From Jaminaea rosea (taxonomy: Eukaryota; Basidiomycota; Exobasidiomycetes; Microstromatales), in assembly GCF_003144245.1 (NCBI RefSeq), contig NW_020289992.1:369015-433014 (forward strand): a stretch of DNA of 64,000 nt, in the 5' to 3' direction. Made by a program: the position numbers and the translations under genes. Within the stretch, counting starts at the first letter, position 1. Each line of letters begins with the position of its first letter. A model generated the notes under the pieces. It searched no databases, was not told the DNA's origin, and saw nothing but the letters and a program-made list of their open reading frames with translations. Shown here piece by piece: positions 1 through 64,000 of this stretch.

Positions 1-479
1 TCTCAGCCGCATCACAGCAGGGCCACCATCACATCGTCCCCGCCCTCGCGCATCGAATTGAGGAGCACGACCTCGCCTTCATCGAACGCGGCCCCGTCCG
101 ACGCGGTATCGACCATGCAGTCGCATCGCAAGTTGGTCGTCGTACACTCCTCGACTCTTTCTTCGCAACTACCGTGCCGAGAGGAAGAGAACGCGTCGCT
201 CTGCTCGAGCCACCGGGTATGCTACTGCCCCAGCCGGGGGATGGTGACGACGACGACCGCGACGATGACAAGGTGGAATACGGGGCTCTCGCCCTTGACG
301 GGGAGGGGGGCGGGGAAGGGGAGGACGAGGACGACGCCTCGCCTTCGTCGCGCAGGCAGAGGATGCGGGATAGGATGCGCAGGATCTACCATGGTGATGA
401 GGCGCGAAGAGGCGCAGCGGGAGGGGATGGGGAGCTGGCTAATTGGATCACGCCTTTGGATCTCAGCAGGGTGGGTTGA
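1..479 (+). CDS. C-terminal part of an unidentified protein (5' end outside window)
   Basis: An open frame enters from the left edge (reading from base 3) and stops at 477-479, giving about 158 residues. The first part looks structured, with the run HIVPALAHRIEEHDLAFIER and a later segment rich in Arg, Leu and Phe. The middle is an acidic Asp/Glu/Gly-rich stretch, followed by a basic Arg-rich helix and a short tail ending in TPLDLSRVG. I do not recognise the family. A splice acceptor could lie inside the first 125 bases, so the true exon may begin later than the window edge. The gene converges on the aos1-like gene, with 141 bp between stop codons. A minus-strand frame over the same bases lacks any plausible protein character. 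The coding call rests on frame length and composition only. Confidence 0.5.
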   Translation, partial: SAASQQGHHHIVPALAHRIEEHDLAFIERGPVRRGIDHAVASQVGRRTLLDSFFATTVPRGRERVALLEPPGMLLPQPGDGDDDDRDDDKVEYGALALDGEGGGEGEDEDDASPSSRRQRMRDRMRRIYHGDEARRGAAGGDGELANWITPLDLSRVG

Positions 480-620
480 GCGAGTGATCCCAGCAATCAG
501 GCGACGATGGCGATGGTGATAGAACGTAGATTGTTATGTAGCACGATACGTTGACTTTGACGAGATACCTCGATGAATACATGACCTCACGACGGGCTTG
601 GTCGTGACATCGCCGGCAGG

Positions 621-2295
621 CTACTTGCTCTTTTGCCCCGACTCGCCACTACCATTGCCAACCGCAGCGGGCACATCGGCTCCCACCGGCTCTCCCATGA
701 CTCCCACCCCACCCAAAGGGATCACCGTCGCCTGCCCTGTCCTGCCATACCAGCTCATCCAGTTGGCCACCTTGGGTCGCTCCCTCCCTCCTGCGGCGTT
801 CAACACCTCTTGAGCCATTATGCCGCCCAGAACCGCACAGGTGGGCGAAATGTCCGCTGGTGGGTAGCGCGAGGCGTCTGACGCCTCAGTTTCGGACGAG
901 GTGGTGGGAAGGGGGATGGTGGAGCGCAGGTAGGTGGACGCCCATACGAGGGGAGTGGAAGGAGGGGGACAGAGGTCACTCCAGAAGATGGATTGGCGCT
1001 GCGTTTCAGTATTGAGTCCGGCGCGTGATGACAGGAGAGAGTTCATTGTGTCCACCAGGAGTTGGGGCGACTTGTCATTTTCCAAGAGGTCTGCGGCTGT
1101 TGGTGTGGCGCCTGAGCTGATGAGATGCCAGACGGCTACGTGTGCGTGTATGTGCGAGGGTCGAAGGATCAGTATACGTCGCCCTCAATGCAGCACGCCA
1201 CGCCCACTCACCAATCGTAGCCCACAACCCTGCACTTCCCCTCACGACCCTTTTACCCTTTGCCGCACTCATCCTCCCACCAGCAGCGATCCACTCGCCC
1301 TTGACTTCATCCGCAAGCACCTCCCCCGCCTCAACAAAGCTCTGTACCATCATCTCTGTCCAGCTCTCCTCGACCGTTCCCCCCGTCTTGGGGTCGCGTT
1401 TTGTGCTCCTCCTCTCCACGAGGAACTTGTGCTTCTCCCCCAAGTCTTGGAAGAGGACCCCATCCAGTCCCTGGGGGATGACGAGGTGGAAGAAAGTGTT
1501 GCCTCCCGTTGGGTGAGGGGGAGAGGAGCGACAGAGGGCGTTGAGTTGGGAGAGGAGGGAGGGGGAAGGGTGAGGGGGACGGAAAGGGTTGGAGGGACAG
1601 TAGATGAGGGAGCGGGGAGAGCTGCTCAGGAGGGGCTGGAGGGTTGAGAGGGTCGCAGCTGAGGTCACGGGAGTGATGAGGACGTGCGGGTTGAGAGAGC
1701 ACAGCCGTGGCAGAGCCGCTTCAACGCGCTGTGATGGGCGTTGGCAAATTGTCAGAACCGGTCAGCCTTCTCTCTCTTCCTCTCGAGCCTTCTCTCTGCT
1801 CTTGTCTCTCTCCCACTCACCTTCTTGCCAACATCATCCTCTCTCCAAACAAACCCGGCAGCAGCGAGACTCTCCTCCCCAACAATCCCATCATCCACAA
1901 GAATCAACTCTTTGACCCCCGCCAGGACGAGGTTCTTTGCAATCTCAGCTGCCACCCCTCCCTCGAAAGGAGTGATGATTATACGAGCTTGACGGATACG
2001 CGACTGGGCTTCTGAGCCCCACAGGCGTAGTTGACGATCATAGAGGGCTGCTTCCTCTGCGCGGGTAGGAAAAGGGAAGGTGAGGTGAGGTGAGGTGATT
2101 GAGGATGAGATGTCAGCAGAAGGACGGCGTGAGAGGTGAGGTGAGGTGAGGCGAGGCGAGGTGATTAGCCTACCCACCTTCTGTCATCTGATCACTCCCG
2201 CCAGGCTGAGTAGATGCCGAAGCCGAAGCCGAAGCCGAAGCAGACGCTGCAGCCGCAGTAGTCTCTGCTATCTCCTCTTCAGGATTCTGTGTCAT
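621..2295 (-). CDS. aos1: SUMO-activating enzyme E1 subunit Aos1/Sae1 (ThiF fold)
   Basis: Four exons: 2295-2178, 2056-1821, 1728-1212 and 1135-621, encoding 461 residues. Each join keeps frame and uses GT/AG borders. After a low-complexity Ala/Ser N-terminus comes the E1 signature LYDRQLRLWGSEAQSRI, then the nucleotide-binding-like ThiF segment (ITPFEGGVAAEIAKNLVLAG, ELILVDDG). Exon 3 begins RVEAALPRLCSLNPHV, as expected after the 'VG..RAEA' region of Aos1/Uba family proteins. The C-terminus has PTCAVLGGIMAQEVLNA, the conserved helix seen in Aos1. In known systems Aos1 pairs with Uba2, which carries the catalytic cysteine, and activates SUMO in the nucleus. At 461 residues it is longer than typical Aos1 (about 350) because of low-complexity and loop insertions. 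The start is the first ATG in the exon giving a continuous frame. Confidence 0.9.
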
Positions 2296-2596
2296 GATGG
2301 TTGCGGATAGAAGGGAGGACAAGGTAGGGAAGCAGGATTGAAGCCTGTATGCGCCCGCCCGCTTTCTTCTCTTTGTCCGTCCGTCCGTCGCTCAGACAAG
2401 GGAGACCAAGTTCAGGGTGCACGGGCCGCGATTCCAAGGAGAAGGGGAGGGGGGCAGGCATGGGGGGTGTCGTCCGACTCTGCAGGCAGGCAGCTACGGT
2501 TCATGCCATCTAACACGTGAGTTAAATTATTTGATCGATTCGGTGGTGTGCCTTACAACAAGGTGTGATTACAAAGAAAACAGACTCGGCTCACTG
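2296..2596. other. intergenic, upstream of aos1 and downstream of the Zn2Cys6 gene
   Basis: About 300 bp without a supportable gene. It should hold the aos1 promoter and the 3' untranslated region of the Zn2Cys6 gene. I see short CCGT repeats (near 2380) and A/T-richer sequence near 2520-2580, which may serve 3'-end formation. Nothing else is recognisable. Confidence 0.5.
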
Positions 2597-5449
2597 CTAA
2601 GCCGCATAATCCTCCAGCATCGCCTCATCCCCTCCCTCGACAACACCGTTGACCTTGGCCTCCTCCGCCTGCTGCTGCTGCTGCTCAAATTCGCTCTGTT
2701 GAGCCACCGCAGCGGCCGCTGCAGCAGCAGCGGCGGCGGCAGCAGCGGCAGCAGCCTCTGCCTCGTGGTGATGATGGTGGTGGTGGTGATGATCATGATG
2801 CTCCTCGTGGTGGCCCTCGTGATGATGAACCCCATGCTCCTCCATCTGGTGATGCTGCTGCTGCTGCTCATGATGCGCCGCCGCCGCCGCAGCAGCCGCT
2901 GCTGCAGCCACATCGCTCGCAGAGGGCAAAGTCTCACCATGCAGCTCTAGGAAAAGTCCCTCAACATCCGCCGCCACATCGTGGCACAGATCATACGCCC
3001 GCCCGTACTGCCTGAGCGCGAGGGTGGCCTCTCCTGCCTCGCTCGGCCGGTTGAAGCGCGCTAGCACGTACGCCGACTCCGCGATGGGCATAAGGGCGAT
3101 CCCCGGGTCCATCTTGAGGTATCCATTCGAAGACAGTACGGAGGAGAGGGAGGCGATGCGCAATGCCGAGTCTAGGGCCTCGGCCGTAATCCTTCGTCCA
3201 AGTGTCTGCCCCTCCTCACCCAGACTAGAGCTCGAAAGCCCATACTCGTCCAATCCTTGCCAAAGCACCACCCACAGGACGTGATACAGGATCTCAGAGT
3301 TGGTCGCAATAATCGCGTCACTGAAATCCCAAGTAGAGGGCCATTCGGCCGGTACGCCCACTTTTGCCAGCCAGGTGTTCTTCCACTCGTCTATCTGCCC
3401 CACCAAGTGGGCGAGGCTCTCCACCTCCACGCCATGCAGCTCTGCTCTAGCCGTGAATACGACGAGGTGCATGAGGCGGCATACCTGATTTGCGGCCTGC
3501 GAGGAGGCGAGCCAATTGTCATACTGCTCTCCTGGCCCGAGGGGGGATGTACCGCCCAGCTTGTCGTTGCGAGGGGCTGCGGAGGGGGAGCCGCAAGTCG
3601 AGTCCTCAAGGGAGAGGAGGGGCTTACGACGATGGTAGATTGCTTGGTAGGCATCGAGGGATTCGAGAAGGTACCACGCGTAGAGGAGTGAGCGCTTCTC
3701 TTCTGTGTCCTCGATGGTGCTGATGCCGGAGGTCGTGTTGTGCCCGAGCGTCATCATGTGGTGCGTGGCGGCGAGACGGGCTGTGCTGTGGCAGCGAAGG
3801 TGGGAGCGGGAGAGGAGGGGATGCTGTACACGATCCTTGCCGACGACATCGATGGGGTCCGTCACGGGTCGAGCGGGGAAGGGACGCCGTCTTGTTTCCC
3901 AGAGCAATGGCTCAAGCAAGAGCGCTGCCTTGACATTCGTGGTGGTAGCGACCGAGTAGACGCGATTGCGCTCAAATACGTCGAGGCATCGCTGGATGAG
4001 GTCTTCAGCTACGCGACTCGTCCCAATGGCATCATTTGCGTTGCCGTTCTGCTCGAGGTCCGACCCCAGCAGGATGGCCTCTGAGCGCTTAGCCTTCTCT
4101 GTTGACGAGAGGTACTGCTCCGCCTCTTTTCTGTCCGCAATCAAGATCTGCGCTTCACTGAATCTTGCGCCCCACGCAAGCACAACGGCTACCAGCACGT
4201 CCGGGATGGGCTGGCTACCACTTGCTCCACCGCCTGGAGGACAAGCCGCATCTCTCGCCGGACCGGTACACAGATGCTGGCGAAAGGCCACCTGATCGAG
4301 AATGGGGTATCTTGGATGGACGACCTTGAAGTAGGTATCGACGAGATCAGAGACGAGGTCTTTGCGAGCCTGGGTGTTCTGGATTCGGGACTCGGCTGCG
4401 GTTGGCAGCTTGGGGCGTTCCGCAGGTAACGAGGCGGCGCTCAGCCCTCCCGATGCTGGAGACGGGGCGTCCGTTGCTGTGTAGGGTAATGGGGGCTCAC
4501 GGAGAAGGAGATGCTTGACCACGGAGGGGAGGCCGTCGTCCTGGAGAGCGGCTGCTGCTGCTACGTGGGGTGACGATGGGTCATGACCTTCGCCATCCAC
4601 GGCTGTGGCGGCGGCTGACGTCGGAGCGTGGGCATGCGAGTGGGAATGAGGTTGAGGATGTGAGTTTTTCTGCCTCTTTGAAGGTCGTCTCGGTCCAGAT
4701 GTGACCATCTGAACGTAGAAGGTGGTGCACTCCAAGTTCTTGCGTTTGCACTCGTAGCACTTGGTCTCCCCTAGCTCTCGCACACATTTCACCTTGCGAC
4801 CACGACAGGCGTCGCAGGATTGATTCTGTTTGCGTGACGCTGGTGGGGAGGCTGCGTGGGCGCGAGAGGATGAAGCGACTGGAGCGGATGAGTCGGTGGT
4901 ACCGTTGCCGTTGGCGGATGCATCTTCGACTGTATGCTGTGCTTGGTCGTCGTGCGTGGTAGCATGCTGACCATCGACCTGCTCGGCGGGGACATGCTGC
5001 TGCTGCTGCTGCTGCTGCTGCTCTGCGGCCTGTTGTGCTGCCTCATCATATGCGCCGTGATGATGATTAGCAGCGGCGGCGGCGATGGCAGCAGCAGCAG
5101 CGATGGACTCGAGGTTAGGAGCGGACTCAGCAGCAGCATGGCTGTCGTCCTTGCTGCTGCGCTCTTGATCCGCGCCTTGAATCACTTGTTGAGACGCCTC
5201 TTCATCCTTTGCTACGTCGCCCTCATGCTCGTTGCCTGTATGCTGCTGAGCATTATCTGATGATGATTCGATTCCAAAGAAGGCCGCTCCCGCCTCATCA
5301 TGATGATGGTACGCAGCAGCGGCGGCGGCAGCAGCAGCATGAGCAGCGGCTGCTCCAGCTACTTCAGCTGCCTGCTCATCGCTGACTGCGTGGTGATCAT
5401 CGGCCTCGTCACCTTGTTCGTGGTGAGAAGCGTCGTTGTAGTCGGTCAT
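2597..5449 (-). CDS. Zn2Cys6 fungal-type transcription factor with homopolymer tracts
   Basis: A single exon of 950 residues starts at the ATG at 5449 (MTDYNDASHH). The frame stays open further upstream, but that stretch is Pro/Arg-rich and looks non-coding. A binuclear zinc cluster lies at residues 212-241: six Cys (212, 215, 222, 231, 234, 241) spaced 2-6-8-2-6, with a basic RGRKVK run. A basic PRRPSKRQK segment follows. From about residue 365 onward, DLVDTYFKVVHPRYPILDQ and later helices match the fungal-specific transcription factor middle homology region. The N-terminal 200 residues carry poly-Ala, poly-Gln and acidic tracts. The C-terminus has poly-His (nine in a row) and poly-Ala runs with poly-Gln. 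It is expected to act as a nuclear DNA-binding regulator. Its target is unknown, and no metabolic cluster lies beside it. Confidence 0.88.
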   Translation of the reverse strand: MTDYNDASHHEQGDEADDHHAVSDEQAAEVAGAAAAHAAAAAAAAAYHHHDEAGAAFFGIESSSDNAQQHTGNEHEGDVAKDEEASQQVIQGADQERSSKDDSHAAAESAPNLESIAAAAAIAAAAANHHHGAYDEAAQQAAEQQQQQQQQHVPAEQVDGQHATTHDDQAQHTVEDASANGNGTTDSSAPVASSSRAHAASPPASRKQNQSCDACRGRKVKCVRELGETKCYECKRKNLECTTFYVQMVTSGPRRPSKRQKNSHPQPHSHSHAHAPTSAAATAVDGEGHDPSSPHVAAAAALQDDGLPSVVKHLLLREPPLPYTATDAPSPASGGLSAASLPAERPKLPTAAESRIQNTQARKDLVSDLVDTYFKVVHPRYPILDQVAFRQHLCTGPARDAACPPGGGASGSQPIPDVLVAVVLAWGARFSEAQILIADRKEAEQYLSSTEKAKRSEAILLGSDLEQNGNANDAIGTSRVAEDLIQRCLDVFERNRVYSVATTTNVKAALLLEPLLWETRRRPFPARPVTDPIDVVGKDRVQHPLLSRSHLRCHSTARLAATHHMMTLGHNTTSGISTIEDTEEKRSLLYAWYLLESLDAYQAIYHRRKPLLSLEDSTCGSPSAAPRNDKLGGTSPLGPGEQYDNWLASSQAANQVCRLMHLVVFTARAELHGVEVESLAHLVGQIDEWKNTWLAKVGVPAEWPSTWDFSDAIIATNSEILYHVLWVVLWQGLDEYGLSSSSLGEEGQTLGRRITAEALDSALRIASLSSVLSSNGYLKMDPGIALMPIAESAYVLARFNRPSEAGEATLALRQYGRAYDLCHDVAADVEGLFLELHGETLPSASDVAAAAAAAAAAAHHEQQQQHHQMEEHGVHHHEGHHEEHHDHHHHHHHHHEAEAAAAAAAAAAAAAAAAVAQQSEFEQQQQQAEEAKVNGVVEGGDEAMLEDYAA

Positions 5450-5933
5450 GGCCCGCCGATGGGACCTGGTCCCACTTTGAATGTGGGGTGGGGGACGTGG
5501 GTGTCGGAGCCGTGAGTCAATCGAATGGTCGGGAGGGAGGTGCGGATCCGGTAACAAGAGGGCGAGCGAGCCAGCCAGCCAGCGGGTCGAGAGCCACAAG
5601 GCGGTGGCAGGCAGGGCGTCGAGGCAACTGTGGGAGGGCAGCGTAGGTCTGCTACTACGCTCCTCAACTCCAAATGACGATGAGGGAGACGAGACGATGG
5701 CGATGGTAAATGCTCGAGTGCGTCGGGGCGGATGCACACGACCGAGCTACCAGGATGACGAAGACAGAGGAGCGCGGGGCAGAAGCGCCTCAGCCTCGGC
5801 CGAGCCACGTGGTTTAGACAGAATGGCTGGCTTCGCAACCACACCACACCACACCACCACTACCGCCAGGCGTCGGGGAACGCCATCTATGGTATCGTGA
5901 TATTGGACATTTGCCAAGCTACAGAAACAATCA
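5450..5933. other. upstream region of the Zn2Cys6 gene
   Basis: 484 bp between the start of the regulator gene and the stop of the TMEM184-like gene. It includes an ACACC-type simple repeat at about 5850-5865. Open frames here are shadows or low-complexity extensions. No RNA gene seen. Confidence 0.45.
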
Positions 5934-8703
5934 TCAATCATCATCAACGTACTCGACCTTGTAATGAGTCTCCAAGCGAGACTGCTGGCGCTGTCGACGT
6001 TGCTGCTGCTGCTGCCTCTCAGGCTCACCAGTCCATCGATCGTAAGTCGTAGCGCCACGCAACGACTGTCGTCTACCGGTACCACCGCTACCTTGACCGC
6101 CGCTGCCACTGCCGCTGCCACTGCCGCTGCCACTGCCACTACCACTGCGCCAAGCCGCCTCCATCCTCTCCGCTGGGCTCACGATCTGCCCCACCACGAA
6201 GCCACCGAATCCATCCGGTTGGCGCTGAGACGGCTGAGCTGGAGGAGGAGGTAAGGAAGTGCGTCTCGAATCAGGCCCCAGATTGGAGCTCGAGGTAGGT
6301 CTAGAAGACGAAGAGGTCGACGGCATTGATCGCCTAGCGCTCGGTCGCTGGTTCGACTGAGATTGACGTTGAGCCTGAGGCGGCGCAGTCGTTGTAGCTC
6401 CATATGGGTAGCGTGCCGGGCTCAAGGGATCTGGAATTCGGATCTCGATCTTCTTTCCCTTGGGACCCACAGCAGATGAAGTGGGCATCACTGAGCCCTG
6501 CCGGCTTACCGCGGTAGGAGGTGCCACGCTACCTGGCGCAGTCGCAAAAGAGGACGCAGAGGTCGATGGTGGCGACGCCCTTGCATGAGCTTGGGAAGCC
6601 CGCTCTGATGCATGGGTAGGGCCTGAGAAGCTGATGCGAGAAGGGGTAGACGGCTGATGCGGGCTCGCGGAGACGTCCCTGCTGCTTCTCCTTGGCGGGA
6701 GGGCAAAACGGCTCAGTGTAGGCGCATCCTCTCGCAGGACTTGCGGCTCATGCTGCGCCGATGTTGAGTCGATTGTGGCCCTTTGCGGTCCCCACGATTG
6801 GTAGAGGCGAGGATTGGATAGAGCCTCGTCCTCTTGACTGCTACCGCTCTGCCCGCTCTGCCCGCTCTGCCCGCTCTGCCCGCTCGAGGTGATGATTCGC
6901 GAGAGGGGTGACTCGTCGAGGAGCGGAGAGGCGGGACGATCCCCTTCTCCGTCTACGGCTTGGTCGCGGGCGTCTTCGTAGTGGGAGCCGGAGAGACGTT
7001 CCCGTAGGGCTCTCCACCAGGCGTGACGGCGACCAGGTGCGGGCGGCTCGAGGTGGCTAGCTGGCTCTTCGTCGTCGTCATCATCCTGTTCAGCTCCACG
7101 GTGCGGACGATGGTACTGCGCCAGCTCCGGATGAGCCACTCCGCGCTTGGCATAGCTCAGCGACTCCCCTTCTTCCTCCTCCTCATCATCCAGCTCTCCC
7201 TCAAGTCCCCTCGACATCACCATACTCATCGACTTCTCCTCATCATAGTCCGTCCCAGCCGTTCCCGTACCCTGGCTCCCCGGCGGAGGAGGATCCTTCC
7301 AAGGAATCTGCATCCCCTTCTCCCCTCCCTTCTCCGTCGCCAACTCAACCGCCAACGCCTTGCTTCTCTCCCTACCCAACGCCCTAACAAGATGGCGATG
7401 CTTCTCTGCGCGAATCTCATCCACCTTCGTAACCATATCGTCTCTACCCCGCGACTTGGCCATGACATATCGCCCACTCTCGCCCATCTGCCTCGCCCAA
7501 TCCCTAAAGTCCAAGACGTCCAGCAACGCCCTCCATTTACTGGTTTTCCTGCTCCTATCCGCCGGCCGGTAGATCAAGTACGTGAACGCCTTGATGTGCA
7601 GTAGCGAGAAGATGACCATCTCGAACGTCTCGAGCAAGGCGTTGATGCCCGCTTGGACGTCGAGGGAGGTCATATGGTCCGTGGCGTGGATGACCTCGAA
7701 GTAGGCTAGGATGGAGAGGAAAGTGGCTTGCCAGAAGGTGAGGAAGACGACGGACTTTACGGCGAGGAATTTGAGCACGGGGGAGTAGGGTTCGAGGGGG
7801 GTTTGAATGGGGAGGTAGAATTGGATGATGCCTGGCGAGAGGTACGAGGCGTCAAAGGGATGTCAGCTGAGCTAGGGCGGAAACGTGTATCGCTCTCGCA
7901 GCACACTTACAGTACATGGCAATGGTCACAGAGATGGAGATGGCCAGACTGATCCATATGTGCCCAAAGTTGGGCATCCAGCTCTCGATGCAGTACAGGT
8001 CCAGCGCCTCCAGCACGACGGCGAAGATGGTGCACAGAGGGCGAACAATGGCGTACTGTAGGATGGAGACTAATGCCAAGGCGCCGGAGCATTCAGATGT
8101 CAGCTACGCTTCGTATTCGCTCGTAAAGAGGCTTGCCGTGCTCACTCTTCATCAACCACAAGAAGTGAAGCCCATCCGGCCTGTACTTCCACCAACCCAT
8201 AGGCCAAAACCATTTCTCCAGCTTGACCTGCCTGAAGACTTCGTGCTGCTCAGCGCGGGTATCGCCTACGTATTGGAGGAGGAGGTAGAAGAAGGAGGTG
8301 ATCACCACCGCTTCATAGCAGTCCCGGATGGTCTCGTAATAGAGCGCCTAGCGCGACGAGGGGGTAGCGTGTGAGCACATACTAGCAGCCCCATTGTCGT
8401 CTCTGAATCTCTGTCTCGCTCGCTCACCTGCCTGTAGAATAGGTACCCCGCAAAGCTCACACCGCTATACACGGGCGGCATGAAGAGCATCCGCACAATA
8501 TGTCGCTGTTGAGGCGGGCACGTGTAATACGTCAAGTGCTTGACGATGAGCCAGATACTGGCGCACCATGTGATCAAGGTGAAGATGCCCGATAGCAGCC
8601 ATCCGACATCGTGAGTCTTGAAGTTGAGCTGACCATCCACCAAAAAGGGAACGGGGTCCAAGGGTGCCTCGGGCGCGTGAGGACAGGTCGAGTTGAGTCC
8701 CAT
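5934..8703 (-). CDS. TMEM184/organic solute transporter alpha (DUF300) family membrane protein
   Basis: Four exons: 8703-8428, 8347-8146, 8069-7911 and 7831-5934, giving 844 residues. Exon 1 starts MGLNSTCPHAP and carries hydrophobic helices (VGWLLSGIFTLITWCASIWL, ending GYLFYRQ). Exon 2 has ALYYETIRDCYEAVVITSFF, a hallmark of the DUF300/TMEM184 family. Exons 3-4 supply further helices (ISILQYAIVRPL, FYLPIQTPLEPYSPVLKFLA, KSVVFLTFWQATFLSIL). About seven transmembrane segments occupy the first 300 residues or so. The remaining long tail is cytosolic-looking, Ser/Pro-rich and acidic, with a four-fold SGQ repeat and a GS dipeptide run. Family members are implicated in vacuolar, plasma-membrane or solute-transport roles, and the substrate is not known here. 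Splice joins restore conserved residues, which supports the model. Confidence 0.87.
6845..6888 (-). repeat. in-frame short tandem repeat coding for SGQ triplets
   Basis: A 9-bp unit (tctgcccgc on the + strand) is repeated about four times in tandem inside the tail of the TMEM184-like gene. It encodes consecutive Ser-Gly-Gln units. It is a likely length-variable site. Confidence 0.8.
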
Positions 8704-9116
8704 GCTTGTTCGCGCTAGCCGGTGGGCTCACTCGAGGTCTGTGTCGTTGATGAGACGCTGTTCTTCTATTGCCGTGTATTCGTTACCGGGTAGAAACAAT
8801 GGTGCGACGAGGACGCGAGGGAGGGATGTGCGAGTCGTGATGAGGCGTGAGAGGACGTGAGGACGTGTGAGAGAGAGAGAGAAGTCGTGGAGCCGGGTCG
8901 TGAGGTAGGGATGAGGTAGAAGGAAAAAGCGACGCCGAGAAGAGGAGGAGGATCGAGCTAGGAAACAGGAGCCATGCTGATGAAAGAGGAAGGTGGTATA
9001 GATGGAGAATAGGAAGTCGACCGTGCTTTGCTTGCTTGCTTGCTTGCCAAGGGGCATTGGACGTTAAACGGGTGGACCTGCCTGCCTGCCCAGCGTCGGC
9101 CCCACCGCACCGCGAC
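8704..9116. other. upstream region of the TMEM184-like gene
   Basis: 413 bp with no supportable gene. It contains GAGAGA runs near 8870-8883 and a GCTT tetranucleotide repeat at about 9027-9047. It probably holds the promoter of the TMEM184-like gene and the 3' end of the zinc transporter gene. Confidence 0.45.
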
Positions 9117-10841
9117 TCAGGGGCTTGAATCGCATCGCGGCCCTCGCCAACTCGATCGCCTCCTTTCCGTGCCGCCGGTATCTCCATTGATAGCCTCGCT
9201 CGAGCGCGGCGGTGACGTGCGCATCATCGTGCCCGACGGCCTTGCCTCATTGATCGAATCATTGCTTGCAGCACGAGGTGGGGTGGCAATCATGCACTGA
9301 GCTGTCTGCTGCCAGGTGTCGTACTCGACCTCTACCGTGCACTCCTCTACGCCCCACGACTGGAGAATAGCACGAGCGCGGCGTAGGACGTCGGACGGCA
9401 TGATGAAGAAGTGGTAGAGGTGAGGGTGCGGCTGCGCATTCGGGTTGGCGCAGACGTTGGGCTTCTCGTCGGGTAGGACAAGGAGTAGTTTGACCGAAGC
9501 GATAGAGTGGTGCTCGTTGAGCTGCCAGATGCGCAATTCGTCGATGCGTAGCACGCCGGGAAGGCGCGTGAGCTCCGAGGAGATGCGCTCGATATTGACT
9601 GAGCTGGGGGTGCATTGTAGGAGGACCATGCCTGAGCGGAGGGCTGCGAGTGTGTGGGAAGAGGGCAAGCGGTGGTCAGCGTGAGCTGATCGCTATTTGA
9701 CGATGGATCATTTCTCACTCAGAGGCATCGCCGTGCAAATGATGCTGAAGCCAATGGCCAACGAGAGAGCTGCATCGACATACGAGGTCACCTCGCTCTG
9801 ATGGAGACACAGGGATATGATGCCGACGATGATGACGCCGATGGTGTTCAGCGCATCGCCGAGAATGTGAATGACAACGCCGGATGCTGCGAGGCTGCGA
9901 TGGGCAAGAGCATGCTTTTCTTCGTCGGTCAAGTGGTCCGTGGACGAGCGAGGCGACTCGAGGCGAGGAGAGCCGTGAGAGTGGCCATGATGGTGTCCCT
10001 CTGTGCGAGCGAGAGCATGCGACGGTGTGGTGAGTAATGATAAGAGGAGGGGCGTGCACGAAGGTGCCACAGTAAACTCACCATGGAAGACGAGAGCCAT
10101 GATGCCATTGCAGACGAGGGCTGCTGCTCCCATGCCAATGACAACGACGGGGTGATCGATAGCTGGGGCGCGAAGAGGAGGGGTAGAGAATTTGCATCAG
10201 TCTGACGCCCCCCTCGACTGTATGCTGCTCGCCACGCACAACCTACCTCGACGATCAACAAAGCGTTCCGTGGCCTGCAGAATGATGCTGAGCCCCACAG
10301 CGATCAGAAAGGCTCCATTGAAGAACGCGCCAACGATGTCCGCTCTCTTCCATCCATAGGGCAGTCGAGCAGACAAGACTGCGAAGCGCGAAGGCTTTTC
10401 CAAGGGCACCGACAAAGGCGATGCCACACGGGCTGGTACGCGGGTGAGTGGGAGGATGCCTTGTGGCTGCGGCGGCATCGAGTCGGCTTCATCTGCGTGG
10501 TGCGTGAGGCTGATGCTGGCGTAGAGGATGAGGTAGCCTACGAGGTCGGAGATCTGTGCGGGGGAGGGCGTGGTGAGCTTGGTGAGCTGACTTGATGGAA
10601 GATGCATCTTGCCTGTGCTCACCATGTGGAAGGCGTCTGCAATGATGACGAGCGTCGATGTCAGGCGACCAACTGCATGGCAAGAGGTGGGATCAGATGG
10701 TCAGCTACGGCTCAACGCTCAGCTACATCTGTCTCCCACCTCGCGTCACTCACCCAGTACCTCCCCAATACAGATCAAGAAGCAGATGGCCATGACAATT
10801 TCAAGCTTGCGCTTGCGCGAGAGGGGCAAAGACGTCTTCAT
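9117..10841 (-). CDS. CDF-family zinc transporter (Zrc1/Cot1-like)
   Basis: Six exons: 10841-10754, 10672-10623, 10553-10247, 10162-10082, 10000-9719 and 9643-9117, encoding 444 residues. The family metal-site signatures are visible: IIADAFHM in helix 2 and HILGDALNTIGVII in helix 5. A His-rich loop (GHHHGHSHGS) lies between helices 4 and 5. The cytosolic C-terminal domain starts LRSGMVLLQCTP and contains INE/DEL..WQLNEHHSIASVKL, typical of zinc CDF dimerisation domains. The protein is expected to move Zn2+ (perhaps Co2+) in exchange for H+, out of the cytosol into vacuole or ER. All intron phases are consistent, and exon 2 is only 50 nt. The C-terminus ends in a Ser/Arg-rich tail. The exact metal and organelle cannot be read from the sequence. 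Confidence 0.92.
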
Positions 10842-11772
10842 CCTCGTCGATACCGTCTCCACGGTACGGGGTTAAGCGGTCGGTGTTGGTGGTAGTGAAG
10901 AGGTAAGGAGAGGTGTGGATGCGTCGTGATTCGGGAGCGTGAGCGTGGGCGTGAGCGTGAGCGTGATGGAGGCTAGAGCTGAGCTGAGCTGAGCTGCACC
11001 GCTACCGCTAGCTGAGCGTAGCCGTGGATGGCTTGTCGTGAGGACGAGTCGTCGAGCGTGGTGAGAAAGTATCGTTGACTGGCGGGCGAGTCAGTCGTGT
11101 GAGTTGGTCGTGAGTGGAAGGGAGGGAAGCCAGAGGCAGCGAGCCAACTTCAGACTAGAGGAGGCTTGTGTGTGTGTCGCACGTCACCTGCTTCGCCTAT
11201 CACATTGCGAGCCCAGCCATGTCAGCAACAGAGCGACGTCGCGTGCGTGAGTGACTCGCCTCGCCCCGCCTTTCTTCCCCCTCGCCTCCAGTCTCCCGTC
11301 TACTCTACTCTACACGGCGGTGTCTCCGGCGGACACACTCTTCTCCTTGGCCTCTGCACAACAGTTGCAACCAGACAAATGGATTTCACTCGCGCTCACA
11401 CACTTGCACCTGCTCCCAGGCGCTCGACTCAAGCGCGCCCATCCCCATCCGGCGCCGCTCGCCGAGGCCGGAGCGCGTGGTGCGATGCGGCGGTGCCTGA
11501 AGAGAAAGGGAGGAGGCAGGAAGAAGAAGCGCAGAAGGCGGGAGGAAGGGCGAGCGGCGGGACGAGAAGCGCGACGCTCAATTGATCCAATCAACTCGCT
11601 CGTCACGAGCGGAAGACTCGCCGAGCCGCCCCGCGGTGTTCCTTAATGAGTTCTCAATCAATCAATCAATCACACAGCCAGACGAATCGACGGGAAGTGC
11701 ACCGAAGGAGCCCTTTTGCTGCGATTGGTTGGTATTGCTGAACGGATGAGCGAGGAAGAGAACAGCGTAAGG
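10842..11772. other. intergenic region between zinc transporter and AVL9-like genes
   Basis: 931 bp. The left part should be the zinc transporter promoter, with GAGCGTGAGCGTGGGC-type repeats near 10935-10965 and GAGCT repeats near 10977-10995. The right part is downstream of the AVL9-like gene and contains a TCAA tetranucleotide run at about 11656-11671. Open frames here are short, Arg/Pro-rich and unconvincing. No tRNA seen. Confidence 0.45.
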
Positions 11773-14267
11773 TCAGGTGGGCGGTGGTGGTCGTGGTGTT
11801 GAAGGCGTTGACGGAGTCGGTGTCGATGCTCCCCATCCTCTACTACCCAAATACGATCCAAACCTGCCTAACGCTGCCCTCACTTCTGTACCCGCTGCCA
11901 TCGCAGCTTGCTGTGCGGCCGCAGCGTGAGGGGCGAGGGTCTGACGTGCCGCTTCCAGCCTCTCGCCGGCGCCTGCTCCTTCCACCACCGTAGACGATGA
12001 CGTGCCATTGGCGTTAGATTGGGCCAGGCCCTGGCGTCGACGATGGTCTGTGATATCGTCTAGGGCAGTCACCGCTCCTCCCGGCGAGGTGGCCGACGAC
12101 GGAGCTTGCTCCGAGCTGGCTCGTCCCTCATTATCTGCGCCCGCCGCGCCCGCCGCTGCCTGCTGGGCATGCTGCTGTTGCTGATGCTCCACCCACTCAC
12201 GTCTCCGCTTCGCCATCTCATTCCCAAATCGCTCTGCCATGCTAAAGAGACCGCGCCCCGCCTTCTCCACGTACTCTCTCGTATCCCTCACCTGCTCCTC
12301 GAGCCTCAGGTCGTGCAACCCAGCACTGAGCCTCAGCCCAACGTCCTCGAGTGCAGAGACTCGCCCGGCGCACGGGTGACGATAGGGCACCAGATCGAAG
12401 AGGACGGGCGAGGTAGACGCTGACCAGACGGCGTGGGCTTTCGTGCGCTTGAAGGCGCTCAGGAAGAGCGGGTTAAAGTCCCTTATCGCCTCCACGGAGT
12501 CTGGCGCATCTATGCCTGCCGTTTTGGTGTTGGTGCCCGCAAGGGTGGTAGCAGAGCCCCCGTTTGGTGTTAGAGTGCCTGATGAGGAGGAGGCGTGCGG
12601 AGCGGCGGGATGAGAGCCGGGAGTAAAGGCTGCTGCTGCGGCGGCTGGGTCACTCTTGTCGAGGAAGTCTGAATATTTGGTGCAGGAGAGCATGGCGCAG
12701 ACGTAAGACTGCCAGCGGCGGCGGAGGGGGTGAGGAGGTAGCAAGATTGTCAGCTCGAGAGAAACAGAACGATGTTGTGACACCGCAATCTGAGCGCGGA
12801 CGTACCTCGAACTTGGCCCGCAGCCAATCCTCACTTCCTTCAAATCGCATCGTAGTAGGTCTTGCCGGGTCCTCCGGATTGTAGCTCTCCGTCACGACGC
12901 TGACCAGCTCGTCCATCCACTTGCGATCGGCCGGGGTAAGGGAGACAATCTGCGCCAAGCTAGGTTCAGCATTCGTGGCATGAGGTGCTGTTCCCTGTAC
13001 GCTCTCGGGTGGCTGATGCGTCGCTGCGAAATCGAGGGTGCAATGTTCCAAGTCCACCACGACGTCAGGCTTATACTCCTTCTGTTGCCTGAAGATGAGA
13101 TTCGTCGTCCCCACCAGCCAACTGGGTGCCTTGAGCAGGTCGATCTGCTGTAGTGGCAGGTAGGGCTGGAAGAAGGCTCCTTCGCCAAAGAGGCGGAGCG
13201 GGCAGCCACAGAATCGGAGGAGGGAGCGACGATCCGAAGTCTTTACGTCTTCTGCGACGGAGAGCTTGTGATTGGCCGTGTAGTCTAGGGAAGGGGAGGA
13301 GCAGTCCGAGAGGGAGAGAAGGAGGCCAGGAATGAGGGAGACGAGTGTATACTCGTACACACAGAGGCGTTCGACGGGGTAGCCTGGCGGGGTGCGAGGA
13401 GTGTCAGCCTAGCTCTTCGTGACCGTACGGCTGATACGTACCAAAGAACATGATCCTCTTCTGCAGCAACAAGAGCTTGACGAGCATCAGGGTCTTAAAC
13501 CTGAATTTGAACACGAGCTCCCGCAGCGAGGTGCCCATGTACATGACCCCTTCCCTCAAATCCTCAGCCACAGCCGGTGTGGGAGCCCCTTCCTCCGGCT
13601 CACCACCACCTTCCTCTCCCGCTGTGATAGGATCTCTCAGCCCGGCAGCCCTCAGCCCTGCCTCTAGAGTATCGTGAAAATCGACGAGGATACCCGTCTC
13701 TGCCAGATCCCCCTGAGCAAAATAGGCGCGAGTGACGATTCCCAACTTATCCCTCAAAGGCGCAAATACCGGCTGCCTAGCCAAGACCACTACTGCCTTC
13801 TGCACTGTACTCCTCGTCACATCTTTCCCCTTCTTCAGAAGCTTATCGCTGGCAATCTGTCGATTGCACGAGATGCCGAAAACGGTACTCTGTTCTGAAA
13901 TGCTGGGACAGAGGAGGTGGAAATGGGCAAAGTCCTCGTCGGAGAGGTGGGAGCCGTCAGGGAGGGCGCAGAAGGGCAATGAGGATGTGAGATCGGCATG
14001 GTCTGGTGAAAGAAGTGAAGAGGGATAGGCCCATTCTACGATTGGGCCTTGAAGGTGGTTGAAGTCTACTACTGCTACGCCGAGGATGAGGGAGGAGGAG
14101 GAGGAGGATGGCGAGAGAGTGTAGGTGGATGCGATGGCAGATGCCGAAGTAGATGGAGCTGGTTGCGATGGTGGTGAGGAGGATGAAGTGGCCTCTGTCG
14201 CTGCTATCACCTCAGCAGGCGCAGCTATTGATGAGGACGACGACGATGTAGCAGCGGCCTCGTCCAT
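11773..14267 (-). CDS. avl9: AVL9-family protein (late exocytic transport)
   Basis: Three exons: 14267-13442, 13383-12806 and 12708-11773, giving 779 residues. After a Ser/Ala-rich leader, exon 1 shows VVDFNHLQGPIVEWAYP, LPFCALPDG, FHLLCPS, VFGISCNRQI and DVTRSTVQKAVVVLARQP, the conserved N-terminal block of the AVL9/DENN-like family. RIMFFG joins to YPVERLCVYEYTLVSLIPGL across the first intron. Exon 2 ends in GSEDWLRAKFE, and exon 3 opens with SYVCAML. The C-terminal 200 residues are low complexity (Ala, Gln, Ser/Thr-Pro repeats). In yeast, Avl9 acts in Golgi-derived exocytic transport. The start chosen (MDEAAATSS) is the ATG just before the Ser-rich leader, although an upstream in-frame ATG exists. 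It is divergent from the PSD gene with about 250 bp between starts. Confidence 0.88.
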
Positions 14268-14517
14268 ATCGAGGATGAGAGAAGAGTGACTTGGAGAGTG
14301 TAACAAAGTGTGGCCGGCCGCGCCGCTGCGCCCTGACTTGCTTCGATGCCGTCTTGCCGCCCCCGGCTCAATCGGGCTGGTCTGGCGTCTCAAAGTGGAG
14401 CACGTTGTTCCAGAGGAGCGAAAGCACCCAAGATGCCGCCGGTTGAGTGAGTGTTGCTTGCCCCGCACAAGCGCAAGCTCCCTCTCTCGTCTTTACCACG
14501 CACCCCTATCTGTCCTG

Positions 14518-16027
14518 ATGATGGCTTCGCAACCACAAGAGCACGAAAAAGAGAGTGTCATCGCCTCGTTGGAGTCTCTGGTAGGGTACGACATCACATC
14601 CAGTGATTCGGCCTCATTGAGCGCCCATCCAGTCGAGAATAATGCCATCACCCCAGGCCACAAGGCCGCCTCTTCTTGGTGGAGGCGCTTCTTCCCCAGT
14701 GATGACACGATTGATCGGCTGTTCGCGGATGAAAATATGGTGAGTGTGAGCAGAAGAAGAGAAGCGACGTGGTGGCACTGACAGAAACACACTGGCGTTG
14801 TTTTCTCACCCTCGCGCAGGGCAATTACGTCGTCATTCGATCTACGGGCCAGGAGATTTTCGAGGCAATGCCGCTTTACGTTCGGGTGAGAAACGGGACA
14901 GATGAGCAACCTTGCTGTCCAAAAATACTGAGCTAACAGCATTCTACGTGTTGTCCCCAGGTCGGCATGTGAGCACCAGCCTGCCTCACCTCTTCGCATC
15001 CACAATCGCCTCCCTCCCTCCTGACCGACCAATCCACCTCACGCCCCCTCCGTTGCGCAGGCACCTCCTCTTCTACCATTCACGGCAATCCTCCCTCCTC
15101 AGGTGGAGCAGTGTATCCCACGCGCTCATATCTCTCTCTCAGCACCAAGGCAAACTCTACGACGACTCCTCTGACCCCGCCGCAGTTCGAGCGCACATCG
15201 AGTCATTCGTGCAGACCTACTCCATCCCCCTCGACGAGCTCGCACAACCAGACTTGGCCAAATACCCAACGTTCAACTCCTTCTTCACAAGAGCGCTCAA
15301 AGACGGGGCAAGACCTATCGCTCCTCCTCTCGACGACCCGGCCATCATATTATCCGCAGCAGACTGTCGACTTACCGTCTTCCCCACTGTGGACGAAGCG
15401 ACGCGCTTTTGGATCAAGGGCCAGAAGTTTTCCCTCTCAGCATTACTCGACGACGAGAGCGTGACAGCGCAAAGCCTTTCGGCTGGGGCCAGTCTAGCCA
15501 TCTTTCGCCTCGCGCCGGCAGACTACCATCGTTTCCACTCGCCCGTGGGGCCATGCACTAGCGGGCCGACGAAGCATGTCAAGGGAGAGTGAGTGCGGGC
15601 GTGGCTCGTCGAGGTGTGTGAGACCAAAACATGCTGATGCTTCAACCTCGCCCGTTGTTCCAGACTATTCACCGTCAACCCCCAAGCCGTAAACCAAGAC
15701 TTCAACGTCTTCACCGCAAATAGGCGGGATATCCTCCACTCCACCTGGCACGTCACACCGACCAGCAAAATCCCGTACGCCTTCGTGGCAATCGGTGCCA
15801 TGCTCGTAGGATCCATCGGGTGGTCCACCCCCGCCTCCACGCAAGGATCCACGAGTGTCAGGCGCGGAGACGAGCTGGGATACTTTGCCTATGGGGGAAG
15901 TACGGTCGTCGTCGTCTTTCCAGCGGGGAGCGTGCAGTGGGATGAGGATTTGAGGAAGAACAGTCAGAGAGGGGTGGAAACGATGGTTAGGGTTGGGGAG
16001 AGGATTGGCAACGCCACCGGTAGATGA
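14518..16027 (+). CDS. phosphatidylserine decarboxylase (pyruvoyl-dependent)
   Basis: Five exons: 14518-14739, 14820-14885, 14961-14968, 15061-15588 and 15664-16027, encoding 395 residues. The family pattern is clear: VGMHLLFYHS, YPTFNSFFTRALKDGARPI, ADCRLTVFP, FWIKGQKFSLSALL, and LAPADYHRFHSPVG with the conserved His. Near the end, GYFAYGGSTVVVVFP has Ser354 in a GGST motif. In this family, self-cleavage before that Ser yields the alpha chain with its pyruvoyl group. The reaction makes phosphatidylethanolamine from phosphatidylserine. There is no mitochondrial presequence, transmembrane helix or C2 domain, so it is the short, soluble-looking fungal type rather than Psd1 or Psd2. The 8-nt third exon is needed to encode VG plus two bases of the next Met codon. 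Confidence 0.9.
14961..14968 (+). other. 8-nt micro-exon in the phosphatidylserine decarboxylase gene
   Basis: The sequence between the acceptor TTGTCCCCAG and the donor GTGAGC is only eight bases. Reading through the upstream intron meets TAA, and skipping the micro-exon would lose the conserved Val-Gly-Met before HLLFY. Both flanking introns have branch-like motifs (GCTAAC and CCTGACC). Confidence 0.75.
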
Positions 16028-16148
16028 GCATGCGTGCCGTTGAGGATGATAGGTGATTGATGATTACTCAAGGAGAAGAATTTTGACTTCAAAAGTTGGA
16101 TGGGCTCGTCGGAACTCGCTCTGGCTCCTCCCTTTTTTCTTGGTCCAC

Positions 16149-19100
16149 TCACTCCTCCATCTCCCTCTCATTACGCTCCCTCCTCATCTCCAATTCGTAG
16201 AGGTCCAGCTCCTCACACTTGCGCAAGGCAGGCCCAATCGCAACCCACTTGGCCGCCTCCATCGTCCCGCTTCCCTCCCCACTGCCATAGCTGTCTTGAC
16301 GATGCTCCGCCGCCTTGATCCATCGCGCGAGCTGAACAAGGACGGAACGCGCGTCCCTTGCCAGGGCCTCCTTGGCTTCGAGACTAGTGGCAGCGCGAAG
16401 GGAAGCGATGTCGATGATGGGCGAGTCCCACGAGTCACCGCCATCCCCATGCCCCTCGCCGTGGCTCTGCATCTGAAAACCATCCTCTTGCATCCCGACC
16501 TCACTCACGCTCCTCTTCCCACACTGATCCCCCAATGCAGCATCGATCCACTCAGCAAACTCGTCCCTCAACCCCATCTGCGTATCGTAAACCCTCCCGT
16601 TCCCTCCACCAGCACCCCGCGGAGCAGGTCGACTCAGTATGACGCCCATGAAGACCTCGCACTCGGTCAAGCTGAAGGTCCTGTGTTCGGGGGAATAACG
16701 GTCCGCGAGAATCTGCAGCTTCTGGTAGAAGGAGGCAATCTGTACGCCCTCGTAGCTGAGGTCTGGCGAGTCCCAACCTGTGGGTAGGTGGGAGCGTAAT
16801 TTTGCCCAGAGCTTGGTTCGGAGGTGAGATTCGGGGAAAGAAGGGGGAGCAGATCGACCCCATTGGTCTATCGAGGCTGTCACCTCTATGCGGCGGAATA
16901 GCTGGCCGAGGGCTTTGTTGCTTTGGTAGTAGGTGACTGGGCGCGAGAGGAGGGTGCAAGAGAGTGGATGAGTGTCCTCTGCCGTGGCCTTGGAGTGTTG
17001 GTGGGGACTCACACTGCTCACGTTGCCATCTTTTACGACGTTCGCTCGATCCCGGGGTGATCTCGACGCGCGACTCGGACTGCATGTAGTCGGGCTTGGC
17101 ATCGTCCGGTAGGCGGGGCATACTGAGCACGGGGCAAGGGAGAAATAGGTCAATCAGCCTCCTCAAGCCTTGCTGCCTCTACCTCTCTCTCGCTCACTCA
17201 CCTCCGAAAGTCAGGCGCCACTCCACTCTTCTGGTAGTCCACCGCAATGCTAGCCATCTCCGCCAGCTGTATGCACTGTGGGTCTTCCACGCCCTTGGGA
17301 CTACGGTCAGACAGGCACAGATGACGATCGGCAATGGCGCTGATTCTGTCCGTTTGGATGAAGGTGAGGAAGAACTTGACCACATCCTCGATAGTGCAGG
17401 GGCGATCCAGCTCGGTGGACTTGGCAGGGTCGTAGCCCGCGGACTGAACCGTACGCTCGGGAAAGAGGGCCGGGTTCTGGATGATGTTGTACAGGTCGCC
17501 GTCAAGGTCACCTCCCGCCAGCTGATTCGAGAGGGGACGATGCCCATGCTGCGAGAAGACGATGCAGTTGTACAGGTCGTTGAGCGGGGATCCCTCGGGC
17601 GGCTCGCCTTTCAGCTGGGCGAATTGGACATCCCCTGGAGCGAGGTAAGGGCTACGCCCTATGATGCAGCGGCCCGTGAGGAAAGTTGTCTCGATGCCTC
17701 CTCCGTCACCGCCGACTCGAAGCTGTGCGTAGACTTCCCCTTCCTTGAGCCAGCCCGTCTCGTCCACCACGCCCATAAGCGTCCAAGCCTTGTCCACCTG
17801 AATTCTTCCCCGGTACTTCATGTTCTTGAGCGTGGCCGTCAAGCATGTCATGTTGCAGCGCTTCAAGTAGTCGACTCGCACGGCATCGATGTCGAGGACG
17901 CGAGCCAGCGTCTGAAAAAGGTCGGCGGCACGCGGAGCTGACCCGTAGCCTGAGATGCGCAGAAGGCGAATAGCGGCCGCGGTGCTGGTGACCGACTCCC
18001 GTACCGTGGCTAGAGCTCGGTCTTGCAGCTTAAGCATGCTCTTCGCCGGTACGCCGAGCGTCTCTAGCAAGGCGATGAGGGGGCGATTGAGGTAGAAAGT
18101 GAGGGGTCGATCAGCCGTAGACGCCACTTCGAGAGCGATCTTGCCTCCTTGGGCCGTCTTGACCTTGAATTTGGTCATCGAGTCGCGAATGAAGACCTCA
18201 GGTCCGTTCGCAGGCAGACTCGAGTCGTAGGCCAGGACGCCCTTTGCTCCTGCCATTCGAATCTGGAAAACAACGGGAAGCACTCTCTTCTTGCCACCTC
18301 GACGCTTGCGGCCGATACGGTTATGGAGGCGCTTCAACGCAACGGCGGAGAGAGTTCCGCACCCGTCGGAGAAGTCGTAGACGCGGTTGCGCCAGGCACG
18401 AGCGATATCATCAAGAGCGCCGATCTTGTCGTGGTCAATCTCGACGGCGAGGTTCGTCGTTGTAAATGCCTGCCCCATTCGAGCCGCGTACTTGGCGGGG
18501 ATGCGAATGCTCTCGAGCTCGCCGATGCCAGCACGAATCGAGGCGGCTGAGACTTGCTCGCCACTGACAGCATTGGTGAAGTCGGTGACGAACCAGGCCG
18601 TGTGCTGCTTGAGCGATGAGGTCGAGAAGGCAAGGAATTTGAAGAGGCGACCGCCGATACTAATGCCGTCGGTGAGGAAGTTGTGCCAACGCTCAGAGAA
18701 GATCCTCGAGTCTTGGTCGATGACAAAGGAGTCCCAGAGCCTGGAGCCGTCCTCCTCGCCGAAGGTCACACGCATGAAGTTCTCCTCTTGGCCGGGGTAG
18801 CGACGGATGATGCGATTGCCCTCGTCTAGGAAAGCGCCGTCCAGTGTGAGACTTGTAGGGGTAATGGTCGACGAGTGGATCTCGATGCCTTGATCGATTT
18901 CGCCCATGAGGCCTGGTAGGGAACCGCTGAGGGCACGCTCGAGGGATGTCTCGAGCAGCTCGCTGAAGCGCTCGAAGGAGCAAGGGGCGTCCTCTCCCGG
19001 CTGGCGATGGAAGAGGTCGGTGCACGATCCTTCGAAAAGGCGAGCAGCCTGCCACGGCGTGAGGTGCTCGTTGATGCGGCAGATCAGGGGAATGAGATTG

Positions 19101-20701
19101 ATGACTTCGATCGGAAGGAGGTAGCCGGCGTGCATGCGTTTCTGGACCTGGAATGCCAGAGGGAAAGAGATGGTCGGGTAGAAGTCGTCGAGGGTCTTGA
19201 GATGGGTCGCCAGAATTGAGTTACGCATGTCTCGGCCCGGCTGAAGGATGATGACCAGGTCCGCGATCTTGCTCTGCCACCTGTAGAGCCAAGCTTCGAG
19301 CTCGTCCTCATCTCGGCACCTCACCTTGATGACGTAGCAGAATGGCGTGACTGGAGCGTGATTGGCGTCGAGGTGATCGAGGCGAATGAACTTGATGCGA
19401 GGGAAGCCATCGTTCATGGGCATTGCTCCAATCTGGCGACTATGGATGGCGATGTTGCCTGACTCGATGTTCTCGTCGGCGAGGTACATTGGCAGCCTAG
19501 GGGAGGGGTGGCAGGCCACCATACAGTAGAATCAGGCTTGAGGAGAGATGAAAGACAGGCGCCCGCCCGGTGAGCACTCACTGGCTACATTCAATGTAGA
19601 AGTCGTCTTGATCGACGATGAGGCGCTCGACGCGGGAAAGCGAGATTGAGATGAGCTGTTGGTCGATGCGAAGGATCAGGCGCCCGAGGTCGGCGTCGAT
19701 GTACAGAGTCGAATGGTGGTCGTTGAAGACGATGCTCTGCCAGGCGGGGGCGAAGCTGGCGAGAAGAGGAGCAAGGTTCAGAGAGTGAGCGATTAAGAAT
19801 TTGCCGCTCGCAACCACTCACCGTCCTTTGTCATCCCACCTTTAACAGTGAGGGATCAGCAGTGTGTCAGCGCCGCTACATTGATACACGCTCCGCTCAC
19901 TTACATGCCAAGCTCGCAGTGATGGACGAGAGGCTCAACCTTGACCTCATCTTCTTCCTCGTAGTCGCTAGGCGCATCCTCCAAGGCTCTCTCTGGGCGA
20001 AACCTCAGCGACTCGACCTCCTGCCTAGTGAGTCGATGACGAGCAGGGTCAGACTTGCTAAAGGTGAGCCAATTCTTGCCAATCTCGACATTCGAGGGGC
20101 GAAAGCGGGGGACGTGCGACGTCACGGCGCGAAAGAATTTGTCCTGCGGGCGCGAAGGGCCGAATATTCAGAGATGGGATTCTCCTGCAATTACACTGCG
20201 CTCGCGCTGCTCACCGCCTCTTCTGCGCTAGGGAAAAGCACCAAGCCGCACTCCATCACGCCCCTCCGCAGCTGAAGCCTGGCTTTGAATCGCGGCGGGC
20301 TCGTGAAGTGAGTCTTGATGGCGTTGCCGATCTTCTTGCGGAAGTGACGCGAGTCGATGTTGCTGGGCAGGTCGGTGACGGTCAAAAGCGCAGTAGGCGG
20401 TGTGGGGTCGAGGTTGTTGACCATCGTTGGCCCTCGTCGAGAGAAGCCTGGATTCTGTACTTTGGGTCCGCGAGGAATGGCGGGTGGAGCTGACGTGCTG
20501 ACGCTTGGCTGCCAATTGGAAGGCGCTCCTTTCCCCTTGCCACCACGCGGCATTTCGTTGTTGACAATGCGAGTCGACTGAGTGCGCGTGCCGGAGGGGG
20601 ATCGTGCTGGCGTGGAGCGAGGAATATCACCGTTGATGACAGAGCGTGAGGGCTGAGCGGCGGTGGTCGATGCTGAGCTGCTGGCGTACGAGGGCTGCGG
20701 T

Positions 20702-20733
<32 letters not shown>

Positions 20734-21000
20734 AGCAGGGGTCTCGGTAGGCTGGTAGGTCTTAACTCTGGGTTGAGAGATGGAAAGCGATTGGATAGCT
20801 GAAGTGAGATTGACGCCCTCTGGGATGCGTACATCGATGCCGAGCTGAGCATCACGGCGAGTGGCGGCGGCAACTTGTAGGGCTTTGTGAGGCGGTAAAG
20901 GGCGAGATGGGTCCGGGCCGCGAATCGTAGGTGCCTGCTCGCCAGCAGCGCCAGCCGCGTGCTGAAGCTCGCCGAGCCCTTCGATGACTGGGCTCTCCAT
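16149..21000 (-). CDS. RNA-dependent RNA polymerase of RNA silencing (QDE-1/Rdp1/RDR family)
   Basis: Seven exons: 21000-20215, 20143-19905, 19839-19822, 19755-19582, 19496-17202, 17122-17013 and 16936-16149, predicted 1469 residues. The N-terminal 260 residues include a Gln run and a possible RRM-like stretch (TALLTVTDLPSNIDSRHF). The large exon 5 carries the polymerase: LPMYLADENIESG, VFQIRMAGAKGVLAYD, RDSMTKFKVKT, and the catalytic double-psi motif GGDLDGDLYN with Asp1069, Asp1071 and Asp1073. TEIDRPC-like and MASIAVDYQKSG segments follow, as in cellular RdRPs. Such enzymes make double-stranded RNA for Dicer in quelling or heterochromatin pathways. Length matches Neurospora QDE-1 (about 1400). 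This is the eukaryotic family, not a viral polymerase. It is divergent from the kinase gene over about 490 bp. Confidence 0.93.
19822..19839 (-). other. 18-nt micro-exon in the RdRP gene
   Basis: The 18 bases sit between AG and GTGAGTGG and encode the WDDKG core. They restore frame between exon 2 (ending ...CELG + AT) and exon 4 (C TTC GCC...), producing a continuous GMWDDKGRFAPAWQSIVF. Confidence 0.7.
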
Positions 21001-21491
21001 GTTTGCGGCCAGTCGTTGGGTGGGGGAACGAAGTGAAGAAGCAAATGCGGCTGAAGCGAGGCTGGCGGCAAGAGAGATGAGCGGCAACGGGCGAGCGAGT
21101 GAGGGAGCCGTCGAGCGGCAGCGGGCCCGTGCAGCGCTCAGCGCGCCCCAATCTACGCGTACTTCGTTGCCGCCAAAAGTTTCTTGCCTTCTTCCGTTGC
21201 CCAATGTCCCGCCGCCCATTACCTCGCTCCTGATGAGATTCAGGTCCAGCCAAAGGCCATCGTCAACGCAAAACCGGATGCGGCTCCCGCTCCATCCTCG
21301 AAGGGCGTCACACCATCTTCTAGCATCACATTGCCACGGCCGTACCTTCTTGCAGAAAGGCGTAGCAGCCGCACAATGTGATTCGCTGAGTAGGAGAGGT
21401 GGGCGAAGCGTGAGCGAGAGCGGGCGAGATTCAGCGTCAACACGCACCCTGCTCTTCTCTTCACCCTCAGCTTCCTCCATCCACCATCGCC
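21001..21491. promoter_or_regulatory. divergent intergenic region, RdRP and kinase genes
   Basis: 491 bp between two start codons, so it should carry both promoters. No clear TATA box. Long open frames on both strands here are short on hydrophobic content and look like GC-rich shadows. Confidence 0.5.
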
Positions 21492-24400
21492 ATGCCCATT
21501 GTCAAGACGGCTGGCCCGTCTCCTGCCTCGGCGACGCGTTCCCATGCTCCGTCTTCTACGCAGCGACGTCGCATCGCTCCTCGCGGCCAGGAGGACGAAA
21601 ATGTCGACATTGCTTCTCCTACGCCTACGCGTCCTCTTAAGACGCAGACATCTGCCCAAGCTCTCACCGAGCACGTTCTGAACAACAGTCCCGGCCGCAC
21701 TCCCAAGGCTCGCGGGCCTCCCAAGGCTCCTCGCGTCGATCGCAACGATGGGCTGCGACACATGACCGAGGCTGAAGTGAGTGCGCGCGCTTGTCCAGGC
21801 ACCATACAGAACGCGACTCACCGCGTGCTAACACATTGCTTGCCTGCTCGCTCGCACCCAGATGGCCGCCTCGTATTACTTTGCGCGCCAGATTGGCTGC
21901 GGCAACTGGGCATCTGTCTGGATCGTCCAGCCCAAAGGCTCAGCTCGTGGCCAGGTCAAGGCCATGAAGATTGTTCATCGCGCCAGTCAGAGTGGCGCCT
22001 TGCAGCGCTTCAATGCCCTGCTCAATGAGTACAAGGTGCGTGAGCGCGAGCGCAAGTGTCGACGTAGAGGACTGCGCTAACCTCCTACTCGCCTCACCGA
22101 CGCGTCCAGGTCCTCGCTGGCATGCCTCGCCATCCCAACATCGTCTGCTTCGAAGACCTGGTCCTCAGCCCTTCCTACGCTTGCTTGGTCATGCCATTCT
22201 ACGACCAGCCCATGACCGTCTGCTTGCCCTTCGCGGCTTGTCGCGTGTACTTTGCTCGGATGGCAGAGGCCGTCGAGTGGCTGCACAAGCACTACATTAC
22301 GCACAACGACCTCAAGCTCGCCAATACCCTCGTCAACCGCGGCGCTGGAGAGCCATACGGCCAACCTGTCCTCGTCGACTTTGGCTTCGCGCGCAACCAT
22401 CAGCCCTGCTACGGCACCAACTTCATTTCCAACGAGTCGTGGGGCACGCCAGAGTACCTCAGCCCCGAGCGTTCCGTCGGCGACGCTCACGATGAGCGAC
22501 TGAGCGATATCTGGGCTCTGGGTGTCTCCTTCTTTGAGATGGCCACAGGTCGCACTCCCTTCGAAAAGAAGAATGAAGTCTTCACAACCCCTGAGGCACG
22601 CGAAGAATATTACCGTCGCACCATCCAGGGCAAGTGGTACACCGACTACGATTTACCCTTCGAGATTGAGGACTTGTGCCGCGCCATCGTCAGGGTGGAC
22701 CCGCAGGCCAGACCGAGGATCCCCGAGATACTTGAGCACGACTTCTTTCAAGACGCGGCGGCTACCGACTCTGCTGGAAGCTCACCTCGCAGCATCGACG
22801 CTGCCCTCGACGGCATCGACGTCTTAGACCAGTCTATTCTTGACGAGATCGCGGCCGAATGCTCCCCAGTCGGCTGTCGTCTCACCTACGGCGAGTCGCG
22901 AGCGGAGGCAGAGCAAGCCAACAATGACTCGCAGGAGCACGATACCAGCCAGTCGCGCGACGAGTCCTCGGTCCCATTTCCCATATCGCCTTCTCCCGTC
23001 ACTGGTGCACCTCCTGCTGCTACACCGGCCTCACCGGGCTCGCCTCAGCTCGGAGACCACTCTTTCGAGACTTCCGACCTTATGGACGATGTCGCACCCT
23101 GGTCCAAGCCCATCAGCAGCGATGCTACCCGCTCTCTCCTCGAAGCAGTCGAGTCGCCATCTCGCGGGCGAGCTGCAGCCACCACAGAGAGCAAGCACAA
23201 GCCCGCCAATGCGAGTGACAGCGGAATTCGCCCTCCTCACACCACCCCTCGTCGCTATGTCGTATTTCGAGGTCCAGCTGTACCTGCTGAGACGCCTACC
23301 CAGCCTCGCAAGCCAGTTGAGAGCAGCCGCAGCCTCGTAAGCAAGGCCGGGTCAACCCTACGTCCTGGAGCACCTACCCCCTCCCGCTTCCGCAGCTCTG
23401 CCACGGCAAACAGCATCGTTCTCCCTTCGCCAGGCGCGTCGCCCGTTCGCTACGTCGGCTCGCGTGCTCAAGAGACTAATCAGCGATCTTTGCTCCCCAT
23501 GCCCAAGCGCCTCGCCAGCCCGGAAGTCAGCTCTTCGAGCGCCAGCACCACTAGGTCGGGTGTAGCTCGTGCTACTACCATCGCTTCCCCTGGTCGCCGA
23601 CCTGGCAAGGACAGGGTGAACTCACCACCTCGTCGCATCAACACGGCTGACTCAGGCGCCGCGCCCCCACGCTACATCAGCAGCGAGGTAAAGGTCAGCG
23701 CTGGCGAGCAGCAATCTCAGCAAGTGGCTGGGCAAGGCAGTCGAGCCGCTGTACCTGCACCTGAGCCTGCTGCAGACCAGTCGATCACCACTGAGCCCGA
23801 CACCCCTGCTCCTCGCAAGACCACAACTGAGGCTGCAACCATGACCGATCTCCACTTCGACATCGCCTCCACTACGCAAGCCCTCGCCACCATCGGCGAA
23901 GAGTCCTTGCGTAGCCTTGAGCACGCTCGTCAGGTCGAAGCCTCCAAGCCAGACGACAGCGTTCCTACCCCTTCCACCGCCGTGGTAAAGGTCGTGGTCG
24001 CCAAGCTGCAAGACATGAAGCGCCTCGCAGACGAGCTGGCCGACATGTCGTTGCAGGCGCAGAGCCAGCTTCAGCAGATGCAGGAGCAGAGCAGCACCGC
24101 CTCGGTCGAGCAGTTGGCTAGCCCAGCCTCAACACCCAGAGCCTCGCACGCAGGTGAAGCGCACCCAGCTCGCAACCTCGATTCGGTGGGCACAGTCGCC
24201 ACTAGCATCGCCGTTGTCCCCGTCCACCCTTCCATTCGCCCTCATGCCCAGCCAGGAGGAGCAGGAGGAAGAGGCGGAGGGGGAGGCGGAGCCGGGGTTC
24301 GCCCAACTTCAATCTCCATCGACTCGCAGCGCTCCCGCGTCCTCATCCCATACCCCTCCGCCTGGACCACTAGCAACAAGAAGCACAAAGGACCCGCCCA

Positions 24401-25010
24401 CCAAACCAGCTACAGCAACATGAGCGTGGACCTAGCTAGCCTGCGCACCACGAACGGGAACTCACCTAGCGCCAGTCAGATGGGCACGCCGAAGAGTGGG
24501 CGAAGCCTGAACAAGCTCAAAGGCGGCAGCAGTGGTGGGGGTGGGGAATCCTCCGTCTCCAAGCTCCTACGTCGTGCGATGCAACATCGAAGTGCTCACT
24601 ATCCCGAGCAGAATGGCGTTACTACTACTACTACTACTGGTCGAGCAGCCCGTAGTCCTGCTCCTCCCAGTCGAATCCTTACACGCATTCGCACACCTCT
24701 GAGCTCTACGCCCACTCCAATGGCAAGCCCTGCGACCACGATAGGCTCTGTTACGGCGTACGGTAGCTCCACGCCACGTAGCCGCTCTGTTCAACTCGAT
24801 GGCGCGAGGGGTATCGGTCAGGCGCCCGTCGCCGAATCCACGTCTATGCCCACTGGGCGACACCGCGCTGGCGCTGGAGCCGGCGCTGGTACTGCGAGGC
24901 CGGCCACGCCCAGCAGTGGAGTTGCGCTGGGTGCTGCTGGGATGAGCGGGCTCCCCCTCTGGAAGAAGCTCAGAGGCGCCGTGAGGGACGTGGCGGACCG
25001 AACGCTTTGA
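21492..25010 (+). CDS. large protein kinase with variant catalytic loop (HND)
   Basis: Three exons: 21492-21776, 21862-22035 and 22110-25010, encoding 1119 residues. The kinase domain spans roughly residues 100-365. It has a glycine loop GCGNWASVW (107-115), likely ATP-binding Lys131 (VKAMKIV), catalytic loop H218-N-D220-LKLAN225 and DFG at 243-245. WGTPEYLSPE and DIWALGVSFFEMATGRTPF give the activation and F-helix regions. The usual HRD Arg is Asn, so activation-loop phosphorylation dependence may differ, but the Lys, both Asp and the Asn needed for catalysis are present. The 750-residue C-terminus is Ser/Pro/Thr-rich and probably disordered, with Gly-rich and Ala-Gly runs and a terminal basic amphipathic piece (LWKKLRGAVRDVADRTL). 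I cannot place the subfamily. Confidence 0.88.
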
Positions 25011-25194
25011 GTGGTGAGCGATGAGGGGGGATTTGATGAATTGATTTGGTATTGAGGTAGGGAAGAGAAGATGAGTGTGTTTATTTTGGTATCGAGATGT
25101 CTGATGTCTATAGTCGTGTCGTGGGTGTCTCTCTCTATTCCTCCCTCCTTTCCCCTCGAAATTCAAAGTTCTGATCCATCCACTTCCCTCTCCT

Positions 25195-26952
25195 TCATCC
25201 TCGTCGACGTCGAGTGATGTAGCGACGAGGTACCGCGTAGCCTTCCTCGGCGTTGCGGAGTGGCGATTTACGCTTTCTGCCTCGTCGTGAGGAGGACGTG
25301 GTAGGAGGCAGTAACACCTCGACGTCCTCGGCGTTGCTGTCGTTCGAGTCGGCCTGCGTCTCTGTGGGTGTGCCGGCTGCGATATCTTCGGCGTCCTCCT
25401 CCTCCTCCGCGTCCTCCTCCTTTTCCTCGTCTCCCTCCTGCTCGCTCTCACTCTCCTCATCCTTCACCCTCTTCCTCTTTCTCCCACTCCTCCTCTTCCC
25501 GCCTCCAACTTTGACCCCACTCCTATCAATCCTCCTCGCGACTCCACCTGCGACCTCTTGCTGTAATTTAGTCCTCCATCGCTCACTGGCCTGCAAAGCT
25601 GTCCTCCCTCCAACGAATTTCGCGATTTCCTGCCAACTCCAATGCTTCTTGCCCGGTTGAGCAGCTTGTAAGTCGGATTGGGCTATGGCGGCTTTGAGGC
25701 GTTCGTCCTCGTCGAGGGTCCAGCGGACGGATTTACCTCGAGGAGGTGCAGCGGCGGAGGAGGAGGAGGAGGTCGTGGCGGTGGCAGAGGCGGGCTCCCC
25801 GTTGGTCTCGGGTTGCTCGCCAGACTTCGTCGCCCATGGTATACGTGCTCCTCTCTTCTTCCACCTCATACGACATTGAGCTGGCGTCCTCTTCCCCACA
25901 AGGATGGAGACACGCGTCCAATCCACCTTTTCCAGATCCCCTCCAACTTCTCCAGTCGCTAGCTGCTCTTCAATCCCTTGCCTCAACCTTTGTAATTCCC
26001 CCTCGTTCCAGATCCCCCTCGTATGCGTATTCTTCAACGCGCGCCTAAATCTGTCCCAAACAGCGCTACGCCTCTTTCGTGTGCGCTCGGCCAGGATTGC
26101 CCACTCGAAACCAAAGACGGATATGAGGCGAAGTAGCTCCTGATCATCTATGGCTGCGTGATTCTCCATCTCCTCATCCTGATCGGGGAGGAGACGAGTG
26201 TACGAATAGAGGGCGTCGTGCGCCTCCAAGACGGGTAGAGAGGGATGCGTCGCAACGAGCTGCGATGCGACGTGATGCCAATCGATACGGCTCCCCTGTG
26301 CATTGACGAGTTTGCGTAGCTCGGCCTCCTGCTCGGGACTCAATGTCATTTTGCTGGGTGGACCCTTTTGCACGCTCATGATCCAACGGGTGCTACACGC
26401 CGCACCGGTGTGCGCAGGCGTGGACCCTTTGGGGGCGATGCGCAGTGCGAGGGAGTGCCAATCGAATCCGGGACCGAGGGCGCAGCGTGCGAGTTGCTCA
26501 TCGCTGAGCGAAGCTACATAACCTAAGGGGTCCGGATTACGCAACTTGGCCGCTTCGTAGGCGGCTAGACGTTTACATTCTGCCTCGACACAGCGACGCA
26601 AGGCTGTGTCGTCTACCTTGTTCCAGGCGGGGCGACAGGTCACTTCTCGTAGGTCGTGGAGCTCCTTGTTTACCTGCGCCACAGCGGGCAGTCGAGCGCC
26701 GAGGATTGGAAGGCTGGACGAATGCGTCGAGGTGGAGACGATGGATCTCTCAGCTATATCGGATGTGTGGAGCTCTTCGGCCAGATCGAGGACTGATTCG
26801 ACTTGAGAGAGCTCGACGAGGGAGCGGGGAAGATCTTCTATGGCGTGGCAGAGGGAGGATTGGAGACGGGTGTTGCTCTCCAGGGCGAGGGAGAGGCGAT
26901 GCCGCTTTTCTAGGAGCTCACTGAGGGTGGCTCCTCGAGGGAATGACGCCAT
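25195..26952 (-). CDS. multi-Myb/SANT DNA-binding protein (SNAPc4-like or related)
   Basis: A single exon of 585 residues starts at MASFPRGATL. Several Trp-spaced Myb/SANT-type repeats can be seen. They include one around FEWAILAERTRKRRSAVWDRF, one around GIWNEGELQRLRQG ... WTRVSILVGKRTPAQCRMRW, and one around VRWTLDEDERLKAAIA ... WSWQEIAKFVGGRTALQASERW. The C-terminus is very basic then acidic (KRKRVKDEE, then Glu/Asp runs), ending in RRYITRRRRG, a likely nuclear localisation and nucleic-acid-binding tail. The N-terminal half resembles the arrangement in SNAPC4-like or Bas1/Reb1-like proteins, but the family is not certain. It is expected to act in the nucleus in transcription. It is convergent with the kinase gene and divergent from the SET-Tad3 gene. 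Confidence 0.8.
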   Translation of the reverse strand: MASFPRGATLSELLEKRHRLSLALESNTRLQSSLCHAIEDLPRSLVELSQVESVLDLAEELHTSDIAERSIVSTSTHSSSLPILGARLPAVAQVNKELHDLREVTCRPAWNKVDDTALRRCVEAECKRLAAYEAAKLRNPDPLGYVASLSDEQLARCALGPGFDWHSLALRIAPKGSTPAHTGAACSTRWIMSVQKGPPSKMTLSPEQEAELRKLVNAQGSRIDWHHVASQLVATHPSLPVLEAHDALYSYTRLLPDQDEEMENHAAIDDQELLRLISVFGFEWAILAERTRKRRSAVWDRFRRALKNTHTRGIWNEGELQRLRQGIEEQLATGEVGGDLEKVDWTRVSILVGKRTPAQCRMRWKKRGARIPWATKSGEQPETNGEPASATATTSSSSSAAAPPRGKSVRWTLDEDERLKAAIAQSDLQAAQPGKKHWSWQEIAKFVGGRTALQASERWRTKLQQEVAGGVARRIDRSGVKVGGGKRRSGRKRKRVKDEESESEQEGDEEKEEDAEEEEDAEDIAAGTPTETQADSNDSNAEDVEVLLPPTTSSSRRGRKRKSPLRNAEEGYAVPRRYITRRRRG

Positions 26953-27297
26953 GGTGAGTGGGTGGGAAGTGAATTAGTGCATTGACGCGACGGAAAGCCA
27001 AGTAAGTCTGGCTGGCTAGAGTAGTCCAGTCCGGCTCAGTCGTTGATGCGGAGGTGCCGCCGTCGCAGGGGCCAAGGGTCGACCACTGCTTAGTCAGCCA
27101 AGGCCTGCCTGTCCCCCTCGCTCCCTCCCCGCCCTGCCGCACTCCCGCGTTTACCCAACTCGCGCTCACTCTTGCCTTCTGACTCGCGAGCGGCGGCAGC
27201 GGCAAGACGAATCGAGTTGAGCGGCAATTTTCTGAATCCGACCATCACTTTTGACACTCACACACTCGACACCACCACACCACACTACCACTTCGCC
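26953..27297. promoter_or_regulatory. divergent intergenic region, Myb and SET-Tad3 genes
   Basis: 345 bp between two start codons, expected to contain both promoters. An ACACTC/CACCACACC-rich stretch (27256-27290) lies just upstream of the plus-strand start. Confidence 0.5.
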
Positions 27298-29844
27298 ATG
27301 GCGCTGGACGAGGCAGATCCACCGCCGCCGCCGTCGACGAGCAATGGCCATCGCCACACCAAGGGCCTAGTAGCAGAAGAGCACCATTACCCACCTTCGA
27401 CACCGCACCTCAATCCGCACAATCTCCTCATCCTCTCCCACCAGTCACGAGGAAGGGGCGTATATGCCTCCAAATCGATGAGCGCAGGTACTTTGTTGGA
27501 GATCAGCCCCGTCCTCGTCTTTGAGCCAGAGGAGTGGCGCAATTATGGCTGCAAGACTGTACTGGATAGCTATACCTTCAAATGGAGCGGCATGGGAGCG
27601 CATGCACTTGCCCTCGGACTTGGTGAGTCACTTGGCTGGTGGTGCTAGATGAGGTTGAGGGATCCCTCCAGCTGACACCATTATATACTATCCCATCCAC
27701 CTCACTACCCACCAGGCTCCCTCTTCAATCATTCCCCGCACCCCTCAGTCTCCTTCACACTGGACAGACCCTCCCACTCGATCCGCTACACCCTCGTCCG
27801 CGACGTTGTAGCAGGTGAAGAGCTCTGCATCTCCTACGGTCCATGGGGCAAGCAGTACGAGTCCACAAATGGCAACGTCGTAGCGGGAGAAAGTGACGCA
27901 GCTGCAGACGAGACGGATGAGGAACAGCGTTGTAGCAGGGATCTGGACGATATGCTTCGAATTGGGCAGGAGAGAGGAGCAGAGGGGAGTGGAGCAGAGA
28001 GTGAGGCGAGTGGGAGTAGTCCGAGGAGACAGCTACCAAAGAGGAGAACCAGGACGAGGTATACGGGGGCGAGTGGGTCTACTGCGGCTCCAGCTCTGGC
28101 CTCAGCCTCAGCATCATCGTCGAGCGCCATCAAGGATCAACAGCAACAATCACCCGCATCTCTCACCCCGCAACCGCCACGCCGCACAACAACGCGCCTC
28201 ACCACGCCACCCCCATCCATCCAATATGCGGCCAGCTGCGTCTCCTCCCACCCAATTTGGCGTCTCACTTCCCTCCCCGACCCCGCCACCATCCCTCTAA
28301 CCCTCATCCCCTGCTGGGCCCTTACCATCTCCCCCACATCGTCCAGCTCCGTCCTCCCCTTCCTCCGCAAGCACTCCCGCGTCCTAGGCCGTGGTCCACA
28401 GCTAGGAGGCGAAGAAGACCCACTGAGGCACGCAAAGACGCTGAGTAGGAGGCAGGAGGATGGCGGCAAGCTAAGGGCACTCGTATGCCCGCAGGCGGCA
28501 TTGAGTGAGGAAGAGGTGAGGAGCCTAGCTGAGAGGGGGTTCGCGGCTGAAGCGGAGGTGGTCAAGGTGAATGTGGCTAGTAGTGCTGCCCCGCTCAAGG
28601 AGAGGGCAGGGGAATGGTGCGCTTCTTGGCCTGTGGCCTTCCGCAGCGTGCAGGCAACCGCGCCCGTAGTTCCGGCTCCTCCTCCAACTACGGCGGCGGC
28701 TGCGACTTCTCCGCCGCAAGCAGGAGCTGCAGCCACGAATGGTAGCCGAACAAACACAGGCACTGGCACTGGTACAGGCACAGGAAGTGGAACAGATTCG
28801 CCCACCCCTGCCCCGGTCCCGGCTCCCTCCCCCTCGCCTCAACCTCCCAACCTCTTCGTGGACCGACGAGCAGACTGCGCCTTCTGGTCACCGCCGCGCA
28901 CAGCATGGGTGATCCGCAAGCTAGCCCGATGCGTCCTGACGGCTATGTCCGCCTCATCTCGCGGCGAACTCCCAATCGCAGTGCACATCTGTCCCTCCAT
29001 CCTCCCCTCGACCACAATCGGCACCAGCGGCGGCGGCGGTGGAGGTCCGGACGGGTCCGCCCACGCGCCACTGACGCTGAGCGCTGCAGCCACAACGGCG
29101 GCCGGGTGGGATGTGGATGGCCTGCCCCTCGAAGGGGGAGAGGCCATCGAGGTGGACGCGGCGGATACTCGGGTGGGGCAGCGCAACCCGATCAAACACG
29201 CGGTGGGGAACGCCGTTAGTCGCGTGGCGGAGATTAGGGCAGAGAGGAGGGCAGCGGTGGATACGGCTGGGGCGATAGGGGAAGGATCCACAGCGGCCGC
29301 TGAGTATCTGGCCGCAACATCATCGACGGGGACGACAAGGGGCTCCGCCTTTTCCTCCTCCGGATCGGGCTTGGGCTCGGGCTCGGCCTCGGGCTTCGCC
29401 TCCCCTTCAGCATCAGCATCCGCATCAGCATCAGCGTCAGGGAGTCGTCCGGACTCCCCCTCCTCAGCATTCCAACCCCCTTTACTCAACGGACAAGACT
29501 ACCTCCTTACCTCTCTTACCCTCTTCACCACGCACGAGCCATGCATCTACTGCAGCATGTCCCTCGTCCACTCCCGTGTACGGCATGTAGTCCTCCTCAC
29601 CCCTTCTCCTCGTGGATCAGGAGGATGCTGCGGCAGTCAGCTGCCAGAGAGTAGGAGGTGCGCAGAGGATGGAGGGCCCTACGCTTTGCACGAGCAGAGA
29701 GGGCTTAATCATCGCTTCGAGGTTTGGAGGTGGAGAGGGGGATTGGATGTGGTGCAAGAGGAGGTGAGACGCATCAGTGGTGAGAAGGTGGATGTGGCTG
29801 ATCTGCTCGATTTGGCAAAGTGGGGGAGGGCGGTTGATCCTTGA
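27298..29844 (+). CDS. SET domain fused to Tad3-like tRNA adenosine deaminase subunit
   Basis: Two exons: 27298-27622 and 27716-29844, encoding 817 residues. Residues about 40-150 form a short SET domain: SRGRGVYASKSMSAGTLLE, then NHS at 113-115 across the intron, and GEELCISYGPWG (142-153). After a low-complexity linker, residues about 230-360 resemble the N-terminal domain of Tad3/ADAT3 (LPFLRKHSRV, LRALVCPQ, WCASWPVAF). The C-terminal deaminase fold has H603-A-V605 (Tad3 has Val where the catalytic Glu sits in Tad2) and the zinc motif P717-C-I-Y-C721, followed by SLVHSRVRHVV and HEQRGLNHRFEVWRW. A Ser/Ala/Gly-rich insertion of about 60 residues separates the zinc ligands. Tad2-Tad3 makes inosine at tRNA position 34. 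The frame is open throughout the second exon, so fusion rather than two genes is the simplest reading. Confidence 0.85.
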
Positions 29845-30088
29845 GAGAGCGGGAAGGGGAAGAGGGAGAGGTAAATCCGGGGAGCATGGAGCTTAGAGCG
29901 TGTATGTGAGGCGAAGTGGAATGGAAGAGAAAGCAAAAAAAGTACAGAATTGCAACGCGACGTGACGCGTGTATACCGAGTCGAGTCTGTGATCTGGGTT
30001 TGAGTGAATCTACAGAGGAGAGAACAGGGAGGGGGGCATAGAGTAGTCTATCGCGTCAATCCGTGCTTACGATCATGTTCCCACCTTT
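29845..30088. terminator. convergent 3' region, SET-Tad3 and Nha1 genes
   Basis: 244 bp between two stop codons. An A-rich stretch (about 29928-29948) may serve 3'-end formation of the plus-strand gene. No gene seen. Confidence 0.35.
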
Positions 30089-33000
30089 TCACCTCTCAGC
30101 GGTAGGCAATCGACTGAAAGCCACCGAGCTGGTAGGCGTACTGCTTCCCCCATTGCCACCACCTCGAGGAGTCGACGCGCCACCCGGCGGAGGTGAGGGT
30201 GCTGAGGCTAGAATGCCTTCGCTGGGCGTATCCTCACGCTCGATGTGCGTCCTAGTTCTCGGACCAGGTTGCGCTCCCTCTTCCATCGAGTTGCGCCGTG
30301 ATACCACGGGCGAGCTCCCTCCCTCCCTCTCCTTCTCCTTCTCCTTATCTCGCGACGAGAAAGGTTTAAGCAAAGAAGACAACCGCTGCGCCGTTGTTGA
30401 CGAGCTGCTATTGTTGCCAAGCGTGTTGCCCCGCGCCGAACGGTGGTGTTTGACATCGTCGTCCCGGAGGAAGGAGACGGCTGGTCGACGCGAGGAGTCC
30501 TGCGTGTCCGAGCGAGGGAAAAAGCGCTCCGACGTGTCGCTGCGTGGGAAGCGTTCGCGTTCGTCGGTCGTGGTGGTGCGGGGCATTCGGTCGTCGTCAT
30601 CTTCGTCGTCGTTCCTTGCCTGCTCCTTGGCGGCGCTGTTATGCCTCCTCCCGCCCCTCGAGGTCGACTCGCCTATCCACTTACTGAGCGCCCCACTCCT
30701 CACAAGCTCCAATGCCGCGTTCGTTGGTCCCCACTCGTGATGACTCCTGTCGGACATGTGGTCGTCCAGTTCCTCGCGATGCGTAGCCAGCCACGCATGC
30801 GCAGCGGAGAAGGATTCCTCTTCTCCATCTCCCTCGCCCTGCTTCTCAGCAATGTCCTCCGCCTCCTCTTCAGAGAGACACACGACGTGCACCTCGGGCT
30901 CGGCGAGGCGAGACTCCATGTACTCGATGAGAAGCTTGGAGCCTTCCAGCCACGAGCGTGCTTTCGGGTAGTGTTGCTCCTTGGCTGTGACTTGCTCGGC
31001 GTGGTCCTTCTCCTGCTCGTCGCGAGAGTCACACCCGTAGGAACGAAGCCGATGACGCTCTTCTTCACGGACGTCGTCATCCTCCTCCTCAGGCCGGATT
31101 TGACCGGCAGCGAGCTCGCGATCCATGCCCGCTTCACCCAAATCCCCACCTCCAGCCCGCAGACGTGCCTCACGCTCCCTCTCCTCCTCGCGGGCACGAC
31201 GAGCTTCAGCCTTTTTAGCCTTGTACGCTTTAGCCTCTGCGGTATTGTCCCCGCCCCACTCGCACGCAGGGTCCTCAGCTTCGTCCGCAGCCCAGTCGTC
31301 GATCCCGTCAATCCCGTCGTCCTCTCCCTCTGCAGCCTCGAGGTCGCGCTCCGTGCGCGTATTGAGGATACCGTAGCGAGAGCGACGAGAGCCGGACGAG
31401 GAGTCGCCGCCGCCCCCCGCATTGTCGTCGTCATTGCCGCTCGAGCCGGAACCAGACCCACTGGCTTCTCCCTCCCCCTCGCGTAGCTCTTTCTCCGCCT
31501 CACCACCAATGGCCCCCCTTCCAATAACGCCCAGCTGCGCATCGAGAACTCGGCGAATCTCACTCATCCCTCCGCCCTCCACCTCCTTATTGGAAGCCAT
31601 CGTGTCTCCCGTCCTGAACCTGCGCATCCGGTTGAGCCAACCGGGCTCCCCGCCCGCATCAGGCCCGAAGGAGGGGTTGCGCGACCAAGTCCTCGTGATG
31701 GTCGTGGCGCGCTTGGAGAAGGCGAAGAAGGGGATGGTAAGTCCGTGTACGGTAATACTGCACAGGACGAAGAAGAAGACGATGGGCTGAATAGTCAAGG
31801 CGAGTACATCGTTTGTCGTCTGTGGTGGATCATTAACCACCTCAGGCAGCTCCGTCCTGCCCAGCGTGGCAATGAAGATGGCCCCTACACCGATGGGACC
31901 AAAGTGACCACTGAACATGGCTTCGCGGAACGTCTTGATGTCGGGAATCCAGCGCCAGAGGGCTAGGATGATCGGGATGCGCTTTGTGGCTAGGACACAG
32001 ATTGCTAGGACGAAGCAGCGCCACACGTTGAGGGAGTCGGCGGCGTGGGCGAACTCGTACCACGGCATGAGGGCGCCGATGTAGATGAAGGTAGCGCAAT
32101 TGAAGAGGAGGTCGACTATATTGGAGAAGTTGGAGTCCTGAGCGGGCGCGAGGAGTAGTGAGGTCAGTCCAGTGCTGAGCAAGGGATCAAAGGAAGGAGA
32201 GGCGCACTCACCTCCGTCTGTTTCGTGAACCACCCATCCCACGCAAAAGCCGTCCCGCAGGCGAAAGCCGCAAGGAGATCATCACTGCCCAGCAGCACAT
32301 TGACGCCCATGCTAGCAATAGCCAGACTGACATATTGAGCCACAAAGGACTCTCTGTCAACGAACTTCTTCCTCTCCGCAAATCGCATGGCCTTGCGTGC
32401 CGCCCACCCAATGAGGGCTCCGAGGAGGGTTCCGAAGATGATTTGGTATGCAAGGGCATCGTAGAACCATTCGGCTATTGCCTTTCCCGTGTTATCGCGA
32501 TGCACGGTGAGGAAGAGGGCGAGGTACAAGAAGGGGAATGCGGCTCCGTCGTTACATCCTGACTCGCACTGGAGCATATAGCGCAAGTGGGCAGGTACGT
32601 GTTTTTCTGCCCAAGGTCCACCAACGACGGCCTGCGCCAGGATGGGGTCGGTAGGGGTAACGCAGGCTGCGATGACTAGGCAGTTTAAGAAGTCCAAACC
32701 GGGGACAAGGGCGCGAATGAAGGCAGCAGTGACTATCCATCCCCAGAGCATGACGGGCCCCAGTAAAAGGAGAATGGAGCGCCAGTGCCTTAGCAAGTAC
32801 TTCTTTGGCAGCTCCACCCCAACGGCAAAGACGGACAATGCAATGGTAACTCGCATGATCTCCAGCGTGATCTCATCCGTAATATGCCCTCCAGGTGCGC
32901 GAGTTTCGTTTCCAGCCCAACTACTCGGATTGAACAGGTTCAACGCAGCAGGCCCTACAATGATGCCGAAAAGGGCTGCAATGGGTGCTTCACCGAGGTA

Positions 33001-33159
33001 GAGCTTCTCCTTGATGAAGAGGGATAGCATGCCGAAGATGACGATGAAGAATCCCAAGCCTACGTAGATGAGATGCGGGGCATTGACTTCAAAGGGCTTG
33101 AAGCTGCCTGGCTCGACGGATTCCATGCCTTCCGACTCCATGCCGGGCGCCGGAGCCAT
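30089..33159 (-). CDS. nha1: Nha1/Sod2-type Na+(K+)/H+ antiporter
   Basis: Two exons: 33159-32212 and 32137-30089, encoding 998 residues. The membrane domain (about residues 28-440) matches fungal plasma-membrane alkali-cation/proton antiporters. It has IYVGLGFFIVIFGMLSLFIK, ACVTPTDPILA (166-176), ESGCNDGAAFPFLYLAL with the CPA1-type Asn203-Asp204 pair, and later NCATFIYIGALMPW and SGHFGPIGVGAIFIATLG. The long hydrophilic tail is rich in Asp, Glu, Arg and Ser, as in yeast Nha1, where the tail tunes activity and salt tolerance. It probably exports Na+/K+ in exchange for protons at the plasma membrane. The intron is placed where QTE meets DSNFSNIVDLL, with donor GTGAGT and acceptor CTCAG in phase. 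Confidence 0.93.
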
Positions 33160-34159
33160 GGCGGCGCAGTATGAGAGGAGGGGGAGGAGGAGGAGGAGGA
33201 GGAGGAGGAGGTGTGGTGGTGTAGTAACGACTACGGGTGGGGTGGAGGAGTTTTAAGGCGACCAAGTGACGCTGTTGGTCCCGAGCATGAGCGTGATATG
33301 CTGGGAGGGATGGATGGAAAACAGTAGCGTAGCGTGGCGTGACGTGATGGTGATGGAGGTGAAGGCAAAATAATGCAGGCACGTCGAGCCAACTCGATGA
33401 CGCCCTTGTGCCCCCTTGCCCGTCCCGCCGCCTAGTCCGAAATTCACATCGACGACGACGACGACGACTGCGAGACCGGCGGGCGGGCAGGCACGGGAAG
33501 GGGTCCAAGTCTCCCAGTCGAGCAGCAAGCAGCCGAGCGAGCCAACGGAGGCTTGGCGCTGCGAGTCGAGTCGAAAAGCTGCGAGGGAGGGCAGGGGGGG
33601 ACGGAGAGAGAGAAAAAGAGCATCGTGAGTGACGAGGCAGGCTAGGTCAGAGATGTGGTGTGGGAGTGGGATGGGATGCTAGCTAGCGGAGCAAGGATAG
33701 TGCGATAAGAGTTCAAGGACAGCAGAGTGTCCCACGATCCCATCAGTCGTGGGACAGGGCCGCTCTGAGAGGGACAGGACAGGATGGATGGATAGTATAG
33801 CCGGCATCGAGGCTGTGCCATGCTAATCCAACTAAAAGCACGGGGTAGCGAGCCAAGCATTCGCCATCTTAGATATACGCAGACATTGCCAAAGATAGAC
33901 CATCCAAGGCTCGTATGGTGAGCCTGTCTGCCCTCATGCTGTGCTGGCTTGCTCTGAGATTTGCACGACACATGTGCGGGGATGAGACAATATTGAGGAT
34001 GGTATTTCGATGACTACGTGAATGAAATCGACGGCTGCTCGGGCACGCCGAAAAAGATGAGAAATGACGATGACGCTGCCGAGTGGCGAAGCTTGCTAAT
34101 GGTGATGAGCGGCCCGAGCCAGACTGCCACAGCCTCTCTGCCTCCTACCTCGATAGCAG
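33160..34159. other. 1-kb intergenic region, Nha1 promoter side
   Basis: A kilobase with no supportable gene. Close to the nha1 start is a GGA trinucleotide run (33181-33212), and around 33452-33470 there is a CGA trinucleotide run. Between about 33640 and 34080 the sequence is less GC-rich and less coding-like than the flanks, and it includes a perfect 10-bp hairpin at 33728-33756. It may hold a long 5' region of nha1, the 3' end of the TPR gene, or a non-coding RNA. I recognise no tRNA or snRNA. Confidence 0.45.
33728..33756. repeat. perfect inverted repeat (10-bp stem, 9-nt loop)
   Basis: TGTCCCACGA (33728-33737) pairs exactly with TCGTGGGACA (33747-33756) around a nine-base loop. No T-run follows it, so it is not a simple terminator. 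Confidence 0.7.
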
Positions 34160-35122
34160 CTAGGCCTTTTCCTTGCCTTTACCCTTGTCGCCATTACCAT
34201 TACTGTTCTCCCCGTCCTTCTTCTTGCCTTTCCCCTTCTCATCCTCGTCCTCATTCTTGGCCTCTTCACCTCCCCACCCCTTCCCCCTCATCAACCCTTT
34301 CAGACCCTTCATGCCCTCCCTCTCCTTCTCCTCCGTCCACTTGACAATCTTGGTCGCCAAAGCCCTGATCGCCGGGTCTGTAGGCGACTTTTCCATGGCG
34401 ACATCGATTGCCTGAGCCGCTTCAGTGACGCGACGAAGCTCGAAGAGGGCAGAGGCTCGACGGAACTGAGCCTTGACGTTTTGCGGGTCGATGGCGATTA
34501 CTTTCGAAGTAGAGTAGAGGACCTGTGTGTGTGGAGAGGGGAGGGGAGAGGGAGATACGGGGTGAGTGAGTGGGTTGGATAGCTGAGGGAGGGACGGAAA
34601 GGAAAGGAAAGGGGAAAAGGGGCCCGGGACGTACCTTGTCGTAGTTCTTCTCGGCGAGGTAGCAGCCTGCGCGACGAGGAGAGGGATACCAGTCCAATCA
34701 GCTCGTGTCCCCACCCTCCCTCGCAGCATCTTGATGCTCGCCCACTCACTGCTCAAGTTATTCATCACAGCAGCCGTGATCTCTCCTGCCCTCTTCTTCG
34801 TCTCCTCATCATCCTTTCCTTCTTCCCCCAACCCCAACTGCTGGCGCATACTCGTTACCCCACTCGAGTTGAGATTTGCATGATGCCAGCAGCGTTTAGC
34901 CCCGGGTATGTCGCCCTTGGCGTACAGGGCGTTGCCCTCTTCCTTGAGGCGGAGAGCCGTGGCCAATTGGCTGTCGATGCGAGAGGGCTGAGCTGCCTTG
35001 GTGGTCGAGTCGGCATCGTTGGAGGAAGAGGCAGGCGCAGGCGGAGGCGGTGCGGAGGCAGCAGCAGCAGCATCAGCAGCCGCAGCGGCCACGCTTGCAG
35101 CAACTTCCTTGTCGACGGTCAT
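34160..35122 (-). CDS. TPR-repeat protein of unknown specific role
   Basis: Three exons: 35122-34750, 34666-34635 and 34522-34160, encoding 255 residues. After an Ala-rich leader come TPR motifs: ALRLKEEGNALYAKGDIPGA, then AVMNNLSSCYLAEKNYDKVL (formed across two introns, the middle exon being only 32 nt), then VKAQFRRASALFELRRVTEA. The order and the 'GNALY.KGD...A' start resemble TPR co-chaperones and immunophilins, but no PPIase or chaperone domain is attached. The C-terminus is a Lys/Glu/Gly/Asn-rich charged tail. It likely binds a protein C-terminus such as Hsp90/Hsp70 EEVD, which is an inference from the fold only. It is divergent from nup159. Confidence 0.85.
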   Translation of the reverse strand: MTVDKEVAASVAAAAADAAAAASAPPPPAPASSSNDADSTTKAAQPSRIDSQLATALRLKEEGNALYAKGDIPGAKRCWHHANLNSSGVTSMRQQLGLGEEGKDDEETKKRAGEITAAVMNNLSSEWASIKMLRGRVGTRADWTGIPLLVAQAATSPRRTTTRYVPGPFSPFLSFPSLPQLSNPLTHPVSPSPLPSPHTQVLYSTSKVIAIDPQNVKAQFRRASALFELRRVTEAAQAIDVAMEKSPTDPAIRALATKIVKWTEEKEREGMKGLKGLMRGKGWGGEEAKNEDEDEKGKGKKKDGENSNGNGDKGKGKEKA

Positions 35123-35470
35123 CGCGATGGCGATGGGGCGATGTGCGGGAGGGAGGCTGCAGCGAGGGCGTTGTTGTGATTGCGTCTTTGTGTGATTGGG
35201 AGGCGGATGGAGGGAGAGGAACAAAGGGAAAAGGCTGAGCGCTTGGGCCAGGGGAATTAAAAAGTCGGGCGACCAAAGGAGGAGGAGGACGGACCAGGGG
35301 ACGCGACTCGACTTGCCTCGAGTCGACCCTCGGGCCGCCAGACCAGTCGATGCACCTCTGGCTCCCTCTCCGCCCTGAGACTGAGCGCGAGGGCCATTCG
35401 CGCCTTTTGGACTCTCTCTCTCTTCCGTCCCTCGATCCTTCCTCCAATCCACATCATCCTCACGACCACG
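35123..35470. promoter_or_regulatory. divergent promoter region, TPR and nucleoporin genes
   Basis: 348 bp between starts. The + side immediately before the nucleoporin start is pyrimidine-rich (about 35414-35460), as is common before highly expressed fungal genes. No distinct elements recognised. Confidence 0.5.
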
Positions 35471-38400
35471 ATGGCCGCCCCACTACCTCTCGCACCATTG
35501 GTGCAGGGCGGCGAGTCACAGGCAGACTCAATATCTCTACCTGCCCTCTCGCGCACCTTCTTGCGCACCTCGTCCCCGCTCCCACTCGAATCGGCTGACC
35601 TTCTTTCCATCTCGAATCGATTCGGCCTCTTGGCCTTTGCGACTGGCACCGACTCCTTTGCCATCCACCAGGTCGATGAGATCAAGAAACTGATGCGTAG
35701 TGGGGCACCAGAGCTGGGGCAGCCGTGGAAGAGAATCACTACGAATGCACCCTTGCGCAGCCTCGCATTCGCGCAGGAGGGAAGGAGTATCGTCGCCTCT
35801 CTCGCCGATGGGACAATTGCGGCATACAGAACGCGAGAGGGGAGCGCGCCTTACTACACCGCCAGCATAGCGAACACCAGCTCGATCTGCGCGAATCCAT
35901 CCGCCTTCCCCAATCTCATCGCCGTCCTCTCTGATGCTGTCTACCTCGTGGACCTCGAGGCGCACACAGCTCGCCCCCTCCCCCTTTCCTCCCTCGACTC
36001 ACAACCAAGAAGCGCATGCTGGTCAGTCAAGGGAAAGCAACTAGCAATAGGCCTGGTAGACGGTCGCATAGCCCAAGTCACTCCAGAAGGGGAAGTGAAA
36101 GCCCTCCTCCCCGCACCTCAATCCGACGAACTCCCAACAGACGCGGCAGTGATTGACCTGCGCTGGGTCGAGAATGACGTATTCGTGGCCACATATCACG
36201 CTGCTGGCGATGACTCTGAGCCGCCACTTGTCTTCATCGCCACCCGCTCCTCCGGCACCATCACCTACACCAGCCTCTCCGACCCCTCCCCAGCCTTCGG
36301 CCTCCCCGACCTCCCACATCGCCGGTATGCTGCCCCTCTCAAATCATGGCCGCCCCTCTCCAATGCCATCTTCACAGCCAGCATGCCAAGCACCGATATC
36401 GGTCTACTCGGACGTTGTGCCGCAGAAGAAGGGTGGGAGGTTCTCGAGCTCCCCGAAACATCTCGCCCCACCCTCCCCTTCTCCTCCATCGACAAGAGTT
36501 CCGAAACCGCCCCACTCGGCGTGGTGCTCGATTTGACCCTTCCGCGGGACCCTTCCATGGACGAGGAGGAGAGACCAAGAGACCCGCGCGCGGCGGCGAG
36601 GGGAGAAGATGAGAAGACGAAGCTGGGTTGGATCCCTCCGACACTTTGGGTGCTGGATTCCGATGGGAGCTTAGGGGCGTGGAATGTGCTCAACCTCGAT
36701 GCAAGCGAGGGTTATTCGGAGATGATTAGACCTGTGGAGTTGGGGGAGGAGGCCGAGGCAGGCGTAGGAGCAACCGAAAGGCAAGCGCCAGCGCCAATGC
36801 CAACGCCTGCGCAGCCAGGCGCTCCGTCTACCGCGCCACCGACCTCGAACGCGAGTGGTGGATTTGGGTCTGGGTTCGGCCAGCCTAGTGCCTTTGGCCA
36901 GGCCTCGACCTCCTCTTCAACCTCAGGTTTTGGACAATCAAGCGCCTTTGGCCAGCCGAGCGCTTTCGGCACACCTAAGGCTGCCTCCTCATCACCATCA
37001 ACATCGTTCAGTCAGCCTAATGCCTTCTCCTCAAAGCCAACCGCAGCCCCCTCTACAGGAACAGGAGCAGGCGGATTTGGCTCGCCGTCAGCTTTTGGGT
37101 CCAAGCCTGCCAGCAGCGGTAGCGGCAGCGGCAGCGCTTTTGGTTCTCCCTCGGCGTTTGGCACTGCGAAGCCAGTAAGTGGGTTCGGCTCACCTTCAGC
37201 CTTCGGCACCCCAAAGCCAGCGGGTGGCAATGCCTTTGGCACCCCCTCCACCTTTGGCGGCACCTCTTCATCGAGCGGCGGCGCTTTTGGGTCAGTTTCG
37301 ACTCTCGGTGGAAAGTCCTCAACCCCTTCAACGGGAAGCGGTACGAGTGGCGGATTTGGCGCTTTTGGTTCTTCCTCGTCCAACAGTAGCGCAGGAGGGT
37401 TTGGCGGATTCACCTCTAAACCCAGCGGGTTCGGCTTTGGTACAGCGAACAACCAGGCTTCATCCTCCTCAAACGGGAGTTCGTCCATCTTCGGGACAGG
37501 TGGGGCCCTCTCTTCCTCCTCTTCCTCCTCGTCCACTACCCCAGCTTTCGGTGCAGCGGTCAAGCAGGCGCCGGCCGTGCAGGTCAATCCGGCGGAGAAG
37601 GAGCCGGACCACGAGGCCGGGGCAGGGGCCGGATCCTTTGGGTTTGGAGGTATGGGCAGCATGTTGGGGGATAAGAAGGAGGGGGGTGACAAAAAGGAAG
37701 CAGCTCAGGGGACGTCCTTCTCCTTCGGCTCTACGCCCACAGCGAGCAAGCCGCAGTCGCAGCAGCAACAGCAGGAGGAGAAGAGTGCTTTTGGGTTCGC
37801 AGGGCCAGGCGAGAAGAGGAGCGCATTTAGCTTTGCACCTCAAGGCGAGCAGAACAAGTCAGCCTTCGGATTCGCGTCCTCGAGCACGCCATCAGCCTCA
37901 GGGCCAGCCTTCGGTGGATTTGCAGGGAAGAAAACGGACGAAGCGTCATCTTCCAGCTTGTCTACCCCCACGTCGTCGGGCGCGCCTGCAGCGCTGCCTT
38001 CTAGTTCGTCCCCTGCCGCGTCAACATTCGGCTTCGCGCCAAGGAAGGATGGAATGGAGGAGGAGAAGGAGAAAGACAAGGAGAGTCCGAAGCCCACATT
38101 CAGCTTTGCGTCAAAGAAGGGTGATGAGCAGGGACAGAGTACCACCGCTACTCCGGCTGCAGGGTTTGGTTTTTCAACGAACAAGGACGATGTTAAGGCT
38201 GCACCACCGACGCCCGCATTCAGCTTCGCGCCCAAGAAGGACGATGGATCCAAGGCTGCGGATCCTGCTTCTGCAGCCGGCCCCGCGGAGAAACAGGACA
38301 ACGAGACCAAAGAAGAGGAGAGCAAAGTAGAGCCTGCCTTCAGCTTTGCACCCAAGCCCAAGGAGGACAAGCCCGAGGAGCTGAAGGAGCAGGAGGAGAA

Positions 38401-41400
38401 GTTCGCTCTGCCATCTGGCCCCTCATCGTCAACATCAAGCGAGCCAGCCAAGCCGTCTGCCTTCAGCTTCGCGCCCCAGAAGGCGGGAGAGACGAGCTCT
38501 ACTTCAGCGACAGCAGAGCCGGGCAAGCCTGCTCCGTTCAGCTTTGCATCCAAACCAGCGGATGCTCCTGCCTCTGGCCCCTCCTCGGCAGCAGCAGCAG
38601 CACCTGCGTTCAGCTTCGCCCCGAAGAAGGGTGAAGAGCGCAAGCCCGCAACAACAGAGCCAGCTAAGCCGTCTTCCGCGTTCAGCTTCGCACCCAAGAA
38701 GACAGACGATGCGTCGGCTGCTCCCACGCCATCAGCCTTCAGCTTTGCGCCGAAGAAGAGCGAGGCCCCACCTTCTTCCTCCTCACCGGCTTCTCCCCTG
38801 CCTGAGGCTAGCAAGCCCGCGCCATTTAGCTTTGCGCCGAAGAAGAACGACTCGGAAGTGGCAGCAAAAGCTGCTTCACCTTCCTTTGGCTTCGGGGCCA
38901 AAAAGGCAGAAGAGCCAAGCGTAGCGCCGCCACCGAAAGATGCACCCTTCAGCTTTGCGTCGAAGAAGGATGAGCAACCTGCAGCCACGTCGTCATCGTC
39001 GCCTGCTGCTGCCTCGCCTTCCGCTTTCAGCTTTGCGCCGAAGAAAGATCAGGAGTCCAAGCCTGCGGGTCCACCTTCTTTCAGCTTTGCGCCAAAGCAT
39101 GACGACAAGGCGCAGCAATCCCCTTTCTCCGCTGGATCATCAGCGGCTGCACCTGTCGAGCCCGCAAAGAACTCGTTCTTCTCTTTCGCACCGAAGCCGC
39201 AAGAGTCGAAGCCTGCGCCCGCTCCTACACCCTCATTCGGCTTCGCACCCAAGAACGCAGACGGGGCCAAGCCGGCAGCCCCGGCGTCGTTCAGCTTCAA
39301 CTCCAAGAAGGAAGAGCCCGCTCCACCTTCTCAGCCGCCAGCTAGCCCCACACCATCTCCCGCGCCCGGCCCCTTCTCCTTTGGTGGTACGTCGGACAAG
39401 TCTGCTCCTCCCGCCCAAAGCTCAAGTGCCTTTGCGGGGAATCGCACTCGCTTTCCCTCTTCGACCACACCGGGCCGTAGCTCGCCACTGGCGGGTAAGC
39501 CGATTCTTCCCCCTTCACCAGACAAGTCTCGCGCTCAGCAACCCGCGCCGGCCTCGCCCTCCCTCCCACCACCTGTGGCACCCGCACCATCTCTCGTGGC
39601 CCGGACCAGAGGCGAGTCGCCTTTTTCTACCCAGCCACCGTCACTCAATATCGCCAGTCCGGCGCCACAGCCCAGCCAATCACAGTCCCAGGAGGATGCG
39701 CTGCGATCCGAGTTCCTCAAGACGTACCTCGTAATGGACGAGGAGCTCAACGTGCTCCGCAGCAACATCCAGCAATGTGCCGCCTTCCAATCCGAGATCC
39801 GCGAAGCGCGCGGCGCGTCCACCCTGAGCGACCTAGATCGCGTGGACGACTGGTCGTTTGGGGACCTCTCGACGCTTCGCAAGCTCGAAGACGAGCTCTC
39901 TGTGCAGCTGGATCGCCTCAATGCGGACGTTGTAGCACGACAGCGCAGCGTGCAGGAGCTGGAGGCGTCGCTGCTCAAAGCCGATGCCAAGCGCGAGGAG
40001 GCCGCCAGGCTGTTGCGAGCTCATACTGACCCGGAGTTTGCGAAGCTGGTCCGTGTTCGCCAGCTGGGGCCAGAGCATGCGGCTAACCAAAAGAAGCTGA
40101 GGGCATTGGAGGCGACGATCAGTGCGAGGGCGGGGGAGTTGGAGACGTATCTATCTGACGTAAAGACGCGGGTCCGCGAAGCAAAGATGGGAAGCGCAGC
40201 AGGGCGCAAGAGTGCGGCGCCTAGCCTCGACTCGATTCAGCGGACCGTAAGGAACATCTCGGTGACGGCGACGACGAAGAGCTTGGAGCTCGACGATCTA
40301 GCCACTGAGTTGGAGATGCTTCGTGGACGAGGCAGCGAGGAGTGGGGGAGCAGGAGCAGGAGTCGCGGACCAACTTCGACTCCGACACCGACTCCTGGCC
40401 GGTTTACCTTTGATGACGACAACGACGAGAGCGATACGGAAAGGCCCGTCGTGACACCTCGGCGCTCCACGCCGCGGGTAGACCCCTTTGGCACCAGGAC
40501 ACTCAACGACGCCCTTCCACGGGGGAGCACGCCGTCCGCTTGGGCGAGTGCGGGCGGGCCCAACACCGCAAACGCCTCCGCCTCTACCTCTCAGCAGCCT
40601 CGCAGCGTCTCTGCAGCGATGAGGAAGACGATCCTCACCGCTCGCCGTGAGCCTGTTCTGACATCGTGTAAGACACCGGGACAGGAGAGGGACTTCCAGG
40701 CTAGCGATCTACAGATGGCGTTCGCGAGGGGACCGGTCAAGGTTCGGGCGGAGAGGAAGGTGGATACGCACAAGCCCGCGTCAGGGTCCCAGTCGGCTCT
40801 TCAGCCACCTTCGCACGCAGCCGCTCAGCAGCCAGAAGCTGCAGCCTTGCCTCCCTCTGCTCCCTCTCCAGCCGCACCACCCTCCTCTTCCTCCTTTTCC
40901 CCATCATCCCCGCTCCCATCAGCCGCGCCCCCAAGCAAGGCTCAGGCGAGCCCCTTCTTTGGCTTCAACTCCACTTCCAACTCCAAGTTCAAACCCTCCC
41001 CCTCGACGACGACCTTCTCCATGCCCCCCTCCTTCGGTGTCAATCTAGGCGACTCGTCCACCTCCAAGCCCTTCACCCCGGGAGGACAGCTCGCCTCGCG
41101 TAAATCTGAAGCGGCAGCCACCGCGCAGACGCAGGGTGGCGGTGGCGGGCATCACAAAAGCTTCGCAGTTCCCTTCGCCGGGAAGCCCAACGTGGCTGGT
41201 GCCAGCGATTTCTTTGCCAGGCCAGCAGCTGCAACTACGCCTGCGGCTCCGGCTGCGGCTGCGGCTGCGCTTGCTGTTCCAACAGAGAAGGAGGAGAAGG
41301 AGCAGGAGCAAAAGGCCCCCGTCAAGCTTAAGAGCCCAACGACGTTCAGCTTTGGTGCTCCGAGGGCCACTCCTGCCGCGGGTGGGTTCAGCTTCGGAGC

Positions 41401-41998
41401 CCTTTCAGCTGGCACGGGAGCGGGAGCGGCGGGGCAGGGGGCGAAGGGAAGCACCACCACGCCGCCGGGCTCGCCGTTCAAGCTTCCGCCACCCGCTGCG
41501 CCTGCTACTACAGCCTTTCCGGCTGCGGCGGCGAAGGAGGGGCAGGATACGCCCAAGTCGTCAGCTGGGGGCGGAGGGTGGATTGGTGCTGGTGATGGGG
41601 TGGAGGAGGAGGAGGAGCAGGGAGATGCGCACGATGATCAGGAGGGAGAAGAGGAGGAGTGGGATGAGCATGAAGAGGAGGAGGAAGAGGAAGAAGAACG
41701 AAGAGACGAGGATGGGCTGAGCGCTGTTGATGAGGAGGAGGAGGAGGAGGAGGAGGAGGAGGAGGAGGAGGAAGAGGGCGAGGAAGATGAGGAAGAGGGC
41801 GAGGAGGATGATCAGGAAGACGGTGAGGAGGAGGATGGGGAGGGGCAAGAAGAGGGAGATGAGTGGGGCAATGACGAGTCGAATGGCGATGATGAGGACT
41901 ACGAGCAGGGCCAAGGCGAGGAGGAAGATGAGCCGGAGGAGGAGTATGATGAAGGGAACGAAGACGAAGAAGAAGGGGAAGCTCAGGCCTCGTCATGA
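35471..41998 (+). CDS. nup159: FG nucleoporin Nup159/Nup214-like
   Basis: A single exon of 2175 residues. The N-terminal 390 residues look like the seven-bladed propeller of Nup159/Nup214 (DLLSISNRFGLLAFATG, LRSLAFAQEGRSIVASLADG, DLRWVENDVFVATYH). This is the site that in known systems docks Dbp5/DDX19 on the cytoplasmic face of the pore. Next come FG repeats of the SAFG/GFG kind (about 455-720), then about 19 FSFAPKK-like units (about 750-1280). A helical region (EFLKTYLVMDEELNVLRSNI onward, about 1410-1600) is the expected coiled coil binding Nup82/Nsp1. A second FG-containing Ser/Pro-rich stretch follows. The last 150 residues are almost pure Glu/Asp/Gly, which is unusual for Nup159. The function is mRNA export and pore transport. 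Confidence 0.9.
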   Translation: MAAPLPLAPLVQGGESQADSISLPALSRTFLRTSSPLPLESADLLSISNRFGLLAFATGTDSFAIHQVDEIKKLMRSGAPELGQPWKRITTNAPLRSLAFAQEGRSIVASLADGTIAAYRTREGSAPYYTASIANTSSICANPSAFPNLIAVLSDAVYLVDLEAHTARPLPLSSLDSQPRSACWSVKGKQLAIGLVDGRIAQVTPEGEVKALLPAPQSDELPTDAAVIDLRWVENDVFVATYHAAGDDSEPPLVFIATRSSGTITYTSLSDPSPAFGLPDLPHRRYAAPLKSWPPLSNAIFTASMPSTDIGLLGRCAAEEGWEVLELPETSRPTLPFSSIDKSSETAPLGVVLDLTLPRDPSMDEEERPRDPRAAARGEDEKTKLGWIPPTLWVLDSDGSLGAWNVLNLDASEGYSEMIRPVELGEEAEAGVGATERQAPAPMPTPAQPGAPSTAPPTSNASGGFGSGFGQPSAFGQASTSSSTSGFGQSSAFGQPSAFGTPKAASSSPSTSFSQPNAFSSKPTAAPSTGTGAGGFGSPSAFGSKPASSGSGSGSAFGSPSAFGTAKPVSGFGSPSAFGTPKPAGGNAFGTPSTFGGTSSSSGGAFGSVSTLGGKSSTPSTGSGTSGGFGAFGSSSSNSSAGGFGGFTSKPSGFGFGTANNQASSSSNGSSSIFGTGGALSSSSSSSSTTPAFGAAVKQAPAVQVNPAEKEPDHEAGAGAGSFGFGGMGSMLGDKKEGGDKKEAAQGTSFSFGSTPTASKPQSQQQQQEEKSAFGFAGPGEKRSAFSFAPQGEQNKSAFGFASSSTPSASGPAFGGFAGKKTDEASSSSLSTPTSSGAPAALPSSSSPAASTFGFAPRKDGMEEEKEKDKESPKPTFSFASKKGDEQGQSTTATPAAGFGFSTNKDDVKAAPPTPAFSFAPKKDDGSKAADPASAAGPAEKQDNETKEEESKVEPAFSFAPKPKEDKPEELKEQEEKFALPSGPSSSTSSEPAKPSAFSFAPQKAGETSSTSATAEPGKPAPFSFASKPADAPASGPSSAAAAAPAFSFAPKKGEERKPATTEPAKPSSAFSFAPKKTDDASAAPTPSAFSFAPKKSEAPPSSSSPASPLPEASKPAPFSFAPKKNDSEVAAKAASPSFGFGAKKAEEPSVAPPPKDAPFSFASKKDEQPAATSSSSPAAASPSAFSFAPKKDQESKPAGPPSFSFAPKHDDKAQQSPFSAGSSAAAPVEPAKNSFFSFAPKPQESKPAPAPTPSFGFAPKNADGAKPAAPASFSFNSKKEEPAPPSQPPASPTPSPAPGPFSFGGTSDKSAPPAQSSSAFAGNRTRFPSSTTPGRSSPLAGKPILPPSPDKSRAQQPAPASPSLPPPVAPAPSLVARTRGESPFSTQPPSLNIASPAPQPSQSQSQEDALRSEFLKTYLVMDEELNVLRSNIQQCAAFQSEIREARGASTLSDLDRVDDWSFGDLSTLRKLEDELSVQLDRLNADVVARQRSVQELEASLLKADAKREEAARLLRAHTDPEFAKLVRVRQLGPEHAANQKKLRALEATISARAGELETYLSDVKTRVREAKMGSAAGRKSAAPSLDSIQRTVRNISVTATTKSLELDDLATELEMLRGRGSEEWGSRSRSRGPTSTPTPTPGRFTFDDDNDESDTERPVVTPRRSTPRVDPFGTRTLNDALPRGSTPSAWASAGGPNTANASASTSQQPRSVSAAMRKTILTARREPVLTSCKTPGQERDFQASDLQMAFARGPVKVRAERKVDTHKPASGSQSALQPPSHAAAQQPEAAALPPSAPSPAAPPSSSSFSPSSPLPSAAPPSKAQASPFFGFNSTSNSKFKPSPSTTTFSMPPSFGVNLGDSSTSKPFTPGGQLASRKSEAAATAQTQGGGGGHHKSFAVPFAGKPNVAGASDFFARPAAATTPAAPAAAAAALAVPTEKEEKEQEQKAPVKLKSPTTFSFGAPRATPAAGGFSFGALSAGTGAGAAGQGAKGSTTTPPGSPFKLPPPAAPATTAFPAAAAKEGQDTPKSSAGGGGWIGAGDGVEEEEEQGDAHDDQEGEEEEWDEHEEEEEEEEERRDEDGLSAVDEEEEEEEEEEEEEEEGEEDEEEGEEDDQEDGEEEDGEGQEEGDEWGNDESNGDDEDYEQGQGEEEDEPEEEYDEGNEDEEEGEAQASS
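38020..39310 (+). repeat. FSFAPKK-type coding repeats in the nucleoporin
   Basis: About 15-19 imperfect units, each centred on Phe-Ser-Phe-Ala-Pro-Lys-Lys, are separated by Ser/Pro/Ala-rich spacers of 15-40 residues. The DNA core is TTCAGCTTTGCGCCGAAGAAG-like. The sequence is repeat-prone but in frame. Confidence 0.8.
41610..41980 (+). repeat. GAG/GAA-rich low-complexity tract coding an acidic tail
   Basis: Long runs of GAGGAGGAG encode an unbroken run of more than a dozen Glu within a Glu/Asp/Gly tail at the end of the nucleoporin gene. The simple-sequence DNA suggests length variation between strains. Confidence 0.8.
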
Positions 41999-42154
41999 CG
42001 CCTTCTCTGTGCTCTCCTTCCTCTCACTCAACTCCAAGTCCCCACCATCCCGAACCGTCATTGTCAGAGCTATGCCCGCATCTATTACTTGGCGTCCCAA
42101 ATGACATTATCACGTCCCCACGGGCCCGTTGTTTCTCGTCTCTGTCACCCGTGC

Positions 42155-43186
42155 TCATCTATCTATCTTCTCCTCCCCTCCCCCCTGCCCACCTTCTCCA
42201 CCTACTGCGCTCGCCGCCTTTTCTTCCATGGCCAGTATATCCTCCAACTCCCCCTTCTCCCCGGCAAGCCTCGTCTGCTGCAAAGCTCTCCTCAACTCGA
42301 GTCTAGCCTGCTCATCCAGCCCCAACCCACTCTGCAATCGTTCGATGCCCTGCTCCGTCAGCAGGATTTGCGCTCCTCCCCCTGCGGCGTCAATCCCCTC
42401 CATCCCCTCCCCACCCAACAGCATCGCCCTCTCAACCTCCTGACTCGCCCTTCCTTCCACTCTGCCCTGCTCCAAAAGCCCACGCAGATATTCAGCCCCC
42501 TTCCACGCCCTCCAATGACTGTACGCCCTCCACACCAGGTAGAAGAAGGGGAGATTAGGCACCACGGGTACCAATGCGAAGGGGATGGTCAAGGGCATCC
42601 CTACAAGGCAGTACAGCAGGCGCGTACGGTGGTACGGGGTGCGTTGCGTTGTTAGGCGGGTGAGGCTGAGTAGGAGGGAAGAAGGGTGCAGGAGCGTCGG
42701 GGGATAGAGGAGTGGAAGCGTCGCGCTTGTGGCTATTCCTGTTCCTGACCCTGAGGCTGCTCCCGCGTCGGACTCAGACGAGGAGGAGGGAGAGTGGGAG
42801 GGGGATGGGTTGAGCACCAACGCCGGCCCAGCCTTAGGGTCAATGCCTTTGAGTGCCCACTCCTGATGCTCGATTCTATCCATCAATTTCTCCCCTGCAT
42901 TGTAGGTCCGTCTCTTCCAATCGAAGAGGGCCAGCTTCTTCCCAGGGGTGGTACCGTCCTTCCCCAGTGCGATCCAGAAGTCTGAGGCTTTGTGTAGGAG
43001 ACGGGTTGAGAGGGGTGGTTTGGCTGAAGAGGAGGAGGAGGGTGAGGAGGATGAGGAGGGGCTCGAGGTGGAGGTGAGGGGGGAACGTTGAATTATGAGC
43101 GTGTAGATTGGTTGTGGGGGCGTGGAGGAGGAGGCAGGGAGGGTGGAGCGCACAGAACGGGCGAGGGGGACGGCAATTAGGCGCAT
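42155..43186 (-). CDS. mitochondrial K+-H+ exchange-related protein
   Basis: A single exon of 343 residues. The N-terminus (MRLIAVPLARSVRSTL, with Arg and Ser but no acids) is a plausible mitochondrial presequence. The body has HKASDFWIALGK, LFDWKRRTYNAGEKLMDRIEHQEWALKGID and LLYCLVGMPLTIPFALVPVVPNLPFFYLVWRAYSHWRAWKGAEYL, the two segments typical of the Mit_KHE1 family (yeast YDL183C and homologues), with the second forming a hydrophobic hairpin. Family members are linked to K+/H+ exchange across the inner mitochondrial membrane. Ser/Pro-rich insertions lengthen the central part. It is divergent from the periplasmic-binding-fold gene. Confidence 0.85.
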   Translation of the reverse strand: MRLIAVPLARSVRSTLPASSSTPPQPIYTLIIQRSPLTSTSSPSSSSSPSSSSSAKPPLSTRLLHKASDFWIALGKDGTTPGKKLALFDWKRRTYNAGEKLMDRIEHQEWALKGIDPKAGPALVLNPSPSHSPSSSSESDAGAASGSGTGIATSATLPLLYPPTLLHPSSLLLSLTRLTTQRTPYHRTRLLYCLVGMPLTIPFALVPVVPNLPFFYLVWRAYSHWRAWKGAEYLRGLLEQGRVEGRASQEVERAMLLGGEGMEGIDAAGGGAQILLTEQGIERLQSGLGLDEQARLELRRALQQTRLAGEKGELEDILAMEEKAASAVGGEGGQGGGEEKIDR

Positions 43187-43615
43187 CTTGGCGATGCTGA
43201 TCGTGAGGCTCTAGTCGTCTCTATCTCTTGGTATCATTCGCGGATGGAGGTGGCGGGCGAGGCGATGAGGAGGGCGTGATAGTTGTCCAGTGTTGAGTTG
43301 GGAAGTAGTGAGAAATAGAAATGCGAGAGAGCGAATCGGGCGCTTAGTGCGTGCGATGCGAGCCACTCGACTCACACGCCGCCACGCCTCGACTCAACTG
43401 CTGGTCCGCTCTCGTCTCTCTCCGCGCTCGGCGTCAGACCAATTTCGTCTCGTCGTCTGAGGCAGCGAAATCGAGTGGAGCTGAGACACGCCCAGGTGCG
43501 CACGGCCTCGAGGATGCCGTTTTGACTCGCGGCGACTTTGACTTTAGTCCTTTCTTCCCTCCTTCCTTTCTTCCTTCCTCCCTGTCCCTCCCACATCACA
43601 ACAACAAAGACGAAG
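43187..43615. promoter_or_regulatory. divergent promoter region with a long CT tract
   Basis: 429 bp between two starts. Upstream of the + gene, a pyrimidine tract (CTTTCTTCCCTCCTTCCTTTC and similar, about 43549-43592) leads into ACATCACAACAACAAAGACGAAG before the ATG, a context typical for strongly expressed fungal genes. Confidence 0.55.
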
Positions 43616-44602
43616 ATGTCCGCCCCGACTTCAGGGAAACTGCGCATAGGCTACATCCCGGAGCACTTTGCCTCACCTCTTCTCCTCCTCGCACGCTCCC
43701 CCTGGGGTCAGGACCACATAACCCTCGTTCCCTGCCCCTCGGGAACAGGGCAGATCCTCACCTCTTTCCGCGACGGAAGCATAGATGTAGCCATTGCGCT
43801 CACTGAGGCCCTTGTAGCGGGTATCGCGAAGCGTGCCGCGGGGGAGGAGGTGGACCTGAAATTGGTGGGGAGCTATGTGAGGAGCAGTCTAGTCTGGGCG
43901 GTCATCACGGGCAAGGAGACGAAGGCGTACGGCTCGATTGAGGATTTGGCGGGTACGACGCTGGGCATCTCCCGTGCTGGATCCGGCAGTCAGATTATGG
44001 GGAGCGTCATGGCCTTGCAGCGCGGTTGGACCGCCGGAAATGGCAAGGCGCCTAGCTTCTCGATCCAGGACTCCTTCCAGGGTCTGAGGGACTCGGTCAA
44101 TGCTGGTAGCACATCGGCCTTCATGTGGGAGACGTTCACTACGAAGCCCTACTTCGATTCAGGCGAGGTGAGGAAGATAGGCGAGGTGCCTACTCCTTGG
44201 CCTAGCTGGAGTATCGCAGCTACAAGGCGGGATGCTGCATTGGATTCATTCCTCGAGAAGTTGGAAGGGTCCATCCACGATTTCACTTCCGCCTCTTCAT
44301 TCGCTGCGGGTACGCCTCGCTCTTTTATTGTTCAGGAGCTAGGGTATCAGCCCGAGGACGTGGATGCGTGGCTGGACAAGGTGAGGTGGGCTGGGGATCA
44401 ACGCCCGAATCACGCTTCGAACACGGTGATTGTGGGACAAGAGACGAGCACGCGTACTGTCAGTCGACAGGCGCTTGTGGAGACGGTCAAGGTGTTGAGG
44501 GAGGCGGGGGTTTTGGGGGAGGAGGAGGAGAAGAGGGCCAAAGATCCGAGTGAGATTGTGGATCCGTGGGGGAATGGGAGGGAGGGGAGGCTGGTGGAGT
44601 GA
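43616..44602 (+). CDS. periplasmic-binding-protein-fold (type 2) protein
   Basis: A single exon of 328 residues starting MSAPTSGKLRIGY. The frame is open to an upstream ATG at 43538, but the CT-rich leader looks like 5' untranslated sequence. The fold pattern is of ABC substrate-binding or THI5/SsuA-like proteins: LRIGYIPEHFASPLLLL, GTGQILTSFRDGSIDVAIALTEA, YVRSSLVWAVITG, then IEDLAGTTLGISRAGSGSQIMGSVMAL and STSAFMWETFTTKPYF. There is no signal peptide, so it is probably cytosolic. In fungi such proteins are scattered and often resemble bacterial ones. The ligand is unknown, and the thiamine-synthesis His/Cys features of Thi5 are not evident. The intronless structure and bacterial-like fold fit a possible ancient transfer. 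Confidence 0.82.
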   Translation: MSAPTSGKLRIGYIPEHFASPLLLLARSPWGQDHITLVPCPSGTGQILTSFRDGSIDVAIALTEALVAGIAKRAAGEEVDLKLVGSYVRSSLVWAVITGKETKAYGSIEDLAGTTLGISRAGSGSQIMGSVMALQRGWTAGNGKAPSFSIQDSFQGLRDSVNAGSTSAFMWETFTTKPYFDSGEVRKIGEVPTPWPSWSIAATRRDAALDSFLEKLEGSIHDFTSASSFAAGTPRSFIVQELGYQPEDVDAWLDKVRWAGDQRPNHASNTVIVGQETSTRTVSRQALVETVKVLREAGVLGEEEEKRAKDPSEIVDPWGNGREGRLVE

Positions 44603-44799
44603 TGGCGAGATGAAAATGAGATGGGTATTTGTACAGATGTATGTGTGTGACAGAGAGAGGAAGAGACACGATGTGACTACGCTACACTACGCCTCTCTAC
44701 ATCCTGCGCCTTGCGGGACCTTCGATCAGTCGGCGGCTGTGAGGGGGATGGACGGATGAGCTTGTGTACAATGCAACTCCCCATGTTTGCCTCACACAC

Positions 44800-45503
44800 T
44801 CACAACCACTGCGGCGTCCCCAGTAGCTCCCTGCCACCAGACCCCACCTCCTTTGGCCACACATCCGCGAAGAAGTAATCTGTGCGCGAACGAGATACAC
44901 TGGTCAGCATCGTCCCCTCGCGCCTCTCTCTCTCTCTCTGCGCGCGAGCTACGCACAGACATGTCCCACTCCAACGCCCAACAGATCCCCCTTAACCGCC
45001 GTGGCACTTCCTGTCAACACCCAACTGAACCCACACAGCGCTACGGGTAGATACGGCGCTGTGATGACCAGCACGCCGAACAGGCTCAACCTCACGTGCT
45101 TGTTTCGGCGACTCCACAGATACACCAAGCAGAAGGCCAATGCCCCTCCCAAGAAGGGCACCCCAGCCACCACAACTGGCGCAACGAGGAGCAACCCGAT
45201 CGCGCACACTAGGACCAACCAGGCGAAATCTGCCGGATGTCCCGCGTAGTGGTTCTCCTCCAACATGCGGGCGTAGCGAACGAAGAAGAAGAGGTGGAAG
45301 AAGAAGTCTATGCCTAGCGGTCCGAAGTAGAGGAAGGTAGTTATAGCTCGGTAGGGTTGGGGGTTGGGGGGAAGGAAGGCTAGGCTGGGTGAGTAGAAGA
45401 GGGAGAAGCGGGAGAGGAGACCGATGTGTTCGCTCAGGGAAAGAGCAATGCTTGAGTAAGCCCATAGGCGGGTGATGGGGGGTAGTGAGCCCGTTAGGTC
45501 CAT
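44800..45503 (-). CDS. derlin (Der1-like ER membrane protein)
   Basis: Two exons: 45503-44957 and 44879-44800, encoding 208 residues. The derlin pattern is complete: PPITRLWAYSSIALSL, then YRAITTFLYFGPLGIDFFFHLFFFVRYARMLEE, several further hydrophobic helices, and the C-terminal YYFFADVWPKEVGSGGRELL. The donor T|GTGCGT and acceptor CACAG are the only pair that restores HVYYFFADVW. Derlins sit in the ER membrane and help move misfolded proteins out for degradation (ERAD) with Hrd1/Cdc48 partners. Length is normal for the family. It is divergent from the DUF952 gene. Confidence 0.93.
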
Positions 45504-45809
45504 CAAGGGCTGAGGCCGAGGAGGAGATGCGGAGGGGATGCGGAGGGGGATGGATTGTGGGGTCTTCTTGGTGGTGGTGGTTCGGAGACAAAAAAGTGTG
45601 CGACTTTGCTCATTCCAATTCCACGTCGATGTGAGCCAATTGGCGCACACGCCTCCACCCGCGCCCGCTCTCCGCTCTCCGCTCTCCGTGTCCGTGGGGT
45701 GTGTGTGTGTGTGCCTTGTGCCTGAATCAAAGCGGGCGTCACAAGTCCACTCTGCCTCCCTCTCCTTCCTTCCTGCCAACCAGCACGTCCCCACCCACTC
45801 CTCAACAAG
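45504..45809. promoter_or_regulatory. divergent promoter region, derlin and DUF952 genes
   Basis: 306 bp between starts. It contains CCGCTCTCCG repeats (about 45665-45690) and a GT dinucleotide run (about 45699-45713). Confidence 0.5.
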
Positions 45810-46292
45810 ATGGCGAACCCGCGCTCGTGAGTCCCCGCCTCCTCTTGCTCGTCTACACGAAGAGCAGCGCATCTTCCCCTCGAGCTGACCCCATCTCTTC
45901 CCTTTTTCCTACTCACTGCAAGCGCCACGCACCTGTACAAGATCCTCACCCCATCAGATTATGCTGCCCTCCCTACCACGCCCTCCTCCTCGTGGACCGG
46001 AGCAAGCATAGACCTGAGCGATGGGTTCATCCACCTGTCCACCTCTCGCCAGCTCGCAGGCACGTTGAGTCGCTTCTTCTCCACCGAACCGGAGGTGTGG
46101 ATCTGCGGTGTGGAGAGGCAACGATTGGGGCCTGAAGATGGGGAGTCACCGAGGTTGAGGTGGGAGGAAGCGGCGGGGACTGTCTTTGCGCATGTTTATG
46201 GGACTTTGAGCCCGGCGGAGGACTTTACGATCAGACACAAGGTGGAGAGAGGTAGGGATGGGGAGTGGGTACTGCCTGAGTTGACCTTCTAG
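45810..46292 (+). CDS. DUF952 protein
   Basis: Two exons: 45810-45826 and 45923-46292, encoding 128 residues. The tiny first exon codes MANPR plus two bases of a Ser codon. The second gives ATHLYKILTPSDYAAL, then DGFIHLSTSRQLAGTLSRFF and a Glu/Asp-containing tail ending WVLPELTF. This is the DUF952 pattern (small cytosolic proteins distantly related to ADP-ribosyltransferase-like folds). Its biochemical role is not established. Confidence 0.85.
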
Positions 46293-46397
46293 CGATGACG
46301 TGAACCAAAGCATGGGGGAATGAGTGGTGACGTGACCTGTAATTGGAACGTAATGCTACAACATATCACTTTGAGCGCCATCCTGACCTGAAGCGGC

Positions 46398-47387
46398 CTA
46401 GCGGCAAGAGCGCCAGACGTACCTGCAACCCCTCATCAGCTCGGTGCCCTTTTCTCTCCACCTTCTCCCCCCATCGACCTGCCCTGTCCCTTCTGTGGCA
46501 CTCCAGCCCCACTCCTCCTTTCCTCCTCCTCCTCCTCCTCCACCAGCCCCACTTTGGGCAGCCTTCTCCTGTGATGAGCGCAAGCACCACCCAATGCCTG
46601 CAGCGACAGCTACCCAAAAGACCTTGGCGAAGAGCATGCGACGATGATGAGCGAGAAGACGCTGCTGATGACGATGACGATGGCGAAGGCGTTTGGCGCG
46701 CTCCTTGTCCTTGGTGCGTGTCATTTCGAGGGAGGTGGAAGCGTTGCGTCTTCGTCTTCGCGTGCTTGCGCCTGCAACCCCAGAGCCTGATGATGACGGC
46801 GCTCCCTCCTGCTGCTGCTGCTCAAAGTCACTTTGTCCGCCGACCACGCCCTCGCCCTCGGCCTCGCCCTCACCCTCGCCCTCGGCCTCGCTCTCACTGT
46901 CGAGATCAAGCCCGAGCCCAATTCCACTCATCAGCATGCGCCGATGCATTGCCTCGTGCTCGACGAGGGCCGCCAGCCAGCGGCTGCGTTGCTCGCGATG
47001 CCACTTGGCCAGGCGGTGGAAGATCGACGCGAAAGGTGACCATGACGATGATGATGACGATGACGACGACGACGCTGAGGATCTGTCGTAGGGGTACAGA
47101 GAGGAGGGAGAGGAGGCGGGAGAGCGTACTGCCACTCCTTGTTCCACGGATGCTGACGTCTCGTCGTCGTCGGAAGAAGAAGAAAGGGACGCCTCGCTCT
47201 GTCGTCTTTGCAGGGCGATCCATGCCCTTCTGGTAGAATCGGATCGACCAGCCTGGCTCTCAGTACCAGCTCCTTCCCTCACCACACTCTCATAAGAAGG
47301 AGGAGCAGAAGCCGCGTCGTGCGCTTGCACGTACTCGTAGCTAGGTGCCCCGCCTTCGGGAGGACGGGTCTTGCGGTCGATGGCCAT
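46398..47387 (-). CDS. predicted single-pass membrane protein, unknown function
   Basis: A single exon of 329 residues starting MAIDRKTRPPE. PPSYESV and a nearby PSYE (within the first 40 residues) are PY-like motifs of the kind bound by Nedd4/Rsp5 WW domains. The middle is Ser-rich and acidic with Gln and Gly runs, and a basic stretch (HRHRHQQRLLAHHRR) precedes one hydrophobic helix, LFAKVFWVAVAAGIGWCL. After the helix come a poly-Gly run and about 60 polar residues. I do not recognise a family. Its N-terminus and layout resemble the DUF4097-like protein at 50298 (MAIDQKPRR, PPPY, one helix). The open frame and composition make a real gene likely, but no domain confirms it. Confidence 0.55.
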   Translation of the reverse strand: MAIDRKTRPPEGGAPSYEYVQAHDAASAPPSYESVVREGAGTESQAGRSDSTRRAWIALQRRQSEASLSSSSDDDETSASVEQGVAVRSPASSPSSLYPYDRSSASSSSSSSSSSWSPFASIFHRLAKWHREQRSRWLAALVEHEAMHRRMLMSGIGLGLDLDSESEAEGEGEGEAEGEGVVGGQSDFEQQQQEGAPSSSGSGVAGASTRRRRRNASTSLEMTRTKDKERAKRLRHRHRHQQRLLAHHRRMLFAKVFWVAVAAGIGWCLRSSQEKAAQSGAGGGGGGGGKEEWGWSATEGTGQVDGGRRWREKGTELMRGCRYVWRSCR

Positions 47388-47989
47388 TCCTGGCGTGTCT
47401 TTCCCTGTCTGCCGAGCAGGTTTTCCAAAGAGGAGAGTTGTAAGTGGTGCGGAAAGCTATTTGCGAAGGAAGGTGCGATGTCGATCGCGATATTGCGGTC
47501 TGGATGCAAAGCAAAGGCAACGTCGTCGTGGAGATCCGACGTCCCCGTCCCTCTCACGCCACGAGTGAGTGCCTGAGGGCACGGGCCTCTTCCACCGCAA
47601 GGCACGGCGAGTCAGCGCAAGCAAGTGCAAGCAAGTGCAAGGCTGGATGGATCACTCATCGCATCTCGGCGCGGGGTTGTGGAGAATGCCATCCTGATTG
47701 CGCGCAGCGCTACAATGACAGAAACAGAGAGATAAAAGAAAGAGTGTATGATGATGATGATCGAGATCGAAGACGAGAGCAGGTAGGTGAGCGAGAAGAA
47801 GCGAAGTGGGTAGCGTAGCATGTGGAAGCGTAGGGTGTGGCGTGCATGGGCTTGGTACAGATGAGCCAGACTTGACATTGAGAATGGTGTTGAGGTCTTG
47901 CTCATTGGGGGCAGCGAAGCGTCACAGACGCCTCAAGCTGCGTGTGTCGAGCCATTCGAGGTGAGCGTCGCTCGTGCTCGCGCTCGCGC
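47388..47989. other. intergenic region upstream of the single-pass protein gene
   Basis: 602 bp with no gene I can support. It includes GCAAGTGCAA repeats (47620-47640) and a GAT trinucleotide run (47749-47762). It should contain the promoter of the gene at 46398-47387 and the 3' end of the Kre9-like gene. Confidence 0.45.
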
Positions 47990-48762
47990 TTAGAGAAGCA
48001 CAACAGCACCAGCGGCAACGGCTCCCATACCGGCGATAGCAGCGAGGTTGACCTGTCCGCTGAATCCGGCACCGCTCGTTGAGCTACCCGACTTGCTCGC
48101 TGAGGCAGCGCTCGAGGTAGGGCTAGCTGCGGCCCCCAGGGCCGAGGTGGAAAACCCGCTCGCACCCGTAGCAGCCCCCGTGGAAGACGCGCCAGCAGCA
48201 GCAGAGGACGAAGCTGCACCGGGTGCGGCCCCCTCCTTGCCCTGCGCGGCGGCCATGACGGTGCTGTTGAACTGGCCGGTTACGTTGTCCAGCTCGAAGC
48301 GTGCAGAGAAAGCCATAAAGTCCGCCGTACCGTTTGCTGCTTGCTTGGTCGACTCCATGCGGATGAAGCTGCGGCGCGAGCCAGAGGGTGGTTAGCGTCA
48401 GCTCCTTGTTCCCCCTCTTCTCTCTCCGCTCACGCTGACGCTCGCGCCCCCCTAACTCACTAGTACTTGCCCTTAGGCCCAATATCCTTCGGCACCTTGT
48501 AAGTGATCTTCTCCTTGTCGGTATCCAAGTTAGAAGCAACCTGGTCCAACTTGAATTGTGCACTCTCACTCCCAGCAGCGAGCCAGATATTGTATCCTCC
48601 CCACGCCTTGTTCTTGGGTGACTTGCCGTTGTCCTGCCATTGGATCGAGAGGCGTTTACCCCCGTCTGCGCTCGTGGTTGCGACGGGTGAGGTGATGTAG
48701 ACTGTGGACAGGGCGGGGGAGGCCAGGCCGAGGAGGGCGAGACAGACGGTGGAGAGCTTCAT
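47990..48762 (-). CDS. Kre9/Knh1-like N-terminal domain protein, probably GPI-anchored
   Basis: Two exons: 48762-48461 and 48368-47990, encoding 226 residues. A signal peptide (MKLSTVCLALLGLASPALS) is followed by the domain: VYITSPVATTSADGGKRLSIQW and NIWLAAGSESAQFKLDQVA, then YYFIRMES across the intron, and FMAFSARFELDNVTGQFN. This is the Ser-Thr-rich wall-protein domain found in Kre9/Knh1 and in many basidiomycete GPI proteins. The rest is Ser/Ala/Gly-rich and ends in a hydrophobic tail (LAAIAGMGAVAAGAVVLL), as expected for GPI attachment. It probably sits at the plasma membrane or cell wall. The exact role (beta-1,6-glucan or other) is not determined. Confidence 0.88.
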
Positions 48763-50297
48763 TGTTGCGGGGTGTGATGGGGGGTGCGGAGTGCAGAGGA
48801 GAGAGTGATGTAGTGTAGTGAAAGAGTGTGGTGCGAGTCAAAGAGAGAGGAAAAGAGTGAACGAATCGAGTCGAGTGGATTGGAGGGGTAAAAGGATTGG
48901 AGGGGGTAATGGTAAGGAGAGGATGATGATGATAGGATCGAAAAGGACGCTCCCTTAGCTGTGTGCTGTTTGGCGCCTTCTTCCGCGGCGACTCGACTTG
49001 ACCCGCTCACCGCTCTTCGCTCATCGATGGCTGTTGAGAGGGGTCGAGCGAGGGGTCGAGGAGTCTGAGGGGCCGACGGGCGAAGCTAGCTGTCTGTCTG
49101 TCTGTCTGTCTGTCTGGGCGCGCGAGTGTGCATATTATGCCTTCTTGTGCGCGACTTCACACTCCTCTGGTGCCTGGCGAGGAGCAGGTGTTTGTTGCCT
49201 GCAGGCCCGGCGCGGCGCGAGCCAAGCCTGCCGCCGAGCCTATAGTGAGTGTGAGCGTGTGAGCGTGTGAGCGTGAGCCACTCCAACGCCCACGCACGCC
49301 AGAGCGAGTCCAACTCTCTCGCGCGCACACGCAGACGTCGACGCGGCCTCCTCCTTCGTTCTGTGCAGCCCTCGCTCACTCGACGAGCAGCGCAGCGTTC
49401 CTCGGCATCCGCGTCTGCCGCGGCGGCGGCGGCGGCGGCGGCAGCAGCACGCCAAGCCACCCCCTCTCTCCCTCTCTCTCTCATTCAAATCGAAGAAGCG
49501 CAAGCGCAAGCGCAACGGCGCATCAGACCTCTTTCCCTTCTTCTCTCTTACCCAAGATGGCATGTCGATCAGCGAGAGGGCAAGCATGCCACGGCCAATT
49601 GCGATCATGATTTTTTTCAAGTTCAGCAAGACGATGCGTGAATGAGTGAGTGACGTGACGATGGACGGGCGGGCGGGCGGCAAGACGCCGTGCTTGGAGA
49701 AGGAGCAGAGGCAGAGGGCCGTGCGGCGTGCGTCTTGCGAGCTGGCGAGGGTGGGGTGCCGCTGACCGCACACGCCTGAAAGTCCACTCATTACAGCTGA
49801 TGGTAAGGATGGCCAAAGCTTACTGCGGATGATCGTCCTTCATCTCTATCAGTCACCTTGCTTTCTTGTCATGGACCAGTCACAGCGAGAGATGAATACG
49901 CGATATGAGGCTAGCCTCGTGGCCGGCTGAATGAGCCCCCGCCCTCGTCGTCTCAGGGTGCTTCGCCTTCGCAGGTTCGCTTCGCGCTAAGTAGTCTAAT
50001 CTCAACCCGGCTGAGACCACCAGGGTCACGCTCAGTCGCTTTACCCTCCCTACGAGCCTCCCACGCTCGCGCTCAGCACCATCCCATCAAGTCAAGCGTT
50101 CACCTGCTGCGCACTTCGCACTCAATACCCAGCTGAATCGCGCCCCCGCAACGACTGACGGACCTCTGCTGCGCATCCAATCCAACCTGACCTTGCTCGC
50201 CCACGCTGAGCAAGCCATCTTTGCCTCCCACGCCCGCCCACACGCACGCACGCATACACGCACATCTAACGTAGGCCCGATCACTTTACGGCAGCAA
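48763..50297. other. 1.5-kb divergent intergenic region rich in simple repeats
   Basis: It separates the Kre9-like gene (-) and the DUF4097-like gene (+). It contains a CTGT tetranucleotide run (49089-49116), GTGAGCGT repeats (49243-49276), a GCG run passing into GCAGCAGCA (49419-49450), and CTCTC runs. Possible frames on both strands are Arg-rich shadows of these repeats. About 49930-50020 shows a short inverted repeat, GTCTCAG/CTGAGAC. It is the largest gap in the window and likely holds two promoters plus perhaps an unrecognised RNA. Confidence 0.5.
49089..49116. repeat. CTGT tetranucleotide microsatellite
   Basis: About seven uninterrupted CTGT units in the intergenic region. Confidence 0.85.
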
Positions 50298-52191
50298 ATG
50301 GCAATAGACCAGAAGCCCCGTCGGTCGACAGAGAGGGAGCAGGAGGAGGGTGAGGGTCGCGAGTCCCTCCGGGAGTACAGCCAGCGCTACGATCCTTTAG
50401 GAGCTCCACCTCCTTACCATTACCACTCCACCTCCTCGTCCTCGTCCTCGCCACCCGAAGGAATGCACGAGACACAGCCTCACAGCGAATCCACCCCGCT
50501 CCTCTCTGGCCAGGAGTCCCAGCGATCACACGACGTACGAGCGGCGCCCTGGGCTCCAGCTTGGCAGCGCAAGCCCCTCTCTGCCCGTCGCAAGCGCGTA
50601 GTCAACGTCTGCCTAGTCTTGGTCCTCTTGACGCTCATCATAGTCTCAATGCGCGAGTGGGCCACCCACTCTAGCTCTGAACAACCCGACTCAGGCTCAG
50701 CCCCAGGCTCAGGATCGGGTGACTACCCCTTACCTCCCTCCCCGGCCCCGAACGATGGGAATCCCAAGTCCCGAGCCTCCTGGTCTTCACCGGTGGAGCG
50801 ACCAGACTACCTCGGTCATGGCGGGCCTTGGTACTCTAGCGTGGCTAACTTCACACTCAAGTACACGCCCGACTGGGAGGCCGTTTGGCTGCACGCACTC
50901 GGCGTCTCGTATCGAGGCCACATCACCGTCGTAGGGGACAGTGCAGTCAAGGAGGGGGAGGGGGAGGCTGGAGTGGAGGCCTTCTTCCGTAGTGTACGGG
51001 AGAGGGAGCATGCAGTTTGGGTTGGGGAGATGAAGCGAGGCGAGAAGGATGAGGGATTGGGCGTTTATGTGAGTAAATGTAGAGGCAGAGGGATGTGCCG
51101 TGTCCACCTGAGTTCGGCTCAGCTCAGCTCAGCTCAGCTCACGCTAATCTTCTTCATTTCCTCTCCTTCCTCTCCATCCGCCGACATAGGGCCATCGCCA
51201 CCGAGCCGACCATTCGCAGGTGGCAGTGGAGGTGCGAATCCACCTCGCCCTGCCACCATCGAGCGTGGCTCCGCTCCTCCCTCCTCTAGAAGTGGTGGCG
51301 GACACGCTTGACACCAGCTGGGAGGTAGATGCGTCGGATCCTGTCGTTTCGCGCAGCCTGGACATACAGTTGGGGGCGGGCGGGTTGCGTGTTGGGGTAA
51401 GTATGCGAGAGGAGCAGGGGAAGGCCAGACGAGAGTCGACGCTGACCCTGATTGCCCCCGCTCCTTCCCGCTACGCACGACATCAGGCAATCCAAACGCA
51501 GCAGCACACGAACATCGCCTTGCATGCCGGCTCCGTCAAGCCCACATCCACGTCCGCCTCCTCCCCGCACCTATCAGGCAGCATCAGGTGCGCCAACCTC
51601 GCTATCCGTCTCGACTCGGGCTCCCTCCGTCTCGCCTCCATCGAAGCGCGCAACCAGGCAGCCATCAGGAGCCACGCAGGATCTGTCCGGCTCGGCAACC
51701 TCGTCAGCCCCGAGGTGAAAGTGGTGAGCAACGCAGGGAGTGTAGAGGGGACGTTCGAAGTCGGGGAAAGACTGGACGTGCAGTCCGACGCGGGACATGT
51801 GGCTCTGGACGTCAAGCTTCCCGCCAGGACTGACAATCATACAGTGCAGGCTCGAGCTCACAGTAATGCCGGTTCGGTGAGGGTGACTTACGTTGAGCAG
51901 GGGAAGGGTGTCACGCTAGACTCGAGCGTGACCTCGGGAACGGGTAGAGTGGAGGTGAAGCATCACCCGAGCTTTGAGGGGAGTTTCGACCTGCTGACCC
52001 GTGTGGGGAGGCTGGACGTTAGCCCGCCACGGGGTAGCGGTGCGGGTGGTGGGGATGAGAGGGAGTGGGTTGTCAGGGAGGACAGGAAGGGGTGGACGGG
52101 GAGGCATGTTGTTGGGCGAGTGGGGAGGGAGGGGATGGAGGGGAGAACGATAGTCAAGTCAGAGGCGGGGGCTATGCAGGTCGTCTTCTAG
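50298..52191 (+). CDS. single-pass membrane protein with DUF4097-like repetitive beta domain
   Basis: Three exons are likely: 50298-51068, 51190-51396 and 51487-52191, encoding 560 residues. The N-terminus starts MAIDQKPRR and includes a PPPY motif. A basic run then precedes one transmembrane helix (VNVCLVLVLLTLIIVSM, about residues 97-113). Outside the membrane are a Ser/Gly/Pro linker and then a repetitive beta region. Units such as IALHAGSVK, IRSHAGSVRLGNL, VVSNAGSVEGTFEV and VQSDAGHVALDVKL recur every 20-25 residues, as in DUF4097-type putative adhesin beta-helices. The second intron (90 nt) has GTAAGT, a CTGAC branch-like site and CATCAG. Its length is a multiple of three without a stop, so retention would add 30 residues. 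A surface or wall-facing role is inferred only. Confidence 0.75.
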
Positions 52192-52312
52192 TCGCGTGGT
52201 GTAAGGACGTGGTATTGTGTGTGTGTTGTTTCGTATCTGTGTACTCTCTCTCTCTTATCGCGCCGCAAATATCGAGTCACCTCACCTTCTGACCCACGCT
52301 CCTTTCTATCGC

Positions 52313-53544
52313 TCACTCCTCCCCTTCCTCCGCCACAACAAACACCTTTGTGACCCCTCTCCCATCCCTTCCCCTCCCTCGCGCCAAAGTCTCAAACGCC
52401 TCACCCGCCTCCTCCAGCGTGTACCTATGCGAAATGACCTTCTCGATCCCCTTCAACTCGCCACGCTGCAACATCTCCATGGCGAGCGGGTAGGTATTCG
52501 CGTAGCGAAACACGCCCAATATGTCCACCTCCCTCAGCGCGGCCGCACCTATGGGTAGAGTCTGGATGGGGCTCCCCATACCTATGAGGACTACGCGTCC
52601 TCCAGGACGAGTGGAGAAGATCGCCAATTGCACGCACGAGGGGACGCCCGAGCATTCAAATACTACGTCGAATGCACCGGCGCTTGAGTCGAGGGAGAGT
52701 GCCTCGCCCATCTCCTTTGCAACCCTCTGTGCCTTCCCCATCGTGACTGCCGGCTCCTCGCCCTGAACAGGGGGCGCACTCTTCGCCAGCGTGTACGTCT
52801 GGTCCGCCCAGCTGTTGCGCTTCGCAAAGTCTAGCCTCCCCTCATCGATATCCACCGCAACAACGTAGCTCGCCCCGGCTCCTTTCGCCGCAGCGCACGC
52901 CAAGAGGCCGACCGCCCCCGCCCCGGTGACGAGGACCCGCTCCCCATTGGCGAGGGCGCAACGCCGTATCCCCTGGAGAACGACGCTGAGCGGCTCGATT
53001 AGTGCTCCGACCTCGTACGAGACCGAGGTGGGGAGGAGGTGGACGCCCCAAGCCGGCCATGTAAGGGTGGACTGTAGTGTCCCATCGAGGTGTGGGTACG
53101 TCTTTGCCGAGCTGGCAAAGCGCATAGAGGGGCAGAGGTTATACCTCCCCTCCTGACAGCGCTCACACTCCCTGCAGTACAAGCCAGCCTCGATCGCCAC
53201 GCGCTTACCCACACTGAGTTGAGCAGGGCATTCCGGACCAACAGCGCTGATGATCCCGGCGCTCTCGTGGCCCAGAGCCATGGGATGGCGCAAAGCGAAG
53301 TCCCCGTTACGGCCGTGGAGGTAGTAGTGCAGGTCGGACCCGCAGAGTCCTGTGGCGAGGACGGTGACGTGGACGTGCCCTGCTGGTGGTGTGGTGGGGA
53401 GGGAGCGTGTCTCCTGCGAGGGAAGAGGGAACAGGATGAGTGTCGTACGAGTGAATGGAGGCGAGCAGGAAAAGTACTCACGATTCGCAAGTCCTTGGGA
53501 CCGTGCAGGACGGCAGCCTTGTTGGTATTGACGTGACTGGTCAT
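52313..53544 (-). CDS. zinc-containing medium-chain polyol dehydrogenase (sorbitol/xylitol type)
   Basis: Two exons: 53544-53482 and 53413-52313, encoding 387 residues. The catalytic zinc site shows Cys45 (TGLCGSDLHYY), His70-Glu71 (LGHESAG) and Glu-Pro in LIEPLSVV. The structural zinc lobe has Cys101, 104, 107 and 115. The NAD-binding fold is at VLVTGAGAVGLLA followed by VVAVDIDEGRLDFAK, whose acidic Asp favours NAD+ over NADP+. It probably oxidises sorbitol or xylitol to fructose or xylulose, and related L-arabinitol activity is possible. Length is normal plus a small acidic tail (VAEEGEE). It is divergent from the HD-domain gene. Confidence 0.92.
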
Positions 53545-54032
53545 GCTGCCTTAGTGTTTGAAGGGTCCGGGGGGAAAGTGAAGAATCATCTATCAATCTC
53601 CTCGAGCATTGCTCTTATACCTCTCTCTCCTTTCGTTGTGTCCTTCTCGAGGTCAGGTCACGCCCGTGCGCAACGGCAATAAAGTAAAAAGTGCTCCGCC
53701 TCTCCGCTTCTCCGTGTCTTGAGGGGCCAGTGGGAGGAAAAGAGAGAGAGCACAGCGCCCAGCCAGGCTGTGTGGGTGTGGGGCGCGGCGCGGAGACGAG
53801 TCAAGTCGGACGAGGGGCGACGACAAGAGACGGACCAAGGATTCTTGCCAATGTTGATCGCAATCATCTCCCATCACAACTCATCTCATCTCTGCCCGCC
53901 CGCGTCCGCCCTCGTGCCGCTCTCGCCCGAACCGGCTCTCATCCCACCTCTTGCCCGCCTCTCCAATCAGAGCAGCAGCAGCTCATTCAATCTCGTCTTG
54001 AGAGAACGAGGCTGTAGCAGCAGCGGAGAAGA
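53545..54032. promoter_or_regulatory. divergent region, polyol dehydrogenase and HD-domain genes
   Basis: 488 bp between starts. A CT/AG-rich patch lies near 53730-53750, and a CAACTCATCTCATCTCTGCCC stretch lies near 53877-53897. No recognised element. Confidence 0.45.
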
Positions 54033-57000
54033 ATGACTCGAGTAGAGCGCACACGGAGCAGGGTAGCAGCCTGTCGCTGCCTCAACGTGCGGGTGCGATA
54101 TCTAAGCCCCACCAGCACCAGCGGCGGGAGCAAATCTTCCTCCTCATCCCCCTCCCCCTCCGCGCAAGGCCAAGAGGCTCGCACCACCCGCGTACAGCTC
54201 GACGACTCGTCCTCCCCTTCATCTACATCGGTATCCGTCTCCCTGCCCCTCCTCGTAGGCCGTGAACTCGTCTCCCTCGGTGGACCTTTCACGGTTCCAG
54301 CGCTGCGTTGCCTGCATTGCGGTACGACGGTATATGCGGTGGAGAAGGCCGCCTCACTTGGGCCGAGTAGGGCTGTTGGGTTTCAAGCGAACGCCAATGC
54401 CAATGGGGCCAAACAGCAACAGCAGCAGCAGCGCGAGGCTTCCCCGTCCCCCGCTCAGAGGAGCGCGAGTAGAGATGGATTGATCAAACCACACGATGGG
54501 CATGTCTTTCTGCTGCCTGGGCTGGTGTACGATGACGAGATTCAAGAAGTCGAGGGCAAAGAGAATTTCTCGTCCATCTATGGGGTGTCCATCACGTCTG
54601 GCTCGCCTCGTTCTTTGGATCAGGCTCAGCCATCGACTCAGTCTCAATCACAGTCGCAGCGTCCCGCCTTGACGACGCAACGAAGCGCCACGAGCCACTA
54701 TGGTCTGCAAGGTCTCCCCGCGCACCTCGTCACCACACCGCCCACCTCGCCATCCCCTTCTTCCTCCTCCGCCAACATCCAACTACCCTCCGTCGCAAGC
54801 TCAAACCCGCTAGCCTCAGCCCTAGACGCTACGGGTCTCGCAAAGCTCAGAGCATGGAGAGTGACGGCCGAGCAGGAGGTCATGGATCTGGTGCGGCAGA
54901 AGAGGAGGGAGCTGGATGGAATGCTGGCAAGAGCGCAGAGGGAGGCAGAAGCTGTGCTCGAGCAGGCACGCACCGTTCCCCCACCGAGCACAACGATGAT
55001 GCTGCGAGGAGCAGAGGGCAGCAGCAACGAACTGCGGGACGAGCACGACCACGATCTCGAGCATGAGCACGGCAACGTAACCACCTCCTCCGCCGCCGCC
55101 GCCGCCAACGCCCCCTCGATCCTCCCCGCCTCGGCCTTCACGCGTCGTCCCCCCTCCTCGCCAAATGCAAATCTATCCGCCTCGCTCTCAGCACTCAGCG
55201 CCAGCTTCGCCATGCGAGGCAAGGGGTCCGACTCGACGATGAGCCAGGCAGAAGACTGGGCGCAGCGTCGTCGACTCAAGGAACGCTACCCCGAGGGGGA
55301 CCACAGCGTTATGACCTCCGCGGCTACTAGTGCGGCCACGTCCGTCGAGAATTCAGATAGTGAGACCGTCAGGCGTGCGCGTACCTCCGTTGCCGAAGAA
55401 GAAGAAGAAGAAGCGGGAGAGGATAGGGGAAGAGGCCGACAACGTGTGGCGCGGGTACGCACCCCGAGTGGGGATGAGCAAGTCCCCGCACGCAGCAGTG
55501 CCAATGCCAGTGCCAACGCCAACGCGAACACGGGCACGCCCCGCTCCCCTCCCGGCACCAAGACACGCCCCACAATGGCCCCCTCCTCCCTGAGTCACAG
55601 CGCAGGCAGCAAATCGCTCCCCTCTCACCCTTCGCTCGACCTGGGCGCCCAGTCAGGGGAGGGGGACGCGGCCACCCCACGTCCGGGCGGGCGAGTAGGA
55701 AAGGCCCCGCCCTCCCCCTCGGCCAACGTGCAGCTACGCCCACGCAATCCGCCGCCAAGCGGAGCCGAGCCCCTCAAGCCGGCTACGCGACAACGACTGG
55801 GCGAGTCGGCTTCGGCTTCAGCTTCGAGCTCGACTCCTGACGTCCCCGGCGCGAAGCGCAAGGTCGCATTCGCCGAGACGCCGGACCATGCGCCGACCGT
55901 GAGCCTTACGCCGCCGGAAGACCAGATGAATGGGGTGGATGGGGAGGGTGAAGATGGAGCGGGGAGGGAGCCAGTAAATGAAGGTGAGGCGGCCGTTTTC
56001 GATATCGATGAGGAGTTGAGCGTCGATGGTCACGTTGATGCTGGAGAGGGCGAGGAGAGGAGGGAGGCGCTACAAGGTGGGCAGGAGAAGCTCGTATCGC
56101 AGGAAGAGGATCTGGGCGGTACACTAGACGATGCAGACGCGGACGACGACGATTCTTCTGCGGTGGGGACAAAGGGGGAGGAGAAGCGCGATCCATTAGG
56201 CGGCGTCCCCGCAAGTGTCGGCGCCCACCATGCCGGCTCCCTCTCTGCCCTCGTGGCCGCCAGCGAAGGTCTGGACGCGCATGCTCGTCGAGCCTCGTTG
56301 GTGGATAATTTCGATCCCGCCTCGCTCAGGAGGGACGGCCGCATCGCACCCGCCAAGAAGGGCAGCCCGCCCGCCAATGCTACTCGCGGCACCGAGCCAT
56401 CCCGAGCAGACGGAGGAGGAGAGGACAGTCCACGTCGCACCGCCATTGGGTATCGCCGTAGCCACGCTCAAGGCAACGCCGACGCGGAATTGAGGCTCAG
56501 CGGCCTGCTCGCCCCGCATGCCCCCTCGCACCGTTCGTTGTGGAGGAGGACGGCCAAGAAGTATAGTATTGCGGAGGAGGATGAGGAGGAGGGCGAGGAT
56601 GGGAAAAAGGGCGAGCAGGAGGACGAGGGAGACGACAGACAGTGGAGTGCATGGCAGGAACGTGCCCGACAGTTGGAAGAGGCCAAAGTGAAGCGCGATA
56701 AGGAGGAGAAGGAGAGGGTGCTCGCCCAATCCCTTCCGATGCAGGAACGACGCACTGTGGGCAGTACGGCGCGAGGCATCCCAACAGGAGCAGTCTTGTC
56801 CAGCGTAGGCAGGGAGAGGGAGACGAGCGGCTTCGATCGCGAGCCCAAGACGAGTTTACCCTACCAGGAACGACAGATGGTTCCCAGCTTGAGGAGGGCG
56901 ACGCGCCGAGCGCTCCTCGCAACGGGGACGGGGGACCGCAAGGCGTCTCTTCCTACGATCAAGGACACGGATGTTGAGGGAGACGATGTCCCGCGTATTG

Positions 57001-57887
57001 CAACGCGAGGTTTCGCCGTTACAGCTCCAGGCTCAGGGTCCGTCCTTACTCCTCCAGCTACATCCGCTCTCTCCTCCCCAAGCCTCTCGACAGGCGGACG
57101 TCGCTCCCCTCGCCCGCCGTACGTGCCCCCGCCACCACCCACCTCCACTACAACAGTCCTCCAACCCAACCCCTTGCATCGTCCCTCCCCCCTCACCCTC
57201 TTCCGTGGCCCCGCCGACGCCCGTTTCGCCAGCTGCGAGCCCGGCGAAGAAGAGGAAAGCGACTATCCCTCAGTGCTACGCTTCATGCATCGCCTCGAGC
57301 AGCTGAAGCGGAACAAGCGCACCGGATGGCTCCATCATCGTGTCCCTGCTCCGGAGAGCATTGCAGACCACATGTACCGGATGGCCCTCCTCGCCATGCT
57401 CTGCCCCAATGTCGGGCTAGACATAGGAAAAGCGGTCATGCTTGCCCTGGTGCACGACTTGGCCGAAGCAGAGGTGGGGGATCTGACTCCTCTGGACGGG
57501 GTGAGCAAGGAAGAGAAGCTTCGCCGCGAAGGAGAGGCACTACAGTTCCTCGTGCACGATCTCTTGGGATCGAGTCCCGCAGCATTGAGGATCGAGGCCC
57601 TCTGGGAGGAGTATGAGGCGAGGGAGTCGCTCGAGTCCGTGTTGGTCAAGGACCTCGATCGCTTCGAGCTTATACTGCAGGCCGTCGAGTATGAGAGCCG
57701 ATATGGGGTGGAGGACTTGCAGCCCTTCTTTGGGGCTAGTGCGGATATTGGTCATCCGAGGGTTAGGAGATGGGCGGTTGAGCTTGCGAGGGAACGGGCG
57801 GATATGTGGGGGAAGAGGGGCGAGGAGTGGGGATATGTGCAGCCTGAGCCTGTGGAGGGGGCAAAGAGGGAGGGAGGGGAAGTGTGA
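54033..57887 (+). CDS. HD-domain nucleotidase (HDDC2/YGK1/YfbR-like) with long N-terminal extension
   Basis: A single exon of 1284 residues. The last 220 residues form a full HD domain: LRFMHRLEQLKRNKRTGWL, ESIADHMYRMALLAMLCPN with His1113, VMLALVHDLAEAEVGDLTPLDG with His1141-Asp1142, EEKLRREGEALQFL, and LVKDLDRFELILQAVEYE with Asp1207. This matches 5'-deoxynucleotidases that hydrolyse dNMPs. The first 160 residues hold another module: CRCLNVRVRYLSP, LRCLHCGTTVYAVE with several Cys, then HVFLLPGLVYDDEIQEVEG and NFSSIYGV. That might be a small zinc-binding (Mss4/GFA-like) domain, a guess. A helix (VMDLVRQKRRELDGMLARAQ) follows. The 750 residues between are Ser/Glu/Asp-rich and likely disordered. 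Typical HDDC2 proteins have about 200 residues, so this is a fusion. Confidence 0.85.
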   Translation: MTRVERTRSRVAACRCLNVRVRYLSPTSTSGGSKSSSSSPSPSAQGQEARTTRVQLDDSSSPSSTSVSVSLPLLVGRELVSLGGPFTVPALRCLHCGTTVYAVEKAASLGPSRAVGFQANANANGAKQQQQQQREASPSPAQRSASRDGLIKPHDGHVFLLPGLVYDDEIQEVEGKENFSSIYGVSITSGSPRSLDQAQPSTQSQSQSQRPALTTQRSATSHYGLQGLPAHLVTTPPTSPSPSSSSANIQLPSVASSNPLASALDATGLAKLRAWRVTAEQEVMDLVRQKRRELDGMLARAQREAEAVLEQARTVPPPSTTMMLRGAEGSSNELRDEHDHDLEHEHGNVTTSSAAAAANAPSILPASAFTRRPPSSPNANLSASLSALSASFAMRGKGSDSTMSQAEDWAQRRRLKERYPEGDHSVMTSAATSAATSVENSDSETVRRARTSVAEEEEEEAGEDRGRGRQRVARVRTPSGDEQVPARSSANASANANANTGTPRSPPGTKTRPTMAPSSLSHSAGSKSLPSHPSLDLGAQSGEGDAATPRPGGRVGKAPPSPSANVQLRPRNPPPSGAEPLKPATRQRLGESASASASSSTPDVPGAKRKVAFAETPDHAPTVSLTPPEDQMNGVDGEGEDGAGREPVNEGEAAVFDIDEELSVDGHVDAGEGEERREALQGGQEKLVSQEEDLGGTLDDADADDDDSSAVGTKGEEKRDPLGGVPASVGAHHAGSLSALVAASEGLDAHARRASLVDNFDPASLRRDGRIAPAKKGSPPANATRGTEPSRADGGGEDSPRRTAIGYRRSHAQGNADAELRLSGLLAPHAPSHRSLWRRTAKKYSIAEEDEEEGEDGKKGEQEDEGDDRQWSAWQERARQLEEAKVKRDKEEKERVLAQSLPMQERRTVGSTARGIPTGAVLSSVGRERETSGFDREPKTSLPYQERQMVPSLRRATRRALLATGTGDRKASLPTIKDTDVEGDDVPRIATRGFAVTAPGSGSVLTPPATSALSSPSLSTGGRRSPRPPYVPPPPPTSTTTVLQPNPLHRPSPLTLFRGPADARFASCEPGEEEESDYPSVLRFMHRLEQLKRNKRTGWLHHRVPAPESIADHMYRMALLAMLCPNVGLDIGKAVMLALVHDLAEAEVGDLTPLDGVSKEEKLRREGEALQFLVHDLLGSSPAALRIEALWEEYEARESLESVLVKDLDRFELILQAVEYESRYGVEDLQPFFGASADIGHPRVRRWAVELARERADMWGKRGEEWGYVQPEPVEGAKREGGEV

Positions 57888-58000
57888 GGAAGAGGAGGGC
57901 AGGGAGTGAGTCGCAGTCGTAGCATGGTCGGACGCCCTTGCATTACACATCAGAACGACAATCATGACTCAGTCGACGAGAAGTGAGCAGACGATGCCGC

Positions 58001-58065
58001 GGCGTGGCGTGGCGTGGCGTGGCGTGGCGTGGCGTGGCGTGGCGTGGCGTGGCGTGGCGTGGCGT
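58001..58065. repeat. GGCGT pentanucleotide tandem array
   Basis: Thirteen perfect copies of GGCGT, followed by one changed copy (TGCGT). It is a pure minisatellite, non-coding in any retained gene model. Confidence 0.95.
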
Positions 58066-58183
58066 TGCGTGGTATCCGACGTCTGACGATCTCGTCGCGT
58101 CGCATCGCATCGCATCGCTCGGCCCGATGGATGCGTAGACTATCTCGCTGTTCGGTCTGCTTGATCTGATCGATGCGCATGGG

Positions 58184-58206
58184 CCAGCCAGCCAGCCAGC
58201 CAGCCA
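58184..58206. repeat. CCAG tetranucleotide array
   Basis: Five full CCAG units plus CCA. Confidence 0.9.
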
Positions 58207-58390
58207 AATCCAGCAACGTGGAGGTCTGGCGTCTGGCGTCTGTCTGTTGTCTCGTGTTTCTGCCGCCCCGCGCCTGGTCCCGATCACAAGAAGGCGGCGC
58301 AGCAGCAGTTGAGGCTTCGTTCCTCTTTCTCTCTCTCTTTCACACCAACACTCCATTCCCCATCCAACCCGCCGCGACAGCAGCAATACC

Positions 58391-61300
58391 ATGGCCCCCA
58401 AGACCACTCCCTCTCGAGTGGGCGGTGTGGGCTCAGTGCCTCCGAGTGGGAATCCGAATAACAAAGCGCCAGGAGTCGTTGCGACACCTTCTGTAATTCG
58501 TTTTGATGATGTGAGTGCGAGAGTGAGCGAGACGTGGAGATGGTAGCATTGCGCAACTCACGATGTGGATATATGCTGCGCCTTTCGCCCTTAGGATGAT
58601 ACCAAGGCCAAGCGAGGAACAGTAGCCGCAAAGTCCAGCAAATCGAAACAACAACGCAAACAAGGACGCTCAGGCGGCTTCTCCTCCTACCTCTTCTCCC
58701 TCGCTCTGCGCCTCTCGGCCCTCTATATGCTAGTAGGCGCACTCTGGACCTGTCCATCCCAACCGCTCCGTTTCGACTACAACCCGCGCGACTCACGCTC
58801 CCACTGCCGCGCCCTCGCTCAGGGTAAAGTGCAGCTCCAACCCATCGTAGCGCCCTACATTGCCTCGGCTCAGGCGCGCGTCCAGCCCCACGTCCAGCCG
58901 TACGTCGACGTCGCTACTCCCTACGCCAAGGCGGCGTGGAAGACCAGCAAGCCTTACTATAGGTATGCAGCCAAGCAGGGCCGCTGGGCGTACAATAAGC
59001 ATGTAGAGCCCCGCAGGAAAGTGGCGGACAAGAAGGTGCGCAACTGGGTGCAACCTAGGTGGGCTGCAACGAGGCAGGTCGTCGATGAGTGGACTCAGCC
59101 AGCTTACAAGCAGGCGGTCCCACTTATGAGGATATAGTGAGTCCGCAGCGCCATCGCGGGAAAACAGCTGAGTCCTGAGCCGTCGCTGACCTTTCGCTCT
59201 TCCCGGTGCTCGCAGCCGACACGACGTCCACCCGCACCTGGAGCGCGGCTATGCCCAGTCCCTCGCCCTTGGTTCAGCAACGTACGGCGCCTACGTAACG
59301 CATGGTCACCCTCTCGTTGTCTCGTCCGCGCGCCACTCCCACTCTTTCTACGTGAACCACGTCGACCCAGCCGTCCGCCGCGCGTACGCCCTCTACATCC
59401 GCCCGCAAATGGACAAGCTTCTCGCAAAGGCTTTTGGTCACAGGGCAAGCAAGGCAGGCAGTGAGGCCGTCAAGGCGGCAAAGGGGGAGGCGAAGCAAGT
59501 GCGCCAGGAGGCAAAGCAGGTAGAGAGGGAGAAGAAGGAGCAGGCGGTGCGTGTCGTGTTCGCGGGTCCTCTGTCGCTCGCCTGCTGACCCAGCGTACTG
59601 ACCCACCCTCACGCCCGCCACTCCCTCGCCCCGCTTCCTCCCAGAAGGCTTCGGCTATCCGTGCGCAAGAAGACCCCTCACTGGCGGACCGCATCAACAA
59701 GGTCGCCGACCACGTAACCGGCGGACCCCTCGCTGCCCCCGACCCGGCCGCATCAGCCGCGTCCGACGCCTCGCGCGCCGTTGAGGCCCAATCGACCAAA
59801 GAACAGCTCGAGGCGTGGGAGGCCGGGCTCGCCCAGCTCATTGAAAAGGAGTACACTCTGGTAACGGCAAGGTTTGGAGAGCTGCGCACACGCTTTGCTG
59901 AAGGGCTGCCGGAGCGCTTTGAGGTTTTGACCGAGGATGTTGAGCTCGAGGTGGAGGGTATCTTCGCCCGATTGACAAAGGCGCTGAATAAAGTCAAGGG
60001 CGGGGGCCACGAGGAGGCAGGGCGCGCCGCTTTGGAGAAACAGAGGAACAAGCTGCAGCGTAGCAGGGGTAAGGCGCTCAAGGAATTGGACGGCTTCTAC
60101 TCGCAGCTGCAGACTGAGCAGTGGGAGGCACAGCGCGCCTCGGTCGAGCAGGTGGAGCGCTACATCGCCGAAGCGCAGCGCGCCTACCTCGGTTTGTTGA
60201 AGGGCGCCAAGTTCGACCAGACGAGGCAGGATTGGAGCGAGTGGGACGACGGCCTCTCTGTGCGGTCAAAGCTCTTCGACGAGGAGTTGAGCAAAGTCAG
60301 GAAGGGAAGCACAAAGCTCGGCGCGGGCATCTTGGGCATCGACGCCGGACAGGAGGGGGACGTACAGCGCGAGGTGGTCAGGTTGCGCAAGCAGGTTGGA
60401 TCACTCTATGATACCGCTTCTGCCGAGCTGGACCAATTCGCCAAGGAGCAGCTCGCGGCTATCAAGGGCGAAGAACCAGTAGGCGCCAATCCGGTGTCAA
60501 TTATCTCCTCCAAGGCAAGCACGGCCGCAGCCAGCTGGTCCTCCGTCGCCTCAGCCGCAACGGACGATGCGCCTAGCTCTGCCTCCTCTCTCCTTTCCTC
60601 CTCCTCCTCCTCGCCGGACATTGCAGACCAAGCGGCCGGGTTCACAGAAGCGGTCAAGACGGGTCTGAACGATTTCGCCTCTGCTGCCTCGTCGACGGGC
60701 TCCTCCCTCGCTCGCGAAGCATCCAAGAGCGCCGGGCTCAAGCCCACACCGGAGTCTGCCGCCGAGTACATGGAAGCCGCCGCCGGACTGGTCGGAGAGG
60801 CCATGCCCGCCGTCGCCTTCGTGGGCGCAGAAGAAGCCGCCTCGTCAGCCAGCTCGGCCCTTCGCCACGCCACGCGCTCAGCCGCCTCGCTTGCTGGGGC
60901 GGAGGTGACGGCAGAGAGGGTGGAGGACTATGTAGCGTCGGCGCAGAGTGTGCTCGATAAGGTTGGGAAGGGGGTCGGGGAGGGGGCACAAAGCGTCTAC
61001 GAGGCGATGGGAGGGGAAAGTCTTGCAGAGCAGGTCCACGCTGCAACCCGCTCCGCTTCTTCGCTTGCTGGCGGCAAACCTACACCGGAGAGTGCGGGAG
61101 AATACGTGGAGGCGGCGGGCGACTATCTCAACTCTGCAGCTTCCTCCGGCTCATCCGTTGCATCACAAGTCTACGAAGCTATGGGAGCAGACAACTTGGG
61201 AGACCAGCTCCACCACGCAACCCGTTCAGCCGCTTCGGTCCTCGGGGCCAAGCCTACGCCGGAGACGGCCAGCGAGTACGTGGAAGCGGCAGGTGACGTC

Positions 61301-61660
61301 CTCGAGTCCGCGGGGTCAAGCGCATCCTCTGTTGCGTCTCAAGTCTACGAAGCCGCAGGGGCGGAGAGTCTGGGAGAGCAGTTGCACCACGCAACCAGGT
61401 CGGCCGCGTCTCTTGCGGGGGCCAAGCCTACGCCAGAGACCCTCGCCGAGTACGCGGAGGCGGCCGCTGATCTCGTGTCGGAGGGCACGGCTTCCTTTGG
61501 CAGTGTGGCATCTTTGGTCGTTGAGGAGGCTTCCTCCGTTGCGCACCAGGCTTCCCGTAGTGTGGTGAGCGCGGCAGGGGGTACGCCTGAGGCGGAAGGA
61601 TTCGTAGAGAGTGTGGAGAGCGTGGTGAACAAAGCCGCTGGGGGGCGCGTGGAGCTTTAG
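58391..61660 (+). CDS. predicted membrane protein with long helical region and 58-residue repeats
   Basis: Four exons: 58391-58510, 58595-59136, 59216-59546 and 59645-61660, giving 1002 residues. The first 80 residues are basic (KAKRGTVAAKSSKSKQQRKQ) and lead into one hydrophobic helix (YLFSLALRLSALYMLVGAL). A region rich in Pro/Tyr/Val (PIVAPYIASAQARVQPHVQP, KTSKPYYRYAAKQGRWAYN) follows, then long Ala/Glu/Lys-rich helices to about residue 590 with coiled-coil character (LEKQRNKLQRSRGKALKEL). Residues 740-970 are three exact-length 58-residue repeats plus part of a fourth, with signature ATRSAASLAGAKPTPE..EYVEAAGD. These helices look amphipathic, like those of lipid-droplet or membrane-shaping proteins, which is a guess. 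No known family is certain. All intron joins keep frame. Confidence 0.8.
60869..61560 (+). repeat. 174-bp coding tandem repeat (58 residues per unit)
   Basis: Units start at 60869, 61043, 61217 and 61391, each beginning with codons for Ala-Thr-Arg-Ser. The first three units are exactly 174 bp. The fourth diverges after about 25 residues. The third and the opening of the fourth unit are the most alike, suggesting recent duplication. Confidence 0.85.
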
Positions 61661-61841
61661 TAGATGCGTGTCGTGGCGAGATGCGATCGAGCTGAGGGCT
61701 AGAGGACTCCGGAGTTTCGCGGTCTCGAATCAACAAAAGGAATGAAAGTTGCACGACTTACGGAATGATTGATTGTACAGCGAGTCGCTCCGTCTGATCA
61801 AGCAAGTGCAACCTCGTCAGGCGCCACGCCCCTCGCTGCAG

Positions 61842-63647
61842 CTACACTGTCCCCCACCTGCCCCACGATATCTGCCTCGCCACGCTTCCCCCACGGATCT
61901 TGACAAGGATTCCCGCACTAATCGGACCAACGAGCGTGTTCAGGATCAAGGCCCAGACTGCTACCATGTAAGCGTCTTGTGATGATGATGAGGACGACGA
62001 TGTGGGGGATCCGACGAGACCAGAGTCCTGTGCCAGGCCTAGGATGAGGAACCCGATCTCGCCTCGGGCCACGAGGGAGACTCCGAGAAGGAGGGAGGCG
62101 GACCATGTTGAGCTTTTGAGGCTCGGGGCGACGGGTGGAGCAGAATCCTCGATGGCAAGTGGGGTAAGCGGAGGCGGCATCGTCGGCAACCCTGAAGAAG
62201 TGTCCGGCAGCCTTGAGCCTTCGTCGTCCTGCTCGCCCGCTCCTCGCCCTCTCTGCTGTACTTGAGCCGCCGCCTTAGCGTCGCTCCTTCTCTCCACCCA
62301 ATCGAAGAAGAGCAACCACGACCCCGCCGCAGCCTTGGCGACTGCCATGATCCCCGCGTAGACGAAGCCCTTCCAGACGATCATACCGCGAAAGAGGCGG
62401 GTGAGCGGGATGGCGAATCCGATGGAGGCGAAGAAGAAGGGGAGGAGCAGGCGTGATTGCACGGAGGACCAGTACTGAGTCACGCAAGAGGGGGAGATGG
62501 TGGTGAGGGGCTGGCGGCCCCGCGATGGCCTGGCCGTGTCATCATGGGCGGAGAGGCGCAGCTGCTCTGACTCGATGACGGCCTCGTAGATGCGCTGCAT
62601 GGATGCACCGGCGCAGAAGGCGCCGACTAGTGGGGAGGAGCCGATATAATGCGCTATGGTGACGAAGAGGGGTATGATGCCGATGAGTGCCGTTGTTGCG
62701 AGGCCGATGGGGGAGATCCATGGTGCGGAGGATCGAGCGGGCCTGGGGTGCTCTGAGGTAGTCGTTGTGGTTGCTGATACTTGTGGTCCCGAATCGCCCA
62801 TACGGAATGATTGACTAGAAGATCGTAAGCGTCTCCGCATTATCGGCCGCGAAAAGAGGAATCTGACCGTAGGCCCCAGTATCCAGCGAGAGCACAGCGC
62901 AGCTGTCACGCCCAGGAGTAGCAACGAGCTGAGAATTGGGCGCACGATGGTCCATGCTTCCAAGGGTCCCGCAGAGGGAGATAGGACCTGCACGACCTTG
63001 GACAGGACGAGGGCAACGATGTCGTCCAGTAAAGCTGCCCCAACAAGGACGGTTGCCACGCGAGTGTCGAGCAAACCCCCTTGCTCGCCCCCATTGTTCT
63101 CACGTCCTAGTTCGTCGACAGGTCCGCCTCTTGATTCGCCTCTGTCATCCCTCCTCTTCCCATCACCTCGTTTGTGATCGCTCACATTCGCAAGTAAAGT
63201 TAGAATGGTACCCAACGACGTCGAGCTAAGCGCTGCCCCACACGCGAAGCTCTCGAGGAGCGTGAACCCAAAGCCCACTGGCAGGAGCAGCAAGGAGAGC
63301 CCGATGGGAAGCAAGATGCCCGTCGTCCCCACAAGGACGGCCAAGGCCAACATCTTTCCCTGAGAGATGACATCGACGCGCATCTCGATTCCCGCCGTCG
63401 CCACGAGGGCGAGCAGCGCCAGGTAGCCAAGGAGATGTACGCATTCCTCTACGGCTGGGCGCGGTTGAAGCCATTGGGCGAGGGGCGTACCCCAGAGTGC
63501 GCCTACGATGATTTGAGCCACGAGACCGGAGGAGCAGAGACGGTCGACCAGATGTCCGGAAACGTTCAGGGCAAGGATGAAGCCGGTGGTGGAGGCGAGC
63601 ATGCCCAGCGTGGGCTCTTGGTAGGGGAGCGACGTGGGCGAGGACAT
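61842..63647 (-). CDS. Kef-type (CPA2) monovalent cation/proton antiporter
   Basis: A single exon of 601 residues starts MSSPTSLPYQEPTLG. The upstream in-frame TTG at 63695 is not a credible start. The pattern of CPA2 exchangers is clear: LVDRLCSSGLVAQIIVGALWGTPLA, LGYLALLALVATAGIEMRVDV (helix with the extruded-ion acid position), CGAALSSTSLGTILTLLANV, VATVLVGAALLDDIVALVLSKVV (the DD-type motif), and later LVARGEIGFLILGLAQDSGL. About 12 transmembrane segments. A hydrophilic insertion (about residues 175-205) and another near 480-520 are fungal additions. No TrkA-N or other C-terminal regulatory domain is present. It probably exchanges K+ or Na+ for H+ at an internal or plasma membrane. Confidence 0.9.
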   Translation of the reverse strand: MSSPTSLPYQEPTLGMLASTTGFILALNVSGHLVDRLCSSGLVAQIIVGALWGTPLAQWLQPRPAVEECVHLLGYLALLALVATAGIEMRVDVISQGKMLALAVLVGTTGILLPIGLSLLLLPVGFGFTLLESFACGAALSSTSLGTILTLLANVSDHKRGDGKRRDDRGESRGGPVDELGRENNGGEQGGLLDTRVATVLVGAALLDDIVALVLSKVVQVLSPSAGPLEAWTIVRPILSSLLLLGVTAALCSRWILGPTVRFLFSRPIMRRRLRSSSQSFRMGDSGPQVSATTTTTSEHPRPARSSAPWISPIGLATTALIGIIPLFVTIAHYIGSSPLVGAFCAGASMQRIYEAVIESEQLRLSAHDDTARPSRGRQPLTTISPSCVTQYWSSVQSRLLLPFFFASIGFAIPLTRLFRGMIVWKGFVYAGIMAVAKAAAGSWLLFFDWVERRSDAKAAAQVQQRGRGAGEQDDEGSRLPDTSSGLPTMPPPLTPLAIEDSAPPVAPSLKSSTWSASLLLGVSLVARGEIGFLILGLAQDSGLVGSPTSSSSSSSQDAYMVAVWALILNTLVGPISAGILVKIRGGSVARQISWGRWGTV

Positions 63648-64000
63648 GATGATGATGAAGAAGGGCCACGAGCTCAATTTGGCGCAGCAGGACAAGATCT
63701 ATCAAGCGCGAGCGAGGAGGCCGGGCCGGCCAAAGCCATGAGCGACTGCTACGCTGATTGGCTCGGTGATCCGCTGTCGATCCAGCCCCGATGACGATGA
63801 TGAGATTGACAGGACGAGGTGCGAAAGGAAAGAAAGAAAAAATCACCCCGCGCCGCCCCGCCCTGCAAGACGCACGGAAGGGCGCCAAGAGTCCGGCACT
63901 TGATTGACCCCGCACGGGCCCCGCCCGCCTCCACTCACTCTGTTCCTGAACAAGCGGCTCAATCCTTCCTTCGCCGCGGCGTTGAATGCCAGATTTGAGG
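63648..64000. other. right edge, upstream of the Kef-type gene
   Basis: 353 bp to the end of the window. It should hold the promoter of the antiporter gene. Reading frames here are short and Arg/Pro/Cys-rich. No gene or RNA recognised, though a neighbouring gene may begin just beyond the edge. Confidence 0.4.

Follow-up and report, generated by a model that had tools for sequence, protein, structure and literature searches.

Does the forward-strand frame at bases 27298-29844 of the 64,000-nucleotide stretch of fungal DNA analysed here (the window) encode a single protein in which a SET domain is tethered to a Tad3-type tRNA deaminase subunit, or do its two halves give rise to separate products? 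SET domains methylate protein lysines. A lysine methyltransferase of this kind and Tad3 are ordinarily distinct proteins, and the fusion of two genes is frequently a sign that their products act together. Examination of the locus leads us to the view that its product is most likely a Tad3 subunit with a lysine methyltransferase of the Set7 type attached to it.

Read without splicing, bases 27298-29844 (+) meet a stop at codon 117, and the removal of one 93-base intron yields an 817-residue protein whose stop codon ends at 29844. The one open frame of the original prediction exists only once bases 27623-27715 are taken out, an excision that its residue numbering already presupposes; on the 817-residue product the motif positions it gave are exact (NHS at 113, ELCISYG at 144, HAV at 603 and PCIYC at 717). 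The first exon (27298..27622, +) comprises the start codon, in the context CACTTCGCC-ATG-GC, a 44-residue leader and the first half of the SET domain, with the closest in-frame stop 5' of the start lying at 27091. The inferred intron (27623..27715, +) falls within the SET domain and displays the splice signals GTGAGT...CTCAC...CAG, with the CTCAC placed just before the CAG. Its removal restores the stretch LALGL-GSLFNH, which is gap-free at this point against the solved structure 5h6z and thereby provides independent support for the 93-base intron. The second exon (27716..29844, +) encodes the remainder of the SET domain, followed by a linker and the whole Tad3 part; its coding frame contains a single stop, the terminal one, and the other five frames contain 10-24 stops each.

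This structure bears on the possibility that two adjacent genes have been merged wrongly, either in the assembly or in the gene model. That the fusion is known here from the sequence of one assembly alone speaks for such an artefact; however, the junction falls inside a single exon whose frame stays open, neither a stop nor an intergenic stretch separates the halves, and just one of them requires a start codon of its own. We regard a merger as very unlikely. The poly(A)-like hexamers AATAAA, ATTAAA, AAGAAA and AATGAA are absent from the 455 bases 3' of the stop, which we count against the fusion, albeit with little weight because fungal signals are loose.

A divergently transcribed neighbour (25195-26952, -) encodes Myb repeats (four Myb_DNA-bind_6 stretches), and 345 bases lie between its start codon at 26952 and that of the SET-Tad3 gene. 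Two sodium/hydrogen exchanger regions occur in the window, one at 30089-33252 (-), presumably split over two frames by an intron, and another at 61845-63698 (-). Further away are an ORF encoding an RNA-dependent RNA polymerase domain of the cellular type (17201-19531, -; Pfam RdRP, E 2.7e-152) and a 1289-residue frame (54018-57884, +), in which the sole Pfam matches are C-terminal HD domains (HD_3, residues 1094-1231) and the long front part has no Pfam match. ARAGORN found no tRNA genes in the window, and its sole Rfam match, a borderline hit to 'Bacillus-plasmid RNA' at 48385-48442 (-; 31.2 against 31 bits, E 0.0071), is probably due to chance in a fungal genome.

The SET domain occupies residues 45-155 (27430..27855, +, with the intron inside). 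The Pfam SET model is matched at residues 52-150 with an E-value of 9.2e-11 over positions 1-105 of its 105, and the best solved-structure match of the whole protein is to 5h6z, 'SET domain-containing protein 7' (E 1.1e-25, residues 45-155), with 47% identity over the SET part. The stretches GRGV, LALGLGS, FNH and EELCISYG, which include cofactor and catalytic motifs, are invariant with respect to 5h6z. Other SET structures were recovered with E-values of 7.9e-10 (the vSET protein of PBCV-1) and 0.90-0.95 (KMT5A/SETD8), and by these comparisons the SET part lies nearer to Set7 than to the other SET classes for which structures have been solved. The short SET domain that had been predicted is confirmed, and its type can now be named as Set7-like. 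The structures 5h6z and 5ww0, which we take to be those of Set7 of the fission yeast S. pombe, share the same SET type over residues 45-155 of SET-Tad3; in contrast, the solved chain is a stand-alone one of 169 residues, whereas here the SET domain continues into Tad3. Likewise, PBCV-1 vSET (1n3j) is a related small SET domain, but this viral enzyme, which methylates histone H3 and is 119 residues long, stands alone. Going by the title of a 2019 paper by Shen and colleagues, S. pombe Set7 is reportedly an H3K37 methyltransferase required for gametogenesis.

Scans of viral contigs with residues 39-157 of the SET half (17 stretches) and with a SET alignment, A1 (38 stretches), recovered no relatives. 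A deaminase alignment, A2, recovered 15 stretches with one relative (L003), which shows a TadA-like ORF at 9716-10270, the ORFs of the region 8500-11500 being judged by eye. None of the viral-contig scans with SET or deaminase queries yielded a fungal relative. Two relatives emerged among 26 stretches in a scan of genome contigs, both in Chitinophaga records (L001 and L002), each with a 129-residue SET-type ORF at 7986-8372 that is related to the Set7 type with 36% identity. In L002, where Pfam confirmed the ORF as SET, it adjoins genes for MarR, an aromatic amino acid lyase and urocanase; no deaminase was detected at 1e-5 among the seven ORFs scanned there, which encode these four proteins together with an amidohydrolase, a bestrophin and MgtE.

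Beyond the SET domain, a low-complexity linker with a basic stretch (residues 156-278; 27856..28224, +), delimited by the flanking domains and by its composition, leads into a predicted Tad3 N-terminal, tRNA-binding domain with a core at about residues 305-366 (28303..28488, +). The latter was located by a pairwise shuffle test: across all 817 residues the N-terminal segment of yeast Tad3 aligns best at this place, between the SET domain and the deaminase region, scoring 53, where the shuffles average 23.0 (sd 3.8) and none of 2000 reaches that score. The same segment gives no signal against the linker (421 of 2000 shuffles as high) or against residues 498-600 (775 of 2000). The test used a yeast segment already picked by phmmer and so leans towards a match; furthermore, phmmer with the whole protein gives this domain 0.9 bits and, with residues 274-421 alone, recovers no Tad chain, both results being counted against the fusion. 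For these reasons we take the N-domain result as support and not as proof. The arrangement of a putative N domain followed by a deaminase region is the order expected for Tad3.

The deaminase region itself (residues 702-783; 29494..29740, +) is defined by its matches to solved chains and contains the zinc motif P717-C-I-Y-C721, the one occurrence of PCxxC in the 817 residues. E-values of 1.8e-8, 4.5e-7 and 5e-6 were obtained against, respectively, yeast Tad3 (7bv5_C), a deaminase from a trypanosome (8aw3_3) and 7nz7_B, a 'probable inactive tRNA-specific adenosine deaminase-like protein 3', and bacterial TadA entries rank below these Tad3-type chains (best TadA 5.6e-5). Several results in this half are counted against the fusion: the Pfam deaminase model stays below its cut-off (20.8 vs 25 bits), the NCBIfam TadA model falls far under its own (25.8 vs 150 bits), and an AlphaFold model of residues 279-817, computed without an alignment, has a mean pLDDT of 37.2 with no residue at 70 or above.

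HAV at residues 603-605 (29197..29205, +), a candidate recognized by the three-letter motif alone, is a plausible pseudo-catalytic motif in which the catalytic glutamate of HAE would have been replaced, and could also be due to chance: of 2000 shuffles of the whole protein 289 contain the triplet, as do 69 of 2000 when residues 421-716 alone are shuffled. No search aligned the HAV stretch with Tad3, even with the low-complexity residues 641-693 omitted, when the match to 7bv5_C reaches an E-value of 2.4e-9 and still starts C-terminal of HAV; phmmer with residues 195-645, 485-544 or 584-640 likewise gave no Tad match. The description of this half as a complete Tad3-like protein is slightly overstated, as the middle of the deaminase domain, HAV included, stayed unaligned in every search; the unaligned HAV is counted against the fusion as well. 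The half resembles Tad3/ADAT3 (7bv5, 7nz7 and the trypanosome 8aw3) in presenting an N domain followed by a PCxxC deaminase-type region, with HAV as a candidate motif, but differs in the SET domain and linker placed in front and in the low-complexity inserts within. The in-frame joining of a SET domain to a Tad3-type subunit, as predicted, emerges from the 817-residue spliced frame and from the best matches of its two ends (1.1e-25 for SET, 1.8e-8 for the deaminase).

The same frame could nevertheless serve two products from one locus and a shared promoter, a SET-only and a Tad3-only protein made beside or instead of the fusion, either by splicing of bases 28073-28235 or by initiation at an internal methionine. 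The alternative intron (28073..28235, +; GTGGGT...CAG) would shift the frame to give a 248-residue product with the SET domain and linker only. It amends the earlier statement that neither a stop nor a good splice pair lies between the halves, which is right as to stops and overlooks this one weaker pair. The in-frame ATGs of the 817-residue product fall at residues 1, 61, 99, 188, 519 and 723, and M188 (27952) is the sole one between the SET domain and the Tad3 N domain. Moreover, alternative promoters are known for Fusarium TAD2 and TAD3, and alternative starts for TAD2, according to the accessible text of PMC11087585. However, pairs of this sort are not rare, and this one does not stand out from their background: among eight long ORFs chosen by the analyst from the 35 stop-to-stop frames listed, four, SET-Tad3 included, have one weak pair each and four have none. 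The context of M188 (GACGAT-ATG-CT) also looks weaker than that at 27298, as judged from general knowledge. We give separate products an appreciable, though minor, chance. The genome sequence favours the fusion and leaves room for isoforms, and with moderate confidence we propose that one gene, expressed as a single transcript, encodes a two-part protein in which an N-terminal Set7-type SET domain is tethered to Tad3, most likely with both parts working.

In light of the above, the C-terminal ~540 residues would constitute Tad3, with an N domain that binds tRNA and a second domain of the deaminase fold. This part would act as the non-catalytic partner of Tad2, with which it would produce inosine at position 34 of tRNA. 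A Set7-type SET domain, with the motifs for S-adenosylmethionine binding and lysine methylation kept, would make up the N-terminal 155 residues, and the flexible linker of ~120 residues would hold it beside the tRNA-binding domain of Tad3. Most likely the deaminase half would retain its normal essential function, and the methyltransferase tethered to it would modify lysines of a partner in the same place, candidate substrates being histone H3, the reported target of Set7 in fission yeast, or a member of the Tad2/Tad3 complex. The original prediction offered two possible roles, a coupling of methylation with inosine formation or a stabilisation of the deaminase.

Two known systems offer partial parallels. 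In the Fusarium Tad2-Tad3-Ame1 mRNA-editing complex, as described in the accessible portion of PMC11087585, the N domain of a fungal Tad3 binds tRNA and is also the docking site of an accessory protein, Ame1; unlike the SET domain here, Ame1 is a separate DUF726 protein, neither SET nor fused. In trypanosomes, the available text on Trm140 (PMC6382703) likewise describes a methyltransferase acting together with ADAT2/3, but this enzyme, a protein in its own right, acts on tRNA (m3C32). The first parallel bears on a further reading, in which the SET domain serves Tad3 as a front piece for docking or stabilisation, in a position comparable to the docking place of Ame1, and catalysis is not what was selected. 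That Ame1, by binding the N domain of Fusarium Tad3, alters the editing targets of the deaminase (accessible text of PMC11087585) lends this some appeal; yet the catalytic and cofactor motifs are kept, which is unexpected for a dead scaffold, and we consider such a front unlikely. The preservation of these SET motifs makes us favour an active tethered enzyme over an inert scaffold.

How far such a protein departs from known Tad3 can be judged from the solved chains and the literature. The matched Tad3-type chains (7bv5, 8aw3, 7nz7, 7nz9 and 9hmm) are 317-369 residues long, and the accessible part of PMC11087585 describes Fusarium Tad3 as a protein of 428 residues in which a tRNA-binding domain at the N terminus is accompanied by a deaminase domain; both agree with the claim that known Tad3 proteins lack a SET domain. 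No SET-Tad3 fusion was encountered among the matches listed from the literature searched, which has most subscription papers outside it. One paper contained both 'Tad3' and 'SET domain', and its abbreviation list gives Tad3 there as 'Telomere-associated protein 3'. The word deaminase is absent from the accessible text of a survey of plant SET domains (PMC5725981). The fusion may already be present, unremarked, in fungal databases; were it common there, the domain arrangement would still be one that is undiscussed in the literature searched.

If the fusion is real and conserved, it predicts an unreported functional link of Set7-type lysine methylation with tRNA wobble editing. Going further, and as a speculation to which we assign a small chance, a lysine methyltransferase of the chromatin type may have become a lasting part of the wobble-inosine enzyme in a fungal lineage, linking methylation of histones or of Tad2/Tad3 with tRNA decoding capacity. 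Fusarium Tad3 has a part in sexual-stage editing, according to the available text of PMC11087585, which may be set beside the tie of fission-yeast Set7 to gamete formation. If such a link holds true, the supply of inosine might, for example, be matched to a sexual or gene-expression programme.
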